Shown here: piece after piece, positions 1 through 64,000 of the stretch | Numbering within the stretch: the first letter of the stretch is position 1 | How the letters are laid out: each line of letters starts with the position of its first letter | NCBI RefSeq assembly: GCF_900176145.1 | Contig: NZ_FWWY01000001.1 | Location: 1,163,819 to 1,227,818 of the forward strand | Direction: 5' to 3' | DNA: 64,000 nt | Source: Sulfobacillus thermosulfidooxidans DSM 9293 | Lineage (GTDB): Bacteria; Bacillota; Sulfobacillia; Sulfobacillales; Sulfobacillaceae | Translations under genes and position numbers: made by a program | The notes under the pieces: generated by a model | Seen by the model: only the letters and a program-made list of their open reading frames with translations | Databases searched by the model: none | Told to the model about the DNA's origin: nothing

Positions 1-233
1 AGCTTTTCGAAAAGGGAGTTTTGCGCGGTATTTAACGGCCTGGAAATCGCAACACACAAGGTCCCTTGATTCCAGGCAAATGGAAGAATTCCCGCCTTAC
101 GGGCGATGGGAGGATCGATCAGGTAAGCGGCGGCGGGATCGACGAAATCAGCCAGGGGATTCTCTTTCTCCCAGTGATCAAGAAGATTGATGTCATCAAG
201 ATCGTGTAATTGCGTAAAATCCATTATGCTCAC
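1..233 (-). CDS. GspE/PilB-like secretion or pilus ATPase, N-terminal part (runs off the window)
   Basis: The partial reading frame begins at GTG 233 (GTG AGC ATA ATG), eight bases after AAGGAG, and is open to the window edge, giving 77 codons. The visible residues include LIDPPIARKAGILPF followed by LCVAISRPLN. This resembles the N-terminal MshEN/T2SSE_N module of type II secretion and type IV pilus assembly ATPases, where an ARR-x-vLPl segment precedes an L-x-VA-x-x-x-PLN segment. In that family the protein hydrolyses ATP at the cytoplasmic membrane to drive pilus or pseudopilus assembly, and some MshEN domains bind c-di-GMP. The Walker motifs would lie outside the window, so the call rests on this short module only. 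The neighbour on the same strand is a c-di-GMP-riboswitch-controlled gene, which fits a surface and attachment theme. Confidence 0.5.
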   Translation of the reverse strand, partial: MSIMDFTQLHDLDDINLLDHWEKENPLADFVDPAAAYLIDPPIARKAGILPFAWNQGTLCVAISRPLNTAQNSLFEK

Positions 234-554
234 TTGCCGGACTCCTTATTGGACAACTCATGTTATGAATGACGGTTCTTGATGGGCATGTAAATCACAC
301 ACGTGCCAGCCAGCTCTGTTCTCTGAAAAACCATTTGTGCGAGAAGCTCTTCATGGTCTCCATGGTAGGGATTTTGCCTTGAGGTGTCAGTCCCTCAAGC
401 TGTCTCAAAGAGAGTCTCTTTAAACCCGCTACGCATCACCCGATAAAGATTTTTATGGAGGTTGTGAATTTAGTCATGCCATCTCGCGATCTTGGCATCT
501 CAAGCTAGTGAGATATCAAGAAAAACCAGCAATACCCAAACCAGTAATACAACG
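234..554. other. Intergenic stretch, no gene recognised
   Basis: No convincing reading frame with a ribosome site is visible. A 7-bp inverted repeat (CTTGAGG 378-384 / CCTCAAG 393-399, 8-nt loop) is the only structure noted. The stretch must contain the promoter of the GspE-like gene, but no clear -35/-10 pair was identified. Confidence 0.4.
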
Positions 555-578
555 ACTCCGCAGGGCAACCTGCGGAGT
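555..578 (-). terminator. Hairpin, probable terminator of the secreted glycosidase-like gene
   Basis: A perfect 10-bp stem (ACTCCGCAGG / CCTGCGGAGT) closes a GCAA loop 47 bases past the stop of the upstream minus-strand gene. The U-tract on the minus strand is weak (GTTGTATT), so termination is likely but not certain. Confidence 0.6.
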
Positions 579-624
579 GGAAGAGGGATGATGGTTTAGG
601 CTTATCATCCAATGCGTGATGATT

Positions 625-3291
625 TTAGGACCCTACGGTGACGGTAAGGGGGCGGGATTTCAGTCCAGATGCCGTGACTATGGTGAGTGTGGCCACCTGC
701 CCTAGACTTAACGACCGTTCATAGTGCCCATCGACCAAATAGGCGCTCGTGGGGACAAGAAATGTAATGCGGGTATTACTCCATTGTTTTACGGCAACCG
801 GATATGAGTCAGTGGGAGCACCATAATTAACCCCATCTTGCGTGATGAAAACATATCCCTGACCCTGCGTGGATCCAAAATCTTGGCCGCTCACAGTGAC
901 CCACTGGCCAGGGACAAAGGGTGGTGTGTTTAAGAGCGTTGCGGGTATTTCAGGGGCTTTTTGTACTTGTAGATTCAACGTACCAAGATTCATCCCCTGA
1001 TTATTGACGACAACAAGTTGGGCCGATCCCGGAGTGAGAGAGGGACCGGATGAACCGTTGGGCAACGTGATAACAATTTTTTGATTCGACCACGTGGAAA
1101 TCGCCACGTGATATGCATCGCCTGGGCCACCATAGTTAATACCGTTTTGCGAAATCATGACGTAGCCAGCACCTTGGCTGTTTCCAAAGTTGTTCCCCGT
1201 GATCGTTACCTCTTGGCCTGGATAAGGTGTAAGTGGCGCCAGCGTAAAAGAGGCAGATAAAGAAGGCTCAGAGGCCGGAGAAATGGTTAGCGACAAAAGG
1301 GGTGAGGACAGCCCCTGCGCGTTTACAATCTTTACGGTGGCGGGTCCAGGCGCTAAAGCCGGGCCAGAGGATCCATTCGGCACGGTGAATATGATCTGCT
1401 GGTTGGACCAGTGGGTAATGTTCACGTGATAAGCATCGCCTGGTCCGCCGTAATTTACGCCATTTTGGCTAACCATGACATAACCCGTACCTTGAACATG
1501 GCCAAAGGAATTTCCCGAAACGGTAATGGATGATCCGGGCGCTGCCTGGCCTGGGCTAATGTTTAAGATAGGCAAAGTGGGAATGGGGCCAACCGATAAC
1601 GTCTCTGGGAGAGAAATCACCTGGTTGGTTGTTTCCACTTGGATTTGAGCAGAGCCTGGGGAAAGCGGAGGTCCGCTTGAGCCACTAGGCATCAGGAACT
1701 GAATCGTGGTTGGGGTCCAGTGAAGAATTTGAACCTGGTAGGCATTGCCCGGGGCTCCGTAACTCGTGCCATTTTGGAAAAGAATAACTCGCGAGCCAGG
1801 ACCTGCCGCAGCAAAGTGTTCTCCCGTCAAGGTCACGGTTTCTCCCGCATAGACAGCCTGATTGGGCACAGTAAACAGGGGCACTCCGGTTTGATAATGC
1901 GTAAGGGTTGAGGGAGTGGTTACCATGGATTTCACCGTGGTTTGAGTAATGGGATTTTGATGGGACATTTCGGTCAAACTGGCTGGCGGAAGAACAATCG
2001 ATTGCGTATTAATTGAAATGGTTTGGACGTTCGATGTGTCATTGATGAGAAACCAGTCACTGAAGGCATGGTGAGAGACTTCGCCAATGATGACAGAAGG
2101 GCTCACCCAGGTGCTCAACGATGCTCCTTGGCCAATGGCTTGCATAAAATGAGAGAGGAGGATGCCAGAGGGATATAGTTGATTCATCGGCAATTCGGGC
2201 GCGATCCCGTCTCCCGCCAGGGCAAACAGTCCATAAGGCTGTGAACTATTTGTGGCTAAGGGCCATTGAGAACTGGCAGTGGCATTCGCTATGTGAGCTT
2301 GCCCGTCAAAACTCCAGACAAATAACCGGTTGGCGCCCTCGGCCCGCCATAAGATGGCGCTTTCCACCATAGCGGCACCATAGATGGCATGGAGCGACTG
2401 GGGACCCGGTTCCCCATAGGGGTTGTATTCTGTGACCCAGATCTGAAGGTGGTGTGCGACTTCTGGAGGAACATTGGCCGTGATTTCATTGTGAATGAGT
2501 TGCATCGCCGATGTGATTTCTTGAGGAAGCGCAGCTAGTAATTGGGCATTGGACAAGAGTTTCTGATTGGGATAATCATGCACACTTAAAAAGTTAATAT
2601 ATGGGGCATCTTCTCGTAACACGGTTTGGTCCCACAGGGTGCTATGAGGACCATCACCCAAGGCAAATGAAACGCCCACTTTCATGGTGGGATCGACTTG
2701 ATGAATGGCGAGGGCAATTAATTGAGCTTGTTTAGCGTAATATTGTGCGGAAAATGAGGGATTGAGATTCGCGTAGTGGTCCCAGCTCCCATATTCTTCG
2801 CTACCGATGACGATAGCGGAAATGGGCAAATGATGCTGGACAATATATTGGGTAAGGACTGTCGCATCATGCGGCGTTCCACCCCCGGTAAATGTCGGGT
2901 TTTCATCATAATTAAAGATGAATAAGCCTTGATTATGGGTTTGGGTAAGAATTTGTCCCCAATCCGCCAGGGAAACCGGAGCGGTTCCGCCATTACGGAA
3001 CGTATTCGTTGTCCAACTCCATTCATTCGCATTAGGAAATTGTTGCATGCCCATATCTAAAGTGTTCAGTGTAGGGATTGTGGAAGGGGCATTTAATTGA
3101 TTGTCATAGGAAAAGACATTGATTCCGTAATCAGTACGGCTAACGGGTGTGACGATTGGCGCGGAAGTAAACCGGGATAAGGTCATCTGCGGCTTATTGG
3201 CCGCGATAAGAAATGGGGCCATCCATACGGAGATCATTATGATGATTCCGAGAGTCATGGCCCATGACGAGAGGGTTCGTCTTATTGTCAT
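625..3291 (-). CDS. Secreted glycoside-hydrolase-like protein with four IPT/TIG-like repeats
   Basis: The product is 888 residues. ATG 3291 is chosen because AAAGGATG sits eight bases upstream; a longer frame to 3381 runs through the riboswitch terminator and is not credible. Residues 1-32 form a signal peptide or membrane anchor. Residues about 50-420 resemble clan GH-A hydrolases: IVIGSEEYGSW (Glu near 165-166) fits the acid/base strand and IWVTEYNPYGEPG (Glu near 288) the nucleophile strand, as in arabinofuranosidase-type enzymes. Four C-terminal repeats of about 85 residues share GYVxxxQNGVNYGGPGDAY, a WS pair and GSSGPxLxPGxA, which look like IPT/TIG beta-sandwich domains. The protein probably acts outside the cell on polysaccharide or as an adhesin. 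The substrate is unknown. Expression is likely controlled by c-di-GMP through the leader described below. Confidence 0.75.
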   Translation of the reverse strand: MTIRRTLSSWAMTLGIIIMISVWMAPFLIAANKPQMTLSRFTSAPIVTPVSRTDYGINVFSYDNQLNAPSTIPTLNTLDMGMQQFPNANEWSWTTNTFRNGGTAPVSLADWGQILTQTHNQGLFIFNYDENPTFTGGGTPHDATVLTQYIVQHHLPISAIVIGSEEYGSWDHYANLNPSFSAQYYAKQAQLIALAIHQVDPTMKVGVSFALGDGPHSTLWDQTVLREDAPYINFLSVHDYPNQKLLSNAQLLAALPQEITSAMQLIHNEITANVPPEVAHHLQIWVTEYNPYGEPGPQSLHAIYGAAMVESAILWRAEGANRLFVWSFDGQAHIANATASSQWPLATNSSQPYGLFALAGDGIAPELPMNQLYPSGILLSHFMQAIGQGASLSTWVSPSVIIGEVSHHAFSDWFLINDTSNVQTISINTQSIVLPPASLTEMSHQNPITQTTVKSMVTTPSTLTHYQTGVPLFTVPNQAVYAGETVTLTGEHFAAAGPGSRVILFQNGTSYGAPGNAYQVQILHWTPTTIQFLMPSGSSGPPLSPGSAQIQVETTNQVISLPETLSVGPIPTLPILNISPGQAAPGSSITVSGNSFGHVQGTGYVMVSQNGVNYGGPGDAYHVNITHWSNQQIIFTVPNGSSGPALAPGPATVKIVNAQGLSSPLLSLTISPASEPSLSASFTLAPLTPYPGQEVTITGNNFGNSQGAGYVMISQNGINYGGPGDAYHVAISTWSNQKIVITLPNGSSGPSLTPGSAQLVVVNNQGMNLGTLNLQVQKAPEIPATLLNTPPFVPGQWVTVSGQDFGSTQGQGYVFITQDGVNYGAPTDSYPVAVKQWSNTRITFLVPTSAYLVDGHYERSLSLGQVATLTIVTASGLKSRPLTVTVGS

Positions 3292-3322
3292 TGATCTCAT
3301 CCTTTGACTGTCGGAGACGTTG

Positions 3323-3360
3323 AAAAAGAGCAGTAATTCCCGAATCGGGAAACTGCTCCT
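3323..3360 (-). terminator. Riboswitch-associated intrinsic terminator
   Basis: On the minus strand AGGAGCAGTTTCCCG pairs with CGGGAATTACTGCTC and is followed by TTTTT, a strong rho-independent terminator. It lies between the c-di-GMP aptamer (ending at 3385) and ATG 3291. GACTGTC (3371-3377), just after the aptamer, is perfectly complementary to GACAGTC (3306-3312), just before the ribosome site, so alternative pairings may exist. Confidence 0.8.
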
Positions 3361-3384
3361 TTTACAACAAGACAGTCCCACTTC

Positions 3385-3470
3385 GGCAACTGGCTGGCAA
3401 CCGTTTAAACGGGAAGCCCCTATAGTTTTGCGTCACTACCTTTAGGTAGTTTTGCCTTTATCGATGTGCC
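3385..3470 (-). ncRNA. c-di-GMP-I (GEMM) riboswitch aptamer
   Basis: The minus strand carries the hallmarks of the GEMM-I class in order: GGCA (P1), AAAGGCAAA, a hairpin ACTACC-TAAA-GGTAGT, GTGACGCAAA, a second hairpin arm TATAGGGG, then GGTTGCCAGCCA and TGCC closing P1. This family binds cyclic di-GMP and controls transcription or translation in cis. It sits 94 bases ahead of the secreted glycosidase-like gene, with a terminator between them. Whether ligand turns the gene on or off cannot be decided by eye. Confidence 0.85.
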
Positions 3471-3846
3471 CTCTATTCAACCAAGCTCCGGTTGATTGAA
3501 GGACAAAAGTCCTTTACAAGCCTAAACCTTTACTTCCAGTATATGCTGGCGATCCGGCGAAATCTATTTATTTGAAGAATTTTGGAATAATAGACAGAGG
3601 ATAAAGAAAAAAGCCAGAACCCCGTTATATTGGGGAAGCATGCCAATGAAAAGAATTTAAGAAATGGGGACAACTACGCGCGGTAGATCTGATGGTTTCT
3701 TAGAAAAGTAACAAAAGGTGCACACCTGATTCTCATGTCAATGCGGACGGGTTGCGGTAAATACGCATACGCCTTTCGTTAGAGGTGGAATAGGGTGGTC
3801 ATCGGCGAGGTTTATCTCTCGTCAGATTGTGTCCTTCTCTCTTTTT
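3471..3846. other. Intergenic leader region, no gene recognised
   Basis: This stretch should hold the promoter for the riboswitch transcript on the minus strand. AAGGAC-AAAA-GTCCTT (3499-3514) is a perfect small hairpin, and CCCC...GGGG near 3620-3635 is a weaker one that could end the minus-strand gene upstream. No clear promoter hexamers were identified. Confidence 0.35.
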
Positions 3847-4074
3847 CTAATCAGGAAAGGGAACCTGATGAGGAGTTTGGTCCAGGGAGTGAGAATCGGG
3901 TGTGATGGAAGGACGACTTGTGGATTGTTTGGACGACAAAAATCCATACGTAATTCCCATTCCCACGAAGATTAACAAAGGGGCCAGGTATAAGATCCAA
4001 AACTGCCCCAACATCACAAGCAGTGCGAGCGCTGTGATACCGAGTCCCTTGATGAGCTTTGTCCATCCTCTCAT
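3847..4074 (-). CDS. Small membrane protein of unknown function
   Basis: The product has 75 residues, starting at ATG 4074 with AGGAGG nine bases upstream. A basic N-terminus (MRGWTKLIKGLG) is followed by two closely spaced hydrophobic segments (about residues 11-28 and 29-46) and a polar, Ser/Pro/His-containing tail. It follows the GT-C-like membrane protein by 50 bases on the same strand and is probably cotranscribed. No family was recognised. The strong ribosome site and clean topology argue that it is real. Confidence 0.65.
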   Translation of the reverse strand: MRGWTKLIKGLGITALALLVMLGQFWILYLAPLLIFVGMGITYGFLSSKQSTSRPSITPDSHSLDQTPHQVPFPD

Positions 4075-4124
4075 GGTCGTTCCTCCTGGCTTCTGGCATG
4101 CGGCTTACGATACCCGTTCTGATT

Positions 4125-5777
4125 CTACGGAGCTTGCGGGGTGACTTCATACAGTCGCCAGTTTGCTCCTCCCGGAAATGATTTGAGTAAGGTGGCCCAG
4201 GGCACGTGTCCTGCCCACATTTGAGGCCAGACCCGGTTGACGGCATCTAAGGAAGCGACACCTGTTGGTTCTGGAACTAAAATGGCCGCCACTCGGCCTT
4301 TAGGGTTATGCAAAATCGAAGCAAAATCATAATCGGAGGTGATAATGAAACGGTTAAAGTTTTTCGATCGAATAATGATGGGCCACGCATTAAAGGCATC
4401 CGCCAAAACCGTTAAGTGGGGATGGTGATCGAGATATTGAATCACCGGGGCGGCCCGGGTAAATGTGTCGCTGAGATACTGCATAGAACGATTTTGCCAT
4501 GCATAATCCATAACGATGCCATCGGGATGACCTATCGTGGGATTTTGTGCAGCAATGAATGTGCCCACATCTGCTGAAAGGAGTAAAACACTCATCGTCG
4601 TCCACCAAAGGATTGCCGGCAGTTTACGGTGCGCAAACCGCTTTCCGATTTTTGAGGCAATAAAGGAGACCATCAGCACGCCATCGGCAATGAAACTGAT
4701 AAAATACCGGTCCCATGATCCTAAATGTCCGACGTAAGCAAAACCTATCTCGAGAAGGATAGCGCCTAAGGCCCCACTGAGTAAAATCACAGCCCGATTA
4801 TCCAAGTGTCTCCCCCACAAGAAAAAGAACATGATTCCTAAGGCGAGAGCTAACGGCCAACTTAATAAGAGAAAATGGGCGACATATTCGATTGTGCCCG
4901 GAAGACTGTGATAGGCATGATCCAAGGCGGGTGTGAGATAGGCACCGGTTCGCGTTTGCGCTAAATTACCGTAGTTCGAATTTAAAAAGTACACCGGATT
5001 TTTCATAATGGCCCAGTTAAAGTAAATCCATAACCCTCCCGCAAAGACAATGGGAGCCCCGAGTATCATCGCCGAACCGGCCCATATTTCGGGTTTGGTT
5101 GTTTTCCACTGCGCGACCATCAGGCCAATGATCACCAGGGCACCAAAAGGCACCGCCTCATAGCGCATGCCGAGGCCTAATGCCATCCAAATTCCTGCAC
5201 TGACAAGGCGGCGCAGCGCATGAGTGGTCAGGTAATCCAACACCCCACTGTAAGTGCCTAATAGACAACTTAATAGCATGATATCGGACATGCCATTCGC
5301 TCCATAGAGAGCGATGAGAGGATTTAGCGCAAAAATCAGGGTAATGATATAACTCCACGGCTTGGGCACGGAAAAATTGGTGAGAATGCGGTGCAGATGG
5401 ACGGCCCCCCAGGCACCAAAGAGCGCACTGACAAAAATACCGGCAAGACCTTTAGTGACCACGGCCGGAACAAGGGGATAGAGACTGACAATAGGTAGTT
5501 CCAACAAACTCGGTAAGGGATTCCAAATAAAGCCGATGGCTCCTAAATGGGGATTACGGCCATATAACACGTAATAGGCATTGGCCACGCGAGATACGGC
5601 GTCTCCCGCATAATAATGGAGATGGAGGGTCAGATAAAACCCTAAAGACACGTAGATCAGCCATAGCGCTATTGCGAGAAGATGCATGGGGGTCCAACTA
5701 CGCGTCTTAGGCTCAATATCAGGAACCATGGGATGGACAGGTTTTGGTGTTGGTGCTAGGCGGGTCATACTACTCAC
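4125..5777 (-). CDS. Polytopic GT-C-type glycosyltransferase-like membrane protein
   Basis: The product is 550 residues, starting at GTG 5777, six bases after GAGGAG. About ten to twelve hydrophobic helices fill residues 30-420. After the first helix comes HYYAGDAVSRVANAYYVLYG, in which an acidic residue (GDA) lies in the first extracellular loop. That is where GT-C enzymes such as ArnT/PMT-type mannosyltransferases keep their catalytic acidic motif. A soluble domain of about 130 residues follows at the C-terminus. GT-C enzymes move sugars from polyprenyl-phosphate donors to acceptors outside the membrane. A GtrA-like flippase gene is divergent from it, which fits glycan or polyprenyl-sugar export. 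The exact donor and acceptor are unknown, and a plain membrane protein without transferase activity is possible. Confidence 0.6.
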   Translation of the reverse strand: MSSMTRLAPTPKPVHPMVPDIEPKTRSWTPMHLLAIALWLIYVSLGFYLTLHLHYYAGDAVSRVANAYYVLYGRNPHLGAIGFIWNPLPSLLELPIVSLYPLVPAVVTKGLAGIFVSALFGAWGAVHLHRILTNFSVPKPWSYIITLIFALNPLIALYGANGMSDIMLLSCLLGTYSGVLDYLTTHALRRLVSAGIWMALGLGMRYEAVPFGALVIIGLMVAQWKTTKPEIWAGSAMILGAPIVFAGGLWIYFNWAIMKNPVYFLNSNYGNLAQTRTGAYLTPALDHAYHSLPGTIEYVAHFLLLSWPLALALGIMFFFLWGRHLDNRAVILLSGALGAILLEIGFAYVGHLGSWDRYFISFIADGVLMVSFIASKIGKRFAHRKLPAILWWTTMSVLLLSADVGTFIAAQNPTIGHPDGIVMDYAWQNRSMQYLSDTFTRAAPVIQYLDHHPHLTVLADAFNAWPIIIRSKNFNRFIITSDYDFASILHNPKGRVAAILVPEPTGVASLDAVNRVWPQMWAGHVPWATLLKSFPGGANWRLYEVTPQAP

Positions 5778-6092
5778 GGTATTCTCCTCTTTGTCCTGGT
5801 TTGCTGGATCTGTGCTGAATGCTTGAGTTTACTGTACCGGGATTCATCGCCATCGACAGTTTCTGATTGCGTCTTAAATCGCGTCTCAGATTCTTGTGAC
5901 ATCTAAGACAATGGCCTCGAACGTGTCCATTTTGCAGCCAACCTGATGGAATGGTGAGACCTTATGTGCGACCGGCGATGAAACTGTCAGGAAGGAACAT
6001 TGGATGATATGGTCCCCTTAAACCTGTAATTACCCTGGTGATTGCCATTGACCCAGAATGTCATGTCTTGATTTGTGAAGGGATATGGAATT
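5778..6092. other. Divergent promoter region between GT-C-like and GtrA-like genes
   Basis: About 315 bases separate the two start codons. It must carry both promoters, but no confident -35/-10 pair, operator or RNA structure was found. Confidence 0.35.
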
Positions 6093-6560
6093 GTGACACA
6101 GTTATTAGGCCGTTATCCGCAATTGCTGCGATTTTTTGTCGTGGGCGCTATGAATACTCTGGTGGATGTGAGCGTATTCGGCGTGCTCATTCATTTTTGG
6201 ACTCCGGGACATAACGGCATACTGGCTGCCTTAGAATCCTTATTCGCTTGGGGAGTGGCTAGTCTTATAGGTTACGTCCTTCACTCCCACATCACCTACC
6301 GTCAAAAACTACCTTGGGTGGAATTTTATGCCATCACCATAATGGGCATTGTCACCCAGATGATGTGCGTGGCCGTGGGAACCGCAAATATGGGCCATTT
6401 CGGCGCGTTATGGGGAAAGCTTCTTGGCATAACTTTTTCTGCCGTCATGACCTATAGTGGGTATCATGTGTTGGCGATGAGGGCTGTGGCACCTGCAAGA
6501 CACGAGATTTCTCATTGCGAGGAAGTGAAAAACGAAACGGGCAGATTGGGATTACGGTGA
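6093..6560 (+). CDS. GtrA-family membrane protein
   Basis: The start GTG 6093 is favoured because GAAGGGAT lies about nine bases upstream; an in-frame GTG at 6075 lacks a ribosome site. The product is 155 residues. LRFFVVGAMNTLVDVSVFG near the N-terminus is the characteristic GtrA opening, and four hydrophobic segments fill the rest. GtrA proteins are thought to flip or bind polyprenyl-linked sugars at the cytoplasmic membrane. The gene is divergent from the GT-C-like gene and its last nine bases overlap the 3' end of the histidine kinase gene on the other strand. Confidence 0.8.
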   Translation: MTQLLGRYPQLLRFFVVGAMNTLVDVSVFGVLIHFWTPGHNGILAALESLFAWGVASLIGYVLHSHITYRQKLPWVEFYAITIMGIVTQMMCVAVGTANMGHFGALWGKLLGITFSAVMTYSGYHVLAMRAVAPARHEISHCEEVKNETGRLGLR

Positions 6561-7850
6561 TCCCCGGCGAGGAAGCGGGAAGTCTACCGTAAACGTGGTG
6601 TGATAATAGGGCTCGCTTTGGACATGAATATGGGCTTGATGCATGTGCACAATCCAGGCGGCCATCGCTAATCCTAAGCCAAACCCGTGACCGTTTTGCG
6701 GGGAAGCCCGGAAGAATCGTTCAAAAATCCGGGTTTGAACTGCAGGAGGAATGCCTTTTCCATTATCCGTAATGCGGATGCTGACAGTACGCCCGGACAA
6801 CAGAGATTGCACCGTGATTTGGTTACCCCCATGCTGGCCATATTTGATAGCGTTATCGATAAGAATAATCAACAGTTCTTTAAACAACGTAGGGTCGGCA
6901 TATATCATCAAAGGATTCGTGAGTTGTGACTTGATTGCCATCTGAGCTTGTTTGGCTGGTTCCTGGAAGGCGTCGATGACATCTTCAATGATGGGGGCAC
7001 AATCAAACCATTGGTAATCAAGGGCCAGGATGCCCGAATCTTGTTGTGCTAGACGCTGTAGGTGGGTTAACAACCGGGTCAGATAATGAACTTCTGAGAG
7101 ACTGCTATCAATAAAGCCTTTTAATTCGCCTTGGGCATCTTCTTGGGCCAATTCCAGGCTGGTTTGGATGATTGACAAAGGGGTTCGCAGTTCATGGGAG
7201 GCATTGTGCACAAAATCACGCTGGCGTTGCAACGCGTGTTTAATCGGCACAATGTTTCTTTTCGATAATCCATAAGCCAAGACGAGGGCTAAAACACCCA
7301 TAAAGCCAGCGACAATGAGAGACGTTTTTGCCAGCACCCGTGTCGCTATTTGCATTTCCCCCAGGGAATACACCGATTGGATCCAGCCGACGAACTGACC
7401 ATTATGCCATAAGGGATCCGTACCCACTAAAATCTGCAGCGAACCCCGTTTAATAATCACGAAGGATGCGTGGTGCGTCGGTTTTAAATGGGCATAAAAG
7501 GGCAAAATGTTTTTGAGGGGAAACGGAATGCCGGGACCATAGGCGACTGATTGGACGATGTGCTTGGAGGCAGCGATATCCCAGGTTGTGATGAAATTGT
7601 CAGAGGTCTGACGAAATGAGAAATCGTTGTGGAGAATTTCCTGGGTTTCGTCATCTTGTTGTTTGTGCCATATCTGGCTCATGTTGTTTTGGGCATGGAC
7701 CAGCAAATCATGGCGAAATAATGTTTCGGTGACGGCAAACGTTAACCCATCAAGCAACAGAAAACTGATGAGAAAAATTCCAATAAGATTGCGTTGTAAC
7801 CGGGCTAACAGCGGCTGTTCGGGAAGAACATGGGGATTTTTGATCGTCAT
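6552..7850 (-). CDS. Sensor histidine kinase (OmpR-type partner)
   Basis: The product has 432 residues. Two membrane helices (about 20-42 and 174-195) enclose an extracytoplasmic sensor of about 130 residues. HNASHELRTPLSII is the dimerisation/phosphoacceptor box, with the phosphorylated His near 219. The catalytic domain shows the N box (ILIDNAIKYG), G1 (DNGKGIPP), F (IFERFF) and G2 (GHGFGLGLA). The start codon overlaps the response regulator stop (ATGA), so the two are translationally coupled. The signal is unknown. The adjacent divergent gene encodes a small secreted protein, a typical target or accessory of such systems. Confidence 0.93.
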   Translation of the reverse strand: MTIKNPHVLPEQPLLARLQRNLIGIFLISFLLLDGLTFAVTETLFRHDLLVHAQNNMSQIWHKQQDDETQEILHNDFSFRQTSDNFITTWDIAASKHIVQSVAYGPGIPFPLKNILPFYAHLKPTHHASFVIIKRGSLQILVGTDPLWHNGQFVGWIQSVYSLGEMQIATRVLAKTSLIVAGFMGVLALVLAYGLSKRNIVPIKHALQRQRDFVHNASHELRTPLSIIQTSLELAQEDAQGELKGFIDSSLSEVHYLTRLLTHLQRLAQQDSGILALDYQWFDCAPIIEDVIDAFQEPAKQAQMAIKSQLTNPLMIYADPTLFKELLIILIDNAIKYGQHGGNQITVQSLLSGRTVSIRITDNGKGIPPAVQTRIFERFFRASPQNGHGFGLGLAMAAWIVHMHQAHIHVQSEPYYHTTFTVDFPLPRRGSP

Positions 7851-8515
7851 GACAGCATGAACCCCTGTCCCCTAAGTGTTTGGAGTTTTGGCCCGCCTCG
7901 GCAGCTATGGAGTTGCTTGCGAAGGCGTGCGATCACGGCATCCACAACATTCGCTTTAAAATCTACTTCAGAAGGCCAGGCTCCGTCCAAGAGGTCCTCG
8001 CGGGTGACGACTTGACGGTGGTGGCGGAGAAGAATTTCAAGGACCGCCCATTCTTTGGGCGCTAAAGACATCGGACGCGTCCCACAGAATAAGGATTTGG
8101 TGGTCAGGTCAATCCGTAAATTGCCGATCTGATAGCTGTCAGGACGAATGGCTAACTCTCCACGACGGGTTAGGGAATGAAGGCGTGCCAACACTTCTTC
8201 TAGGGCAAAGGGCTTGGTGACGTAATCGTCTCCCCCACTATACAAGCCTTCAACCTTATCATTGACGGTATTACGGGCCGTGAGAAATAAAACCGGGGTG
8301 TTGATGTCCTCTTGACGCCAAAGACGGCACAGGGAAAAGCCATCGGTATCGGGCAGTGAGACGTCTAAAATTACGGCGTCATAGGTATTGTCGTGAATTT
8401 TTTGGGTACTGTCGTGGCCACTTTGGCTCCATTCGACAATATGGGTATGACGCATTAACGCAAGACGCAAAAGCTTACCCAGCTTTTTGTCGTCTTCCAC
8501 CAATAAAATTTTCAC
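7847..8515 (-). CDS. OmpR-family response regulator
   Basis: The product has 222 residues, starting at GTG 8515 after TAGGAGG. The receiver domain has the acidic pair (VEDD, residues 7-9), phosphoacceptor Asp51 in VILDVSLPDTDG and the conserved Lys in TKPF. The C-terminal half is a winged helix (LAPKEWAVLEILLRH ... VTREDLLDGAW ... LRKQL ... RGQGFML). It is first in the operon, ahead of the kinase. It probably controls its own promoter and that of the divergent small secreted protein; the 106-bp intergenic region contains GGTGATCAC and related GTGATTA-like half-sites, but no operator could be proven. Confidence 0.93.
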   Translation of the reverse strand: MKILLVEDDKKLGKLLRLALMRHTHIVEWSQSGHDSTQKIHDNTYDAVILDVSLPDTDGFSLCRLWRQEDINTPVLFLTARNTVNDKVEGLYSGGDDYVTKPFALEEVLARLHSLTRRGELAIRPDSYQIGNLRIDLTTKSLFCGTRPMSLAPKEWAVLEILLRHHRQVVTREDLLDGAWPSEVDFKANVVDAVIARLRKQLHSCRGGPKLQTLRGQGFMLS

Positions 8516-8621
8516 GAAATTAACCTCCTAGAGTGTGAGGTGATCACGAAGCGATCATAATCACCACGTAATCTGAACCTACCGACGATAAATTACTCTT
8601 GACCTAGGGAGGTTAATCCGG

Positions 8622-8966
8622 ATGTTTATCACCCATCACCCATTAAAATTCAAATTACTCGGATCAGCTGTCGTTATTGTATCAGCTTTAAGTTTATTGG
8701 CAACATCCAAGCCCATGGTGGCAGGTACGAAAATGCCGGCCAAACCGGTTCAGGTGACAACACCTTTACGCGTGGAACCGCTACAGCATGAGGTTCCAAA
8801 CTCAAAGCCTCAAATGTCTTTATCGGAGCAGCTTCTCTTTGCTCGGGAACAGGCCCTGGCAAAGGCTGGTGGCGGGATGATTACTCAGGTGAGTGGAAAT
8901 GCCCAGCAGTGGATTTTCACCACCCAGCAAGGAACAAAAACTAGGGTCGTTCGGGTGAATAAATGA
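8622..8966 (+). CDS. Small secreted protein, possibly PepSY-like
   Basis: The product has 114 residues, starting at ATG 8622 behind GGGAGG. A signal peptide or anchor occupies residues 8-28, followed by a Pro/Lys-rich linker. The last 50 residues (SLSEQLLFAREQALAKAG ... WIFTTQQGTKTRVVRVN) have an amphipathic helix followed by a beta-rich tail, the shape of a PepSY half-domain. That resemblance is weak. It is divergent from the response regulator gene and is followed by a strong terminator, so it is monocistronic. Confidence 0.6.
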   Translation: MFITHHPLKFKLLGSAVVIVSALSLLATSKPMVAGTKMPAKPVQVTTPLRVEPLQHEVPNSKPQMSLSEQLLFAREQALAKAGGGMITQVSGNAQQWIFTTQQGTKTRVVRVNK

Positions 8967-9005
8967 ATGGGAACCCGAATATGGCCCTGGGTTAGAAGCC
9001 GTGGT

Positions 9006-9037
9006 CTCGGCTCCTCATTATAAGATGAAGAGCCGAG
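9006..9037. terminator. Bidirectional hairpin terminator
   Basis: CTCGGCTCCTCAT pairs with ATGAAGAGCCGAG across a six-base loop (13 positions, one mismatch). It separates the plus-strand small secreted gene from the convergent 3' end of the beta-propeller gene and could serve both. Confidence 0.7.
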
Positions 9038-9061
9038 CTCGACGGCGAGACGAACGAAGGC

Positions 9062-12000
9062 TTATCCGGTAATTTCGTTAAGCGGTAAAGCGAGCACCCA
9101 ACCCCAGGCATTACCAATGTACACGGTTTGGCCTTCAATGGTCGGATTATTGTTCAAGAAGTCACCGCCAATCACGGTCGTGTGTTGAATACGACCGGTG
9201 CGGGGATTAAGGCTAAAGATATCGGGGCCTCCTGCGACAATTAAATGACGAGATACCACAGCCCCAGGAGCTGAAATGTCCTGTCCAATGCGTGTATTCC
9301 ACAAAATATGGCCATTTACGGCATTGAGTGCGATTTCACTGTGAGTGAGAGGATTGCCGAAAAAGACCGAATCGGTTTGGGGATCAAAAACCGGTGTCGA
9401 TCCCCCAAATCCATCGGGTACTGAGCCGGTGCCAAGCGTTTGGCTCCATACCACGTGACCCGTTAAGGGATTCACGGCAAATGCTTCTAGGGTCGCCTGG
9501 TTACCTTGGGGATTCACCAGAACATCGGAGATCACCAAGTGATCCACCGCGTCATAGACGGGAGTCGCAAAAGCAAAACCTGAATACTGCAAGGGGGTTG
9601 AGGAAAACGTCTGTTTCCAGAGAATTTGTGCGGTGTCGAGGTTAATTCCGTACAACACATCAGGAGTCGATGTGCCGACCACCATGATAGGACCTTGTGG
9701 TGTCAATGCTAAGGTTGCAGAATCTTGGGTATTGAATCCAGTTAAGTGGAGCACCGGATTTCCGCTACTATCGACAAAGGGTTTCACTGGCGTGCCATTT
9801 TGTGCGTTAATGGCCCACACATTGCCCGATCCATCCACCCAATACAGAGTTCCTTGATAATATAACGGAGTCATGGCATCGGTGCCGCGCGTATAGAAGG
9901 TCCACATTTCCCGGCCGGTTTTGGGATTTAAGGCGTGGATGTTTTGAAAACTTGCCCCAATATGCACGGCCGGACTATTTTTGGCAAAATCCTGGACCGC
10001 AGCAAAATTAAACCAGGGATCGCCAGAACTTTCGATAACGGCATTGGGGATTGGCATTAATCGTGTCAAAACGCCAAATGAGTTGACCGGTGGTGGCATT
10101 GAGCGCATTGACCGAATAGCGGCTACTGCCTGCGTATACAATGCCCTGAGCGGGACTAACTCCACTGCCGACGCCAAAAGCGAGCGATGTCATTTCTGAT
10201 GCGACTTGTGGTCCGAAAATAGCGGTGTCTCGGGGAGGACTATTGAGGGGTAAAGCGTCATTGAGCGGTGTCGCCCATTTTACGCCACTTGGACCTATGG
10301 ATGAATATCCCTCATGATCCGTTCCGCCCGCATAATATTCCCAGACTGAGGGGAAATTGGCAGCCTGATTAGGCGTGGGCAAAGCGAGTGGGTTGTCATA
10401 ACGTGCCGCTTTGTCAGGGACAGAGAGGTTGCTCGGAAAATTATTCGGAATGGCGGGAACGCCCCCTCGGTGGGTCATAATATAATGGGCGGGGGCGGCA
10501 AAAATCCATCCGGAAATGGAGCCAATATACAATTCATTGTCGACGATGACAGGGCTTGATATGCCCCAGACGCCAAAGAAGTAGCCATGGCTAGAGAACT
10601 TGTTAACAATCGCCCCTGTTTTCGGATTGAGCGTGTAAATATGCTGCCCTTCAGCAAATAGGACGCGGTGGTTATAATAAACGCCACCCGCCCGCGGTTC
10701 ATTGACTTCACCACTTTGGGCGATAGACGTCTCCCAGCGGAGGCGCCCTGTTTTTTCGTTGTAAGACTGGTAGGTTTCATTGAGCAAATCGCCGACATAA
10801 AGGTTTCCCCCATGCACCATGGGCACACTCCCTTTAAAGGCGACAGGTTTTGCTACGAGTCCATTCCCGCCCAAGTGGCTCCACAGAAGTTGCCCGGTGT
10901 TGGCGTTCAAGGCAAAAATATCCAAGTTTAAAATGGGATGGCTGGTGGTGCCACCAGCGGCGACATCATTGACTAAGGCATCAGTTAATACGATGCCCCG
11001 TTTGGGATCGACAACAGGAGGAACATCTCCTAGTCCGGTATTAATCGAGTTCGGGACTTGATATTCCCAAGCCAAGTGGGGATCTTGAGGATTTGTTTCA
11101 TCGACGGCCATTAAATAATTCGGATCTTGGGTTCCGTAGATCATCAAGAACTGGCCTTTATAAGGCCCTTGAGTCGGAATATACCAATTACCAGAAGACA
11201 TGCTGCTAAAGCCCGGGTTGCTAAAAGCCGATAATAATTGACCATTTTGGGCATTCACCGCATATAAATGGCCATCTCCCGTATTGAAAAAGACGACACC
11301 GTTATGGTAGACGGGCGTGGGCATGGCTTCACCGGCCGTATCAAAACGCCACAGGACTTTTCCTGTGAGACCGTCGATGGCATAGACCGCCGAGAAGTTA
11401 GCTCCCCGTACGGTAGGTCCAGGGGGATTGCCATTGTTGGCAAAATCTACGGCATGTTGCAGGGTAAAACCCACATCCCCCGCACCGACAAATAATATGG
11501 GTCGGCCATTGATGGAGGTAGCGATGGCATCCCCCATATCCGAATTGACACTCTGGGTTCGCCAAATCGGCACACCAGTTAACGCGTTCACAGCAAATAT
11601 TTGGTTATTACTTTCCTCGATATAAACAATTCCGTCCACCAAACTGACTCCCGTGACATTGCCTAACCACTGAGCCGCTTCGGCACCCCAGGCTTGTCCC
11701 CCGTCTTGAGGATAGCGGTCAAAAGCACGGCCAAGGCGCAAAAACTCGTCGCCCGTGAGTGGTGCGACCCAGAATCCTCCATGCGCTAAAATCGACGGCA
11801 GATGAGATCCTGCTGGACCTTGAAATACGGGATCGTGCTGTTGATTGGCTTGCAGCTGGTTCCATGAGGTGGGAAAGAGTGTCTGCATATGCTGGGGCGC
11901 TCGGCCAAAATGTTTGGGTTTGTGTGCTAATTGCAGTTCTGTTGGTGTCTGAAAAATACTGGGACCCAACGATGCGGTATTGGAAGACTGGGCCTGGACC

Positions 12001-12068
12001 GAAGGCGGGACGGCCAAGGTCAGAAGACTAGATATAGCCACAAGGGCTATATACTTTTTGACTGACAT
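9062..12068 (-). pseudogene. Large secreted PQQ-type beta-propeller protein, frameshifted (possible tetrathionate hydrolase or quinoprotein relative)
   Basis: Start ATG 12068 follows GGAG by eight bases; an in-frame TTG further upstream lacks one. Residues 1-26 are a signal peptide ending in VQA. Many WD-like PQQ repeats follow (for example IFAVNALTGVPIWR, VYAIDGLTGKVLWRFD, LYAVNAQNGQL, IHALNPKTGREMWTF). The frame breaks at GGGG 10046-10049. Removing one base joins WRFDTINANP to NAVIESSGDPWF and gives about 1001 residues, roughly two propellers. Such proteins occur as quinoprotein dehydrogenases and as the tetrathionate hydrolase of acidophiles. Which of these applies is inference, since no decisive active-site residue was assigned. 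The break may be a sequencing error, a real mutation or a slippage site. Confidence 0.75.
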
Positions 12069-12540
12069 GCCGATTTCTCCAATCAAAATGTATTTACCAG
12101 CACTAAGTTGTGTGGTCCCGCTTTATTCCACAATAAAAAAGAATAATCCTTCTGGTTATTTAGTATATTTGGAGTTTTCATAGAAAAATCGTTCGACCTC
12201 TTTTGCTCACACGGCAGAAAATAAGACAGATCATGTCAAAATAGAGCCGTTCCTATCGAAGTATGGGACGGTCCATGAATATCTACACCATGAATATCTA
12301 CAATAGACGGAAGAATCGTGGCATACCATCAATCAAGCGGGTAGTTTTTGATGAGAGAAAGTGCCTAATAAGACATCTCCCCATAACGACCAGGGATTTG
12401 AGGAAATGACAGAAGCAAGAGGCCTCATGTTCGTGGTAAATTTCCACAGCATCTTAATAACATAACTATATAGTGATATGATAATGGAAAGAGAAGATGT
12501 TACCTGAGGAGGGTTACCGATACGACTAGGACTAGGCGAT
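12069..12540. other. Intergenic region with a 15-bp tandem duplication
   Basis: This region holds the promoter of the beta-propeller gene on the minus strand and of the unknown plus-strand gene. It is AT-rich near 12110-12180. Apart from the tandem repeat at 12273-12302 no clear operator was seen. Confidence 0.4.
12273..12302. repeat. Two tandem copies of a 15-bp unit
   Basis: CCATGAATATCTACA occurs twice without a spacer (12273-12287 and 12288-12302). It lies about 205 bases upstream of the beta-propeller start. It could be a duplicated regulator site or simple slippage. Confidence 0.85.
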
Positions 12541-13449
12541 ATGGGGTTTCTCAGCTCTTTAGTGCATGATGAGATTCCGAACGAGAAAATGGATGGGATA
12601 ACGCAAACCCACTTTCCCGATGCTTCGAACTTGACACGGGTATATGAATTACAGGTAAATGCGTTATGCGCAAAAAAGTTTACGGCGAAACTGTATGCTC
12701 TGGCACATCCATGGGTAGAGCAATCTTTTATTCGCGAAATCCGTGTCAAGCGACTCATCGGTCTTTCGACGATGGTCAAAAATTTGCCACTCCCATATAA
12801 AGGGGTGCTGGCTCACGCCTATGACAATTTTCCTTCGACGAACCTTCTCAATACCCCCGCGTTCTTTTTGGTGCTGGTCCGGTTCATATCGCCGGTAAAC
12901 CCAGGCGTCTTATCCACCATTGATCAGTCGGTACAAACCTTGGTCAAAGAGACGTGCCATGTCCAGGATTTTTACCGGGGTTTGTTTACGACCATTCACG
13001 CCGGGATTGATGCTCTGAGCCAGGGCGACGGGATCATATCCGAAGGCGTTGACGACGGTCATGATATTGATGGGGACGAACGAGTAACGGTTTTAAATCA
13101 CGTGTTGGTGGCCGATAAAGACACCACGGTATTTGATCAACTCGTGGGTCAATTACTCAAGGTGGCTCAAGTAACCTTTCAGCCCTCTTCGTCCTCTTTT
13201 CAGGATGGGCTGCCTGGGGGACCGGATAACGCATTTTATCGCAAGGCCCTCTCTACGGAGATTCTTCGCGCCCTAACCCCCATAGATGGCGTGAGAGCCT
13301 ACTTAATGCATGGAGTGTGGCACTCTGAGTGGGATCACGAAAATTCTCATGCGGATCCGAGATTTTTGGAAGCGGCGAAGGCGTTGGCCCCTTATGTGAT
13401 AGAAGGACCGGTTGAGCCGTTTTATCGAGAGGTTTGGCAGATACCTTAA
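12541..13449 (+). CDS. Protein of unknown function, upstream of arsenate reductase
   Basis: The product has up to 302 residues and appears soluble, with no signal peptide. I do not recognise the family. Visible features are a central acidic stretch (GVDDGHDIDGDERV, about residues 176-189) and a C-terminal His/Asp/Glu cluster (HGVWHSEWDHENSHADPRF, about 258-276) that could bind metal. The start is uncertain; GGACTAGG just before ATG 12541 is a mediocre ribosome site. The arsC gene follows 38 bases downstream on the same strand, so cotranscription is likely, which suggests, without proof, a metal or oxyanion stress role. Confidence 0.6.
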   Translation: MGFLSSLVHDEIPNEKMDGITQTHFPDASNLTRVYELQVNALCAKKFTAKLYALAHPWVEQSFIREIRVKRLIGLSTMVKNLPLPYKGVLAHAYDNFPSTNLLNTPAFFLVLVRFISPVNPGVLSTIDQSVQTLVKETCHVQDFYRGLFTTIHAGIDALSQGDGIISEGVDDGHDIDGDERVTVLNHVLVADKDTTVFDQLVGQLLKVAQVTFQPSSSSFQDGLPGGPDNAFYRKALSTEILRALTPIDGVRAYLMHGVWHSEWDHENSHADPRFLEAAKALAPYVIEGPVEPFYREVWQIP

Positions 13450-13487
13450 GGGAGTATATTTGACGAGAGTGAAGGAGCGAAGCAAAC

Positions 13488-13916
13488 GTGTTCATCTACT
13501 TTTTGTGTACCGGCAATTCCTGTCGTTCCCAGATTGCGGAGGGATTTGCGCGGCTGATGGCCAAAGACGGGGTTCGGGTTGAAAGCGCTGGGATCGAGGC
13601 CCATGGTTTAAATCCTCGTGCCGTTCAGGTGATGAAAGAAGTCGGCATCGATATCTCGACGCACCACTCCAAATTGATTGATAACGAGTTATTGCACCAA
13701 GCGGATTTTGCGATTACTTTATGTGGGGATGCCAGGGATCGTTGTCCGATCACTCCCCCAGAGGTGACACGGCTTCACTGGGGTTTTGAGGATCCCGCCC
13801 GAGCTGAAGGCTCTGAAGAGGAAATTATGGCGGTGTTTCGCCGGGTGCGGGATGGAATTCGTGATCAGGTCAAAGCGTTTTTAGCGGAGCAAAACCTGTT
13901 GCGTGAGGATCTTTGA
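13488..13916 (+). CDS. arsC: Arsenate reductase, thioredoxin-coupled low-molecular-weight phosphatase type
   Basis: The product has 142 residues, starting at GTG 13488 with GGAG ten bases upstream. The phosphatase-like loop CTGNSCRS gives Cys7-x5-Arg13. Cys79 and Cys86 in [10 protein letters not shown] match the second and third redox cysteines of the thioredoxin-coupled ArsC family, and a downstream DPA motif (EDPARAEG) supplies the conserved Asp. The enzyme reduces arsenate to arsenite in the cytoplasm. No arsenite exporter is adjacent. A MerR gene and metal ATPases lie several kb away. Confidence 0.92.
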
Positions 13917-13919
13917 TAC

Positions 13920-15476
13920 CTAGTTGTGAGGATCTTGAGGAAGCATATCCAGTTTGGCGGCGAGATTCTGTTTATGAATTTTGCCAGCGCTCGTTAAGGG
14001 CATTTCTTTAATGTAAAAAATATGGTCAGGAATCCAAAACTTGGGGATTCGTCCGGCATTGACCTGATGGGCCAGGTAATCGAGGATCATATCGGGATCA
14101 ATGGCTTGGCGGGTTTGAATAACGGCCACGGGCCGCTCTCCCCACTTGGGATCGGGTGCCGTTAAGATGGCCACCTGGTCAATGCCGTCAATTTCGGAGA
14201 GGATGGTTTCAAGGACATTGACGGCGATCCATTCTCCTCCGCTTTTGATGGCGTCTTTTAAGCGGTCCACAATGGCTAACGTACCATCTGGGTATAAAAT
14301 CCCGAGATCGCCACTGGCGAAATATCCGTCCCGAAAGGCTTGTTTTGAGGCTTGGGGATCGCCTACATATTCTGTGGGAAGCCATGGGCTTTTTATCCAA
14401 ATTTCTCCAATGTTGAGGCCATTGGCGTCCAGGATTTGACCTTGGTCATCGTGAAGGGAGATTTCGACCATGGGCAGCGGCATGACACGGCCACTTAGGA
14501 TTTTTTCACGTTCGGGGGAGGATAGTACCGAGTGGGGAGGAATGGATGAGATGGCCGAAGCTAGTTGATCGGTCCCACCATAAATGACGGAAATTTCCAC
14601 ATGGAAATGGGATGCCTTTTTGGCTAAGCCATAGGTTAATGCGCTGCCCCCGGTCAAGACTTTTAAGGGATCATCCAAGGGACCGGATAAGACCTCTAAG
14701 AGTCTATAAAGCTGAGTGGGAACCATATTGGCCCAAGTCACATGGTGTTGAGCGATTAACTCGACTTGGTCTCTTGGGCTCAGTTTCGGTGATAACACCA
14801 ACGATGCGCCAATATACGGTGCAATAAAGGGAATTCCCCAACCGTGAATGTGAAAAAAAGGGATGAGGGGTAATAAGGTTTCATCGGGTCCTAACCGGGC
14901 GGGGGTATCTTGTAACGCGAGATGGTGAACGATTTGCCATGAACTTAACAAGAGATCCCGGTGACGGTACAGGACACCATGGGGCCTTCCGGTTGTGCCC
15001 GTCGTAAATCCTATAGAAAACGGATCGGTCTCGTGGATCGTTACACGCGGAAAATGCGGCTTCCCGTGCCGTATTAAGCCATCATATTGGGTAGGCATGG
15101 CAATTTGCTGGGGAATTAAGCTTTTTAAGGTGTCGGCTAATGATAAAAATTCAGCTCCGACAAAGAGCCAGGTATCCCGAGCTTGCCGGATGGTGTATTC
15201 GAGGTCATTTAAGGATAACCGGAAATTTAAGGGGTGCATAATGGCGCCCACAAAGGCGAGCGCATAATGAAGTTCAAGAAAATTTTGCGAGTTGGCATCT
15301 AAAATGCCCACCACTGTTCCCTGGTCGATACCCATTTCCTGCAAACTGTTTGCTAGCTTTAATACGCGTTCTAAGAGATTGGCGTAGCTCGTGAATTGAT
15401 TCTCATACCAAATGCCTTGCTGAGGATATTTGTGACTGGCTTCTAAGAGGACTTGAGAAATGACTAATTGATCCAT
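13920..15476 (-). CDS. AMP-forming fatty acyl-CoA ligase
   Basis: The start ATG 15476 (MDQLVISQVLLEASHKYP) is chosen because AAAGGGAT precedes it and the N-terminal residues upstream do not look like protein. The product has 518 residues. ANL-superfamily motifs are present in order: P-loop (TTGTTGRPHGVLYRH), PFFHIHGWG, YGGTDQL, the hinge (SGDLGILYPDG) and the C-terminal KSGGEWI and SAGKIHK with the catalytic Lys. It activates a carboxylic acid, probably a medium or long-chain fatty acid, to its CoA thioester. It is convergent with arsC, with only three bases between the stop codons. Chain-length specificity cannot be read from the sequence. Confidence 0.9.
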   Translation of the reverse strand: MDQLVISQVLLEASHKYPQQGIWYENQFTSYANLLERVLKLANSLQEMGIDQGTVVGILDANSQNFLELHYALAFVGAIMHPLNFRLSLNDLEYTIRQARDTWLFVGAEFLSLADTLKSLIPQQIAMPTQYDGLIRHGKPHFPRVTIHETDPFSIGFTTGTTGRPHGVLYRHRDLLLSSWQIVHHLALQDTPARLGPDETLLPLIPFFHIHGWGIPFIAPYIGASLVLSPKLSPRDQVELIAQHHVTWANMVPTQLYRLLEVLSGPLDDPLKVLTGGSALTYGLAKKASHFHVEISVIYGGTDQLASAISSIPPHSVLSSPEREKILSGRVMPLPMVEISLHDDQGQILDANGLNIGEIWIKSPWLPTEYVGDPQASKQAFRDGYFASGDLGILYPDGTLAIVDRLKDAIKSGGEWIAVNVLETILSEIDGIDQVAILTAPDPKWGERPVAVIQTRQAIDPDMILDYLAHQVNAGRIPKFWIPDHIFYIKEMPLTSAGKIHKQNLAAKLDMLPQDPHN

Positions 15477-16028
15477 AGTTGGCTCATCCCTTTCGCTCCC
15501 TGCCACTGGGATATGCATCTGTTGAGCTTGATGCCTTGTGGTTCTTGAATTTTTTAATGTGAATGGTGCTACATTATTACGGTGAAGCACAGTGACAGAT
15601 ATACACTCAGGGATAGCCATTCATGTCATGCGGAACTGCCACGATAAAGGAATTATTATCCATGATATCATAAGCTGTGATTCTGAAACTATCGATCTAT
15701 TCAATACGCGGAAAAAGATCGGTAGCCCAATATGTCATCGCGATAAGGTTTTTGATGAATTTGAAGAAGGAGGTCATGACTCATCATCAGATGACCATAC
15801 GAAGAGTGCATGAGGACCATAATTCGTAGTGCCGCAATAAGCCATGTCAGTGGCAAGCGAGATTTGCCGGGCTCGCCCTATTGCGAATCCGGCGAAAGGC
15901 TGTCTCCATTTGAGAAGCTTTACCTTCCGGTTTGCTGGCGTCTATAGTCTCATGGATTGGTTATAGGAAAAAGCTATGGGCATTCTAGGCCGCACCTTAA
16001 TATCTTACGGGATATTATTTGACGTATT
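15477..16028. other. Intergenic region, no supported gene
   Basis: No frame here combines a ribosome site and protein-like sequence. AAGGAGG at about 15767-15773 is followed after only two bases by ATG of a 17-codon frame, which is too close and too short to call. The region holds the promoter of the acyl-CoA ligase (minus strand). Confidence 0.35.
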
Positions 16029-16667
16029 TTACGCGAGCCGACTTGTCCGCGGCATGCGTAATAGACCCATTTGGTGACCGAGACGAGCGCAATCATGCCG
16101 GTTCGAAGCATTTAATTTGTGTAAGAGATGTTCCACATGTCGCTTGACGGTATGGACAGAAATTTGTAATGCGTCCGCGATTTGAGCATTGGAATAATTT
16201 TGATCGAGCAGCCATAACACCTCGCGTTCCCGCGGTGTTAAGCCGGGCGGATTTGTTTCTGCTTGGGACAGATTCCCTTTCATAATGCCCTGCCAAAATG
16301 ATTGACTAATCAAGACGCATTGAGACGATACGACCGTACGGATTAAGTCCACTAACTGATCGCAGCATTGGGTTTTATCGAGTAGCATATCAATGCCTAA
16401 TTTCATGACCGGACCCGTTAAATGAAACGTCATGGGGGACAAAAACACGGCCGATTTCACTGCGGGATTGATACTTTTCCATGTGTTCAGGGTATGTTGG
16501 ATATGAAGAAGATTATCCGACTCTATCAGCACGGCGTGAACCGTTGAGTGATTCGTCGTTTCGTCCAGCATAACGACCTCGGTATCGGCTTCCCTTTCTA
16601 ATACCGCGCGAATGCCGGCTGCAAAAATAGGAGAATGGCTAACAATTCCGATTGTCATGACATTCAC
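16029..16667 (-). CDS. LuxR/NarL-type regulator with a degenerate receiver domain
   Basis: The product has 212 residues, starting at GTG 16667, eight bases after GGAGG. The C-terminal helix-turn-helix is typical (LTPREREVLWLL ... NAQIADALQISVHTVKRHVEHLL). The N-terminal 120 residues follow the receiver fold, but the acidic pair is replaced (VSHSPIF) and the phosphoacceptor position reads LIESDN. Only the Lys (LLDKTQ) is kept. It is therefore probably not phosphorylated in the usual way. No kinase is adjacent, so its trigger and targets are unknown. The IS256 element lies about 155 bases upstream of its start. Confidence 0.8.
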   Translation of the reverse strand: MNVMTIGIVSHSPIFAAGIRAVLEREADTEVVMLDETTNHSTVHAVLIESDNLLHIQHTLNTWKSINPAVKSAVFLSPMTFHLTGPVMKLGIDMLLDKTQCCDQLVDLIRTVVSSQCVLISQSFWQGIMKGNLSQAETNPPGLTPREREVLWLLDQNYSNAQIADALQISVHTVKRHVEHLLHKLNASNRHDCARLGHQMGLLRMPRTSRLA

Positions 16668-16821
16668 GGACGAGGCCTCCTTTTTTCATAGATTTCGAAA
16701 AATTATGTGGATATTTTTCCCTTTTTAGCATACAACCTCGAACTTCGTGATCCGTCTCAGCTTTGTCTCAGTTATTAATGGTCCATTTTATACCAAAACC
16801 TGGAGGAGGTCAAGTCCTAAT

Positions 16822-18182
16822 TTGTGTGTAAAAGCGTTCCCTTGGTTGGCGAGTCGTTAGGCGACAACCGCTGGTCCCGCATGAGGCGGCCCATCCGCCG
16901 CCGCTTGAGATCGTTTCGCTTGCCAGTAAGGCTCGAGATTCAGATACCGCTTACCAGTGGTCCACACCTCATGCTGCTCGAGCAACAGCGCGCCCACCAG
17001 GCGGATCGCCGACTCCCGGTTCGGAAAAATCCGAATCACCCGTTCTCGGCGCCGGATCTCGGCATTGAGCCGCTCGACGCCATTCGTGGTGCGTAATCGC
17101 TGGCGCAGCGACTCGGGGAGTTGCAACACCGCCAGCGCGTCCTCGAGCCCGTTCTCCAGAATCGCCACGGCGCGGGGAGCCCGCTCGGCAAAGTCCTCGA
17201 GCAGTTTGGTCCACAAGGTGTCGACGGTGGCCCGGTCGGGGGCTTCGAAGAGTGCGCGGAGACGACCGTGCAGCTCCTCCTGCACCGCTTTGGGCGCGGC
17301 ATCGAGGATATTCCGCGTGAGGTGCGTTTGGCAGCGCTGCCAACTCGCCCCTTGGAATTGCTGTTCGATAGCCTGCCGCAGCCCGCGGTGGTCATCCGAC
17401 ACCACCAGGTCGACGCCCGTTAAGCCCCGATCCTTGAGGTCGGTAAACACGGCCGTCCACGTCTGCTTCGATTCGCTATCCCCGATCCAAAACCCGAGAA
17501 TTTCTCGGTACCCCGCCGCATTAATGCCGGTCACCACACACCCGCTCCGGGGCCGCACGGCCCCGTTCTCACGGATTTTCAAGACCAAGGCATCCACAAT
17601 CAGGAACGGGTACTGCGTCTCCGCGAGGGATCGGGTTCGCCATTGCTGGACGGCCGCCTCTAAGCCTTTCGCCAGGTCCGACACCGTAGACTTCGAAAAT
17701 TCGGTGCCACAGAGCTCTTCGGTCACGCGCCGGATTTTGCGGGTTGACACCCCATTCACCACCATTTCCATCAGAGTGAGGACGAGAGCTTTTTCATGCC
17801 GCTGGTACCGCTCAAAGAGTGTGGGACTGAACTCCCCGTCCCGCGTCCGCGGGACCTCCAGCGTCAACGTGCCGACGCGCGTCGTGAGTTGCCGGCTCCG
17901 TGAGCCGTTGCGATATCCGCGCCGGTCTTCGGTCCGCTCGTACCGGTCGGCTTGAAGATGTTCCGTCACTTCGGCTTCTAACACCTGATTTAAGACCTGT
18001 TGCAACAAAAGCGCGAAGGCCTGATCCTTTTGTCCGACTAGGGACTTGGATTGTTTGATCATCCAGTGTAATCTGATAATGAGCCATTGCGTGATCCTCC
18101 TAAGATTTGTGAGTTGTGTCGCTTTCAAATCTACCAAGGAAACGCAATGGCTTTGAAATTTTTAAGCCCCTTTTACACACAA
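16822..18182 (-). mobile_element. IS256-family insertion sequence
   Basis: The ends carry the inverted repeat TTGTGTGTAAAAG (16822-16834; complement at 18170-18182). Related inner segments follow on both sides (GCGTTCCCTTGGTTG at the left, GCGTTTCCTTGGTAG at the right). The element is 1361 bp and more GC-rich than its surroundings. No matching 8-9 bp flanking duplication is visible, so one end may have been rearranged or the insertion is old. Confidence 0.8.
16857..18087 (-). pseudogene. IS256-family transposase with an N-terminal frameshift
   Basis: ATG 18087 with AGGAGG upstream begins MAHYQITLDDQTIQ, the expected N-terminus. The remainder (SLVGQKDQAFALLLQQVLNQ onward) continues in another frame. 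Removing one base near 18041-18047 restores about 409 residues. The body has the Mutator/IS256 features: YERTEDRRGYRNGSR, VPRTRDGEF, catalytic Asp in LIVDALVLK, VVSDDHRGL, and the Cys/His segment WQRCQTHLTRNIL. A TTG or internal ATG could still start the longer frame, so activity is not excluded. Confidence 0.75.
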
Positions 18183-18264
18183 TATCGGACTCTACTCCTG
18201 GAGGATGGCAGAGAATAAATAAATTTATAGACTTTTTTGCTGTCGGATCATGGCAACAAAAATA

Positions 18265-18293
18265 AACTGGCCCAATAATCGGTTAGGCCAGTT
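18265..18293 (-). terminator. Intrinsic terminator of the ArsR-family gene
   Basis: On the minus strand ACTGGCC pairs with GGCCAGT over a 15-base loop and is followed by TTTATTTTTG. It lies about 30 bases past the ArsR-family stop codon. Confidence 0.75.
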
Positions 18294-18322
18294 ATTCCTG
18301 GGCTATGCGCTATGTTGGTGAT

Positions 18323-18691
18323 TTATGACGGAGTGTTTTGTTCAGACCTATTTTTGGGCCGAACGACACTACAAGAAGCAACGCCGGCAATATGGTCTTG
18401 CAAGACGGCACTGCCCAAATCTAATAAGGTGATAACCCGTTCGTCGCTAATTCGGTAATAGACGAATCGCCCTTGTGACTGGGCTTGAACCAAGCCGCAA
18501 CTCTTTAGACAGGCCAGGTGGTTTGATAAATGGCCCTGACCGATATCCAGACGTTTGACGAGCTCACCGACATTTAACGACCCCTCTTCGCGCAGACTCT
18601 CTAAAATCCGGAGGCGAATGGGATGGCTCAGGGCTTGCCAAAATGAAGCCAACAAATCTTCGTGTTGGGTCTGACTTGTCGTGAAAAACAT
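18323..18691 (-). CDS. ArsR/SmtB-family metal sensor of the CmtR type
   Basis: The product has 122 residues, starting at ATG 18691 with GAGGAG upstream. The winged-helix core is clear (ALSHPIRLRILESL, LNVGELVKRLDIGQGHLSNHLACLKSCGLV, GRFVYYRI). Cys61 and Cys65 form a CxxxC in the recognition helix region and Cys107 lies in the C-terminal tail. This matches the spacing of the Cd/Pb sensor CmtR (Cys57, Cys61, Cys102). The family represses its target when metal-free and releases DNA on metal binding. It is monocistronic with its own terminator; the gene it controls is not obvious, but the metal ATPase region begins 4 kb further on. Confidence 0.85.
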   Translation of the reverse strand: MFFTTSQTQHEDLLASFWQALSHPIRLRILESLREEGSLNVGELVKRLDIGQGHLSNHLACLKSCGLVQAQSQGRFVYYRISDERVITLLDLGSAVLQDHIAGVASCSVVRPKNRSEQNTPS

Positions 18692-18941
18692 GCGGCTCTC
18701 CTCTTTTTGTCACCGAATAAATTCATTCTATTAAAATTGTACAGAGTTCAAACGTTTCGCTCAACTAATCAATAGACCTATTTTATGGCGATTACCACGC
18801 CTTACACCTATGCATTCACACAAAAAACTCACCTATTAGGTGCTATGGAAAGCATGAAGACGGTATTTGGTGGTGAATAGCCTCGCCAAATACCGTTAAC
18901 AGCATAGAAATAATGAGTGGTTGTGTTGATACTTTAGGGGA

Positions 18942-19409
18942 CTAGCTGTTTTTGAGCAAGTCATTCAGCCGACTTCCTTTGTCAAGCTTAAGCATCATAA
19001 TACCGACAATAAGAAGATAAAGCCAAGCTGCTAGAGAAAATCCACGGCCGAAAGAATATTGGAGAAATTGAATGTGCCCCACCAACGGAGCTTTATTAAT
19101 GCCGAATGGTAAAGCGGTGATGCCGGAGATAAAGAACATCGTCATATTATAGGCGGTGAAAATAATGGGAGGTCCGTAATATGAGCGCAGTCCGAGTAGA
19201 TAAATGACCGCAATCAGTCCATACGATGCGGTTTCGATGTCAATCCAGTACGAGACAATCGGTGTCGATCCGGGGCTGGCAAAGAGGTGGGCTGCTACGT
19301 CTAATAATGCAAAGAACACCAGTGACAAACGCAGTGTATGGATTATCCGAAGATGTTTCGAGTCTATGTTTAGACGTTCGTCAGCAACCGTTTCCAATCG
19401 ACTACTCAT
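18942..19409 (-). CDS. Four-helix membrane protein of unknown function
   Basis: The product has 155 residues from ATG 19409, or 159 from ATG 19421; the ribosome site AAAGG is too close to the latter. Four hydrophobic segments span about residues 25-150 (LSLVFFALLDVAAHLFA, YGLIAVIYLLGL, TAYNMTMFFISGITA, LAAWLYLLIVGIMML). The C-terminus is short and charged. I do not recognise the family. It stands alone between the ArsR-type gene and an unannotated stretch. Confidence 0.65.
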   Translation of the reverse strand: MSSRLETVADERLNIDSKHLRIIHTLRLSLVFFALLDVAAHLFASPGSTPIVSYWIDIETASYGLIAVIYLLGLRSYYGPPIIFTAYNMTMFFISGITALPFGINKAPLVGHIQFLQYSFGRGFSLAAWLYLLIVGIMMLKLDKGSRLNDLLKNS

Positions 19410-19421
19410 AAGGCAGCACAT

Positions 19422-20101
19422 CCTTTCTTATTTGTGAATCATTTCACTTATAATGCTATCATCTTGGTGCCGGGACAACAGAGGGCATATGGTCCATAAC
19501 TGGGGACCCAAATGACGAAAATGGATATAGGCCTTTTGGTCCTGGTGTGAGGGATAGGTCTACTCCTTGTCGGTAGACTATCAACGTTCCCTACGTTTGT
19601 CTTGGCCGAACACGGGGACATAGAGGACTCAACCACGACCATCAAAGGAAGGTATCGTTATTCCAACACCCCTTCTTATTCGGGTAGATATGGTCCTTTT
19701 ATTGGCGTTAACGTCAGGGGGAAAGCGTTGGTGTAAGATGGTTATATTAACGGGGCGCCAGATTCCGGGAGTGTTTTCGTTCTATTGACAACTCATCTGG
19801 TAAGAGGACTGTCTTTATTGTGCCTTACAAGAAAACAGATTGCGGATGGCATTAAGGGTGCCCTATTGTCCAATTGCGGGAATTGATGGTGGGAGCGCTT
19901 CAGGCGATTACACCATGGTTAGCAAAAAAACCAACGATTTGTAACTTTCCCTTATACAAACGGAAGTTGGTATGATGGATCTGATGGATACGCTGAGCAG
20001 GCGTCTAATTCTTCTGTCGCGTAAGTCAATCAGTACTATGCTGGGCCATAATCCTTTTGAGGAAGGGCAGTGGACGAGGGTAAATGGGAGGCAGATAACT
20101 C
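19422..20101. other. Intergenic region of 680 bases, no supported gene
   Basis: A 65-codon frame on the minus strand (19448-19645) lacks a ribosome site and protein-like sequence and was not accepted. TTGACA at about 19784 and TATGAT at about 19971 are promoter-like hexamers but are not paired convincingly. GGGAGG at about 20090 serves the next gene. Confidence 0.35.
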
Positions 20102-20593
20102 GTGCTACGAAATTTTTTCACAACCAAAGTGGGAATTGTGACGGGCATTGCATTGGTTCTTGCGGGTGGCAGTGCCGTTTTTGCAGCCTCAAATTTTACA
20201 AATCCCTACCCGCCTCACGCTGGTGAGCCAGCGCCTAGAACGTTTCCGCATATCACTGTGCCGATTCCAAAGTCAGGACAACCTGTCCCTGCGGGACTTA
20301 CAATGGCCGTTACGAAGACTCAGGCGATTCACGATGCCTTGACTCAGGTCATGCAGCAAGATCCCTCGGGCTCGCCGACAGTCATCAGTGCCGTGCTTGT
20401 GTCGAAAACTACGGCCGAAGCTGAAATTGGCTCGGTGTCGCCATTGTTCCCCGACTATTTCTGGAAAGTGGGTTTAACAGGGGCGATAAAGTTATCAGAA
20501 CCCGCTGGAACCTATTCTCATGTCTTTGTTTTTGTGGACGCTCAGACTGGGCATCCATGGATTATTTGGGTGCCATTGCCACCGGCCCATTAG
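20102..20593 (+). CDS. Small secreted protein of unknown function
   Basis: The product has 163 residues, starting at GTG 20102 with GGAGG ten bases upstream. Residues 1-29 are a signal peptide (KVGIVTGIALVLAGGSAVFA). The mature part starts with a Pro-rich stretch and ends with VFVDAQTGHPWIIWVPLPP, a compact beta-like tail. No family was recognised. It lies 188 bases ahead of the selenoprotein candidate on the same strand, but with a separate leader, so a shared operon is not certain. Confidence 0.6.
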   Translation: MLRNFFTTKVGIVTGIALVLAGGSAVFAASNFTNPYPPHAGEPAPRTFPHITVPIPKSGQPVPAGLTMAVTKTQAIHDALTQVMQQDPSGSPTVISAVLVSKTTAEAEIGSVSPLFPDYFWKVGLTGAIKLSEPAGTYSHVFVFVDAQTGHPWIIWVPLPPAH

Positions 20594-20781
20594 CTTGCTC
20601 CCAATGCCGAATCTTTCTGATAAAAACCTGGTCAACTCGGTTATTTTCGTCCTTTAATCCTTGATAAAATAAGAAAATTTAGACTGAAGAAACGATAACC
20701 TCGATGATTGAAACGGGATTGTCGTTAGTTCATAATAATAAAAACTATAAAAATGCAAGTGATGAAAAGAGGTCATTCCAT

Positions 20782-21579
20782 ATGACTAGTTCACCAATCC
20801 CGTTATCGTGGGAGGCATCATACGAGCAGTGGAAACAAAGTCGTTACCCCTCTTTGTTAGAAAAGGACTGGAAGACGGCATTTAGTGATTACCCATGGAT
20901 TTCTTTTTTCGATAGCCCTTTTGTTGCTCTTTCTAAACCACTAAACCAGTCTCGGATCGCTTTAATTAGTTCCGCCGGCGTGTCGTTAACCACACAACCT
21001 CCTTATGATGCCGAGGATCCCTTTGGGGATCATAGTTTTCGCGGCATCGATACAAAAACTCCCTTGCCAAGCTGGCAGGTCAATCATGGACACTATGATA
21101 CGACTTCGGCGCAAGTCGATTATAATACCGTATTTCCGCTGGATATTCTGACCCAATTAGCACAAAACGGATATATCGGCTCGCTTGCAGCAGAAAATTA
21201 TACGTTCATGGGATACCAGCCTGATCCCCGTCCGTTTTATGAGAAGTCGGCTGGGAAGATTTTAGAGGGGTTACGGGCACAAGGAGTGGATGCGGTGCTG
21301 TTAATCCCTGGATGACCCGTGTGTCATCAGTCCGTGGGACTGTATGCGCGTTATTTGGAAAGTGAAGGCATTGCCACCGTTGTTATAGGCGCTCTTAAAC
21401 CGATGTTGGAAACGGTAAAACCTCCGCGGGTCTTGTGGATTCGGGCCGCGCTCGGAAAACTAGTGGGAAATCCCCACGATACCAACGAGCAAATGAATCG
21501 GGTCAAAAAAGCCCTCAAGCTCTTAGAAACAGCAACCTATGGCGGTACTTTGATATCATATTCCGACAAAGAGAATTGA
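20782..21579 (+). CDS. Probable selenoprotein, PrdB/GrdB (selenoprotein B) reductase family, in-frame UGA
   Basis: ATG 20782 follows AGAGGT. The frame stops at TGA 21313-21315 but continues in the same frame for 88 more codons, and both halves match one family, the glycine/betaine/sarcosine/D-proline reductase selenoprotein B group. Read through, the product is 265 residues with codon 178 as selenocysteine in LLIPG-U-PVCHQSVG. That is a UxxC redox motif, as in D-proline reductase PrdB. A hairpin just after the UGA fits a bacterial SECIS element. Family members reduce their substrate through the Sec/Cys pair, but this copy has no proline or glycine reductase partners, so the substrate is unknown; a role in metal or oxidant defence is suggested by the MerR gene 60 bases downstream. 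The alternative is a nonsense mutation of a Cys codon. Confidence 0.75.
21325..21346 (+). promoter_or_regulatory. Candidate bacterial SECIS hairpin
   Basis: CAGTCC (21328-21333) pairs perfectly with GGACTG (21337-21342) around the loop GTG. The stem extends by CAT (21325-21327) pairing with ATG (21344-21346) with U21343 bulged. The loop begins 18 bases after the UGA and its first base is G. In the family of bacterial SECIS elements a short loop with an early G at this sort of distance directs SelB to insert selenocysteine. Confidence 0.6.
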
Positions 21580-21638
21580 TGGGGATATTCGGGCGTGATT
21601 CATGCGGTCATAGGGATTTTAGCAAAGGAGGAGAGAGA

Positions 21639-22076
21639 ATGAGCCAACGTCTCGACACCATGCGCATTGGCGAACTGGCCAAATTAGCCAAAATTACTCC
21701 CAAAACTCTTCGATATTACGAAGATTTTGGGTTATTGCCGGCCAGTCAACGCAGTGAATCGGGATACCGCTTATATTCGTGGAACGATTTGGATCGACTG
21801 CGGTTTATCCAAAAAGCCAAAGCAGTCGGATTTTCGTTGAGCGAGATTCGTTCGATTATGGCTTTACGTAATCACGGCGAGGTACCGTGCGATCATGTGA
21901 AGGCATTGATTAATCAGAAGTTGGAAGAAGTTCATTCTCAAATCCAAAATTTGAAAGAGTTAGCTGACGAACTACGCGTGATGCAACAAGAAGCCGAAGC
22001 ACTGCCGTCGTGTGAAGCCTGCGTCTGCGAGATTATTGAGCATCATGACAACAAGAGTCAACAGGATGTTTTTTGA
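21639..22076 (+). CDS. MerR-family metal-responsive activator
   Basis: The product has 145 residues, starting at ATG 21639 behind AAAGGAGGAG. The winged helix is near residues 9-75 (MRIGELAKLAKITPKTLRYY, SESGYRLYSWNDLDRLRFI), followed by a long dimerisation helix. A Cys in EVPCDHVKALI and a C-terminal cluster (SCEACVCEIIEHHD) match the metal-binding cysteines of MerR/ZntR/PbrR-type sensors rather than the two-Cys CueR loop. Such proteins untwist promoters with 19-20 bp spacers, and a promoter of that kind precedes the HMA/P1B-ATPase operon about 3 kb away. That regulatory link is inference. Confidence 0.9.
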   Translation: MSQRLDTMRIGELAKLAKITPKTLRYYEDFGLLPASQRSESGYRLYSWNDLDRLRFIQKAKAVGFSLSEIRSIMALRNHGEVPCDHVKALINQKLEEVHSQIQNLKELADELRVMQQEAEALPSCEACVCEIIEHHDNKSQQDVF

Positions 22077-22085
22077 TAATGTGCC

Positions 22086-22135
22086 AATCCTTCCTGCTTA
22101 GGGGTTTTCCATTAAGCCCTTAAGCAGGAAGGATT
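22086..22135. terminator. Strong bidirectional terminator
   Basis: AATCCTTCCTGCTTA (22086-22100) pairs perfectly with TAAGCAGGAAGGATT (22121-22135), and the loop can add GGG/CCC pairs. It separates the MerR gene from the convergent P1B-ATPase gene. Confidence 0.85.
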
Positions 22136-22205
22136 AATAGAATAGGGATCATATTGCTAAGGATCACACCTTAAGACTTTTGGTGATATATTCTTCATCA
22201 TGTCG

Positions 22206-24485
22206 TTAACCTTTTGCCTTAATAGGATAAGAGGTTACGGAGGAAATCAGGTGCTGAGGAGGGGACGCGAGTTTTCCGCCTAGAAAAGAGTTAGTCAACA
22301 CCGTGCTGACGCTCATGACCATTGCCAACATCGCCCATGAGGGGCCGATTAATCCGGTCATCGCCAAAGGAATGCCTATCCCATTAAAAGAAAATGCCAA
22401 TGCGATATTTTGTACGGTTTTGTGATACGAATTGCGGCCAATCATAATGGCTTGCGGCACTGCGCTGAGACGATCTCCCATGATAATGACATCTGCTGAT
22501 TCCATCGCGATATCGGTACCGGCTCCGATCGCCACTCCTACATCAGCTTGCGTGAGTGCTGGCGCATCATTAATTCCGTCTCCTACCATCATGACGCGGT
22601 GGCCGAATTGTTGCAGTTCTCGAACCGCATGGGCCTTTTCGCTAGGTAATATTTCGGCACGAAAATCATTGATGCCCACTGCTTGGGCTACGGCTCGGGC
22701 TGTGTATTGATTATCGCCTGTCAACATGATCGGTTTGATGCCAAGTTTCTTAAGATGATTCACCGCTTCTAGAGCATCAGGTTTGATCGTGTCGGCGATA
22801 GCGATAAAACCTAGCAAGGTATCATTTTCGGCGACGCCTACCACGGTATTTCCCTGTGCTTGCAACGATTTAATCTGGCTTTCGTGACCATCAAGTTTAA
22901 TCCCCTCGTCTTCCAAAAATCGAGGGGATCCGACTTTGAGGTGTCGGCCCTCCCATGTTGCCTGTAACCCTTTACCCGGAAACGATTGGAAATCATCCAC
23001 AGTGGGAATATCCAGACCTTCTTGCTCAGCGTATTGAACAACGGCACGAGATAACGGATGTTCAGAGGGGTTTTCAGCGATAGCGGCAATTTTTAGGAGA
23101 TACGGCTCAGACGTTCCTTCAAGAGGAATAACTTGGGTCACCGAGGGGCGCCCTTCGGTCAGTGTTCCCGTTTTGTCGAGGGCTACCCACTGAATATCTT
23201 TAAGGACTTGGAAAGCTTCGCCGCCGCGAATCAATATCCCGTGTTCTGCCGCCATGCCTCCTCCTCGGATCATGGCTAAAGGTGTTGCCATTCCTAAGGC
23301 ACAAGGATATCCCATCACGAAGACGGCTAGCATGGCAAAGATGCCTCGGGTTATATCCATATGTCCTGATACCATATAGTCTCCGAGCGTCCAGATAAGA
23401 ATTGCTAATGCGGCAGCCGCCAACACGCCGGGGACATAGACCGCAAGAACGCGGTCAACGAGTTGCAAAATTCCCGGTTTTTTGGCTCGTGCTTCTTCAA
23501 TTTGATGTGCGATCTGTTGAAGAAAGCTTTCCTCGCCGACACGGGTCACCAAGACCATCAAAGATCCGGTAAGATTGAGGGATCCTCCAATCACCTCAGT
23601 CCCGACGGTTTTGTCTACGGGCAATGATTCCCCTGTGACAAGACTTTCATTGACGGTAGAAGAACCATCAATAACGCGCCCATCCAAAGGAATTGCCTCC
23701 CCCGGTCGAATGCGGATAATCTCTCCAACCGCTATGTCGTCGATCGGTACGGTTTGTTCGAGACCGTTACGGATAACCGTTGCCATTGCGGGTTGTAACT
23801 CAAGAAGTTTCATGACCGAACGAGACGCCTTAGTTCTTACCAACAGGGAGGCATATCCTGAAAGGATGTGGTATGTCGTGATAAACGTCGCGACGGCAAA
23901 GAAGTCCGGAGCGGGAAATTCTAGGGCTGGGATATGGGCAGCGTGTCCAATGAGTCCCAATATCCCCCCCAAAAATCCACTGAATGCTCCAAATTCCAAA
24001 AGTACATGCTGGTTAAGAATTCCCCGTTTCAGCGAATGCCAAGCCATTTTGAGAATATAATAACCTGGGCCTAATATGGTTATTAAAGCGAAAAGAGGCA
24101 TGACTATGGTCATGAATGGGCGAATGATGTTTAGGGACACGAGGTGTAACCATAAAACACTCATTAAGATCAGAGAGAGCGCGGTCATGGTTCCAGCAAA
24201 CCATAAACGTCGGCGTTCCCAATCAATTTCTTTTTGCTGTTCCTCATACGCTTTGACACGCCGGGGATCGCGGATAGTATAACCTAAATCCAATAAAGTT
24301 TGCCGAATCTGATCATCTGTCAGTATTTTGGGATTGAACTCAATCAGGGCTTCTTCATGGGCGAGTGATACACTGGCGTTGATGATGCCAGGCATGCGAG
24401 CAAGGCCTTTGGTAATACTGGTTGCACAAAATGAGCAGGCCATCCCTCCGACTTTGTATTGTACTTGCTGCGTGTCTTCTGTCAT
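22206..24485 (-). CDS. P1B-type heavy-metal ATPase with a YPC metal-site motif
   Basis: The product has 759 residues. An N-terminal HMA domain has MACSFC (Cys17, Cys20). Eight membrane helices, the actuator motif TGES, the phosphorylation site DKTGTLTEG (Asp437) and the hinge GDGINDAP follow. The sixth-helix motif reads YPC (393-395) instead of CPC. In TM7 and TM8 the CopA residues YN and MxxSS are changed (SFNGIGIP, MVMSVSTVLTNS). It exports a soft metal from the cytoplasm using ATP, but copper specificity of the usual P1B-1 kind is doubtful. Its start overlaps the stop of the HMA chaperone gene (ATGA), so they are coupled. Confidence 0.9.
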   Translation of the reverse strand: MTEDTQQVQYKVGGMACSFCATSITKGLARMPGIINASVSLAHEEALIEFNPKILTDDQIRQTLLDLGYTIRDPRRVKAYEEQQKEIDWERRRLWFAGTMTALSLILMSVLWLHLVSLNIIRPFMTIVMPLFALITILGPGYYILKMAWHSLKRGILNQHVLLEFGAFSGFLGGILGLIGHAAHIPALEFPAPDFFAVATFITTYHILSGYASLLVRTKASRSVMKLLELQPAMATVIRNGLEQTVPIDDIAVGEIIRIRPGEAIPLDGRVIDGSSTVNESLVTGESLPVDKTVGTEVIGGSLNLTGSLMVLVTRVGEESFLQQIAHQIEEARAKKPGILQLVDRVLAVYVPGVLAAAALAILIWTLGDYMVSGHMDITRGIFAMLAVFVMGYPCALGMATPLAMIRGGGMAAEHGILIRGGEAFQVLKDIQWVALDKTGTLTEGRPSVTQVIPLEGTSEPYLLKIAAIAENPSEHPLSRAVVQYAEQEGLDIPTVDDFQSFPGKGLQATWEGRHLKVGSPRFLEDEGIKLDGHESQIKSLQAQGNTVVGVAENDTLLGFIAIADTIKPDALEAVNHLKKLGIKPIMLTGDNQYTARAVAQAVGINDFRAEILPSEKAHAVRELQQFGHRVMMVGDGINDAPALTQADVGVAIGAGTDIAMESADVIIMGDRLSAVPQAIMIGRNSYHKTVQNIALAFSFNGIGIPLAMTGLIGPSWAMLAMVMSVSTVLTNSFLGGKLASPPQHLISSVTSYPIKAKG

Positions 24486-24715
24486 GATGACACCTCCACT
24501 TTTACCTGGTAACCTAAAGCTTCTAAACGGTCTTGAATCACCTCTTCGGCGGTCTCATTCAAGGAAAATGTCACTTCAATTTTTTGTGTTTGGTGATCGG
24601 CTATGACGGAATGAACACCCGGGATGCGCCTTAAAGCCTTTCCTACTCGGGCCTCGCAGCTTGCGCAATGAAGTTTTTCGTCTCCCACGACGGTAAAGGT
24701 TTGTACTTTGACCAT
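24482..24715 (-). CDS. Small HMA-domain metallochaperone
   Basis: The product has 77 residues. ATG 24715 has AAAGGAG nine to ten bases upstream; a GTG nine bases earlier touches the ribosome site. The fold is betaalphabetabetaalphabeta with the metal motif LHCASCEARVGKALRRIPGV (CxxC). It delivers Cu(I) or a similar metal to the adjacent ATPase, with which it overlaps by four bases. It is first in the operon behind a MerR-type promoter. Calling it CopZ would assume copper as the metal. Confidence 0.87.
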   Translation of the reverse strand: MVKVQTFTVVGDEKLHCASCEARVGKALRRIPGVHSVIADHQTQKIEVTFSLNETAEEVIQDRLEALGYQVKVEVSS

Positions 24716-24772
24716 GGATATCACTCCTTTAAATTTTTGCGGTGATGTGTCGGACTTCTCTACCGCAGGAAC

Positions 24773-24804
24773 ATCGTAAACCTTCCCGTTAACAGGAATG
24801 TCAA
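24773..24804 (-). promoter_or_regulatory. MerR-type promoter/operator of the HMA-ATPase operon
   Basis: On the minus strand TTGACA (24804-24799) and TACGAT (24778-24773) are separated by 20 bases, longer than the usual 17. The spacer contains the dyad TTCCTGTTAACGGGAA. An over-long spacer with a central dyad is the signature of promoters activated by MerR-family proteins. Confidence 0.75.
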
Positions 24805-24815
24805 GGGACTTTTTG

Positions 24816-25147
24816 TTTTCTTTGGTATGTCGGACTCTTTTGGTCTAGCCGTTGGTAGGAGGTATACCCTGTTCTTGGACAATAACTGAAAGAGCGGACG
24901 ACCGTAGGATTGTTTTACCTCAAAAATACGGGAGGCTAAGTGATTGTAAGGCAGGAGATTAGATAGGGTTACTATAGCCACATCGAACGTTGATACAAAG
25001 GATTATGAGTCCGTCAGGCATATTGGCCAGTGGAGTGATATAACGCGGTATGGAAAGGCAACGCAGATGACGTTGCCCTCCAAGAATCCGATCAATAGAA
25101 ACTTTACGTCTATCCCACACCAACAGATATCTTAATGGCCTGGTCGA
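24816..25147. other. Intergenic region upstream of the MerR-type promoter
   Basis: Part of this stretch (around 24816-24840) resembles 26448-26475, so the duplication that includes the promoter extends upstream of it. No gene was recognised in the remainder. Confidence 0.4.
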
Positions 25148-26153
25148 CTAGCCACATCCTTTCGAGCACAGTGACCAGGCGATTTGATGATAAATCATGG
25201 CATAAGCCTGGGCCTCGTGAGAGGGCAAATGCCTCGATAAAATCCGCAGACGCGCATTTTTCCGCATCTCATCGGCCTCTTGGGGATGATCGAGGGTCAA
25301 ACGGAATGCCGCAATCAATTCTTCCGGGGTGTCGAACAACAACCCCGTTTTCCCATCCTCGATGAGATACCGGTTCCCATGAATATTGCTGGCGACGATC
25401 AAAGCACCACAACTCATGGCCTCCATGAGCGCGTTAGAGACGCCTTCGATCCGGCTCGTATTCAAAACAATGGTGGCCCGTTGGTACCATGTCCCCATCT
25501 GCTCCTTCGGCACTTCGCCCATCACCTGCACCCACGGTTTATCCTGGGCGGCTTGCACTACCCGTTCCCATTCTTCCCCATCACGCACCGGTCCTAATAT
25601 GGCGAGCTGAAAATCGATCCCCAGGGTCTTACGGGCGGATTGTACGAGGTCGATCGCCCAGGCACTGCGTTTCACCGGGCGAATACCGCCAGCCATCACG
25701 ACTAAGGGGGGCCAATCCCGCGTTTGAGACGAATCCGCGGGGCAGAACATCGTTTCATCCACCGACGGCGGGATCACCTGCACGCGGTGCTCCCACGCGG
25801 GAGCATCCGCCAACAACCGTTTACGGGCATTGGGCGTAAACACCACCTGATGGTGCAAGGATGACAGGGTGTGGCGAATCGGCCCGGGATCTTTCGCCCA
25901 ATCTCCCCATAAGTCGGTTCCGGTCCACGTGACCACGATTTTTTCAGGGTCAATGCCCTGGTGGAGTAATCGTTGTCCCACTTGCACCGCATTCCAGGCA
26001 TGATACACGTCATAGTCCCCTGAGATGGGGATGAAAACGTTCGACGTGTGCGTTAAGACCTAAGTGGTTGAGACCACGTTGCAGGCGTTCAGCCGACACA
26101 AAATTCCCCCCCGTAACGGGGGTATCAGGCGGCACAATTAAACCGATTTTCAT
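25148..26153 (-). pseudogene. GT4-family (GT-B) glycosyltransferase, frameshifted
   Basis: ATG 26153 follows AAAGGA. The first part, MKIGLIVPPDTPVTGGNF, is a typical GT-B N-terminus. The frame breaks at AAAA 26034-26037 (plus strand); removing one base joins NAHVERF to IPISGDYDVYHAWNAVQVG and gives about 334 residues. The C-terminal half has the GT4 donor site features (VVMAGGIRPVKRS, IEGVSNALMEAMSCG, with the E-x7-E type motif). It would transfer a sugar from a nucleotide donor in the cytoplasm. It lies between two copies of a metal-operon promoter and has no functional link to its neighbours, so it was probably inserted there. Confidence 0.8.
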
Positions 26154-26283
26154 CAGGCTTTCGTCCTTTCTTATGTTCATCCTAACCAAGCGACAAGGAA
26201 ATTTAACAAGATGCATTTCGAACAGCAAGTGGCGACTTTTTCACTTTTTCTGTTTGGGAAGAGGTTTTCGATAGGATCATTTG

Positions 26284-26375
26284 GAATGCGCTTTAAAGCC
26301 TTTCCTACTCTGAGCACCGCTTGTGCGATGGAGTTTTTTACTGCCCACGATACAAGATGTTTGCACTTTAATCAT
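26284..26375 (-). pseudogene. Remnant of a second HMA metallochaperone gene
   Basis: The minus strand starts ATGATTAAAGTGCAAAC (MIKVQT), matching MVKVQT of the intact chaperone at 24715, behind the same AGGAGTG ribosome site. DNA similarity continues through the CxxC region and the segment giving KALRRIPG, but the CASC codons are damaged and the frame is lost. It has its own copy of the MerR-type promoter. Confidence 0.75.
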
Positions 26376-26406
26376 GGATAACACTCCTTTCGTCTATTGC
26401 AGGAAG

Positions 26407-26438
26407 ATCGTAAACTCTCCCGTTAGCTGGAATGTCAA
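26407..26438 (-). promoter_or_regulatory. Second copy of the MerR-type promoter
   Basis: TTGACA (26438-26433) and TACGAT (26412-26407) again have a 20-base spacer, here with the dyad TTCCAGCTAACGGGAG. The architecture is the same as at 24773-24804, though the sequence has diverged. It now drives only a chaperone remnant and, past it, possibly the glycosyltransferase pseudogene. Confidence 0.7.
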
Positions 26439-26680
26439 GAGGTTTTTTCGATTTCACTGTCGGGGATGTCGGACTCCTGTCGGTCAGCCATAATTAATGA
26501 GATAACCTTCGTGTCACAGAAAAAAGAGTCCGTCGCCATATTTGGATGGGTGATTCAATGCTCGGATATTTTGATCTCAGATATCAAAGATTTTCAGGAA
26601 ATAAGAGATGAACGATGTCATGTGGAAAAGAAGCGGTAGAATGCCTTAAGCGCCCAAGTGAGTGGATGTGCTGCACGTAA
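26439..26680. other. Duplicated upstream region, no gene
   Basis: The part next to the second promoter resembles the region upstream of the first (TGTCGGACTC is shared). Nothing else was recognised up to the end of the DUF4396 gene. Confidence 0.35.
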
Positions 26681-27520
26681 TCAGATGAAAACAGCACCCA
26701 GAGATGCTGCTAATATTCCTACGCTCCACATCGTGATATACCAGATTTTTCGGTGTTGCGTTTGATGTCCGTTCATGTTGTGTGACATCGAGGCGTCATG
26801 ATTATGCGCTAGATGTTGATGTTGTTGAGAATGGTTGCTAACGTGCTCTTCATAGGATGTTGTCTGAGGTTCTGTACTCATTAAACCGTGTTTTAAATGA
26901 GCTGCGACCATCCACCAATTTAAAGGATAAGCGAGAATGGCGCCCGCTATGAGGGCCAGGGACATCATAAACCAAAACTCACCCTGATGGGGTGATGCCG
27001 CTGCCGGATGAAGTCGGATCCAAGGAACCATGACCGCAATCATTCCGGCCATCACACCATTCATCGATAACCATTCAGGTAGAAACATTTTTCGAAGGGC
27101 CACAAGGTAGCTGCCGCCCACCATATCCTTCATAAAAAGCGATTGAAAAATCAGCCAGCCGACAAGAAATCCGGCGACATATTCAATGAAGAGATTAAGT
27201 ATCATCGATATGTGTTGAGAATGAAAAAGGCCAATGATGACGGCCGCTCCGATAATACCAACGCTGTCTCCGGCGACGCAATGCAAAGTGGATCCCACCG
27301 CTTGTTTCCACAAAGGTGCAATATATTGCCGGTGCGTACCCGGTAAAGGTTCTCGCACGGTCAATATATAGAGTACGAGCCCTAAAGGTCCCATAAATAT
27401 GGTGACGAGGAGAAAAGCCATGTGCATAGTCGTATCAATCGGGGCCTGGGGCCAGTCAAAAATTATAAACGAGACGGATAGCAAGGAAAGAATCCCCCAA
27501 AGTATAACGACACTTCCCAA
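26681..27520 (-). CDS. DUF4396-type membrane protein with a His-rich loop
   Basis: TTG 27520 is chosen as the start because AAGGAGGG lies eight bases upstream and the first membrane helix begins directly after it; an ATG at 27544 has no ribosome site. The product has about 279 residues and around six to seven helices. A cytoplasmic or external loop of about 30 residues rich in His and Met (HSQQHQHLAHNHDASMSHN) precedes the last helix and is suited to binding copper or another metal. DUF4396 proteins recur beside copper genes. It is the last gene of the csoR-copA operon, 77 bases after the preceding stop with overlap of upstream sequence. Confidence 0.75.
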   Translation of the reverse strand: MGSVVILWGILSLLSVSFIIFDWPQAPIDTTMHMAFLLVTIFMGPLGLVLYILTVREPLPGTHRQYIAPLWKQAVGSTLHCVAGDSVGIIGAAVIIGLFHSQHISMILNLFIEYVAGFLVGWLIFQSLFMKDMVGGSYLVALRKMFLPEWLSMNGVMAGMIAVMVPWIRLHPAAASPHQGEFWFMMSLALIAGAILAYPLNWWMVAAHLKHGLMSTEPQTTSYEEHVSNHSQQHQHLAHNHDASMSHNMNGHQTQHRKIWYITMWSVGILAASLGAVFI

Positions 27521-27597
27521 TTCATATCCCTCCTTTTCGCTCATAAACTGTAAAAATCTTTTAGGAATCGTAAGAAACGTTTTCGGAGCACTCCGAA

Positions 27598-28047
27598 CTA
27601 AATTTCCTTTTGAAGCATGGTAAGAAGATAAGCACTCAATGCAATAAGCCAAGCAATAGCCATGGTGAAAGAATCACTATTATGTTGCCCATCCATAAAA
27701 AAGGTCAGCCCGCTATATCCCGCGACGACTACGGCCACCAATCCAATGCCTGACCATAGCTTGGTAGATGATTTGGTGCTGGATAAAGATTTTAATGCGG
27801 TAATGAGAGATAACACGACTAAAAACACACCGAGCATCATATGAATCATGAAAATGGGAGAAGCAAAACCTCGGGAAATCATTGTGTGAAATCCCATTGG
27901 GATTCCGAGGTATCTCGGATTCATGGAGGGCAGGGTGACATAAAGATTTGTGTACATACCTAAGACAAATTGAACAAGGAGTAGTCCGACCATGACCCCA
28001 GAAATAGCCTGGACAGGGTTACGCGCAGCTACAGAACGGTCAACCAT
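27598..28047 (-). CDS. Four-helix membrane protein in the copper operon
   Basis: The product has 149 residues, starting at ATG 28047 with AAAGGAGG upstream. Four hydrophobic segments are visible (about 13-32, 62-85, 96-115, 125-143), with conserved-looking His residues (GFHTMIS, MIHMMLG) that could bind heme or metal, as in small cytochrome-b-like or DUF2231-like proteins. I do not assign a family. It lies between the YHS gene and the DUF4396 gene on the same strand and is probably cotranscribed with csoR and copA. Confidence 0.7.
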   Translation of the reverse strand: MVDRSVAARNPVQAISGVMVGLLLVQFVLGMYTNLYVTLPSMNPRYLGIPMGFHTMISRGFASPIFMIHMMLGVFLVVLSLITALKSLSSTKSSTKLWSGIGLVAVVVAGYSGLTFFMDGQHNSDSFTMAIAWLIALSAYLLTMLQKEI

Positions 28048-28148
28048 AATTCGTCCTCCTTTGGTCTTTTATCATTTGTCGTCTTTAAGAATTCCGGGTA
28101 TGCGCTTAAGAAAGACATACCCGGAAAGATGTTGCAGTGGATCTAGGC

Positions 28149-28304
28149 CTACTTCTGGTTCACATACTGAGCCGGATTTTCTTGAAAGCTCTTGGCGCAT
28201 CCGGCACAGCAAAAGTAATAGCGGGTACCCTCATAGTCAACATGGGGCGTTGTATCAGTGACATCCACAGTCATTTGACAGACAACGTCTACGGCTTGGG
28301 CCAT
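28149..28304 (-). CDS. YHS-domain metal-binding protein, 51 residues
   Basis: ATG 28304 has AAGGAGG upstream. The protein is almost only a YHS domain: VVCQMTVDV, then YEGTRYYFCCAGCAKSFQEN. The Cys in the first segment and the CCxxC cluster are the known metal ligands of this family. It overlaps the 3' end of copA by 16 bases, so the two are translated from one transcript. It probably acts as a small copper carrier or buffer for the exporter. Confidence 0.88.
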   Translation of the reverse strand: MAQAVDVVCQMTVDVTDTTPHVDYEGTRYYFCCAGCAKSFQENPAQYVNQK

Positions 28305-30733
28305 GTGATTTCACCTCCTTCCGTTGGTAGGGGTGTGGCTGGGAGTTTCGCCGTCTTTAATAACAGGGAGTTGGAGACGACAGACACGGAACTCATCGCC
28401 ATGGCTGCGCCGGCAAGGACAGGCGAAATGATGCCAAAAGCAGCCAAGGGAATCATCATCACATTGTAGATGAGAGACCAGAACAGGTTTTGGTGAATTT
28501 TTCCGAGCGTCTTTCGTCCTAACGTTAACGCCCGAACCACCCCGAAGATTTCTGGGGATAATAAGGCGACCTCTGCAGTTTCCAACGCGGCGTCAGTACC
28601 TGAGCCCACAGCGAGACCGAGATCGGCGGTGGCTAATGCCGGGGCATCATTGATCCCGTCACCAACCATGAGTACCCGAAATCCTTCTTCTTTGAGTTTG
28701 CTCACAATCTTGGATTTATCAGCCGGGAGAAGGCCGCCATAGATCCGATCGACGTTTAACTTTTTGCCAATAGCCTCAGCTGCGCGCTCTTGGTCACCCG
28801 TCAGCATCGCGACTTGAATACCGCGTTCGTGCAATGCTTTGATTGTGGCCGGAGCATCATCGCGAATCGTATCCGCCACAATAATCGCGCCGGCTAATTG
28901 TTCTGACTGACCAACCCATATCACGCTGGCTCCTTGTTCTTGCCAGGTATTGACAGTGTTTTGGATATCCTCGGGAACGTTGACATGATATTGTTCCATC
29001 AGACGTAAGTTCCCGACGACGATTTCTTGATCATTGATATACCCAACCATTCCCAAGCCGGCTTCGGTATAAACATCTTCGGCCTGGAATTCAGGGACGC
29101 CTTGCAGTTTCGCCCCGCGCACTACGGCTTGGGCGAGAGGATGGGTCGATTCGCGCTCAATGGCCCACGCCAAGGCTAACACGTTCTCCTCGGTAAAATC
29201 ACCATAGGCTATGACGTGTTGCATGTCAGGCTTTCCGCGGGTTAAGGTTCCGGTTTTGTCAAAGGCGACCAAATTGATGCGGCTTGCGGTTTCTAAGGCT
29301 GCGCCATTGCGGAAAAGAATACCCCGCTTGGCTCCAATGCCTGATCCCACCATCACCGCAGTAGGCGTCGCTAATCCTAAAGCGCAGGGACACGCGACCA
29401 CCAAAACAGCCACCCCATCTAATGCAGCCATTCGCCAGTGACCGGTAATCACTCCCCAGACGATAAAGGTGATAATGGCGATACCAATGACCACGGGAAC
29501 GAACACATTGGCAATCGTATCAGCAAATCGCTGCACAGGAGCTTTAGTGGCTTGCGCCTCCTCGACAGTTTTGACGATTTGGGCCAATGTGGTATCATGC
29601 CCGACCCGTTCTGCTTCGATCTCGAGTGTCGTGGAACCATTCAGTGTTCCGGCTGTGACCATGTCACCAGGCTTTTTATCCTGGGGCAAAGGTTCTCCGG
29701 TTAGCATGGATTCATCGGCCGTCCCTTGCCCAGCAACCACTTTTCCATCGACCGGAAAGCGCTCGCCGGCCAAAACCTGCAAAATGTCTCCCGGGTGAAT
29801 TGCGTCAACCGCGACAGTTTCCCAGTCTCCTTGGGCCGTCTTCCGGCGGGTTTCTTGTGGACGCAGGGCTAACAATTCTTCAATGGCTTGACTGGTGCGT
29901 CCTTTAGCGACGGCTTCCAGATACTTTCCGACCAGGACAAGGGTGATGACGGTGGCCGAGGAGTCGAAATATAAGGGACCATGAACGGCTAAATCGTACA
30001 TGGACAATCCCCAAGCCGCGAGTGTACCCGTCGCGACCAAAACATCCATGTTGGCATTTTTGTGACGCAAATTCATCCACGCCCGGTGAATGAATCCCCA
30101 TCCGGGTCCCCATTCGACGACAGTGGCAAATAGCGCGAGCATGATGCCGTTGTCGAGCCACGAGGGTCCGACATGAAACAGCACATGCACCATATCTACC
30201 CATATCGGGATAGAGAACAATATTGACCAGGATAAACGGCGTCTTGCCACTTGCATTTCATGTGAGCGGGGATTAGGTTCATCTGTGCTTTGCTGTTTGG
30301 GGGCAAAGCCCGCGGCCTGTAGAGCATCTGTGACTTGCTGAGCATCGGCAACGCCGCGAATAAGGTCAAGGGAGAGCACGCCGGTTACGGCATTCACTTG
30401 AACATTTTCGACTCCGGTCACAGACTCTGCCGCTTCGATCGCGCGTTTGCGCAAGGGTTCTTCATCCATACCTGCTAATATCCACGACACATGATCTTTG
30501 CGCACGCTGTAACCTAATTCCGTGATGGTTTCAACAAGTCGTGGCATGGTAACTAGGCTGGGATCAAAGGTAATGTTGGCACGTTCCAAGGCTAAATTCA
30601 CATGGGCATCAACCCCGTCTAACTGGTGCAACGCTTTTTCAATACTGTTAACACAAGTCGCACATGTCATGCCGCCAATATCTAAATTGATGGATTGAGC
30701 AGATTGGTCTTGATCAATCGGATGAGTGGCCAT
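28289..30733 (-). CDS. copA: Copper-exporting P1B-1 ATPase
   Basis: The product has 814 residues; ATG 30733 overlaps the csoR stop (TGATG) with AAGG upstream. A first HMA domain carries MTCATC; a second HMA-like region (about residues 75-140) has lost its CxxC. Eight membrane helices, TGEP, CPCALGLATP, DKTGTLTRG, the HP motif (STHPLAQAV) and GDGINDAP are all present. TM7 has YN and TM8 has MAMSSVSVVSNS, the Cu(I) site of P1B-1. It pumps Cu(I) out of the cytoplasm. Regulation by the preceding CsoR is expected. Confidence 0.95.
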   Translation of the reverse strand: MATHPIDQDQSAQSINLDIGGMTCATCVNSIEKALHQLDGVDAHVNLALERANITFDPSLVTMPRLVETITELGYSVRKDHVSWILAGMDEEPLRKRAIEAAESVTGVENVQVNAVTGVLSLDLIRGVADAQQVTDALQAAGFAPKQQSTDEPNPRSHEMQVARRRLSWSILFSIPIWVDMVHVLFHVGPSWLDNGIMLALFATVVEWGPGWGFIHRAWMNLRHKNANMDVLVATGTLAAWGLSMYDLAVHGPLYFDSSATVITLVLVGKYLEAVAKGRTSQAIEELLALRPQETRRKTAQGDWETVAVDAIHPGDILQVLAGERFPVDGKVVAGQGTADESMLTGEPLPQDKKPGDMVTAGTLNGSTTLEIEAERVGHDTTLAQIVKTVEEAQATKAPVQRFADTIANVFVPVVIGIAIITFIVWGVITGHWRMAALDGVAVLVVACPCALGLATPTAVMVGSGIGAKRGILFRNGAALETASRINLVAFDKTGTLTRGKPDMQHVIAYGDFTEENVLALAWAIERESTHPLAQAVVRGAKLQGVPEFQAEDVYTEAGLGMVGYINDQEIVVGNLRLMEQYHVNVPEDIQNTVNTWQEQGASVIWVGQSEQLAGAIIVADTIRDDAPATIKALHERGIQVAMLTGDQERAAEAIGKKLNVDRIYGGLLPADKSKIVSKLKEEGFRVLMVGDGINDAPALATADLGLAVGSGTDAALETAEVALLSPEIFGVVRALTLGRKTLGKIHQNLFWSLIYNVMMIPLAAFGIISPVLAGAAMAMSSVSVVSNSLLLKTAKLPATPLPTEGGEITWPKP

Positions 30734-31122
30734 CACTCTTCACCTTCTTTCATAATTTTTTGGACCGTCTCAGGCGTTTGATCACTGTGACAATGACACA
30801 GCGGGTGTTCAATTAATGGGGACAAGGCGTGGTCCGGTCCAATGGCTTCTCCTGCGGTAAATGGCATGTATTTCATCGCCCCGATGAGTTCATCGACTAT
30901 GGGTGTGCCCATGCCTTCACGCATCGCATCCGCCACACAGGTCAAAAGATGATTGCGTAATAAAATGCGCTGGACTTGCTCAAGACTAGCCTGAACCGCA
31001 GAGACTTGTTTCATGATGTTCACGCAGTAGATGTCTTGATCCACCATGCGCCGGATGCTTTCCAAATGCCCGGCGGCAACTTTCAACCGTAAAGCCGCAT
31101 CCTTTTTCAATTCCGGGTCCAT
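30733..31122 (-). CDS. csoR: CsoR copper-sensing repressor
   Basis: The start ATG 31122 follows GGGAGG; upstream in-frame codons cover the operator and are not used. The product has 129 residues. Cys33, His58 and Cys62 (DIYCVNIMKQ ... LLRNHLLTCV) match the C-H-C Cu(I) ligands of CsoR. The C-terminal extension of about 55 residues ends with a CHCH cluster (PLCHCHSD), which is longer than usual. CsoR tetramers release DNA on Cu(I) binding. It is the first gene of the copA operon and overlaps copA by one base. Confidence 0.92.
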   Translation of the reverse strand: MDPELKKDAALRLKVAAGHLESIRRMVDQDIYCVNIMKQVSAVQASLEQVQRILLRNHLLTCVADAMREGMGTPIVDELIGAMKYMPFTAGEAIGPDHALSPLIEHPLCHCHSDQTPETVQKIMKEGEE

Positions 31123-31140
31123 TAGCTTACCTCCCTCCCC

Positions 31141-31155
31141 ACCCCCGGTGGGGTA
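31141..31155 (-). promoter_or_regulatory. Candidate CsoR operator
   Basis: TACCCCACCGGGGGT on the minus strand is a G/C-rich inverted repeat bounded by TA, the usual form of CsoR sites. It lies 19 bases upstream of the csoR start. TTGACA at 31193-31188 is a possible -35 box, but a properly spaced -10 was not clear. Confidence 0.7.
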
Positions 31156-31468
31156 CTTGTTTACAGTGTGAACCACTATTTTTGATTTGTCAACCCTCAA
31201 ATAAATCATTGCGAGAAAAAAGCTGAACACAAGACACGGATAAAAAAATCACGACCCTAAAGGCGATTGTTTCTTAAGATGTGTGAATTTGGCGGTTCTA
31301 TGCATTTTGCGAACAAAGGGAATGGACGCGGTGCCCGCCCTTGAGGCGAATCCTTTCCTCTGCGTTTTGACTGGTTTTATAATGAGAAGGCTTTTAGCGC
31401 ATGACAGGTTAATGGTGCACAAGACATAGAGAGGCGCTACACAATCCATACCATGAAGGGAAGAGACC
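31156..31468. other. Divergent region between csoR and bioF
   Basis: No gene recognised. TATAAT at about 31377-31382 is a good -10 box for bioF with no clear -35. ACAGGTTAATGG near 31405 resembles a biotin-repressor half-site, but the partner half-site was not found. Confidence 0.4.
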
Positions 31469-32695
31469 ATGAGTTATTGGAAAGAGTGGGTAGCGAAAGA
31501 AGAAAAATTATTGCGGGAAAAGGACAATTGGCGGACGCTCCCTTCAAGCCAAGGTACGGCGCCTGGACACATTATACGGGATGCTCATCATGCAGTATTG
31601 AGTTTTGCCAGCAATGACTACCTGGGCTTAGCCCATCATCCCGCCATGATTGAGCAGGCAGAAGAGGCCCTGAGGACACATGGCACGGGATCGACGGGTT
31701 CTAGGCTGTTAACTGGGAATTCAACGATTCTTGCGGAATTGGAACGCGCTTTGGCGGCTTGGAAAGGAACGGAAGCGGCTTTGGTCTTTCCTAGCGGCTA
31801 TCACGTCAATATTAGTGTGTTGGCCGCTGTGACCACCGAATCGAGCCATATCTTTTCTGATGCCGCCAATCATGCCAGTATTATCGACGGATGTCGCTTG
31901 AGCCGGGCTAAAACATTTATTTACCGGCACAATGATCTTGATCATTTGCGGCAGTTATTAGACGCATCGGTCGGGGCGGACCGGCGGTTTATTGTGACGG
32001 AAGGGGTATTTAGCATGGACGGTGATGTCTCGCCGCTTCCGGAATTGCTTCATTTAGCCGAAGAGTTTGAGGCGGTTGTCGTGCTTGATGATGCGCACGG
32101 CACAGGCGTTATGGGGGACAAAGGCCGGGGAACGCTGTCAGCTTTTCAGCTGCACAGTGATAATGTGTGGCAAATTGGGACATTAAGTAAGGCCTTAGCG
32201 GCCCAAGGGGGATTTGTTGCCGGACCCCGAGCCTTGATCGATTATCTGATCAATAAGGCCCGCGCCTTTATTTTTTCGACGGGTCTCAATCCTGCTGCTG
32301 CGGGAGCGGCTTTAGAAGCGATTAAGATTGCTCAAGACGAAGAATGGCGGCGGGAGCACATTGCGCGACAGGCCGAGTTCTTGCGCCAAGGGCTTAAGGA
32401 CTTGGGCTATCATGTTCTGGCCCCCGGTATTCTTAGAACGCCGATTGTCCCTGTGCTTATCGGGTCCAATACTCAGGCGCTGAAGGTGGCTCAGGCTTTA
32501 TGGCACCAGGATATTTATGCCCCAGCCATCAAGCCGCCGACCGTGCCGCCTGGTACTAGTCGCTTGCGTCTAGCCATCAGTGCTGCGCATCATGAGGATG
32601 ATATCGAAAGAACGTTAGCAGCATTTCGCCGCATCAAAAGTGACCTTGTCGGTTTTGATGGAACGGATGAAGGAACACAGCATGAATATCTATAG
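31469..32695 (+). CDS. bioF: 8-amino-7-oxononanoate synthase
   Basis: The product has 408 residues. It is an alpha-oxoamine synthase of the PLP fold-type I group: SFASNDYLGLAHHP, GTGSTGSRLLTGN, VVLDDAHGTGVMG and the PLP lysine in GTLSKALAAQGGF (Lys241). It condenses pimeloyl-CoA with alanine in biotin synthesis. The downstream bioW gene, which makes pimeloyl-CoA, starts inside its last codons, which supports the pimeloyl-CoA-specific role over related glycine C-acetyltransferase. Confidence 0.93.
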   Translation: MSYWKEWVAKEEKLLREKDNWRTLPSSQGTAPGHIIRDAHHAVLSFASNDYLGLAHHPAMIEQAEEALRTHGTGSTGSRLLTGNSTILAELERALAAWKGTEAALVFPSGYHVNISVLAAVTTESSHIFSDAANHASIIDGCRLSRAKTFIYRHNDLDHLRQLLDASVGADRRFIVTEGVFSMDGDVSPLPELLHLAEEFEAVVVLDDAHGTGVMGDKGRGTLSAFQLHSDNVWQIGTLSKALAAQGGFVAGPRALIDYLINKARAFIFSTGLNPAAAGAALEAIKIAQDEEWRREHIARQAEFLRQGLKDLGYHVLAPGILRTPIVPVLIGSNTQALKVAQALWHQDIYAPAIKPPTVPPGTSRLRLAISAAHHEDDIERTLAAFRRIKSDLVGFDGTDEGTQHEYL

Positions 32696-33470
32696 TGTTC
32701 GGATGCGAGCGGCCGATGAGACAGGACATCACCTTTCGGGAATGGAGCGTTTAGTCTTAGACGATGACATCGCGAAGACAGTTCAAGAATTGTACCAACG
32801 GGCTTGGCATAATCATCCACATGATGTCCATATCACCATTGAGAAAATAGACCAGGAGATTACCCAGGTTCCTGTCCTACGCATTCGCAGCGGGATCCCT
32901 AATAAGTCTCCCAAGTCTTTGGTGCGAACCCAAGCACGGCAAATTTTGCTGGACGCTCAAATTCAATCAGATGTCATTGATTATGCTTTTTCTCTTTTGG
33001 ACCGGGGGCCAGCAGCAAGTGGTGGCAATATGCGTGGGGCTGTCTTATTAACTAAGCATAGCGGACGGCGTTTAGAACCCGACAAGGACCGGGGTGTCAG
33101 GACAGTGCGTGTAGATGTTCATCCCAAAGACCGGGACCGTCTACATAGGGCCTTGGTTCAGCAGGGATTTCCTCATCCCCGAACGCAAGATGCCTTGATT
33201 TTAGCCACCAAGACCTTATGGGCCGGAGTCATTGCCGAATTAGGCTGGTCAGATGACCCTGATTATACGACGGGCTTTGTGGCCACAAAGGGAACTTATT
33301 GGCGGTTCGAAGGAATCAAAGAGGCAGGCGTGAATTTAGGCGGGCGCATTTATTTTGTTGAGGAAGACGAGGATACAGCGGAACTCATGAACCGGCTTCA
33401 GCAAATACCGATTTGGGTTATGGTTTCAACTGAGTTCGCGAAAAATGAGGGAGAACACGCGTATGAATAA
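32682..33470 (+). CDS. bioW: 6-carboxyhexanoate-CoA ligase (pimeloyl-CoA synthetase)
   Basis: ATG 32682 lies seven bases after AAGGA and overlaps bioF by 14 bases. The product has 262 residues and starts with MNIYSVRMRAADETGHHLSG, typical of BioW. Further features are RIRSGIPNKSPKSL, GGNMRGAVLLTKHSGRR and RTVRVDVHPKDR. The enzyme activates pimelate with ATP and CoA to pimeloyl-CoA in the cytoplasm and feeds BioF. No bioA, bioB or bioD is within the window. Confidence 0.93.
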   Translation: MNIYSVRMRAADETGHHLSGMERLVLDDDIAKTVQELYQRAWHNHPHDVHITIEKIDQEITQVPVLRIRSGIPNKSPKSLVRTQARQILLDAQIQSDVIDYAFSLLDRGPAASGGNMRGAVLLTKHSGRRLEPDKDRGVRTVRVDVHPKDRDRLHRALVQQGFPHPRTQDALILATKTLWAGVIAELGWSDDPDYTTGFVATKGTYWRFEGIKEAGVNLGGRIYFVEEDEDTAELMNRLQQIPIWVMVSTEFAKNEGEHAYE

Positions 33471-34197
33471 TGAACAGCAATTGCGGTCTTTAGAAGACGT
33501 TGAAAAATCGATGCAACACTTCATTGACGAAAGGTTTTTAGGACAACCTTTCTTTAAGACACTGCTTAAAGGCGAGTGGACGGCTAGCATGTTGCACTAT
33601 TTTGCCTGGCAATATGCGCATTATAGCGCCAATTTTCCGAGGGTTTTAGGAGCCGCTATCTCCGCCATGGCTCCTCTAGATGATTGGTGGATTCCTCTCG
33701 CGGACAATTTATGGGATGAAGCGGGACGGGGAATCCCAGGACATTCGCATGCCGTCTTATATCGTACCTTTTTAGAAAGTCTTGATCCGAGTGCCCATAT
33801 AGTTTATGAGGACCGACAAAAATGGCCGGCCATCGGATACAGTGTCGCTCAAGCGGTTAAAAGCTTTATTGATTTCTTTTACAATGCATCGCCTCTTGAA
33901 GCGATGGCTGCTGTGGGATTAGGATCGGAATTTTTTGCCGATCAAATTATGGGCACGATTGGTCAAGGATTACGCCATCCCTACTACCAAGCGAAATCTC
34001 CCGTGAATACCACGTTTTGGGATGTGCATGCCCGCCATGACGAACCCCGTCATTATGCATTATGCCGGGCTGTCCTCCTCGAACATACGCCACCAGAGTC
34101 CTATCAACATATTTTGGAGATTGGTCAATATATTGCTGGGTCGGAAGCTGCCATGTATGACGGCATTTATCAAGAAGCCTTGTCGCTCGGGGTATAA
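33463..34197 (+). CDS. Heme-oxygenase-like diiron protein (TenA/PqqC/CADD superfamily) in the biotin operon
   Basis: ATG 33463 follows GGGAG by nine bases and overlaps bioW by eight bases. The product has 244 residues, all helical. Candidate metal ligands follow the HDO pattern: Glu86 (WDEAGRG), His94 or His96 (PGHSHA), Glu156 (GSEFFAD), then His189, Asp193 and His197 in DVHARHDEPRH. HDO enzymes use a di-metal centre and O2 to oxidise or cleave substrates such as fatty acids or amino acids. Its tight coupling with bioF and bioW suggests a role in making or trimming pimelate, which is inference; a cofactor-salvage role is also possible. Confidence 0.8.
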   Translation: MNNEQQLRSLEDVEKSMQHFIDERFLGQPFFKTLLKGEWTASMLHYFAWQYAHYSANFPRVLGAAISAMAPLDDWWIPLADNLWDEAGRGIPGHSHAVLYRTFLESLDPSAHIVYEDRQKWPAIGYSVAQAVKSFIDFFYNASPLEAMAAVGLGSEFFADQIMGTIGQGLRHPYYQAKSPVNTTFWDVHARHDEPRHYALCRAVLLEHTPPESYQHILEIGQYIAGSEAAMYDGIYQEALSLGV

Positions 34198-34231
34198 TAT
34201 CCTTCTACATCCATAAGAAACATCGACACAG

Positions 34232-34255
34232 AAACCCCCAGGATGCTGGGGGTTT
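34232..34255. terminator. Bidirectional terminator after the biotin operon
   Basis: AAACCCCCAG pairs with CTGGGGGTTT around GATG. It lies between the plus-strand biotin operon and the convergent MFS gene and can serve both. Confidence 0.85.
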
Positions 34256-34288
34256 CGAAGTGGCGGCAAGGCAAAGAGAGGGATCGAT

Positions 34289-35650
34289 TCATACGGATGA
34301 GATGTCTTCCAAACTCCGTCCGTTGGTCCGTGGACCCATAATACCAATTACAGATGCCACAATGGCCATCGCAAGAGAGATGAATGCAAACACCCCAAGG
34401 ACTCCAAAGGATTTCAATAATGCCACGATGATAAATCCTACGAGCGCAGAACTTAACCGACTCCAACTGTACGTAAATCCCACACCTGTAGCCCGAATCC
34501 GAGTTGGATACAATTCGGCTTGATAGGAATGAAACAGCGTGCTGAACCAATTATTGAGGAGTGTAATTACGATACCCATGGTAATGATGCCGACAGGAGT
34601 GCGCATCTGGGAAAAAACTAAACCCGCAATGCCGATGCTAAGGGACACGACAACAATTTGCCACTTTCTCTGCCAGCGGTCTGACATCACCATGCCAATG
34701 ATTGGTCCCAGGGGATTAACTAACGCGATTAAAAACGTGTAAAGCAACGAATGAATTAACGTAATGCCTTCACTAACCAGTAAAGTCGGAACCCACGCTG
34801 CGAACCCGTAAAAACCAATGGTTTGAAATAGATTGAAAATCAGCAACATGATGGTACGCGAACGGTATGGAGGTACCCAAATTTCACGAAAGTGACCCCG
34901 AGATTCATGTTCTTCAGTGCCCGGGCGAACGGGCGGCAGCGATCCGACTTCTTTTGCTACCGTCGTTTCAATTTGTTGCATCACCGCATTGGCTTGAGTG
35001 ATGTCGCCATGATTTTCGTACCATCGCGGAGATTCGGGTAACCCCTGGCGGATCCACCAGACGGCGACCGAACCTAAGGCGCCTATTAAGACCACCCAGC
35101 GCCATCCAGCCATAAGTACGTGTGTGGGGACGAGGGTATAGGCTAAAAACGCCACGACAGGCACCGCCCAATAGGTGATAAATTGACTGAAGGCAATATA
35201 GTAGCCGCGCCGTGAGGCGGGAGTCATTTCACTGACATAGGTATCTATGACAACTAACTGAGCGCCGACCCCAAACCCAGCAAGAAGACGAAACACATCA
35301 ATCCAGACGGCATTGGGTGAAAAGGCCATGAGGATCGTGAAAAACGAATAAATGAGCAACGAATAAACATAACCATTGCGGCGACCAATTTTGTCACTGA
35401 TATTGCCAAAGATCGATGTTCCAAAAAACATCCCCAAAAATCCCGCTCCAACAAAATAGGCTAAGCCGGAGACGGGCATGACCTTTGCATGAACGAGAGC
35501 TGCCCCTACGGCACCGGCCATGAACAATTCATAAAATTCAAAGAGACCTCCCGTTGATACTCTTGCGACCAAGCGTTGAAAATAGGGGGCCGGTGGCAAG
35601 CGATTCATCCGATCAGCTATGGTGATGCGGGTATTTGCTGGCGTTGCCAT
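34289..35650 (-). CDS. MFS transporter, metabolite:H+ symporter type
   Basis: The product has 453 residues, starting at ATG 35650 ten bases after GGAG. Twelve hydrophobic segments are seen, with the loop 2-3 signature GNISDKIGRRNGY and the loop 8-9 equivalent SDRWQRKW. Sequence style (GLFEFYELFMAG, GFGVGAQLVVIDTYVSEMTP) is that of the sugar/aromatic acid/metabolite H+ symporters. It probably imports an organic acid. It heads a minus-strand set with a lyase, amidohydrolase, CoA transferase and IclR regulator, though a 76-base gap separates it from the lyase gene. Confidence 0.88.
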   Translation of the reverse strand: MATPANTRITIADRMNRLPPAPYFQRLVARVSTGGLFEFYELFMAGAVGAALVHAKVMPVSGLAYFVGAGFLGMFFGTSIFGNISDKIGRRNGYVYSLLIYSFFTILMAFSPNAVWIDVFRLLAGFGVGAQLVVIDTYVSEMTPASRRGYYIAFSQFITYWAVPVVAFLAYTLVPTHVLMAGWRWVVLIGALGSVAVWWIRQGLPESPRWYENHGDITQANAVMQQIETTVAKEVGSLPPVRPGTEEHESRGHFREIWVPPYRSRTIMLLIFNLFQTIGFYGFAAWVPTLLVSEGITLIHSLLYTFLIALVNPLGPIIGMVMSDRWQRKWQIVVVSLSIGIAGLVFSQMRTPVGIITMGIVITLLNNWFSTLFHSYQAELYPTRIRATGVGFTYSWSRLSSALVGFIIVALLKSFGVLGVFAFISLAMAIVASVIGIMGPRTNGRSLEDISSV

Positions 35651-35726
35651 ACTTCATCCACTCCTCTCATGATTTAGATTTATCTGATAATTTTATGCGT
35701 CACTGCTTCCGTAAAGTCCATTACGA

Positions 35727-36593
35727 TTAGTTCGGAGGAGCTAGTTGTTGCGCAATCACGTTCAACAGGCGCTGCCGAATCCCAGGCAATTGGCTGATGT
35801 CAATGTGGCTGGCAAGGCCTTGAGCCTGAAAGAATGTGACAAGTTTTTCGGTATCAAGATTCCCAGCCGCTCCTGGTGCATAAGGACACCCACCGAGCCC
35901 TCCTACGGCGGATTCAAAAATGCGAACCCCGTGCTCATAGGCCATAGCTACGTTGGCCAATCCCCACCCCAGACGGTCGTGAAGATGGAGGGCTAAGGGG
36001 ATTTTTGGCGCAATGGACTGAACCACACAGACCCGTTCTTTGACCTGAATGGGCGTGGCGGTTCCTAGTGTGTCTGCAATCCCTAGTTCATCAACCCCCA
36101 TGTCACAATACCGCTCCGCAATAAAGGCTACCGAATTGATGGGCACAACCCCTTCAAAAGGACATTCGAAGGCGGTGCTGATTGCCCCCCGGACTTTTAG
36201 ACCAGCTTCGTGCGCCCGCCTTGTAGCTTCTGTGAGTTGGGACAGAGTCTCATCGCGAGAACGATTAAGGTTGGCTTTATTGTGACTTTCTGATGCGGAT
36301 ACGACCAACGTCACCGTGTTTGCACCTGCGGCAATGGCACGTTCCACTCCTTTGAGATTGGGAGCCAAGGCGATCAATTCACCTGGAAGATCTTGCAGCT
36401 GGGAGAGAACGGCCTCGCCATCTGCTAACAAGGGCACCCAACGGGGATGTACAAATGAGGCGACTTCAATTGCGTGAATACCTGCCTGGAATAGATCACG
36501 GGTCAGGGCGACTTTGTCGGCAACAGGAACGTAACCCGTTGCATCCTGAAGACCATCGCGGGGCGTAACATCAACAATCTTGACCAGAGTCAT
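35727..36593 (-). CDS. HMG-CoA lyase family enzyme (DRE-TIM aldolase/lyase)
   Basis: The product has 288 residues. Family residues are clear: TPRDGLQD (metal and substrate Arg/Asp), the HLHDRLGWG metal His pair, and GGLGGCPYAPGAAGNLDTE with the catalytic Cys. It cleaves a 3-hydroxy-3-methylglutaryl-CoA-like thioester to acetyl-CoA and a keto acid. Its start overlaps the stop of the upstream amidohydrolase (ATGA). Next to a CaiB-type CoA transferase it may act on another branched hydroxyacyl-CoA made in the local catabolic route. Confidence 0.88.
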   Translation of the reverse strand: MTLVKIVDVTPRDGLQDATGYVPVADKVALTRDLFQAGIHAIEVASFVHPRWVPLLADGEAVLSQLQDLPGELIALAPNLKGVERAIAAGANTVTLVVSASESHNKANLNRSRDETLSQLTEATRRAHEAGLKVRGAISTAFECPFEGVVPINSVAFIAERYCDMGVDELGIADTLGTATPIQVKERVCVVQSIAPKIPLALHLHDRLGWGLANVAMAYEHGVRIFESAVGGLGGCPYAPGAAGNLDTEKLVTFFQAQGLASHIDISQLPGIRQRLLNVIAQQLAPPN

Positions 36594-37665
36594 CTAATCT
36601 TCACCCCCTTCTTTAAAAGGTTTCTGACGATGTGGCCATGGGCCACAACCACGATGGGACGCCAGTATCCCGGTCCCACTTCAACCATGCCTTCAGCATC
36701 TGGAAATCTCGTGTAAGAGGAGCGGTAGCGCCAAATGACCAGGGAATGAGGAGGCAGTGGTCTTTCTAGATACTGCGTGGGATGGGTTACTACTCCATGA
36801 TAAATCGTCGATAGTGGCAATCCTCCGGCGTAAAGTTTTGAGCAAACATAACTGAGGTCATAAACAGGCGGCTGATGCCATGTGGCTTGGGTTATGTCGG
36901 TGCTTATTTATGAGGAGCGATGCCTGCGGCAGTTAGACGGTGAAATGTCCGCCATGAAAAATGCCGGGATCCCTGTCCAACATCCAGCCAAATGCCTCGT
37001 TTTACGCCATCTTCCAAGCTTTTAATGGCAGAGGAACTCTGTGCAAAGTGGCCTCGTAAGCCATGAAAGGCATGAGTGATCACATCGCCGGGTCTTAAGG
37101 ATTCGACGATGGACTCAGGAGGCAAAAATGATCCACTGACATGAACCATCAAAGGAACATGAACCTGCTCGGCAATAAGAATACCTGTTTTAAGTAGTCG
37201 AGGGTCGTCGGCGGCGTCAATCTGCCCTAATCGAATCTTAATCCCGGCGATATCGTGGCGATGTTGTTCAATGACGTGTTCAATATGCTGTGTATCAGAA
37301 GTGTTTAACCCGGGAAATGCCACAATGGTGGGATGATGTTTAAGACCATGGGGGAGAAGCGAGATCCATAGTTTAAGGTTGGGCAGGGATTTCCGTGTGG
37401 GAACCGGGTCACGCCATCCAATGGTCCCCGCATCGCCTCCTACCAATACCCCCGAACGCAGTAAAGCATGCGGAGATACCCCAAGAGTATGGGTACTCCT
37501 GTGAATATGATCATGGAAATCAGCTAGACCGGGCAACAGAAGATCGGTATTACGTAAGGAAAACTCTTGATCGTCGTCTTGGGTAGTAATAGTCCACCGG
37601 GTGTTCATGACAAGGGAGCCGTTGCGGTCAAATTTCAGTCCGCCCTCAAATTGCCATGTACCCAT
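36590..37665 (-). pseudogene. Dihydroorotase-like amidohydrolase, frameshifted
   Basis: The first 253 codons run from ATG 37665 (LLLPGLADFHDHIHRS with the metal HxH, then a second metal His in MVHVSGS and VITHAFHG) and stop at 36904. The C-terminal part, STDITQATWHQPPVYDLSYV to the stop at 36590, continues in another frame. One missing base near 36905 would give APHIISTD and about 358 residues. The plus-strand gene at 41739 is a paralogue and has the intact STDVH equivalent. Such enzymes hydrolyse cyclic amides or N-acyl compounds. Loss of the frame separates the last metal Asp, so the present reading is inactive. Confidence 0.8.
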
Positions 37666-37688
37666 TTGTGTTCTCCTCCTCCCGTACT

Positions 37689-38885
37689 TTAGCGAATGAT
37701 TCCTTGTTCACGCCAAACTGCCAGCTCTGTTGGGGAAATGTGGAGAAGCGTTGTAAGAACGTCTTCGGTGTGTTGTCCTATTGAGCCGCCTGCCCAACGC
37801 ACTTTTCCGGGATGACGGGTGAGCTTGGGAACAATTCCCAGCATGCCCGTGGGTTCACCGTTGTCCTGGGGAGCATAGGCAATCATTTGTCGGAATTGAA
37901 TTTGGACATCCTCGGCAATATCTCGTGCACTCATGACAGGACCGGCTGGAATGCCTGCCTGTAATAAGCGCTGCATCAAATCTGATAAGTCGTGTTCGAT
38001 GGTCCATGCGGCAATCAGTGTATCGAGTTCGGTTGCATGACGAACCCGTTGCTCATTGGAGCTGAAGCGAGGATCGTTAACAAGTTGGGGTTGTTGCATG
38101 ACCGTGGTGAGCGCCTCAAATGTCGCCGAACTATTGGCTCCAATGGCAATCCATTGTTGATCACGTGTGGGATACGTGTTCGAAGGAGCGGCTCGAAGGA
38201 GTTGATTGCCAGTGCGTTCTTGAATAATGCCGGCATTGACATAATCGGGAATCAACGCCTCCGTAATGGCCAAAACCGATTCGACCAACGAAACATCAAT
38301 GTGCTCCCCTAATCCATCACGACCGCGTTGAACCAGAGCGATGAGGATCCCAATTACAGCATAGAGGGCGGCCAATTCATCGCCGAGCGAGACCCCCGTG
38401 CGAACGGGAGGACGATCAGGAAAACCCGTAATGTAGCGGATACCTCCCATCGCTTCCGCAATATTCCCAAAACCCGGGCGGTCGCGGTATGGACCTGTCA
38501 GTCCAAAACCCGAAATGTCCACATAGATGAGTTTCGGATTAAGGGAATGGAGATGCTCATAACCCAATTCCCATTGGGCCAGACGTCCTGGCCGTAGGTT
38601 CGCAATGAGGACGTCGCTTTGTTTTGCTAACTCGCGAATGATGTGCTGACCGGTGGGGTGTTTTAAGTTGACGGCAATTAATCGCTTGTTGCGAGATTGC
38701 ATAGACCACCACCAAGAATGCCCTAAAGGACTCATAGCACCCCAATGACGCAGCGGATCTCCATCTAAGGGTTCGACTTTGATGACGTCGGCTCCAAAAT
38801 CCGCGAGAATACGGGCCGCTGATGGGGCGGCTACCAATTGGCCGATTTCCAATACGCGAATGCCTTGTAAGCTCATGGTATCCAT
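37689..38885 (-). CDS. CaiB/BaiF (family III) CoA transferase
   Basis: The product has 398 residues. The N-terminus LQGIRVLEIGQLVAAPSAARILADFGADVIKVEP is diagnostic in style, NKRLIAVNLKHPTG and GFGLTGPYRDRPGFG follow, and the catalytic Asp is in VSLGDELAAL. Family III enzymes move CoA from one acyl-CoA to a free carboxylate. The gene lies between IclR and the amidohydrolase on the same strand, so an acid formed in this pathway is probably activated here. Confidence 0.9.
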   Translation of the reverse strand: MDTMSLQGIRVLEIGQLVAAPSAARILADFGADVIKVEPLDGDPLRHWGAMSPLGHSWWWSMQSRNKRLIAVNLKHPTGQHIIRELAKQSDVLIANLRPGRLAQWELGYEHLHSLNPKLIYVDISGFGLTGPYRDRPGFGNIAEAMGGIRYITGFPDRPPVRTGVSLGDELAALYAVIGILIALVQRGRDGLGEHIDVSLVESVLAITEALIPDYVNAGIIQERTGNQLLRAAPSNTYPTRDQQWIAIGANSSATFEALTTVMQQPQLVNDPRFSSNEQRVRHATELDTLIAAWTIEHDLSDLMQRLLQAGIPAGPVMSARDIAEDVQIQFRQMIAYAPQDNGEPTGMLGIVPKLTRHPGKVRWAGGSIGQHTEDVLTTLLHISPTELAVWREQGIIR

Positions 38886-38888
38886 GGT

Positions 38889-39686
38889 TTAGTCTTCCTT
38901 ATTTACTATGGACTGTGGTGGTTGCGGTGTCGCGGACAAGGCGTGTTCATTTTTTGCCGAACAGAGAAGTTGCGTAATCTTGTGCGCTTCTTGCTGTAAG
39001 GCGGAAATGATGGCGTCTTGACGATCTGTCACAAACCGTTCTTTGGGACCCGAAATACTTAACGCCGCGAGAACCTGGTTGGTCCCCGTGAAAATCGGTA
39101 CACTGATGGAGCCGAGAGCCGATTCTCGTTCTCCTAAAGATATGGCCCATTGTTTTTCACGAATTTCTTGCCAGCCGGAGAAGCTCGGCGGCGATTGTCC
39201 GGGAAAGAAGGTTACAGACTCATGAATGAGACGGTCACGAGTCTCATCGTCGAGCCATGCTAGTAAAATCCGTCCTGCTGAACCCACATGTAAAGGAAGT
39301 GGCGTCCCTACTTGAATCGTATGACGTAAGGATTCAACCCCTTCGACCCGCGCAATGCAGACCCGGGCAGAGCCAACACGGGTGTAAATACTAGCAGTGT
39401 CTCGAAACTTGCTGACTAGGCGCTGTAAACTTTCCTGACTGGCATTTTCTAAGGCGTGAGTGTTCCGTGATGAAGATGCCCAGTGGATTAACCGGCGACC
39501 AGGTTGATTGGACGGAGTTAAAATTCCTAGGTCAATAAGGGTTTGGACAATGCGGTAAATCGTTGGCCGCGGCAAGTTTAATTGCTGGCTAAGTGCCTGC
39601 AGTGTGATCGAGGAATCCTCGGTTAAAACATCGAGAATTTCCGCCATTTTGGAGAGGACAGCAATTCGACTTGAATCTGTTCGCAT
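38889..39686 (-). CDS. IclR-family transcriptional regulator
   Basis: ATG 39686 or GTG 39695 may be the start; GGAGG lies 12 or 3 bases upstream, so neither is ideal. The product has about 265 residues. An N-terminal winged helix (ITLQALSQQLNLPRPTIYRIVQTL) is followed by the effector domain (HVGSAGRILLAWLD, GERESALGSISVPIFTG). The family often controls adjacent catabolic genes on both sides. It heads the minus-strand operon and faces the plus-strand permease operon. Confidence 0.9.
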   Translation of the reverse strand: MRTDSSRIAVLSKMAEILDVLTEDSSITLQALSQQLNLPRPTIYRIVQTLIDLGILTPSNQPGRRLIHWASSSRNTHALENASQESLQRLVSKFRDTASIYTRVGSARVCIARVEGVESLRHTIQVGTPLPLHVGSAGRILLAWLDDETRDRLIHESVTFFPGQSPPSFSGWQEIREKQWAISLGERESALGSISVPIFTGTNQVLAALSISGPKERFVTDRQDAIISALQQEAHKITQLLCSAKNEHALSATPQPPQSIVNKED

Positions 39687-40263
39687 TGTGGACACTTACC
39701 TCCATATTCCGGACAAATAAATTATATGAAGGGGAGGAATAAAAATCAATACAACAAGCAGAAATTTTAGAAAATAATAAAGAAACTCGTACATGAAAAT
39801 GGGTACCGATGTCTCAAGTTATGCCTACTCATCATAACGACCATGCGCCGCAGTGGTCTTACGAGCGCATCCACGAATCAGATCAAAATCCATCAAATAA
39901 CTTCTTGGCAAACCAATAACATTCCCGCCTTATCATTTCTTATTGCATTGGCATGGCGACAACAAGAGCGAGCTCGTTACGGCATTTTGCCAGGATAAAA
40001 AGCTTCAATCATCTCGGGAGCGGTCACAAAAGGAGATTGTCTATTTTCGTTTAGCAGGACAATTTTTTCGGCAATTTCTATGTCAGAATACAAATGGTTT
40101 GTGTAAGGTATCTGTTATGATCAACGTGAAAGACGACATAATTCCTCGGGTAAATCTCGTAATCCGCCAAAAGTTTTTTGTGTGATGTCAATAGTATTTG
40201 TGTCATTCGTGATATTTTGTCGGTTCATCACCAATTCCTAACATGATGAAAGGAGTGACGACA
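39687..40263. other. Control region between the two catabolic operons
   Basis: No gene is supported. The stretch 40160-40235 contains related T-rich elements (TTTTTTGTGTGATG and TTTGTGTCATTCGTGA) that could be regulator sites. An 80-codon frame at 39943-40185 lacks a ribosome site. Confidence 0.4.
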
Positions 40264-41739
40264 ATGGCCGTTGAGGAAATGGTCGTGGAACAAGATAAAG
40301 CGTTTCATGTGGAGACCCATGGTATTGATATTATTCCCGAAAATCAACGCCACGGGTCGCCGAAAGATTTATTTTGGGTGTGGATTGCGGGGAATCTCAC
40401 CTTTGGGGAATTTGTTATCGGGGATCTCTTTATTCAAATGGGTCTCAGTTTATGGGAAGCGCTGGCGATTGATCTCTTTTGTGCCGTGGCCTATGTCATT
40501 TTAGGATGGATGAGCTTGGCCGGACCCAAAGCGGGCACGGCGACCCTAACGATTTCGCGGGCGATTTTTGGGATTAAAGGCAACCGCCTCCCCGCCTTAT
40601 TTAGTTGGATTGATACGGTGGGATGGGAAGCGGTGAACACGGTGCTGACGGTGTTTGCCCTGGTGGAACTCTTTGGTCTTATCGGATTACCCCATCAAGG
40701 TGTCGGCGTGACGATTGCCGCCCTCGTGATTAGTCTCTTGTTGACCTATATTGTGCCGATTTTAGGTCACCAAACTGTCGTGGTCATGCAGCGGATTTTA
40801 GCGTACGGGCTGGCCCTGTTGTCTCTTGGCTTATTCTTCGTGGTGTTGCCGCATGTGCCGTGGAATTTCGCTGCCTCGGCCCATCCTTGGGCGGCCAATA
40901 ATACCTTAACCTTTATTTTCGGCTTGTCAGTGGGACTGATGTCCACGGTGCTGTCGTGGACCAATTATGGATCCGACTATTCCCGCTATCTGCCGAAAAA
41001 CGTGTCGGCGAAAGCGGTGGTGGGCTACACCTGGCTAGGATCAGGGATTGCGGCCATTGTGATGCTGGGGCTCGGAAGTATTGTGGGCACCCTGGTGAAC
41101 TCCCAGGCCTATGCTGCCAATCCGGTGACAGCGATTGTGAAAATCTTGCCGGGATGGTATGACATTCCCTTTTTACTGGTGGTGATTGCGGGTCTCGTGA
41201 CCGGCAACTACCTTAATTCTTACAGTTCCTCCATGAGCTTTTTAGCTATGGGCGCGAAAATTCACCGGTTAGCCTCCGCCCTGCTCGACAGTGGGATTGC
41301 GGTGGCCATTACGTTATATGCCCTGTTTTTAGCTCCGGCTTTCCTGACGTTTTTCCAAAACTTTTTAGATTTAGCGGTCTTGGTGATCGGGCCATGGACG
41401 GGTATGTTTTTGGCGCATTACTTTGCGACAAAAGGGAACTATGATGCGCCCAGTTTGGTCATGGAGACTCCCCAGAGCCGCTACTGGTTTCAGGGGGGGA
41501 CGAACTGGCCGGCTATTATCATTTTTCTGGTGTCGGCGTTCATGGCCTTTTGGTTTGTGGATTCGACCTTGTGGGTGAGTCCCGTGTCGAAAAACTGGTT
41601 GGGCGGCATGGATTTGAGTGCGTTTGTGGGGCCCATTTTGGGATTTGTTTTGTATTGGCAGTGGTACCAGACGCGTCTATCTACTCACCATGTTTCGATC
41701 GAACCGTGGGCGGCTATTAAGGAAGAAGGCGAAGCATAA
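40264..41739 (+). CDS. NCS1-family nucleobase/hydantoin/cytosine permease
   Basis: ATG 40264 is eight bases after AAAGGAG. The product has 491 residues and twelve membrane helices. NCS1 features include DLFWVWIAGNLTFGEFVIGD near helix 1, AGPKAGTATLTISRAIFG and the FSWIDTVGWEAVN segment of helix 3. These transporters import cytosine, purines, allantoin or hydantoins with H+ or Na+. It is first in the plus-strand operon; its stop overlaps the next start. It points to a nitrogen-containing ring compound as the pathway substrate. Confidence 0.92.
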   Translation: MAVEEMVVEQDKAFHVETHGIDIIPENQRHGSPKDLFWVWIAGNLTFGEFVIGDLFIQMGLSLWEALAIDLFCAVAYVILGWMSLAGPKAGTATLTISRAIFGIKGNRLPALFSWIDTVGWEAVNTVLTVFALVELFGLIGLPHQGVGVTIAALVISLLLTYIVPILGHQTVVVMQRILAYGLALLSLGLFFVVLPHVPWNFAASAHPWAANNTLTFIFGLSVGLMSTVLSWTNYGSDYSRYLPKNVSAKAVVGYTWLGSGIAAIVMLGLGSIVGTLVNSQAYAANPVTAIVKILPGWYDIPFLLVVIAGLVTGNYLNSYSSSMSFLAMGAKIHRLASALLDSGIAVAITLYALFLAPAFLTFFQNFLDLAVLVIGPWTGMFLAHYFATKGNYDAPSLVMETPQSRYWFQGGTNWPAIIIFLVSAFMAFWFVDSTLWVSPVSKNWLGGMDLSAFVGPILGFVLYWQWYQTRLSTHHVSIEPWAAIKEEGEA

Positions 41740-42932
41740 TGGTTGATTTAGTGATCCGTGGGGCTCGGGTTCTCTCTCCGGCAAATGGGCTTGATGTGGT
41801 GACAGATGTCAGTGTTACGGGCACGCAAATTGATGATGTCGGTCCCTTTGAGCCAGGGAAAACCGCCAGACAAGAAATTGATGGCAGAGGATATCTATTA
41901 AGCCCCGGTTTTATCGATTTTCATGTTCATGGTTTTGCTTATTTCACCGATTATGGTACCTACCCGGACGATGTTGGTGTGCGCTCAGGGGTGACGACCG
42001 TAGTTGATCAAGGAAGTGCGGGATATTTAACCTTTCCCGCCTTCCACGAATTTATGGTAAAACACAGTGCGACCCGGGTTTTGTCCTATTTGAATATTGG
42101 GGCAGTTGGTACGATCAAAGGCAGCATGCTACCCGCCTTACACGGACCAGATACCGTGGATGTTGGGGCTGTGGTCGAATTGATTGCAAAATATCCCCAA
42201 ATTATTAAAGGCATCAAAACGCATGCCGAAATGGGCGGGGTTGCCCGGTGGGGTTTTCGTGTTCTCCAAAAAGCCAAAGAGGCGGCAAAGCGAGCTGGCG
42301 TACCCTGTTATGTTCATACGGGGAAATTGATCCCTGCTGAGGGATTTCAATTGCCCGATCCCGATACCATTTTGCCCCAGGCTTTGGAATACCTCGAACC
42401 CGGGGATATTTTAACCCACTGTTTTACAGGACATCCGGGCGGCATTGTGAAAACGACGGGCGAGGTACACGAAGCGGTGCGACATGCGACTCAAAATGGT
42501 GTGTATCTCGATGTGGGCTACGGGGAACATTTCTCCTTTGACATTGCCCAAAAGGTGTTAGACCAGGGCGTGATGCCCTACCTCGTCAGTAGCGATGTTC
42601 ACGCATTGTTTAATCGACCGCACAGTTTACAAGCCACCTATGGCCTTTTTAGCGCCTTATCGCACTTGATGGCATTAGGAATTCCTTTAAACGATTTGAT
42701 TGCCATGGTTACGGACCACCCAGCCAAGATTTTAGGGCTCGATCAGGAACTAGGCCGGATTGAGCCAGGGTATCAAGCCGATTTGACCTTATTTCGTCTG
42801 GAATCGGGATCATTCACGTTTCGCGACCGTTTCGGGGTCAGTGTGTCCGCCCAGACGAGGCTGGTGCCAGAATTGACGATACGCCAAGGGGTTCGCTATC
42901 CGGTTCAGGTCATGGAGGAATCGGAGGTGTAA
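41739..42932 (+). CDS. Dihydroorotase-like metal-dependent amidohydrolase
   Basis: The product has 397 residues; ATG overlaps the permease stop. PGFIDFHVHGFAYF supplies the first metal His pair, a KGIKTHAEM segment the bridging Lys, CYVHTG and LTHCFTGHPGG the next His ligands, and VSSDVHALFN the Asp. It looks like the amidohydrolase/deacetylase group related to dihydroorotase and hydantoinase. It should hydrolyse a cyclic amide or N-acyl bond. A damaged paralogue lies on the other strand at 36590-37665. Confidence 0.88.
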   Translation: MVDLVIRGARVLSPANGLDVVTDVSVTGTQIDDVGPFEPGKTARQEIDGRGYLLSPGFIDFHVHGFAYFTDYGTYPDDVGVRSGVTTVVDQGSAGYLTFPAFHEFMVKHSATRVLSYLNIGAVGTIKGSMLPALHGPDTVDVGAVVELIAKYPQIIKGIKTHAEMGGVARWGFRVLQKAKEAAKRAGVPCYVHTGKLIPAEGFQLPDPDTILPQALEYLEPGDILTHCFTGHPGGIVKTTGEVHEAVRHATQNGVYLDVGYGEHFSFDIAQKVLDQGVMPYLVSSDVHALFNRPHSLQATYGLFSALSHLMALGIPLNDLIAMVTDHPAKILGLDQELGRIEPGYQADLTLFRLESGSFTFRDRFGVSVSAQTRLVPELTIRQGVRYPVQVMEESEV

Positions 42933-42945
42933 AGGGGGAATGCGC

Positions 42946-44106
42946 GTGATTAAAAGTCAGGATTTGTCCCCGCGGCTTGTGGGTGTGATCCAGGCGAAAG
43001 ACGTCGTGTCCTATGAGAGTCCTTGGCTGCTCCATCCGGGTCCCCCTTTATCACGTGCCTTGGATACCCTTTATCCTGCACAACGGAAAACACTGAAAGC
43101 CTTGGCCTTATGGGAACATTGGTCCGATGATGATAAGGAGTTGAAACAGTCTCTCAGGTTGTTTCCAACGCAAGATTTTCATATTGCTGCGCCATTAGTG
43201 GGATGGGTTTCGCCATCAATGTTGTTGTGGGTTGTCGAAGATCCAATCACCCATTTTAAGGGGTATGCGCCAATAAACGAAGGCACGGGTCCGAGTCTTC
43301 GAATGGGTGAGGTGTCTAAGGCAATCTTAGACCGCCAAGAGTGGCTCAACCAGGTTTTTGCCCCGGTGATGACAGAACTATTGCATGTTCTCGATATTCA
43401 ACTCTGGCCGATTATTCAACAAGCTCTGTATATGGGCGATGAACTGCACATGCGCTCTGTCGCGGCATCTTTTGTGTTTCAAAATCTCTTAATGCGTCCT
43501 TTGTTGACGTCGGGACGGTTTGGCGCATTAAGCCTGACCGATCAAATGATGTTCTTTCAGGTTTTATGGGGGAACCCGCTTGCCTTTTTAAACATTGTCA
43601 TGGCCATGAGCCAAATTTATTTTCAGTACTGGGCAGAGCAAAAGTTTCCCGCCAACATGATTACAGCCATCGGCGCCAATGGATTTGCTTGGGGCTACCG
43701 CTGTCACGACGACCCGGCTCATTGGCAGCTTGTTCCCGCCCCATTGGCCGTACCAGGACGGCAGGTGGCGCGATCTTTTCTTCCCATTATCGGCGATAGT
43801 TTTGTGTGCGAGGTAATGGGATTTGGGGGACAGATTATTCACAATGCGCCAGGTCTTTGGCAAGACATAGGCTATGTTCCGCCTCTTTCTCCATCAGAAT
43901 TTGGTCGGTCGGCTTTGTGTGCTCAAAATCTCCCCGTTGTTTTAGCAGGTGAAGAGATGCCCTTGCGTGGTGGAGCGTGTCCGTCGGATTTGCCCCATAT
44001 GGCCTTTGATACGGCGTGTGTGGGCATCGAAGGAGGATTTTTAGGAGCAGGCCGCGTGGACGGGAGTTCCTGGTACCGATCGAAGCGGGATGAATGTTAT
44101 GGCTAA
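42946..44106 (+). CDS. DUF1116 protein (AllG/YlbE-like)
   Basis: GTG 42946 is seven bases after AAAGGGGG; ATG 42940 is too close to it. The product has 386 residues. Family features are LLHPGPPLSRALD, IAAPLVGWVSPSMLLWVV, APINEGTGPSLRMGEVS, QALYMGDELHMRSVAA and GDSFVCEVMGFGGQIIHNAPG. AllG is one component of the oxamate carbamoyltransferase complex in allantoin fermentation. Its usual partners (FdrA/AllF, AllH and a carbamate kinase) are not in the window, so the role here may differ. Its end overlaps the next gene by eight bases. Confidence 0.82.
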   Translation: MIKSQDLSPRLVGVIQAKDVVSYESPWLLHPGPPLSRALDTLYPAQRKTLKALALWEHWSDDDKELKQSLRLFPTQDFHIAAPLVGWVSPSMLLWVVEDPITHFKGYAPINEGTGPSLRMGEVSKAILDRQEWLNQVFAPVMTELLHVLDIQLWPIIQQALYMGDELHMRSVAASFVFQNLLMRPLLTSGRFGALSLTDQMMFFQVLWGNPLAFLNIVMAMSQIYFQYWAEQKFPANMITAIGANGFAWGYRCHDDPAHWQLVPAPLAVPGRQVARSFLPIIGDSFVCEVMGFGGQIIHNAPGLWQDIGYVPPLSPSEFGRSALCAQNLPVVLAGEEMPLRGGACPSDLPHMAFDTACVGIEGGFLGAGRVDGSSWYRSKRDECYG

Positions 44107-45721
44107 TTACGCTGACTATCTATTGATGTGGTTAACAAGGCAAGGCGTAACCCGGATTTTCGGAAATCCCGGAACGACAGAACTCCCGCTCATTGAGGCG
44201 TTAGCACGGCAGTCGCAAATTGAATATGTCTTAGGACTTCATGAAACAGCCGTGTGTGCCATGGCTGATGGATTAGCAAGACTGACCCGCCATATTCAAG
44301 TGGTGTCACTCCATGCTGCTCCGGGCCTAGCCAATGCGGAAGCCATGATTTACAATGCCGCTTTTAGCCATAGTCCGTTACTGTTACTGATTGGGCAGCA
44401 AGATACCCGTCTCTCCTATGAGCGCCCTTTTCTTGGAGCCGATTTGAAAGATAGGATAAAGCCCTTAGTCTTAGATGTGTGGGATATTACCGACCCGGAT
44501 CATCTTCTTCGCTCTTTGCGACAGGCCTGGGCACGTTTACAGGTAGAACCCTCAGGACCGGTTGCCTTGATTCTTCCCATGAATATTTTGTCACAATCCG
44601 TTGAGAACAATGAAGACCCGTTATGGCAAGCTCCTGTTGTCCCTGTGAGGACCACCAATCAGCCCAGTCAAGAGATTATTGAGGAGTTTGTCTCCCTCTT
44701 AGCCCGACCGATACCCAAGGCGCTGGTGATAGGAGACCGGGCGGTAACCAATCCCGAAGTGTTGCCGGCTCTTTTTCGGGTGGCGCACTATGGACATTGT
44801 GATGTGTTTAGCGAACCCTTTGCCACGCAATTGACGTTCTTACCCTGGAATGACGGTTGTTATTACGGACGTCTTCCCCGGCAGGAAAAGGATTTGGCCA
44901 GGCGTTTGGCGCCCTATCGTCATGTTATTGGACTAGGGACTGAAATGTTTCGGGTCTTTACCCGGGACGAGGATCACCTGCCATGGTGGGATCAAGCTCA
45001 GGTCACACAAGTGGACAGCGATGTGCGCTATTTTCACTATGCTCCCGGCACCACGAGTATTCTTTCTTCGTTAGACGCTTTCATTATCGGCGTGGCGAAT
45101 GATCTTCCTGATGGCATACCATGTGAACCCCGTGCGGTTTCAGGCATTCAAGACCTTACCCGTCCACGAGCTGAGGAATGGGAGACACGTGACGGAACAG
45201 AACAATTCTGGTCCTCTTTAGCATCGTGGATTTCGCCCGACATGATTGTGGTGGATGAAAGTATCTCCGGGCAAAATGCGCTTTTGCGCCATCTTCAGCG
45301 CCAAGAGCCGAAAACCTATTACGCGCAGGCCGGCGGTTCACTGGGTTGGGGCATCGGTGCAGCGGTGGGGATGTGCTTTGACCAGGGAAAGCCGGTGATT
45401 GCGATTGTGGGCGACGGCAGTGCGCTATTTGGACTTTATGCTTTATGGACTGCGGCTCAATACCAGTTGCCGGTGCGGGTGTTAATTTACGATAACCACG
45501 GATACCAGATTCTTAAAGATCAGTTGCCCGATAACCCGAGGGCTCATAGCTTGCTCGATATTCGCGGACCCACGATTCGTTGGCAACCGCTTTTGGCGGG
45601 TTTATCCTGTCCCGTTTTTGAGTCGGAACTTCCCAAAGAGCCCTGGGAATTCGAAAAAGTGTGGCAGCAATTTATCAGCCAAAGAGGACCGAGTGTATGG
45701 GTTGTTCATGAAAAAATCTGA
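44099..45721 (+). CDS. ThDP-dependent decarboxylase, benzoylformate decarboxylase-like
   Basis: The start is ATG 44099 or 44090; GGGAT favours the former. The product has 540 residues. The N-terminal domain has RIFGNPGTTELPLIEAL and the catalytic Glu in GLHETAVCAMADG. The C-terminal ThDP motif is GDGSALFGLYALWTA with YDNHGYQ. The nearest family style is benzoylformate/phosphonopyruvate decarboxylase or acetolactate synthase-like. It would decarboxylate a 2-keto acid released by the pathway. It overlaps the DUF1116 gene and so belongs to the same operon. Confidence 0.85.
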   Translation: MANYADYLLMWLTRQGVTRIFGNPGTTELPLIEALARQSQIEYVLGLHETAVCAMADGLARLTRHIQVVSLHAAPGLANAEAMIYNAAFSHSPLLLLIGQQDTRLSYERPFLGADLKDRIKPLVLDVWDITDPDHLLRSLRQAWARLQVEPSGPVALILPMNILSQSVENNEDPLWQAPVVPVRTTNQPSQEIIEEFVSLLARPIPKALVIGDRAVTNPEVLPALFRVAHYGHCDVFSEPFATQLTFLPWNDGCYYGRLPRQEKDLARRLAPYRHVIGLGTEMFRVFTRDEDHLPWWDQAQVTQVDSDVRYFHYAPGTTSILSSLDAFIIGVANDLPDGIPCEPRAVSGIQDLTRPRAEEWETRDGTEQFWSSLASWISPDMIVVDESISGQNALLRHLQRQEPKTYYAQAGGSLGWGIGAAVGMCFDQGKPVIAIVGDGSALFGLYALWTAAQYQLPVRVLIYDNHGYQILKDQLPDNPRAHSLLDIRGPTIRWQPLLAGLSCPVFESELPKEPWEFEKVWQQFISQRGPSVWVVHEKI

Positions 45722-45742
45722 TCGCGTTTTGAGGTGATTTTT

Positions 45743-46624
45743 GTGTATCCCTACCCTTTTGATTATGTCCGTCCTGACACCCTCGAAGAGGCATTGGTTT
45801 TGGCTCAAGAGGATGGCATGAAGTATTTAGCGGGCGGGCAGAGTTTGTTGCCGTTATTGAACTTGCATGTGGCCGAGATTAAAGGAGTCATTGATCTCCA
45901 ACAGGTCGCTCCCCGTTTAAAGTTTATTGAATGGGAACAAGATCACGTTGTCCTCGGTTCGTTTTTAACGCACGAGGAACTTCATCATGCGAGCTTGTTG
46001 GGGCGGCGTTGCCCCTTATTTCCCATGGCTGCGGCTTGTATTGGCCATCCCCGTATTCGTCAAAGAGGAACCTTAGGCGGCAGCCTCGCCCATGCCGATC
46101 CGTTGGCCGAATGGCTTTTGGTGATGACTCTTCTAGAGGGGAAGGTTATTCTCACCTCTTCCCAAGGGGAACGCCAAATTCCCTTTCAAGAGTACTTGTT
46201 GGGACCGATGATGACCGTACTGGATCCGGGTGAACTGATTGTGGCCGTGGACATTTCCCTACCGGAGGCGGCCAGTTATGGGTTCGTTGAGATGTCAAGA
46301 CGACCAGGGGATTATGCCTTGGTAGCCGCCGGTGTGTCTGTCCTGTGGGATCAGGACCGGATTGCCAAGGCGTCTATTGCTGTAAGCGGCATATCAGACG
46401 TTCCCGTCACCTTTCCCGTTATCACCAGGAACCTATCTGATGAATACCCATCGCTAGGACTGATCGATGACGTCAAACGGGCGATTGAAGCCGAGGTAGA
46501 TCCGCCTTCCGATATCTTGGCGGATGCATCCTATAGGCGGCATTTGGCAGCAACGCTTGTGGGAAGAGCTCTTTATCAAGCCTTTGATGACAGAGTTCAA
46601 GGGCAAAGGCTGATGGCCAAATGA
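45743..46624 (+). CDS. Molybdenum hydroxylase FAD-binding subunit (CoxM/XdhB type), set 1
   Basis: GTG 45743 is eight bases after GAGG. The product has 293 residues. YLAGGQSLLPLLNLHV is the first FAD motif and QRGTLGGSLAHADPLAEW the second. In this family the subunit passes electrons from the iron-sulfur subunit to NAD+ or another acceptor. The small and large subunits follow immediately, with the next start region inside a four-base overlap zone. Confidence 0.92.
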   Translation: MYPYPFDYVRPDTLEEALVLAQEDGMKYLAGGQSLLPLLNLHVAEIKGVIDLQQVAPRLKFIEWEQDHVVLGSFLTHEELHHASLLGRRCPLFPMAAACIGHPRIRQRGTLGGSLAHADPLAEWLLVMTLLEGKVILTSSQGERQIPFQEYLLGPMMTVLDPGELIVAVDISLPEAASYGFVEMSRRPGDYALVAAGVSVLWDQDRIAKASIAVSGISDVPVTFPVITRNLSDEYPSLGLIDDVKRAIEAEVDPPSDILADASYRRHLAATLVGRALYQAFDDRVQGQRLMAK

Positions 46625-46653
46625 GGGAGAACGTTCGGCCGGGAGGAGATATG

Positions 46654-47124
46654 ATGCACGTGCAATTCCGACTCAATGATGAGCCAGTGGAGAGTCACAT
46701 TGCAGGACATGAAACGTTGCTGGCTGTGTTGCGCGATCAACTCGGAGTGACGGAAGTCAAATACGGGTGTGGAGAAGGCGCATGCGGGGCCTGTGTGGTG
46801 TTGGTGGACGGCAAACCGTTGGCATCGTGCCTAACTTTGTGTGCCAGTGTGGAAAATGCCGACATTATGACCGTGAAAGCCCCCGATCCTTCGGGCTTGT
46901 GGGCCTTGTTACAAGACCGGTTTGCTGCTCATGAAGCGGCTCAATGCGGGTTTTGTTCTCCGGGTTTGTTGGCAAGTTGTTTTGCGTTAATTCAACGCGG
47001 GGAAAAGCTTACCCGCCAACAAATCCGGGAAGCGTTGTCTGGTCACATTTGCCGGTGCACGGGCTACCACCATATTGTCGATGCCGTCGAGGAGGTGATG
47101 ACATTATGGCCAGTCATGTCCTGA
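46654..47124 (+). CDS. Molybdenum hydroxylase [2Fe-2S] subunit (CoxS type), set 1
   Basis: ATG 46654 follows GGAGG by seven bases. The product has 156 residues. The plant-type cluster site is CGEGACGACVVLVDGKPLASC and the C-terminal helical cluster site is CGFCSPG ... CRCTG. It carries electrons from the molybdenum centre to the flavin subunit. It overlaps the large-subunit gene by 19 bases. Confidence 0.94.
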   Translation: MHVQFRLNDEPVESHIAGHETLLAVLRDQLGVTEVKYGCGEGACGACVVLVDGKPLASCLTLCASVENADIMTVKAPDPSGLWALLQDRFAAHEAAQCGFCSPGLLASCFALIQRGEKLTRQQIREALSGHICRCTGYHHIVDAVEEVMTLWPVMS

Positions 47125-48295
47125 CCCCAACCCCATCGATCATTGGCCAAAAGGTGATCCGGGAGGATGTTCGCAAGAAGGTTGCGGGAGAGGTGCTTTA
47201 TAGTGCAGATTGGGTGATGCCGGGCATGCTCTATGCAAAATTGGTGCGCGCATTATACCCCCATGCCAAAATCACGAAAATCGATAGCCAGGGTGCTTAC
47301 CAGGTCCCTGGGGTGGTGCGGGTCATTGAAGCCAAAGATGTTCCCGTCAACCAGTTTTATGATGATCCGAGCGGATTGGGCGAAAAGATTGCCCAACACA
47401 AAGTGTTTCAAGACGATGAAGTGAGGTATGTGGGCGAACCCATTTGTTTGGTCGTTGCTAAGACCCCCGAAGCAGCGGAAAAGGGCGCTGAGGCCATTTG
47501 GGTCGATTACGATATATTACCTTCCGTGCATGATCCGTTGGAGGCGTTAAAAGAAGATGCTCCTTTAGTGCATCCCCACGGTAATACCGTGGTTGAGTGG
47601 AACGTGCATAAGGGCGATGTGGATGCCGTCATTCAAGATCCTGGTTTAGTTCATATTCAGCGCACTTACCGTACCGGGTTCGTGGATCATCTGTATCTGG
47701 AACCGGAATCCGGCGTGGGGTGGATTGATAACGATGGGATTGTGACCTTACGCTGTGCCACACAAGTGTTGGAACATTACCGGGATATTGCCCGCATGTT
47801 AAATCTGCCCGAGAACCGGGTCCGGGTCATTTGTCCCTATGTCGGTGGCGGATTTGGCGGCAAAGAAGACATGACGGTCGAACCGTATTTGGCCATTGCA
47901 ACATGGATTACGCAAAAACCGGTCAAAATGGTGTGGTCCCGGCAAGAATCTCTTCTAGCCAGACCTAAACGACATCCCTTTATCATGACTTATGATGTGT
48001 GGGCCAAGCCACAGGGGGAGCTTGTGGCTATGAAAGTCGATATTACTGGGGATGCGGGGGCCTATGCCATGTTATCCCCCCGCGTCTTATTTGCTGCGGC
48101 GGTTGTGGCCACGGGTCCTTACCGGATCGATCATGTTGATGTCAAATCCCGAGCGGTGTATACCCACAACGTGCCAACAAGTGCTTTTCGCGGGTTTGGC
48201 GCGATGCAAATGGCTTTTGGTTATGAACAAATTATGGAGGAGATAGCCCAGGAACTGGGCATTGATGCCGTCGAGTTCAGGCGGCGTCATTTTAT

Positions 48296-50151
48296 CACGT
48301 ATTTCGCACCCTTTGGTACGTGGTTTGGGCATTTTTTTTATTCCCGTTTCGGAGGGTTGGGGGGCTCCGTATACACGGTCTCGGGTAACGCTAAGGCCTC
48401 CAAAATGGCCAAAAATGTCGCCTGAAAGCGTTGCGGTACGGCGACTTGCCGCGCCCCTGACGGCAACGGAATCACCTGGACGGAATGGAGGTGTCGGATG
48501 ATTTCGTGGCCCGTCGGGTGCGTGAGCACCCGCCGCGCCGGCGAGGGAATGGACACGGCACTGCGGCGCGCGCGCCGCTCCATCACACTATATAACAAGC
48601 ACGCCATCAGGAGCACATAGCCTAACGCTTCCACCCGTTCGGGCTTTTTCACAAACAAGGCATCCACAAACAACGGATCTTTCAAAAAGTGGAAATGGCG
48701 TTCACAGTGCACTTGCCCTTTATATTCCTGCAAGAGGGCACGCGCGTCCCAGTCGCGGCGATCTAACGGGGTGATCAACACGAAGGTGGCCTGGCGTTCC
48801 CATTCGCGTTGCCGTTGGGCGGCGTTCACCGCGCCGATGGTGGCCGTGACGCGCCACCCGATTTTGGTCTGGGGTTCCTCCGTTTTCGGCGGTCGGCCCC
48901 GGCGGCTACGGGGGAGGCGCTGCACTTCTTCATGGAGGGTCGTCTCCACCGCAAACCACGCAGTTTCGCGGCGGGCTTGCCACTGGCGGGCCGCCTGAGC
49001 GGCGTCCTCGCGACAGTCATAGAGCGTCTGGGACAGGACGTGGGCGGCGTCGGCCAAGGCTTTGCGGGCGTTGGCGATTTGCTGATCCAGGGTTTTTTCT
49101 TTGTGGGTCTCCAGCCGGGAAGATCGGTAGACGACCAGCCGATAGGGCACGTCATCGATCATAGCCTGTTGCTCGGAGGCCCAATACTCCGCCGCGTCGC
49201 GGCGGGCGGCGACCGACCCGAGGAAGGTCCAGGCATCTTGAGCCCACGCCGTCTCTTTCGCGGTCTGCGCCACGGCAAATGTCGAAGGACACCGCGAGAT
49301 GAAGCGGAGGTTGGCCTGACGCAGGCCGGCGAGATTGGGCTTCGTGACTAAGGACGAGTCGGCGACATAGATCACATCGTGAAGCTCTTGGGGCGAAAAG
49401 GCGGCCACTAACTCCTCAATCATCCGGCGATTGAGGGTTTTGTCCGAGGTATTGCCCGAGGCCACCGACCCAAAGCGCAAGACCCCTTCCCCATTCACAA
49501 ACACCGTTAAGAGCACTTGTTTGAGATCGGGGCGCCGATCTTTCGAATGGCCGCGCCGGGGCATCGCACGGGGAGGGACGGCGGCATCGTCGACCGCCGT
49601 GGGGTCGCAGGGCTCTGTGTCGTCTTCGGCGGACCGATAGGCCCCCTGCAACGATCGGGAGGTACTGTCCCAATGCCCCGAACGCAGTTCAATCGCTTCT
49701 CGAGCATAAGCCTGCGCGGCTACCGCCGTAAACACCGCGGCGGGCCCGGCCTGAAACAGTTTATCCAACGCCCGCCCCAGCGCATCATCGGTAAAATCCG
49801 CGGCCGTACGGCCGCGCCCGAGCAACAAGGGCACATCCGTTTCTGCGAGACGATCCGGGACGCGATACAGAGGGGATTTGCCCGTCAAAATGTCGAGCAC
49901 CATCGCCAAAATGCGTTCACCCGGCGATGTCCGACATTGCTGCGCATCCCAAACCAATAAGGTATTTAAGAGATCCACGAATCCGATAGCATCCGCGATC
50001 CCGCGAATTACGGGCGCGGCGCCGACAACCCGACTGGGCAACTCGACAAGTTTCATAAAGAGAATATTCGACACGCGACCGCCAAATCCTTTGCGAGAAC
50101 ATTCCGTCTATAATTAATACTAAATGGAAAAATTTAGGTGCGGAAAACCTG
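48296..50151 (-). mobile_element. IS1634-family insertion sequence with 6-bp target duplication
   Basis: Terminal inverted repeats are CACGTATTTCGCACC (48296-48310) and, as complement, CAGGTTTTCCGCACC (50137-50151), matching at 12 of 15 positions. TTTTAT flanks the element on both sides (48290-48295 and 50152-50157). The element is 1856 bp and clearly richer in GC than the interrupted gene. Confidence 0.92.
48338..50074 (-). CDS. IS1634-family transposase
   Basis: The product has 578 residues, starting at GTG 50074; ATG 50056 (MKLVELPSRVVG) is an alternative. The N-terminal region has the DUF4277-like part (RTSPGERILAMVLDILTGKSPL, ADFTDDALGRALDKLF). The DDE catalytic domain includes HWDSTS, IYVADSSLVTK and the long insertion domain before LQEYKGQVHCERHFHFLKDPLF with the catalytic Glu. 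It is intact and may be active. Confidence 0.92.
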   Translation of the reverse strand: MSNILFMKLVELPSRVVGAAPVIRGIADAIGFVDLLNTLLVWDAQQCRTSPGERILAMVLDILTGKSPLYRVPDRLAETDVPLLLGRGRTAADFTDDALGRALDKLFQAGPAAVFTAVAAQAYAREAIELRSGHWDSTSRSLQGAYRSAEDDTEPCDPTAVDDAAVPPRAMPRRGHSKDRRPDLKQVLLTVFVNGEGVLRFGSVASGNTSDKTLNRRMIEELVAAFSPQELHDVIYVADSSLVTKPNLAGLRQANLRFISRCPSTFAVAQTAKETAWAQDAWTFLGSVAARRDAAEYWASEQQAMIDDVPYRLVVYRSSRLETHKEKTLDQQIANARKALADAAHVLSQTLYDCREDAAQAARQWQARRETAWFAVETTLHEEVQRLPRSRRGRPPKTEEPQTKIGWRVTATIGAVNAAQRQREWERQATFVLITPLDRRDWDARALLQEYKGQVHCERHFHFLKDPLFVDALFVKKPERVEALGYVLLMACLLYSVMERRARRSAVSIPSPARRVLTHPTGHEIIRHLHSVQVIPLPSGARQVAVPQRFQATFLAILEALALPETVYTEPPNPPKRE

Positions 50152-51305
50152 TTTTATCCGCAAAGGCGACAAGTTAGCAACAGGAGAAATCCAGGACACG
50201 GCGGTGTGGCTCAATCAAACCTTGGATAAAGTTTTAGAAGAGCTAGGAGATGCACCGGTTCCGGCAGATTCTTCTAAACGCATTGGGCGGGGCATTGCCT
50301 GCACCATGCAACCTTATGGCCGTACGGTGTGGTTTCATGATCATGCTTCTTGCTGGCTCAATCTCGAGTCCGATGGTAGCGTGGTCTTAAGAATTGGCGT
50401 TCCGGATATTGGTGGGGGCCAAGCCGCGTCTTTGTGTCAAATTGCTGCTGAAATTCTCCACGTACCTCTAGAGGATGTGCGGCCCTATTACGGAGACAGT
50501 GCGCTGACGCCTTTGGCTGGGGGAACATTCGCCACCCGTCAACTCTATATGTCGGGCAATGCCGTGGTAAAAGCCGCTTTAGCACTTCAAGAGAAAATCG
50601 AACAGGTGCTGACCATGACATGGGGCGAACACCAATGGCAATGGCAAGATGGGTTTGCTCATTCGGCTTCTGGGCTTAAAATATCCCGGTCCGCTATTTA
50701 TGAAGCGGCAAATGCCTTACATTCCCCTCTTAGTGTGCATACCACTTTTCATGCGGAAACCGGTGAGGGCTATGACAACCGCAAGGGCCGGGCGTTTAAA
50801 ACATTTCCCGACTTTACCTTTGGGTGTCATGGTGCAGTAGTGGAAGTCGATGAAGAAACCGGCGCGGTGAAGGTCCTGCGCTATGTCGCCAGTCACGATG
50901 TCGGAGTAGCCATTAACCCTTTAAGCGTAGAAGGGCAAATTCATGGCGGTGTCGTGCAAGGGCTGGGTTATGCCTTGTCTGAAGAGGTGATCTATCAAGA
51001 AGGGCAATGTGTGACCACATTGTTCAGTCAATATATGGTGCCAACCGCCAAGGAAATGCCTGATATCACCGCCATTATTCTCGAGTCGCACGAGGGCAAA
51101 GGGCCATTTCATGCAAGAGGAATTGGGGAGCCCGCGATTTCCCCGGTGGCTCCCGCCGTAGCCAATGCGATTGCCAATGCCTTAGGATCATCCTTGCGTG
51201 TGCGCTCCCTACCCATGACGGCGGAGAAAATTTGGCGTGAACTTTCTTCGGTGAGCCAGGAGTAAATCTCCTTACGGGGTTACGGGAAAAGGGGGTGACA
51301 ATCTG

Positions 51306-53249
51306 ATGCGTTTTGATGAGAACCATTTGGCATTCACCGTCATTGGGCGAGATAAAGAGAGACAATTGATTGTGGCGGCGTTAATGGCGAAGCGTCCCGT
51401 TTTATTGGTTGGGGCTCCGGGAACTTCTAAAACGACGCTATTGCAAGGGATCGTGCACACTATGACGCATTTTGGTGGCGTCTACCCCGTCACGGGGGAT
51501 GATCAATTATCCATTACCGCATTGGTGGGAACCTATGATCCGGCGGGGGTGATGAAAGATGGCTACAAGCCCGAATATTTTATCCCAGGCCCCTTAACCC
51601 AGGCCATGGAACAAGGCGGGATTCTTTACATTGAAGAGCTTAACCGGACTCAAAGTTCGACATTAAATGCTTTACTAACCGTCTTGTCAGATGGCTATTT
51701 GGACATTCCCCGGCGCGGGCGCATCTGGGCCCTGGAGTCCTTTGGGGTGGTGGCAGCAAGTAATCCGCTAGATGATGTGGGAACGGAACGTTTGTCACGG
51801 GGACTGCTTGACCGCTTTGTGACCATCTATCTCGATTATCAAACCCGGGACGAAGAACAAGATATTGTGCGTCAGCATGTGCCAAGAGCTAACCCTGAGT
51901 GGATTGATTACAGTGTTGAGGTGATGCGGCGGACTAGACAACATCAAGACTTGCTCTATGGTTCCTCCGTTCGGGGAGCGATTGACTTCCTTAAAATCTT
52001 AGAACACGTGGCGTCGGATGGGGATACGGTCATTTGGGATGTGGGGATTACCGCGTTCTCGAGCAAGGTAGCCGCGCGTCCTTCGGCAGGGCGCCGTGTG
52101 CAGGACATTCTTCTTGAGATCATGAAAAGTCAGCCTTTACCTAATCCCCCTCCTTTTTCCCACTGGCCCTCTTTTCCAAAACCGCCTGAAACGGCAAATG
52201 GACCGGGCATGTTAGGAAGCGAAGCCAGGCGCAAGAACGCGGGTGATAGCACAACCCAAGAGTCCCTACCGGAGGCACCTTTTGACGGCAAAGAATCCCC
52301 GTCTTCGTCCACCCGCATTGACATGGCATGGCAAGGGGAGACAGGAGGAATCCGGGGACGCTCTCTTTTGCACGAATCCCCGGATTTGCCACCTTCTTTG
52401 CATTTTGGCCTCACCCAGCAAGAAGAACGAAGGGGGGATAAGCCGTCTACCCCCTGGGTGGATGAGGCCATGCTAAAACAGCTGCGCTCGTCCCATTATG
52501 CGCCGCTATTGCCCACCATTTCGACGTCTTATGGCCGGCGATATCAAGGCCATCACGTGGTTCCTTTCCGGGAGGGAATTTTTGGAGAACTAGATGTTGC
52601 CGCCACATTGGACAATTTGGCCCGGGATCCTACCAGGGACCGGCTCTCGTCGATGATGATGCGTGCACTCAGGCCAGGTACCCGTCATTTTGCCTTGCTC
52701 GTTGATCATTCGGGATCGATGGCCGGGGAGAAATTGGCGGTAGCCTTAGCGATTTCTAGTGTCTTAGCGTATTATTCGCATACGCTAAAGATGGCCTATG
52801 GGGTATACGTCTTTGATCAACAGGTCCATGAGATTAAACGCACGAACGATTACCGGACGCTGGATGAGGTGGTTGAGCATTTATTACATCTGGAAGAAGG
52901 ACGCAGTACCGATCTATCCCTGGCGCTTCGCTATGCCGCACAATTAGGCGATCGGGATCCTGACCTGGAAGTGATTTTGGTCAGCGATTTGATGCCAACC
53001 CGCGGGGAAAAGACCTTTGGGGCTTTACGTCAAAGAATTCAAAAAATCCCCCATCTTTATATCTGCCATGTCCCCAAGGCTGGTGAGAGGGTGTTTTCTA
53101 AAACGATTGATCATCATGCTGAGAATCTCGATCTCTATGGTCTATGGGGTCTGTCTTGGGTCGGCGCTAAACGGTTTTGTTCTGTGACGAGCCTAAGGGA
53201 TATCAGCACGTTCCTGGGATTGCTTTCGGGTCGAGATACGTGGCTTTAG
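51306..53249 (+). CDS. MoxR-type AAA+ ATPase fused to a VWA domain (CoxD-CoxE-like)
   Basis: ATG 51306 follows AAGGGGG. The product has 647 residues. Residues 1-290 are a MoxR AAA+ domain with Walker A GAPGTSKTTL (36-45), Walker B ILYIEELNR and an arginine-finger region. A low-complexity linker follows (about 290-400, rich in Pro, Ser and charged residues). Residues 440-640 are a von Willebrand A domain with the MIDAS LVDHSGSMAG. In CO dehydrogenase clusters CoxD (AAA+) and CoxE (VWA) are separate proteins that mature the molybdenum site; here they are one chain. It lies between the two hydroxylase sets and could serve both. Confidence 0.88.
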   Translation: MRFDENHLAFTVIGRDKERQLIVAALMAKRPVLLVGAPGTSKTTLLQGIVHTMTHFGGVYPVTGDDQLSITALVGTYDPAGVMKDGYKPEYFIPGPLTQAMEQGGILYIEELNRTQSSTLNALLTVLSDGYLDIPRRGRIWALESFGVVAASNPLDDVGTERLSRGLLDRFVTIYLDYQTRDEEQDIVRQHVPRANPEWIDYSVEVMRRTRQHQDLLYGSSVRGAIDFLKILEHVASDGDTVIWDVGITAFSSKVAARPSAGRRVQDILLEIMKSQPLPNPPPFSHWPSFPKPPETANGPGMLGSEARRKNAGDSTTQESLPEAPFDGKESPSSSTRIDMAWQGETGGIRGRSLLHESPDLPPSLHFGLTQQEERRGDKPSTPWVDEAMLKQLRSSHYAPLLPTISTSYGRRYQGHHVVPFREGIFGELDVAATLDNLARDPTRDRLSSMMMRALRPGTRHFALLVDHSGSMAGEKLAVALAISSVLAYYSHTLKMAYGVYVFDQQVHEIKRTNDYRTLDEVVEHLLHLEEGRSTDLSLALRYAAQLGDRDPDLEVILVSDLMPTRGEKTFGALRQRIQKIPHLYICHVPKAGERVFSKTIDHHAENLDLYGLWGLSWVGAKRFCSVTSLRDISTFLGLLSGRDTWL

Positions 53250-53315
53250 ATCGCCTTGGCGGATGACGAGACCACCAAGAATTGCTTCGATTATCTACAA
53301 AAGGAGGTCATCTCT

Positions 53316-56140
53316 TTGCAAGAATTGACCCTCACTGTCAACGGGAAGCATCATCATCTTCTTATCCCTGAAATGCGCACACTGCAAGATGTTTTGCGTG
53401 AGGATTTAGGAATGACGGGGACCAAAAAGGTCTGTAATGACGGGTATTGCGGGGCTTGCACGGTTCTTCTCAATCAACAAGCGGTCAAGAGCTGTTTGGT
53501 TCTGGCGCTTAATGTCAACGGGGAAGACATTGTGACCATTGAAGGGTTAAGCGCCAATCACCGTTTAGATCCCCTGCAACAAGCCTTTATTGACCATGGG
53601 GCGACCCAGTGCGGGATGTGCACGCCGGGCATGATCTTATCGGCGAAGGCGTTATTGTTGCACCAGCCTCACCCCACAGAAGATGACATTAAAGAGGCCA
53701 TTAAAGGGAATTTATGCCGCTGCACAGGATATGTCAAAATTGTCGAAGCGATAAAGGCTCTGGCCGAGACCTCGTCCCCATCTTCCCTGGCCCACAGTTC
53801 GCCCCTGGCCTTAGAAGAAGCCGGTAAAGAGGTAGTGGGACATGGGGTGCTGCGGGTGGATGGACAAGAAAAGGTCAGTGGACAAGCCTCTTACGTCATC
53901 GATATGACACTACCGGGCATGCTCTATGGCGCGATATTGCGCAGTCCCATTCCCCACGGCCGAATCCTGTCCATTAAGACGGAAGCCTGTTTAGCCTTAG
54001 AGGGTGTGATGGCCGTAATTACGGGCCAAGATATGCCGTCCAAAGGATTTGGCGCTTTTGTGGCGGACGAAACGGGACTCGCGGTAGACAAAGTGCGTTA
54101 TGTGGGAGATGGGGTGGCGGCTGTCTGTGCTACCGATGAAGAGACGGCCAGAAGAGCGTTATCTTTGATTGAAGTAGAATATGAGGAATTACCGTATGTG
54201 ACGGATCCCGAAGAAGCCTTAGCGGAAAATGCTCCCAAAATTCATGATGTGGAGCGCAATATCGTCGCCCATAATCAAGTCGTGGGCGGAGATGTCCAGC
54301 AAGGGTTTAAAGAGGCTGACTTTATTTTTGAAGACCGTTTTGTCACCTCAAAACAAGCCCATACCTGTTTAGAACCCCATGTGTGTATTGCTGACTGGGA
54401 TTTGTCAGGCAAAATCACGTTGTATGACTCGACTCAAACCCCTTATTTCATGCGCTATCATCTGGCCAATATTTTTGATCTGCCAACCAGTAAAATTCGG
54501 GTCATTGCGCCCTATGTTGGCGGCGGATTTGGTAGCAAGAGTGAGGTCCAGGCGATTCACGTCTGTGCCTTAATCCTGTCCAAAATGACGGGAAAACCCG
54601 TCAAGATGGCGCATGACCGAGATGAAGAATTTATTGCCAGCCGGACACGCCATAAAGAAATCATCTATCTCAAGACTGGGGTTAAAAAAGATGGCCGCAT
54701 TACCGCCAGACAAGCGCGGGTGATTGTGGATAATGGGGCATATACCAGTTATGGACCGGGCGTGTCCCTCACTCAATCGATGTTAGGTGGGGCCGTTTAT
54801 AAAATTCCTCATTACCGTTATGACGGCTATGTGGTCTATACCAATACGCCTATTGGGGGAGCTTTTAGGGGATTTGGCAGCCCACAATTTACTTATGCGG
54901 CGGAAAGTCAAGCTGATATGATCGCCGCCCGTTTAGGGATGGACCCGTTAACCTTTCGCCGAATCAATTTAACGGAGACTGGCGATCGGGCGATTTCAGG
55001 ACCGGTGTTGCGCACCAATGGCGCGCGCGAAACGTTGGAGCGGGTGGTTCGAGAACTCGGATATGATTTCCCGGATTCGAATAACCGGTTAAAGAAACCG
55101 CCCTATGTGGGAATCGGCTTTGCCGTGGGGACACATTTTACCAGCGGGAAGTTTCACCCTGAAGCCAATGCGGATTTTTGCGGAGCGACGGTTAAGGTGA
55201 ATGATGATGGCTCGGTAAACATTTTGGCTGGCGTGGTGGAAATGGGAACAGGATGTGCCACCACGTTATCGCAAGTTGCGGCTGAAGAACTGGGGATTGA
55301 TCTCCGTGATATTGAAATTACCCTAAGTGATTCGGAAATGACACCGCCGGACCTGGGCACTTTTGGGTCACGAGCCACCACCTTGGGCGGGCGTGCCGTA
55401 CAAGAAGCGTGCCGCAAGATTAAGGTCCAATTGACCAAGGAAGCCGCCGGACGTCTTGGCTGTTCCCCACAAGATGTCAAGTTTCACAACAAGCAGGTTT
55501 TTGCAGCCTCGGACCCAGAACATGGCATCGATTTAGGGGAACTCGTGCATACCATGCTCTTTCGCGATGGTGGGGGCACTCATGTGATGGCTAGTGCGCA
55601 CTTTGATGCTCCCTGTTCTTTACCGGATCCGGAAACCGGTGTCGGAGATTTTGCCATGAGTTATTCATTTGGAACCCATGGAGTTGTCCTGCAAGTGGAT
55701 CCGGATACCGGGAAAATCACAATTTTAAAGGTGGTGGCCGCAACGGACTGTGGCCGTATCATTAATCCTTTAGGTGCTGAAGGGCAAGTGCACGGTGGTA
55801 TTATGCAGGGACTAGGTTACGCCTTGTATGAAGATTTTAAGTGGTCGATGGACAGCCCCTTTCGACCCGGTTTGGCCAATACAAGATTCCGACGGTCATG
55901 ACCGTGCCTCCTATCCAGACATTATGGGTCGAAACCGACGATCCCCATGGTCTTTACGGGTCGAAAGGACTCGCTGAAATGGGAATGGTCCCCACTGCCC
56001 CAGCTGTGGCTAACGCGGTCTATGATGCCATAGGGGTCCGCATTACCGATTTGCCGATAACTCCGGAAAAGATTTTGCGCGCACTCAGATCGCAACGGCA
56101 ATTCCCATCAAAGGCCCAATCAAAGGAGACGATCTCATGA
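53316..56140 (+). pseudogene. Fused [2Fe-2S]-molybdopterin hydroxylase (CoxS-CoxL fusion), frameshifted near the C-terminus
   Basis: TTG 53316 is about eight bases after AAGGAGG. Residues 1-150 are a CoxS domain (CNDGYCGACTVLL, CGMCTPG, CRCTG); a linker of about 25 residues leads into a full XDH-type large subunit (VGGGFGSKSEV, GGAFRGFGSPQ). The frame breaks near 55835-55841 after YEDFK; adding one base leads into VVDGQPLSTRFGQYKIPT and on to KGLAEMGMVPTAPAVANAV, which holds the active-site Glu. The corrected protein has about 941 residues. As read, the last 85 residues are lost. The end overlaps the coxG-like gene (ATGA). Confidence 0.88.
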
Positions 56141-56595
56141 ACATTATGGAGCACATTTCTGTTCCCCTAGAGCCTGATGCCCTTTGGGAGATGTTAACCA
56201 AAGACTTTGAACAGGTTGCCCAATGTTTGCCCGGTCTTTGGGAATTTACTTGGGAAGAGGACAACCGTTATCACATGCAAATGAGCGTTAAAGTGGGGCC
56301 TGTGGCCATGAATTTTGTCGGCGAACTCCTGTTAAAGCAGATTGATGCCGCAAACAAAATCTTGCAGATGGAAAGTACGGCCCGTGATCCGAAAATGGCC
56401 TCGTCTACCACGATGAATTTGACCATTCAGCTCAAAGAAGATGGCGACGGCAGTCTCATTGTGGTCGATGCCCAAGTGGATGTGCGGGGGAAAGCGGCAT
56501 CCCTGGGCTGGGGCATGATCCAACCCAAAGCGAAGAGCTTGATGAAAGATTTTGCCAAGAATCTGAAAGGGCTCGTCACGGAGCCGACAACGTAA
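56137..56595 (+). CDS. CoxG-like SRPBCC-fold protein
   Basis: ATG 56137 follows AAAGGAG. The product has 152 residues. The CoxG pattern is visible: FEQVAQCLPGLWEF, VKVGPVAMNFVGE, DARVDV-like VDAQVDVRGKAASLGWGMI. CoxG-type proteins are SRPBCC hydrophobic-cavity proteins that accompany molybdenum hydroxylases and help assemble or anchor them at the membrane. It is translationally coupled to the fused hydroxylase gene. Confidence 0.9.
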   Translation: MNIMEHISVPLEPDALWEMLTKDFEQVAQCLPGLWEFTWEEDNRYHMQMSVKVGPVAMNFVGELLLKQIDAANKILQMESTARDPKMASSTTMNLTIQLKEDGDGSLIVVDAQVDVRGKAASLGWGMIQPKAKSLMKDFAKNLKGLVTEPTT

Positions 56596-56625
56596 AGAAA
56601 CGAGCCGTAAAGGGAGGGATGATCG

Positions 56626-57489
56626 GTGCAATTTGTGCAGCCACAAACGGTGGATGAGGTTTTAGAATGGCAATCACGACTTGGCCCCAACAGCAAATTG
56701 ATGGCGGGTGGCCAGTCACTTTTGGCCATGATGCGACAGAAGGTCATCGAACCCGAGGCGATTATCAGTTTAAAACACGTCAAGGACTTGCACCGGGTAG
56801 CACTCCAAGAGGATGGCTCGTTATTTATTGGCAGCATGCTGACCCATCATCAAATTGCGACACATCCTCTGATTGGACGCCATGCTCCGTTATTAGCTGA
56901 GACGGCAAGAAAAGTCGCATCGGTACAAATTCGCAATCTTGGAACATGGGGCGGCAATATTGCCCACGGGGAACCCGGTGCAGACCCGCCTGCGGCGCTC
57001 ATGGTGTCTTCCGCTCAAGTTGAATTGATGGGAGAAGGAGGAAGATCCCGGCTCGTGGCGATAAAAGACTTCTTTCTCGATTACCTCACCACCGATATTC
57101 GGGAAGGGGAACTGATTACGGGCTTTATTATTCCGCCCACGCCTCCTGGCACTTTCAGTGCTTACGATAAATATACGTTACGCGATGATGGGGATTTAGC
57201 GATTGTCGGCATGGCAATGCGGCTTCAGATGACACCCGCCCATCAGATTGCGGATTTAGAGATTGCCTTAAGTGGGGTATCGGTGGTGCCCATTCAAATC
57301 CCCAGGATTTCAGAGCGCGTGTTAGGCCAAACTCTGACGGATCCCGTCATCAAGGATATTGCGGAATATGTGAAAAATGCCTGTGATCCGCTTTCCGATG
57401 TTGAGGTTTCCAGTGAATACCGGCGGTGGGTCATTGAAGCGCTGATTACAAAGCAATTGTCATCGTTTTCTGAGGCTTCAAGCCTGTGA
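56626..57489 (+). CDS. Molybdenum hydroxylase FAD-binding subunit (CoxM type), set 2
   Basis: GTG 56626 follows AAAGGGAGG. The product has 287 residues. LMAGGQSLLAMMRQKV and IRNLGTWGGNIAHGEPGADPPAAL are the two FAD motifs. It completes set 2 with the fused large subunit and CoxG. It is only moderately similar to the set 1 FAD subunit, so the sets probably act on different substrates. Confidence 0.92.
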   Translation: MQFVQPQTVDEVLEWQSRLGPNSKLMAGGQSLLAMMRQKVIEPEAIISLKHVKDLHRVALQEDGSLFIGSMLTHHQIATHPLIGRHAPLLAETARKVASVQIRNLGTWGGNIAHGEPGADPPAALMVSSAQVELMGEGGRSRLVAIKDFFLDYLTTDIREGELITGFIIPPTPPGTFSAYDKYTLRDDGDLAIVGMAMRLQMTPAHQIADLEIALSGVSVVPIQIPRISERVLGQTLTDPVIKDIAEYVKNACDPLSDVEVSSEYRRWVIEALITKQLSSFSEASSL

Positions 57490-57561
57490 GGGTTTGCTTT
57501 TATCCAGGACCATGCTCCGTATCAAAGTGCTATCCCCTCTTGCGAAAAGGAGTTTATGCTG

Positions 57562-58677
57562 ATGACTTTAATCTCCAGTGTTTCCTCAGGTTCCCGATGG
57601 AAAGAAACCCAGCAAGTGTTTGAAGCCATTGAACAGTCGTGGCAACAAGGACACGCCACGGTTTTGGCTACTATTCTTCGGGTGCAGGGTTCAGCCTACC
57701 AAAGACCCGGGGCCAAAATGATGATGGACCAAACAGGCAAGATGGTCGGTACGTTAAGTGGCGGTTGCCTGGAAGGTGATTTATGGCAGTGGTCCAGGGA
57801 GGTGATGACCTCTAAGAAGCCGAAGATGGTCGTTTACGATTTAGCGAATGATGACCCATGGGGGCTTGGCGTGGGGTGCAAAGGGGTGATTGAGGTGTTG
57901 CTGGTGCCAGTCGACGCCAATGCCTTTTGGCAAGATATTCTCGCGGCTGTTCATGATCATCAGCCCTTTGCCCTGGTTTATGAAAAAACCCGGATGAATC
58001 TGTCGGCGGTATCAAACACGCATGTTTTTGGCCATCCTCTTTCTGCAGAGATTATCGAGCAGGCACGAGCTGCCCTGAAAGATCCTAAGGTTTATTCCCT
58101 AGCTGAAGCGTCAGGAGAATACATTATTGATCCTTTAGGTCAGGAAGCATCCCTAGTGATTTGTGGTGCTGGCTATGATGCAAGGTGTGTGGCCGAATTA
58201 GCAGACCAGGTGGGTTTTGAGATCACGGTTTTAGACCCTAAATCGCAGTGGAACACCAAGACCATCGATTCTTTGACGCGGCTTGTGAAGCGTCCGCGAG
58301 AATTACTGGGGCACATGAAAGATTGGCAATTTTGGTTGATCATGAATCACCATCAGGCTCTCGATGAAGAGGCCTTGCAGCTGGCTTTACACTCTCATCC
58401 CCAATTTGTTGGGGTATTAGGACCCTATGACCGAACATGCGAGATGTTAGCGCATATTGGACACACCTTTTTGGATGGACCCCTTTATGCGCCAGTCGGC
58501 CTTGATTTGGGCGCCGAGACACCTAAAGAAGTGGCGGTCAGCATTGTGAGCCAACTCATGATGACGCGCACGCATAGTAATGGCTTGCCGTTGTCCGGAC
58601 GGAAGAAAATTCACGGGTGCGGTGACCCTCTCCTTCCCCCGGCGTTTCCAGGTGTAGCAGATAACAAGCATGTTTGA
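57562..58677 (+). CDS. XdhC/CoxI-family molybdenum cofactor insertion protein
   Basis: The second ATG (57562) is nine bases after AGGAG; the first (57556) is too close. The product has 371 residues. The XdhC N-terminal domain (VLATILRVQGSAYQRPGAKMMM, GTLSGGCLEGDLW) is followed by a Rossmann domain (LVICGAGYDARCVAELADQVG, TVLDPKSQW). XdhC binds the molybdenum cofactor and helps its sulfuration and insertion. It is the last gene of the operon and probably serves both hydroxylase sets. Confidence 0.9.
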   Translation: MTLISSVSSGSRWKETQQVFEAIEQSWQQGHATVLATILRVQGSAYQRPGAKMMMDQTGKMVGTLSGGCLEGDLWQWSREVMTSKKPKMVVYDLANDDPWGLGVGCKGVIEVLLVPVDANAFWQDILAAVHDHQPFALVYEKTRMNLSAVSNTHVFGHPLSAEIIEQARAALKDPKVYSLAEASGEYIIDPLGQEASLVICGAGYDARCVAELADQVGFEITVLDPKSQWNTKTIDSLTRLVKRPRELLGHMKDWQFWLIMNHHQALDEEALQLALHSHPQFVGVLGPYDRTCEMLAHIGHTFLDGPLYAPVGLDLGAETPKEVAVSIVSQLMMTRTHSNGLPLSGRKKIHGCGDPLLPPAFPGVADNKHV

Positions 58678-58710
58678 GATCCGCATAATGGAAGGAGAAC
58701 AATCTTTCGT

Positions 58711-59145
58711 CTACGGCTTGGAAGCTTGAGTGCTACACTTAACGCAGACGCCGCGGATGACCACATCGATGTGGTCGATGGAAGCCGCAGGAGAATGGCC
58801 TTGAATCGTGAGCGAGCTGATACCGCTAATTTCAATATCAGACCATTCATGGCACACGGTGCAAAAAAAGTGATGATGGGGTTTTAAACGGAGACCATAT
58901 AAGGCAATCCCATCTTGCGTCGCTAATTCTTCACAAATGCCGGCATTGACCAGCTCGTTCAGGACTTTATAGGTGGTACCCCGGGCAAGACCCGGCATTT
59001 GTCCAAGAAGCCGGTCCCGGATTTGATCGGCACTCCAGTGATATCCCGGATCGTTCAAAAAGATTTGTAAAATCCCTTGACGTTGTGGCGTGACCCGTAA
59101 ACCCCGATCACGAAGCAACGATTCTGCCGTGATGATTTCTTTCAT
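58711..59145 (-). CDS. Fur-family metalloregulator (PerR/Zur-like)
   Basis: ATG 59145 follows AGAAGG; an in-frame GTG 59154 touches it. The product has 144 residues. The winged helix (LRVTPQRQGILQIFLN, LARGTTYKVLNELV) and the metal segment (LKPHHHFFCTVCHEW) are typical, and a second CxxC (VCVKC) completes the structural zinc site. Whether it senses iron, zinc, manganese or peroxide cannot be decided. A dyad of Fur-box style lies upstream of its leader. It is convergent with the xdhC-like gene. Confidence 0.92.
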   Translation of the reverse strand: MKEIITAESLLRDRGLRVTPQRQGILQIFLNDPGYHWSADQIRDRLLGQMPGLARGTTYKVLNELVNAGICEELATQDGIALYGLRLKPHHHFFCTVCHEWSDIEISGISSLTIQGHSPAASIDHIDVVIRGVCVKCSTQASKP

Positions 59146-59216
59146 GGGCCTCACCTTCTTTCATCGTGACCAACATCAGAGTTTTCGCTGGGGAGATACG
59201 GTAAGAAAATGGCGAA

Positions 59217-59255
59217 GGTATTAAAGAAGACCCGGTGTCAGCCGTCTTTAATACC
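59217..59255. repeat. Inverted repeat in the leader of the Fur-family gene
   Basis: GGTATTAAAGAAGAC pairs with GTCTTTAATACC around CCGGTGTCAGCC, with two extra bases in the left arm. It lies 72 bases upstream of the start codon. It may be a leader hairpin or terminator-like structure. Confidence 0.55.
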
Positions 59256-59322
59256 CTCATGTACAATCTCCGGTCATTTTGGCCACATTCTCGCTTTCCG
59301 GTAAAAATGCTTAGCCCTACCT

Positions 59323-59338
59323 TATCATTGTTATGATA
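59323..59338 (-). promoter_or_regulatory. Candidate Fur-family operator
   Basis: TATCAT-TGTT-ATGATA is a perfect 6-bp dyad with a four-base centre, of the same style as Fur/PerR boxes. On the minus strand TGCTATCAT can be read as an extended -10 box, so the site would cover the promoter of the Fur-family gene and allow autoregulation. Confidence 0.5.
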
Positions 59339-60017
59339 GCACACTTTGGCTCTTTTCATACCAGGACCCAAGTCTTTGGCATCGGCTAACGGACTCGGGC
59401 CATCTTTTGCGTGTTCGGCAATAACCGTGAAATGATATGATTAAAAACACAGGAATATTGCGGACTCTTACAACCTCATTGTCCGGGAGTGATCGGGGTG
59501 GAACCGTTTGAACCAGAAGACTTTTGGCGAGCTATCATTCTCTATGGTTTAAATACCGCCACATATAAAATTGCGTTAGCCCAGTGCCTGATTAGCTACG
59601 GCGAGGGTCACCAAACCGATATCCCCTTGGACGTGTTGGCGCGAGATTTCTTTGTTCTCTATCGAAAACGGCTAGAAGCGGACCGTCCTCAATTGGTATT
59701 GCCCGATCGACTGACGGTCATGGAACGGATTGTTCGACTCGAACGATTAGGAAAAATTAACGAGGCCCAGGCAATCGAACGTGTTGCCCGGGAAGCTTTC
59801 GGAGATGTTTTGCCCCGGTTTCACACGGTGTCTGATAAAGCATTACCCATCTCGTTCTATCATTTTGATGGGCGTACCTTGCATTTAACAGACGAATTGT
59901 TTGAGCTCTTTGGTAATGGGCCGAAACGTGAACATTTAAAAGACGAAACGGGATCGCGTTGGGATCTTCTCGAGGCGGCGTTTAGCCTACGCCGGGAACG
60001 TTGGAGCTTAACTAATG

Positions 60018-61540
60018 AGGGTTTTTCATAACTCAAAACCCGCGACTCCCAAGGGGTCTGTAGCCTGAGAGAAAATATTTCCCCCTGAATCGGACGCAAA
60101 AAGGAGTTCCTACCATCCCTGGCGAAGTTTTAGTTACCCAACCAAACAAGCCAAGAGGAGGAACTCACCATGTACTCTATTCGCCAAGCATCGTTCTTTT
60201 CCCTGCAGGATTGGATAAAAGATACCGAATGGGATGACCAGTTGCAGCGAATTTTAGATCAGGTACCCCTCAGCCCCGCATTGGCGGCATTACCACCACC
60301 GGCCCGCACGGGCCGCCCGGAACAGCATGATCGACCGACCATGATCCGCGCTTATATAGCGAAAGCGGTGGAGCAAATTCCCACCACCGAAGCCTTACGG
60401 GCTCGCCTGCGCCGCGATCCCGTGTTCCGCTGGATTGTCGGCTATCGCGGGAAATCCGATGTCCCCTCGGCGGCGACCTTCTCGCGTCTGTTTAACCAAT
60501 TGAGTCGCTGTACGAGCCTTCAAGTCATCCATGCCCAACTCGTTGAGACGGCACGGGAACGCCATCTCGTACCGGATGACGTGGCGGCGTATGATGCGTC
60601 CGACATCCCCGCCTATGAGAAAACGCGTCGGCATGCCGACGCGCAAGATCTCGAGCGGGCTAGTTGGGGGATGAAGACCGGGCCCAAGGGCCAGAAATAT
60701 CGGTGGTTCGGCTACAAGTTGCATCTGTCGGTGGCGGCCGGGAGCCTCTTTCCGTTGGCTGCGCTGACCACGACAGCCATGGTGCATGACGTGAACATGG
60801 CCCGACCGCTGGTCCAGATCACCACCGACCGGAACATGGGGCAGCAGGTGGCGATTTTCGATGCCGGGTACGATCAGGCGACCCTGTATCAGGATCTCCA
60901 TGCGCAAGGACTGATTCCCATTATCCCGCTCAATCGCCACGGGGGTGAGGCACCCGAGGGTCGCAACACCCTGGGGCGTCCAACCTGTTCCATGGGTTAC
61001 CCGCTGACGTTAGCGGGCTATGATGCGACCACGGAGACCCAAAAGTTTCGATGTCCCCATGCGACAGGACATGTCGAGTGTCCCATGGGCATGGCATGGT
61101 GTTCCCCCTCGAACTATGGCTATGTCCAGAAAATGGCGATTGCTGACAATCCCCGCGAAGTGGGGCGCATCGTGCGCGGAACGGCGACATGGGATGCCCT
61201 CTATAACTTGCGGACGAGCGTGGAACGGGCCTTCAGCTACCTGAAGGAACAACTGAATCTCCGCACCGTCCGCGTGCGCGGACGACGAAAGGTGCATACC
61301 CATCATCTCTTCGCAGTCATTGCCTTGGCCGCGACGGTGCTGGCTTCCACCGTTTCATAGCATTCCGCTCCTATCACGCCTCGGCGGTGAGGCGAGCGAT
61401 CCGGGGTCGTTCGCCGGGCATCGTATTGCCATGGCGCGAGAATCATCCTTTCCGAACCCGTGTCAGAACGTTGAGAAGGGTGTCATCATTGGAAGGGACA
61501 GTTATCCACAGTCGTGCTTCGTCGAGTTATGAAAAATCCT
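60018..61540 (+). mobile_element. Insertion sequence (DDE, DUF772 type) in the HNH gene
   Basis: Terminal repeats are AGGGTTTTTCATAACTC (60018-60034) and GAGTTATGAAAAATCCT (61524-61540), matching at 16 of 17 positions. CTAATG flanks both ends (60012-60017, 61541-61546). A reading with a 4-bp TAAT duplication and one-base-longer repeats is equally possible. The element is 1523 bp. Confidence 0.9.
60170..61360 (+). CDS. DDE transposase with DUF772-type N-terminus (IS5/IS1182-like)
   Basis: The product has 396 residues, starting at ATG 60170 behind GAGGAGG. The N-terminal part (MIRAYIAKAVEQIPTTEAL ... FRWIVGYRGKSDVPSAATFS) is the DUF772 region. Catalytic residues are in YDASDIPAYEK, AIFDAGYDQA and the final TSVERAFSYLKEQLNLR. 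A short Cys cluster (CPHATGHVECPMGMAWC) is also present. It appears intact, and the near-identical element ends suggest recent movement. Confidence 0.88.
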   Translation: MYSIRQASFFSLQDWIKDTEWDDQLQRILDQVPLSPALAALPPPARTGRPEQHDRPTMIRAYIAKAVEQIPTTEALRARLRRDPVFRWIVGYRGKSDVPSAATFSRLFNQLSRCTSLQVIHAQLVETARERHLVPDDVAAYDASDIPAYEKTRRHADAQDLERASWGMKTGPKGQKYRWFGYKLHLSVAAGSLFPLAALTTTAMVHDVNMARPLVQITTDRNMGQQVAIFDAGYDQATLYQDLHAQGLIPIIPLNRHGGEAPEGRNTLGRPTCSMGYPLTLAGYDATTETQKFRCPHATGHVECPMGMAWCSPSNYGYVQKMAIADNPREVGRIVRGTATWDALYNLRTSVERAFSYLKEQLNLRTVRVRGRRKVHTHHLFAVIALAATVLASTVS

Positions 61541-62227
61541 CTAATGATATCCGGCAATTTTACCTGGAAAAGGGATATGCGCGAACGGATATTACGCATA
61601 CGCGCCCCGTTCTCAATGGGTATCAGCACGGACGATGCTTTTATTGCGGTGATGTCATGGACAATGATGAAGTGCACGTGGATCATGTTATTCCCCGTCA
61701 ACTTGTTCAACATGATGAACTGTGGAATCTCGTGTTAGCGCACCGTTTCTGTAACTTGCAAAAAAATGATGCCTTACCTGATGCCGTCTATATCGAGAAA
61801 CTGATTGCCCGTAATGAGCATTTTATTGCCAGTAATCATCCCATCAAACAAACCCTCATTCGCGAACTCGGCGCGAGTCCTGAGGCGCGGCGCAAGGCTG
61901 TTTTACGGGTTTACCATGATGCTGAACTCGTGATTGGCGTGACATGGCAAGGCATTCGCGGCTACCGCCCTGACACGGATCCGTTGCTGCATAAATTTAA
62001 TCAGTTATGGAAAACGATCCCTCACTCATCACGATAACGAGAGATACACTAGATCTAATGTGATTGAGGGAAATCAATGCGAACCCCTGTTTACCGTGTC
62101 GGATCTCCTCATCGTGGCCCAGACGATTTTAGATTCTTAGAAGGATGAGGGCATGACCACATAGGCACCACCAAGAAACAATAGAACGGAAACATTGCTC
62201 GGTTTTTTAAGACGGGAGAGGTGCACG

Positions 62228-62686
62228 ATGAGAATTGCGGTGAGGGGTGCGGGATCTATCGGCACGATTGTCGGAGCCTATCTCAGTGCCCATGGCGTGG
62301 ATGTCGAACTCATTACGCGTAATCAGGCCCAGGTTGATGCTTTAAACCAATTTGGGGCGAGAATCACAGAGGCTATCCGGACCGTACCTGTCCCGGCGTT
62401 ACCACCCGATCACATGTCGGGAACCTACGATTTGGTTTTGTTATTGACGAAACAATTGCGGAATCGTGAGGTGTTAACACATCTTTTAGGATATCTGGGA
62501 GCACAAACCATCGTGTGCTCCTTGCAAAATGGTATTCCGGAGGCTGAGGTAGCAGCTATTGTTGGCCCCCAATGCGTTATCGGCGGGAGTATTGAATTTG
62601 GTGCCACAGGCACTAAGCCCGGTGTATCGCGTTTAACCACCTCCCTAGAGCATCTTCGCCAATATGCCTTTCAAATTGGCGAATGA
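62228..62686 (+). pseudogene. Ketopantoate reductase (PanE/ApbA) N-terminal fragment
   Basis: ATG 62228 follows GAGAGGTG. The 152 residues have the NADP Rossmann start (MRIAVRGAGSIGTIVGAYLS), LLLTKQLRN and SLQNGIPEAEVAAIVG. PanE is normally near 300 residues, and the whole C-terminal helical domain with the catalytic Lys is missing. The frame ends at 62686 and the next gene follows after about 100 bases. It is a truncated remnant. Confidence 0.82.
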
Positions 62687-62787
62687 AATGGTTAAATGAC
62701 CGATAGGATTTACGTCGCTGCGCGTCTGGCGGCAGCTGGATAAAATGTTTCTCAAAGCGTATAATACTCCAAAAGAAGTGATGGCTC

Positions 62788-63000
62788 ATGGCGCGCTATA
62801 TCGTGATTGTTGAAAAAAGTGATGATGAATATTTTGCGTACGTCCCCGCATTACCAGGCTGTACGAGTTCCGGACAAACGCCGGGGCAAGCCCTCGACCA
62901 CATCATCGAAGCCATTAGCCTCACACAATCCTATCTTACCGAACAGCATCTTCCAATTCCTGATCAGATCGAAACCATTGCGGAAGTCGAGGTGCATTAA
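62788..63000 (+). CDS. hicB: HicB-family antitoxin-like protein
   Basis: The product has 70 residues, starting at ATG 62788 with only a weak GAAG ribosome site. RYIVIVEKSDDEYFAYVPALPGC and SSGQTPGQALDHIIEAI are typical of the partial RNase-H-like HicB fold. It would bind and neutralise HicA. A C-terminal DNA-binding domain is absent, as in the short HicB class. The matching hicA directly downstream is broken. Confidence 0.85.
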   Translation: MARYIVIVEKSDDEYFAYVPALPGCTSSGQTPGQALDHIIEAISLTQSYLTEQHLPIPDQIETIAEVEVH

Positions 63001-63013
63001 CACCAGGCCTCCG

Positions 63014-63215
63014 TTGCCCCGCATTACGGCCCATGAGCTATTGCAGAAACTCGAACGATTAGGCTTTGTGCGTGTGCGACAAACCGGTAGTCATCTTTTA
63101 ATTCTCCATGAACGTTATGCGGTCATTCCATAGCTAACGGATCATCCCACCCGGTACAGTGAAACATATCCTCGACTTCACGGAAGTGTCCATCGACGAC
63201 ATCAACAATAGTTAA
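63014..63215 (+). pseudogene. hicA: HicA toxin gene, disrupted
   Basis: The probable start is TTG 63014 (LPRITAHELLQKLERLGF), followed by VRVRQTGSHLLILHERYAVIP, which includes the active His in GSHL. The frame stops at 63131-63133. The expected C-terminus, IIPPGTVKHILDFTEVSIDDI, lies in another frame and ends at 63215. About five bases seem to be missing or changed at the junction. The toxin would be an mRNA interferase; as read it is not complete. Confidence 0.78.
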
Positions 63216-63684
63216 GCTATTCATCCTTCGCCCATCCCCTATGATCAGCTTTACCTCAAAAGAAAGCGAGGAAATTTGCGTTACGTAGACATTCTTGACG
63301 ACTTATAGGGCCAAATTGATGCCAATGAGGACTCGCCTTGCTCAAAGGGAATGCCGGCTGCAACAAGCCTAATAAAATGACGAAGGATGGTGAGGATTAG
63401 GAAGTCCTCATTGGCATTCAGCAAAAACATCGTTTACGGAATTTTTTGGGTATTCGCATTCTGTGATTGTGAGATAGACAATGTCTACCACGTTTCGGCG
63501 TCGAAGGCAATCCATATCCGCATGACAAATCTCCTGAGATGCCTGACTCTCGTCCTGAGCATGTGGTTTGGCTTCTGTCTTGTCTTCGTCTTGTTCCCAA
63601 CGCCTCCTGCCATATCCTCTCAAATCCCATCTTCCCTCATCCTTGAACCCCAAGACGGTGTCGCACTCTGGACACTCTCATCTT
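63216..63684. other. Decayed region, no intact gene
   Basis: The minus strand has an open stretch (about 63408-63674) that begins with a Cys pair (CPECDTVLGFKDEG) followed by a charged linker and a Cys/Arg-rich end. This could be a zinc-finger remnant, but there is no ribosome site and the upstream frame is broken. A 110-codon frame on the plus strand looks like its shadow. No function is assigned. Confidence 0.35.
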
Positions 63685-64000
63685 TCATGAGCCCGCCGGC
63701 ATCGAGGGGCAAGGTATAATATCCGAGCATAATCGCCAGTTGTAGCGAATCAAACGCACTGATCCATCAGAGCTTTCAAAGTTTCCCGATACAGTCGCGC
63801 CAATTTCTTCTGGCCACCCGACGCGGGAGTCGAGAGTCGGGACCGGCGTAACTGGTCTATCCCATCCAGCATTGTTTAACGGGTATGGTAGCGTGCCTGG
63901 ATGTGGATATCAATTCGCGGAAGGAATTGACACGGCAGGTGCGGCAATGGGTGCTATGGGATAGGCCGATTGATCTGTCTGGCCGCCTACGATGATAACC
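63685..64000 (-). pseudogene. Fragment of an unknown gene, in-frame stop, runs off the window
   Basis: One minus-strand frame from the window edge reads protein-like sequence (for example LPYPLNNAGWDRPVTPVPT and SDGSVRLIRYNWRL) down to a stop at 63685-63687. It is interrupted by a TGA between PSAN and YPHPG, where Trp would fit. I do not recognise the family. It may be a remnant of a longer protein outside the window. Confidence 0.35.

Follow-up and report, generated by a model that had tools for sequence, protein, structure and literature searches.

The analysed window is a stretch of 64,000 nucleotides from the genome of Sulfobacillus thermosulfidooxidans DSM 9293. It contains a gene for a PrdB-like protein with an internal TGA codon, a downstream gene for a MerR-family regulator, and genes for a heavy-metal ATPase and a metal-binding protein on the opposite strand. 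Coordinates of the genes and regulatory features are listed in Table 1.

Table 1. Features of the PrdB-like selenoprotein locus, in positions of the window; G003 is a related genome.
Feature	Position	Strand	Evidence and remarks
PrdB-like selenoprotein gene	20782..21579	+	265 residues, Sec178, stop TGA 21577-21579; reading frame, Shine-Dalgarno sequence, profile matches
Shine-Dalgarno sequence AGAGGT	20768..20773	+	8 nt before ATG 20782; read from sequence; kept in G003
In-frame UGA, almost certainly read as selenocysteine (U of UPVC)	21313..21315	+	TGA at the same column in 25/30 copies; TGC in alphaproteobacterial homologues
Bacterial SECIS element	21328..21342	+	6-bp stem, GUG loop; covariation in 24 homologues; fits published model (PMC13188914)
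MerR-family metal regulator	21639..22076	+	PF13411 and PF09278 over cut-off; 59 nt downstream of the selenoprotein gene; pair kept in G003
Heavy-metal translocating P-type ATPase, convergent neighbour	22206..24485	-	TIGR01525, 563 bits; context
HMA-domain metal-binding protein	24482..24724	-	PF00403; context

The reading frame of the PrdB-like gene is interrupted by the internal TGA alone, as an earlier reading made from the sequence only had proposed, and its translation at this point is ...VLLIPG-U-PVC-HQSVGL.... The same reading had assigned both sides of the codon to the selenoprotein B family, and the profile searches agree. The PrdB profile TIGR04483 matches the part before the TGA at profile positions 20-146 (2.8e-25) and the part after it at positions 150-227 (7.8e-11); the two matches are in order and almost contiguous, and the joined parts score 9.3e-44. 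The product also exceeds the gathering cut-off of the superfamily profile PF07355 (GRDB; 46.8 bits against 22). All six frames of the 64 kb were scanned for TGAs inside a reading frame that have long open flanks and a Cys close by. Four such sites are free of an overlapping longer ORF; three of them resemble the normal end or beginning of a long ORF, leaving TGA 21313 as the one good candidate. The Rfam search of 20700-21700 gave no convincing match, and nothing was found in PHROGs. The gene restored here would be broken up by standard annotation, giving a shortened ORF and leaving an orphan.

The genome holding the window (G000; 3.86 Mb in 2 contigs, 99.9% complete) has a complete selenocysteine (Sec) machinery, including a tRNA-Sec with a UCA anticodon (64.5 bits), selA (556 bits), selB (358 bits) and selD (360 bits), the last of which carries an in-frame TGA of its own. 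Because all four are present, a wholesale lack of the machinery is excluded as an objection to Sec decoding. Among the related genomes, selA is found in 29 of 31 that have a TGA-containing copy of the gene, versus 75 of 120 others (Fisher P 4.5e-4, with relatedness ignored). One genome counts against the Sec reading: G019, a MAG of 96% completeness, has a TGA copy and no selA match. A Sec-containing formate dehydrogenase (PMC4378227) and the Sec peroxiredoxin PrxU (PMC7409299) have already been credited to Sulfobacillus.

Matches to the gene were found in 38 of the 151 related genomes searched. Thirty copies were read closely, and in 25 of them TGA occupies exactly the same column and is followed by xxC; the remaining five are two paralogues with Ser and three copies that are broken or diverged at this column. 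The Ser paralogues (G081, locus L040, and G117, locus L047) read SPLCHQT and retain the second Cys, a natural loss of the nucleophile. TGA likewise stands at this column in the operonic PrdB of Terrisporobacter, Enterococcus and Ligilactobacillus, and the alphaproteobacterial homologues from Roseomonas and Haematobacter have TGC there, forming a Sec/Cys pair. The proposed UxxC motif with Sec at the redox position is thus upheld by the alignment of homologues.

The distribution of the gene is patchy within the genus (two of eight genomes), and decayed or broken copies occur in the relatives G009, G011, G021 and G039; patchiness and decay are often seen in accessory genes. The named genome collection yielded one relative alone, a Bacillota MAG. 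A plasmid of Sulfobacillus acidophilus (CP003180.1, about 26800-27101; L066 8804-9102) carries a broken remnant of the first ~116 residues that contains a stop and a frame break; it occupies a gap without annotation ahead of a sulfate-assimilation cluster. Two Sec-containing copies stand in tandem at locus L056 (G017:C46, 10988-12789), with a MerA of partial length and a glycosyltransferase akin to 25148-26008 of the window close by.

The RNA following the UGA folds into the hairpin CAGUCC-GUG-GGACUG, with a stem formed by 21328-21333 and 21337-21342 and the loop at 21334-21336. Its G-starting loop and the 18-nt spacing had been predicted correctly, the spacing being that of the loop and not of the stem; the predicted bulged U is not conserved, and most relatives pair at these positions. 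Across 24 homologue sequences 93.8% of cells pair, both sides change in five of eight pairs, and one pair occurs as GC, AU, CG and UA. The covariation score is 0.265 versus 0.089 after shuffling (0/500; 24 sequences), and the covariation is lost when the partner is shifted by one to three columns. Folded on its own, the sequence shows only moderate stability (z from -1.2 to -2.6), so the case for the hairpin rests on covariation. Published constraints on bacterial SECIS elements call for a loop of 3-9 nt, G in the first two loop positions, an upper stem of 4-16 bp and a distance of 16-37 nt from the UGA (PMC13188914), and the GUG loop, 6 bp and 18 nt found here agree with them.

These data also bear on whether the TGA could be a true stop or a sequencing error, which would make the gene either a misread Cys gene or a pseudogene, with a 177-residue fragment as its sole product. 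Broken copies do occur in the four relatives, but the same TGA recurs in 25 copies from independent assemblies, the part downstream of it is conserved, the hairpin covaries and the genome has the Sec machinery. We therefore reject both a sequencing error and a pseudogene, and regard this explanation as highly improbable. Taken together, the machinery, the conserved TGA column, the Cys homologues and the covarying SECIS element indicate that TGA 21313-21315 is almost certainly read as Sec, giving a selenoprotein with a UPVC motif.

Assignment of this selenoprotein to a known enzyme is a separate question. The product could be the PrdB subunit of D-proline reductase, or GrdB of glycine reductase; TIGR04483 is its best family match, and it is about 33-34% identical to operonic PrdB. 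However, its TIGR04483 score of 149.6 bits is half of the equivalog cut-off of 300. A search for PrdA came up empty in the genome, although it reached 928-976 bits in three prdB plasmids and gave weak matches in relatives that also carry GrdA and GrdB-type genes. GrdA, which is present in 8 of the 151 relatives, was not found in the genome either; the earlier statement that proline and glycine reductase genes are lacking nearby therefore extends to these two partners across the whole genome. In a tree of 33 rows, operonic PrdB with its UGTCHR motif forms a supported clade apart from the group of the window's protein, which comprises G000, G003, G008, G017, G019, G020, G031, G041 and G122. Because of the low score, the missing partners, the separate clade and the UPVCHQS motif, the product is by sequence a member of the PrdB/GrdB superfamily and not PrdB. 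Of the original family assignment, membership in the superfamily stands; identity with PrdB or GrdB proper is rejected as scarcely credible, and the protein appears as a stand-alone relative.

The predicted fold is of the alpha/beta type (pLDDT 94.8; modelled with Cys), with a strand at 171-175 and a helix at 179-194 flanking position 178. No close solved structure was found by sequence search, and Foldseek with the predicted fold gave no match at E up to 0.001. The best VIA-align Z score, 8.8, is to unrelated alpha/beta proteins and is uninformative on function.

We propose, with high confidence, that the gene encodes a stand-alone PrdB-like selenoprotein with a Sec178/Cys181 redox pair, SelB- and hairpin-guided Sec insertion and selenol/thiol chemistry. 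As suggested by the machinery, conservation and covariation, SelB and Sec-tRNA(UCA) would decode UGA 21313 with guidance from the hairpin at 21328-21342. Sec178 and Cys181 would form the UPVC pair at the N-terminus of the helix, a position of the selenolate that follows from the predicted fold. By analogy, the selenolate of Sec178 may attack an electrophilic substrate, Cys181 may resolve the adduct as an Se-S bond, and a thioredoxin-type donor may recycle this bond; the role of the protein is likely that of a stand-alone selenol/thiol reductase. The substrate is probably neither D-proline nor glycine, since searches of the genome gave neither PrdA nor GrdA. D-proline is further disfavored because in the known D-proline reductase the pyruvoyl group is supplied by a partner subunit (Kabisch 1999, as cited in PMC13188914).

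The genomic neighborhood may hint at a more specific function. The MerR neighbor named by the sequence-only reading was confirmed by both of its domain profiles, and its gene probably shares one transcript with the selenoprotein gene. The arrangement of selenoprotein, MerR, ATPase and HMA protein genes is common to G003. In G008, G017, G019 and G039, MerA scoring over its family cut-off is encoded 0.5-2.8 kb from the homologue, and a heavy-metal ATPase lies less than 5 kb from it in G000, G003 and G041 (4.4 kb in G041). One or the other is thus found within 5 kb in seven of the nine genomes of the order that have a copy, versus 0.12 expected under random placement, in a test that was made after seeing the data, takes related genomes as independent and counts the broken copy of G039. 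With Sec insertion as described above, the protein could accordingly serve against mercury or other soft-metal stress beside MerA or heavy-metal efflux, under the adjacent MerR; we consider this rather unlikely. Besides the post hoc nature of the test, hitch-hiking is possible because metal genes cluster in islands, the alphaproteobacterial homologues adjoin other genes (SelO, cobalamin genes), the PrdB-like gene is missing from six other genomes of the genus, at least five of which carry MerA, and no convincing MerR operator was recognised upstream of 20782. MerA in the window's own genome is far off (443625 versus 1184600), compared with less than 3 kb in the four relatives. The stress or metal role put forward earlier is therefore suggested by the repeated proximity and goes no further than a suggestion. 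We speculate, with considerable doubt, that the stand-alone UPxC branch of the order could consist of metal-linked detoxification selenoproteins for mercury or other soft metals, acting with MerA or an efflux ATPase and not in amino-acid fermentation. If true, this would give a physiological role to a long-listed group of selenoproteins, and it is directly testable.

Region 13488-31230 of the window is rich in metal resistance genes, encoding a thioredoxin-type arsenate reductase, an ArsR/SmtB regulator, two heavy-metal ATPases, an HMA protein and a CsoR/RicR-type regulator, and includes an apparent transposase ORF at 16857-18137. At locus L057 (G019:C120, 347-6771), a run of genes encodes MerA, a HAD dehalogenase, the PrdB-like Sec protein, an AhpC/TSA-like protein, a DVU_1556-type methyltransferase and a TrsS-like radical SAM protein that scores below its cut-off.

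In the literature searched, mostly outside subscription journals, we found neither a stand-alone 'PrdB-like' protein nor a PrdB-family selenoprotein of Sulfobacillus described. The protein is homologous to the D-proline reductase subunit PrdB (TIGR04483) over about 210 residues, is of similar length and has Sec of UxxC at the same column; in contrast, operonic PrdB has its own motif and sits with prdA, prdC and prdD. GrdB, the selenoprotein B of glycine, sarcosine and betaine reductases (PF07355), belongs to the same superfamily and shares the UxxC Sec motif, but it is a chain of about 430 residues and is accompanied by GrdA. The proteins annotated as 'glycine/sarcosine/betaine reductase selenoprotein B family protein' on Roseomonas and Haematobacter plasmids resemble the window's protein in their CP(V/I)CHQ motif, 33-35% identity and lack of an adjacent prdA, and differ in the Cys that replaces Sec and in their neighbors. 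By their description, the marine-metagenome proteins named 'proline reductase PrdB' (PMC1088965, PMC2398784) are also alike, being abundant pfam07355 UxxC selenoproteins assigned by homology. Proteins filed in this way were among the commonest selenoproteins of the Sargasso Sea, with 42 sequences (PMC1088965), and numbered 235 with Sec and 110 with Cys in the Global Ocean Sampling data (PMC2398784). UxxC selenoproteins of the PrdB-like family have been known since 2005, and the gene described here adds a member. Some of the proteins labelled 'proline reductase PrdB' have no PrdA partner and therefore probably do another job.
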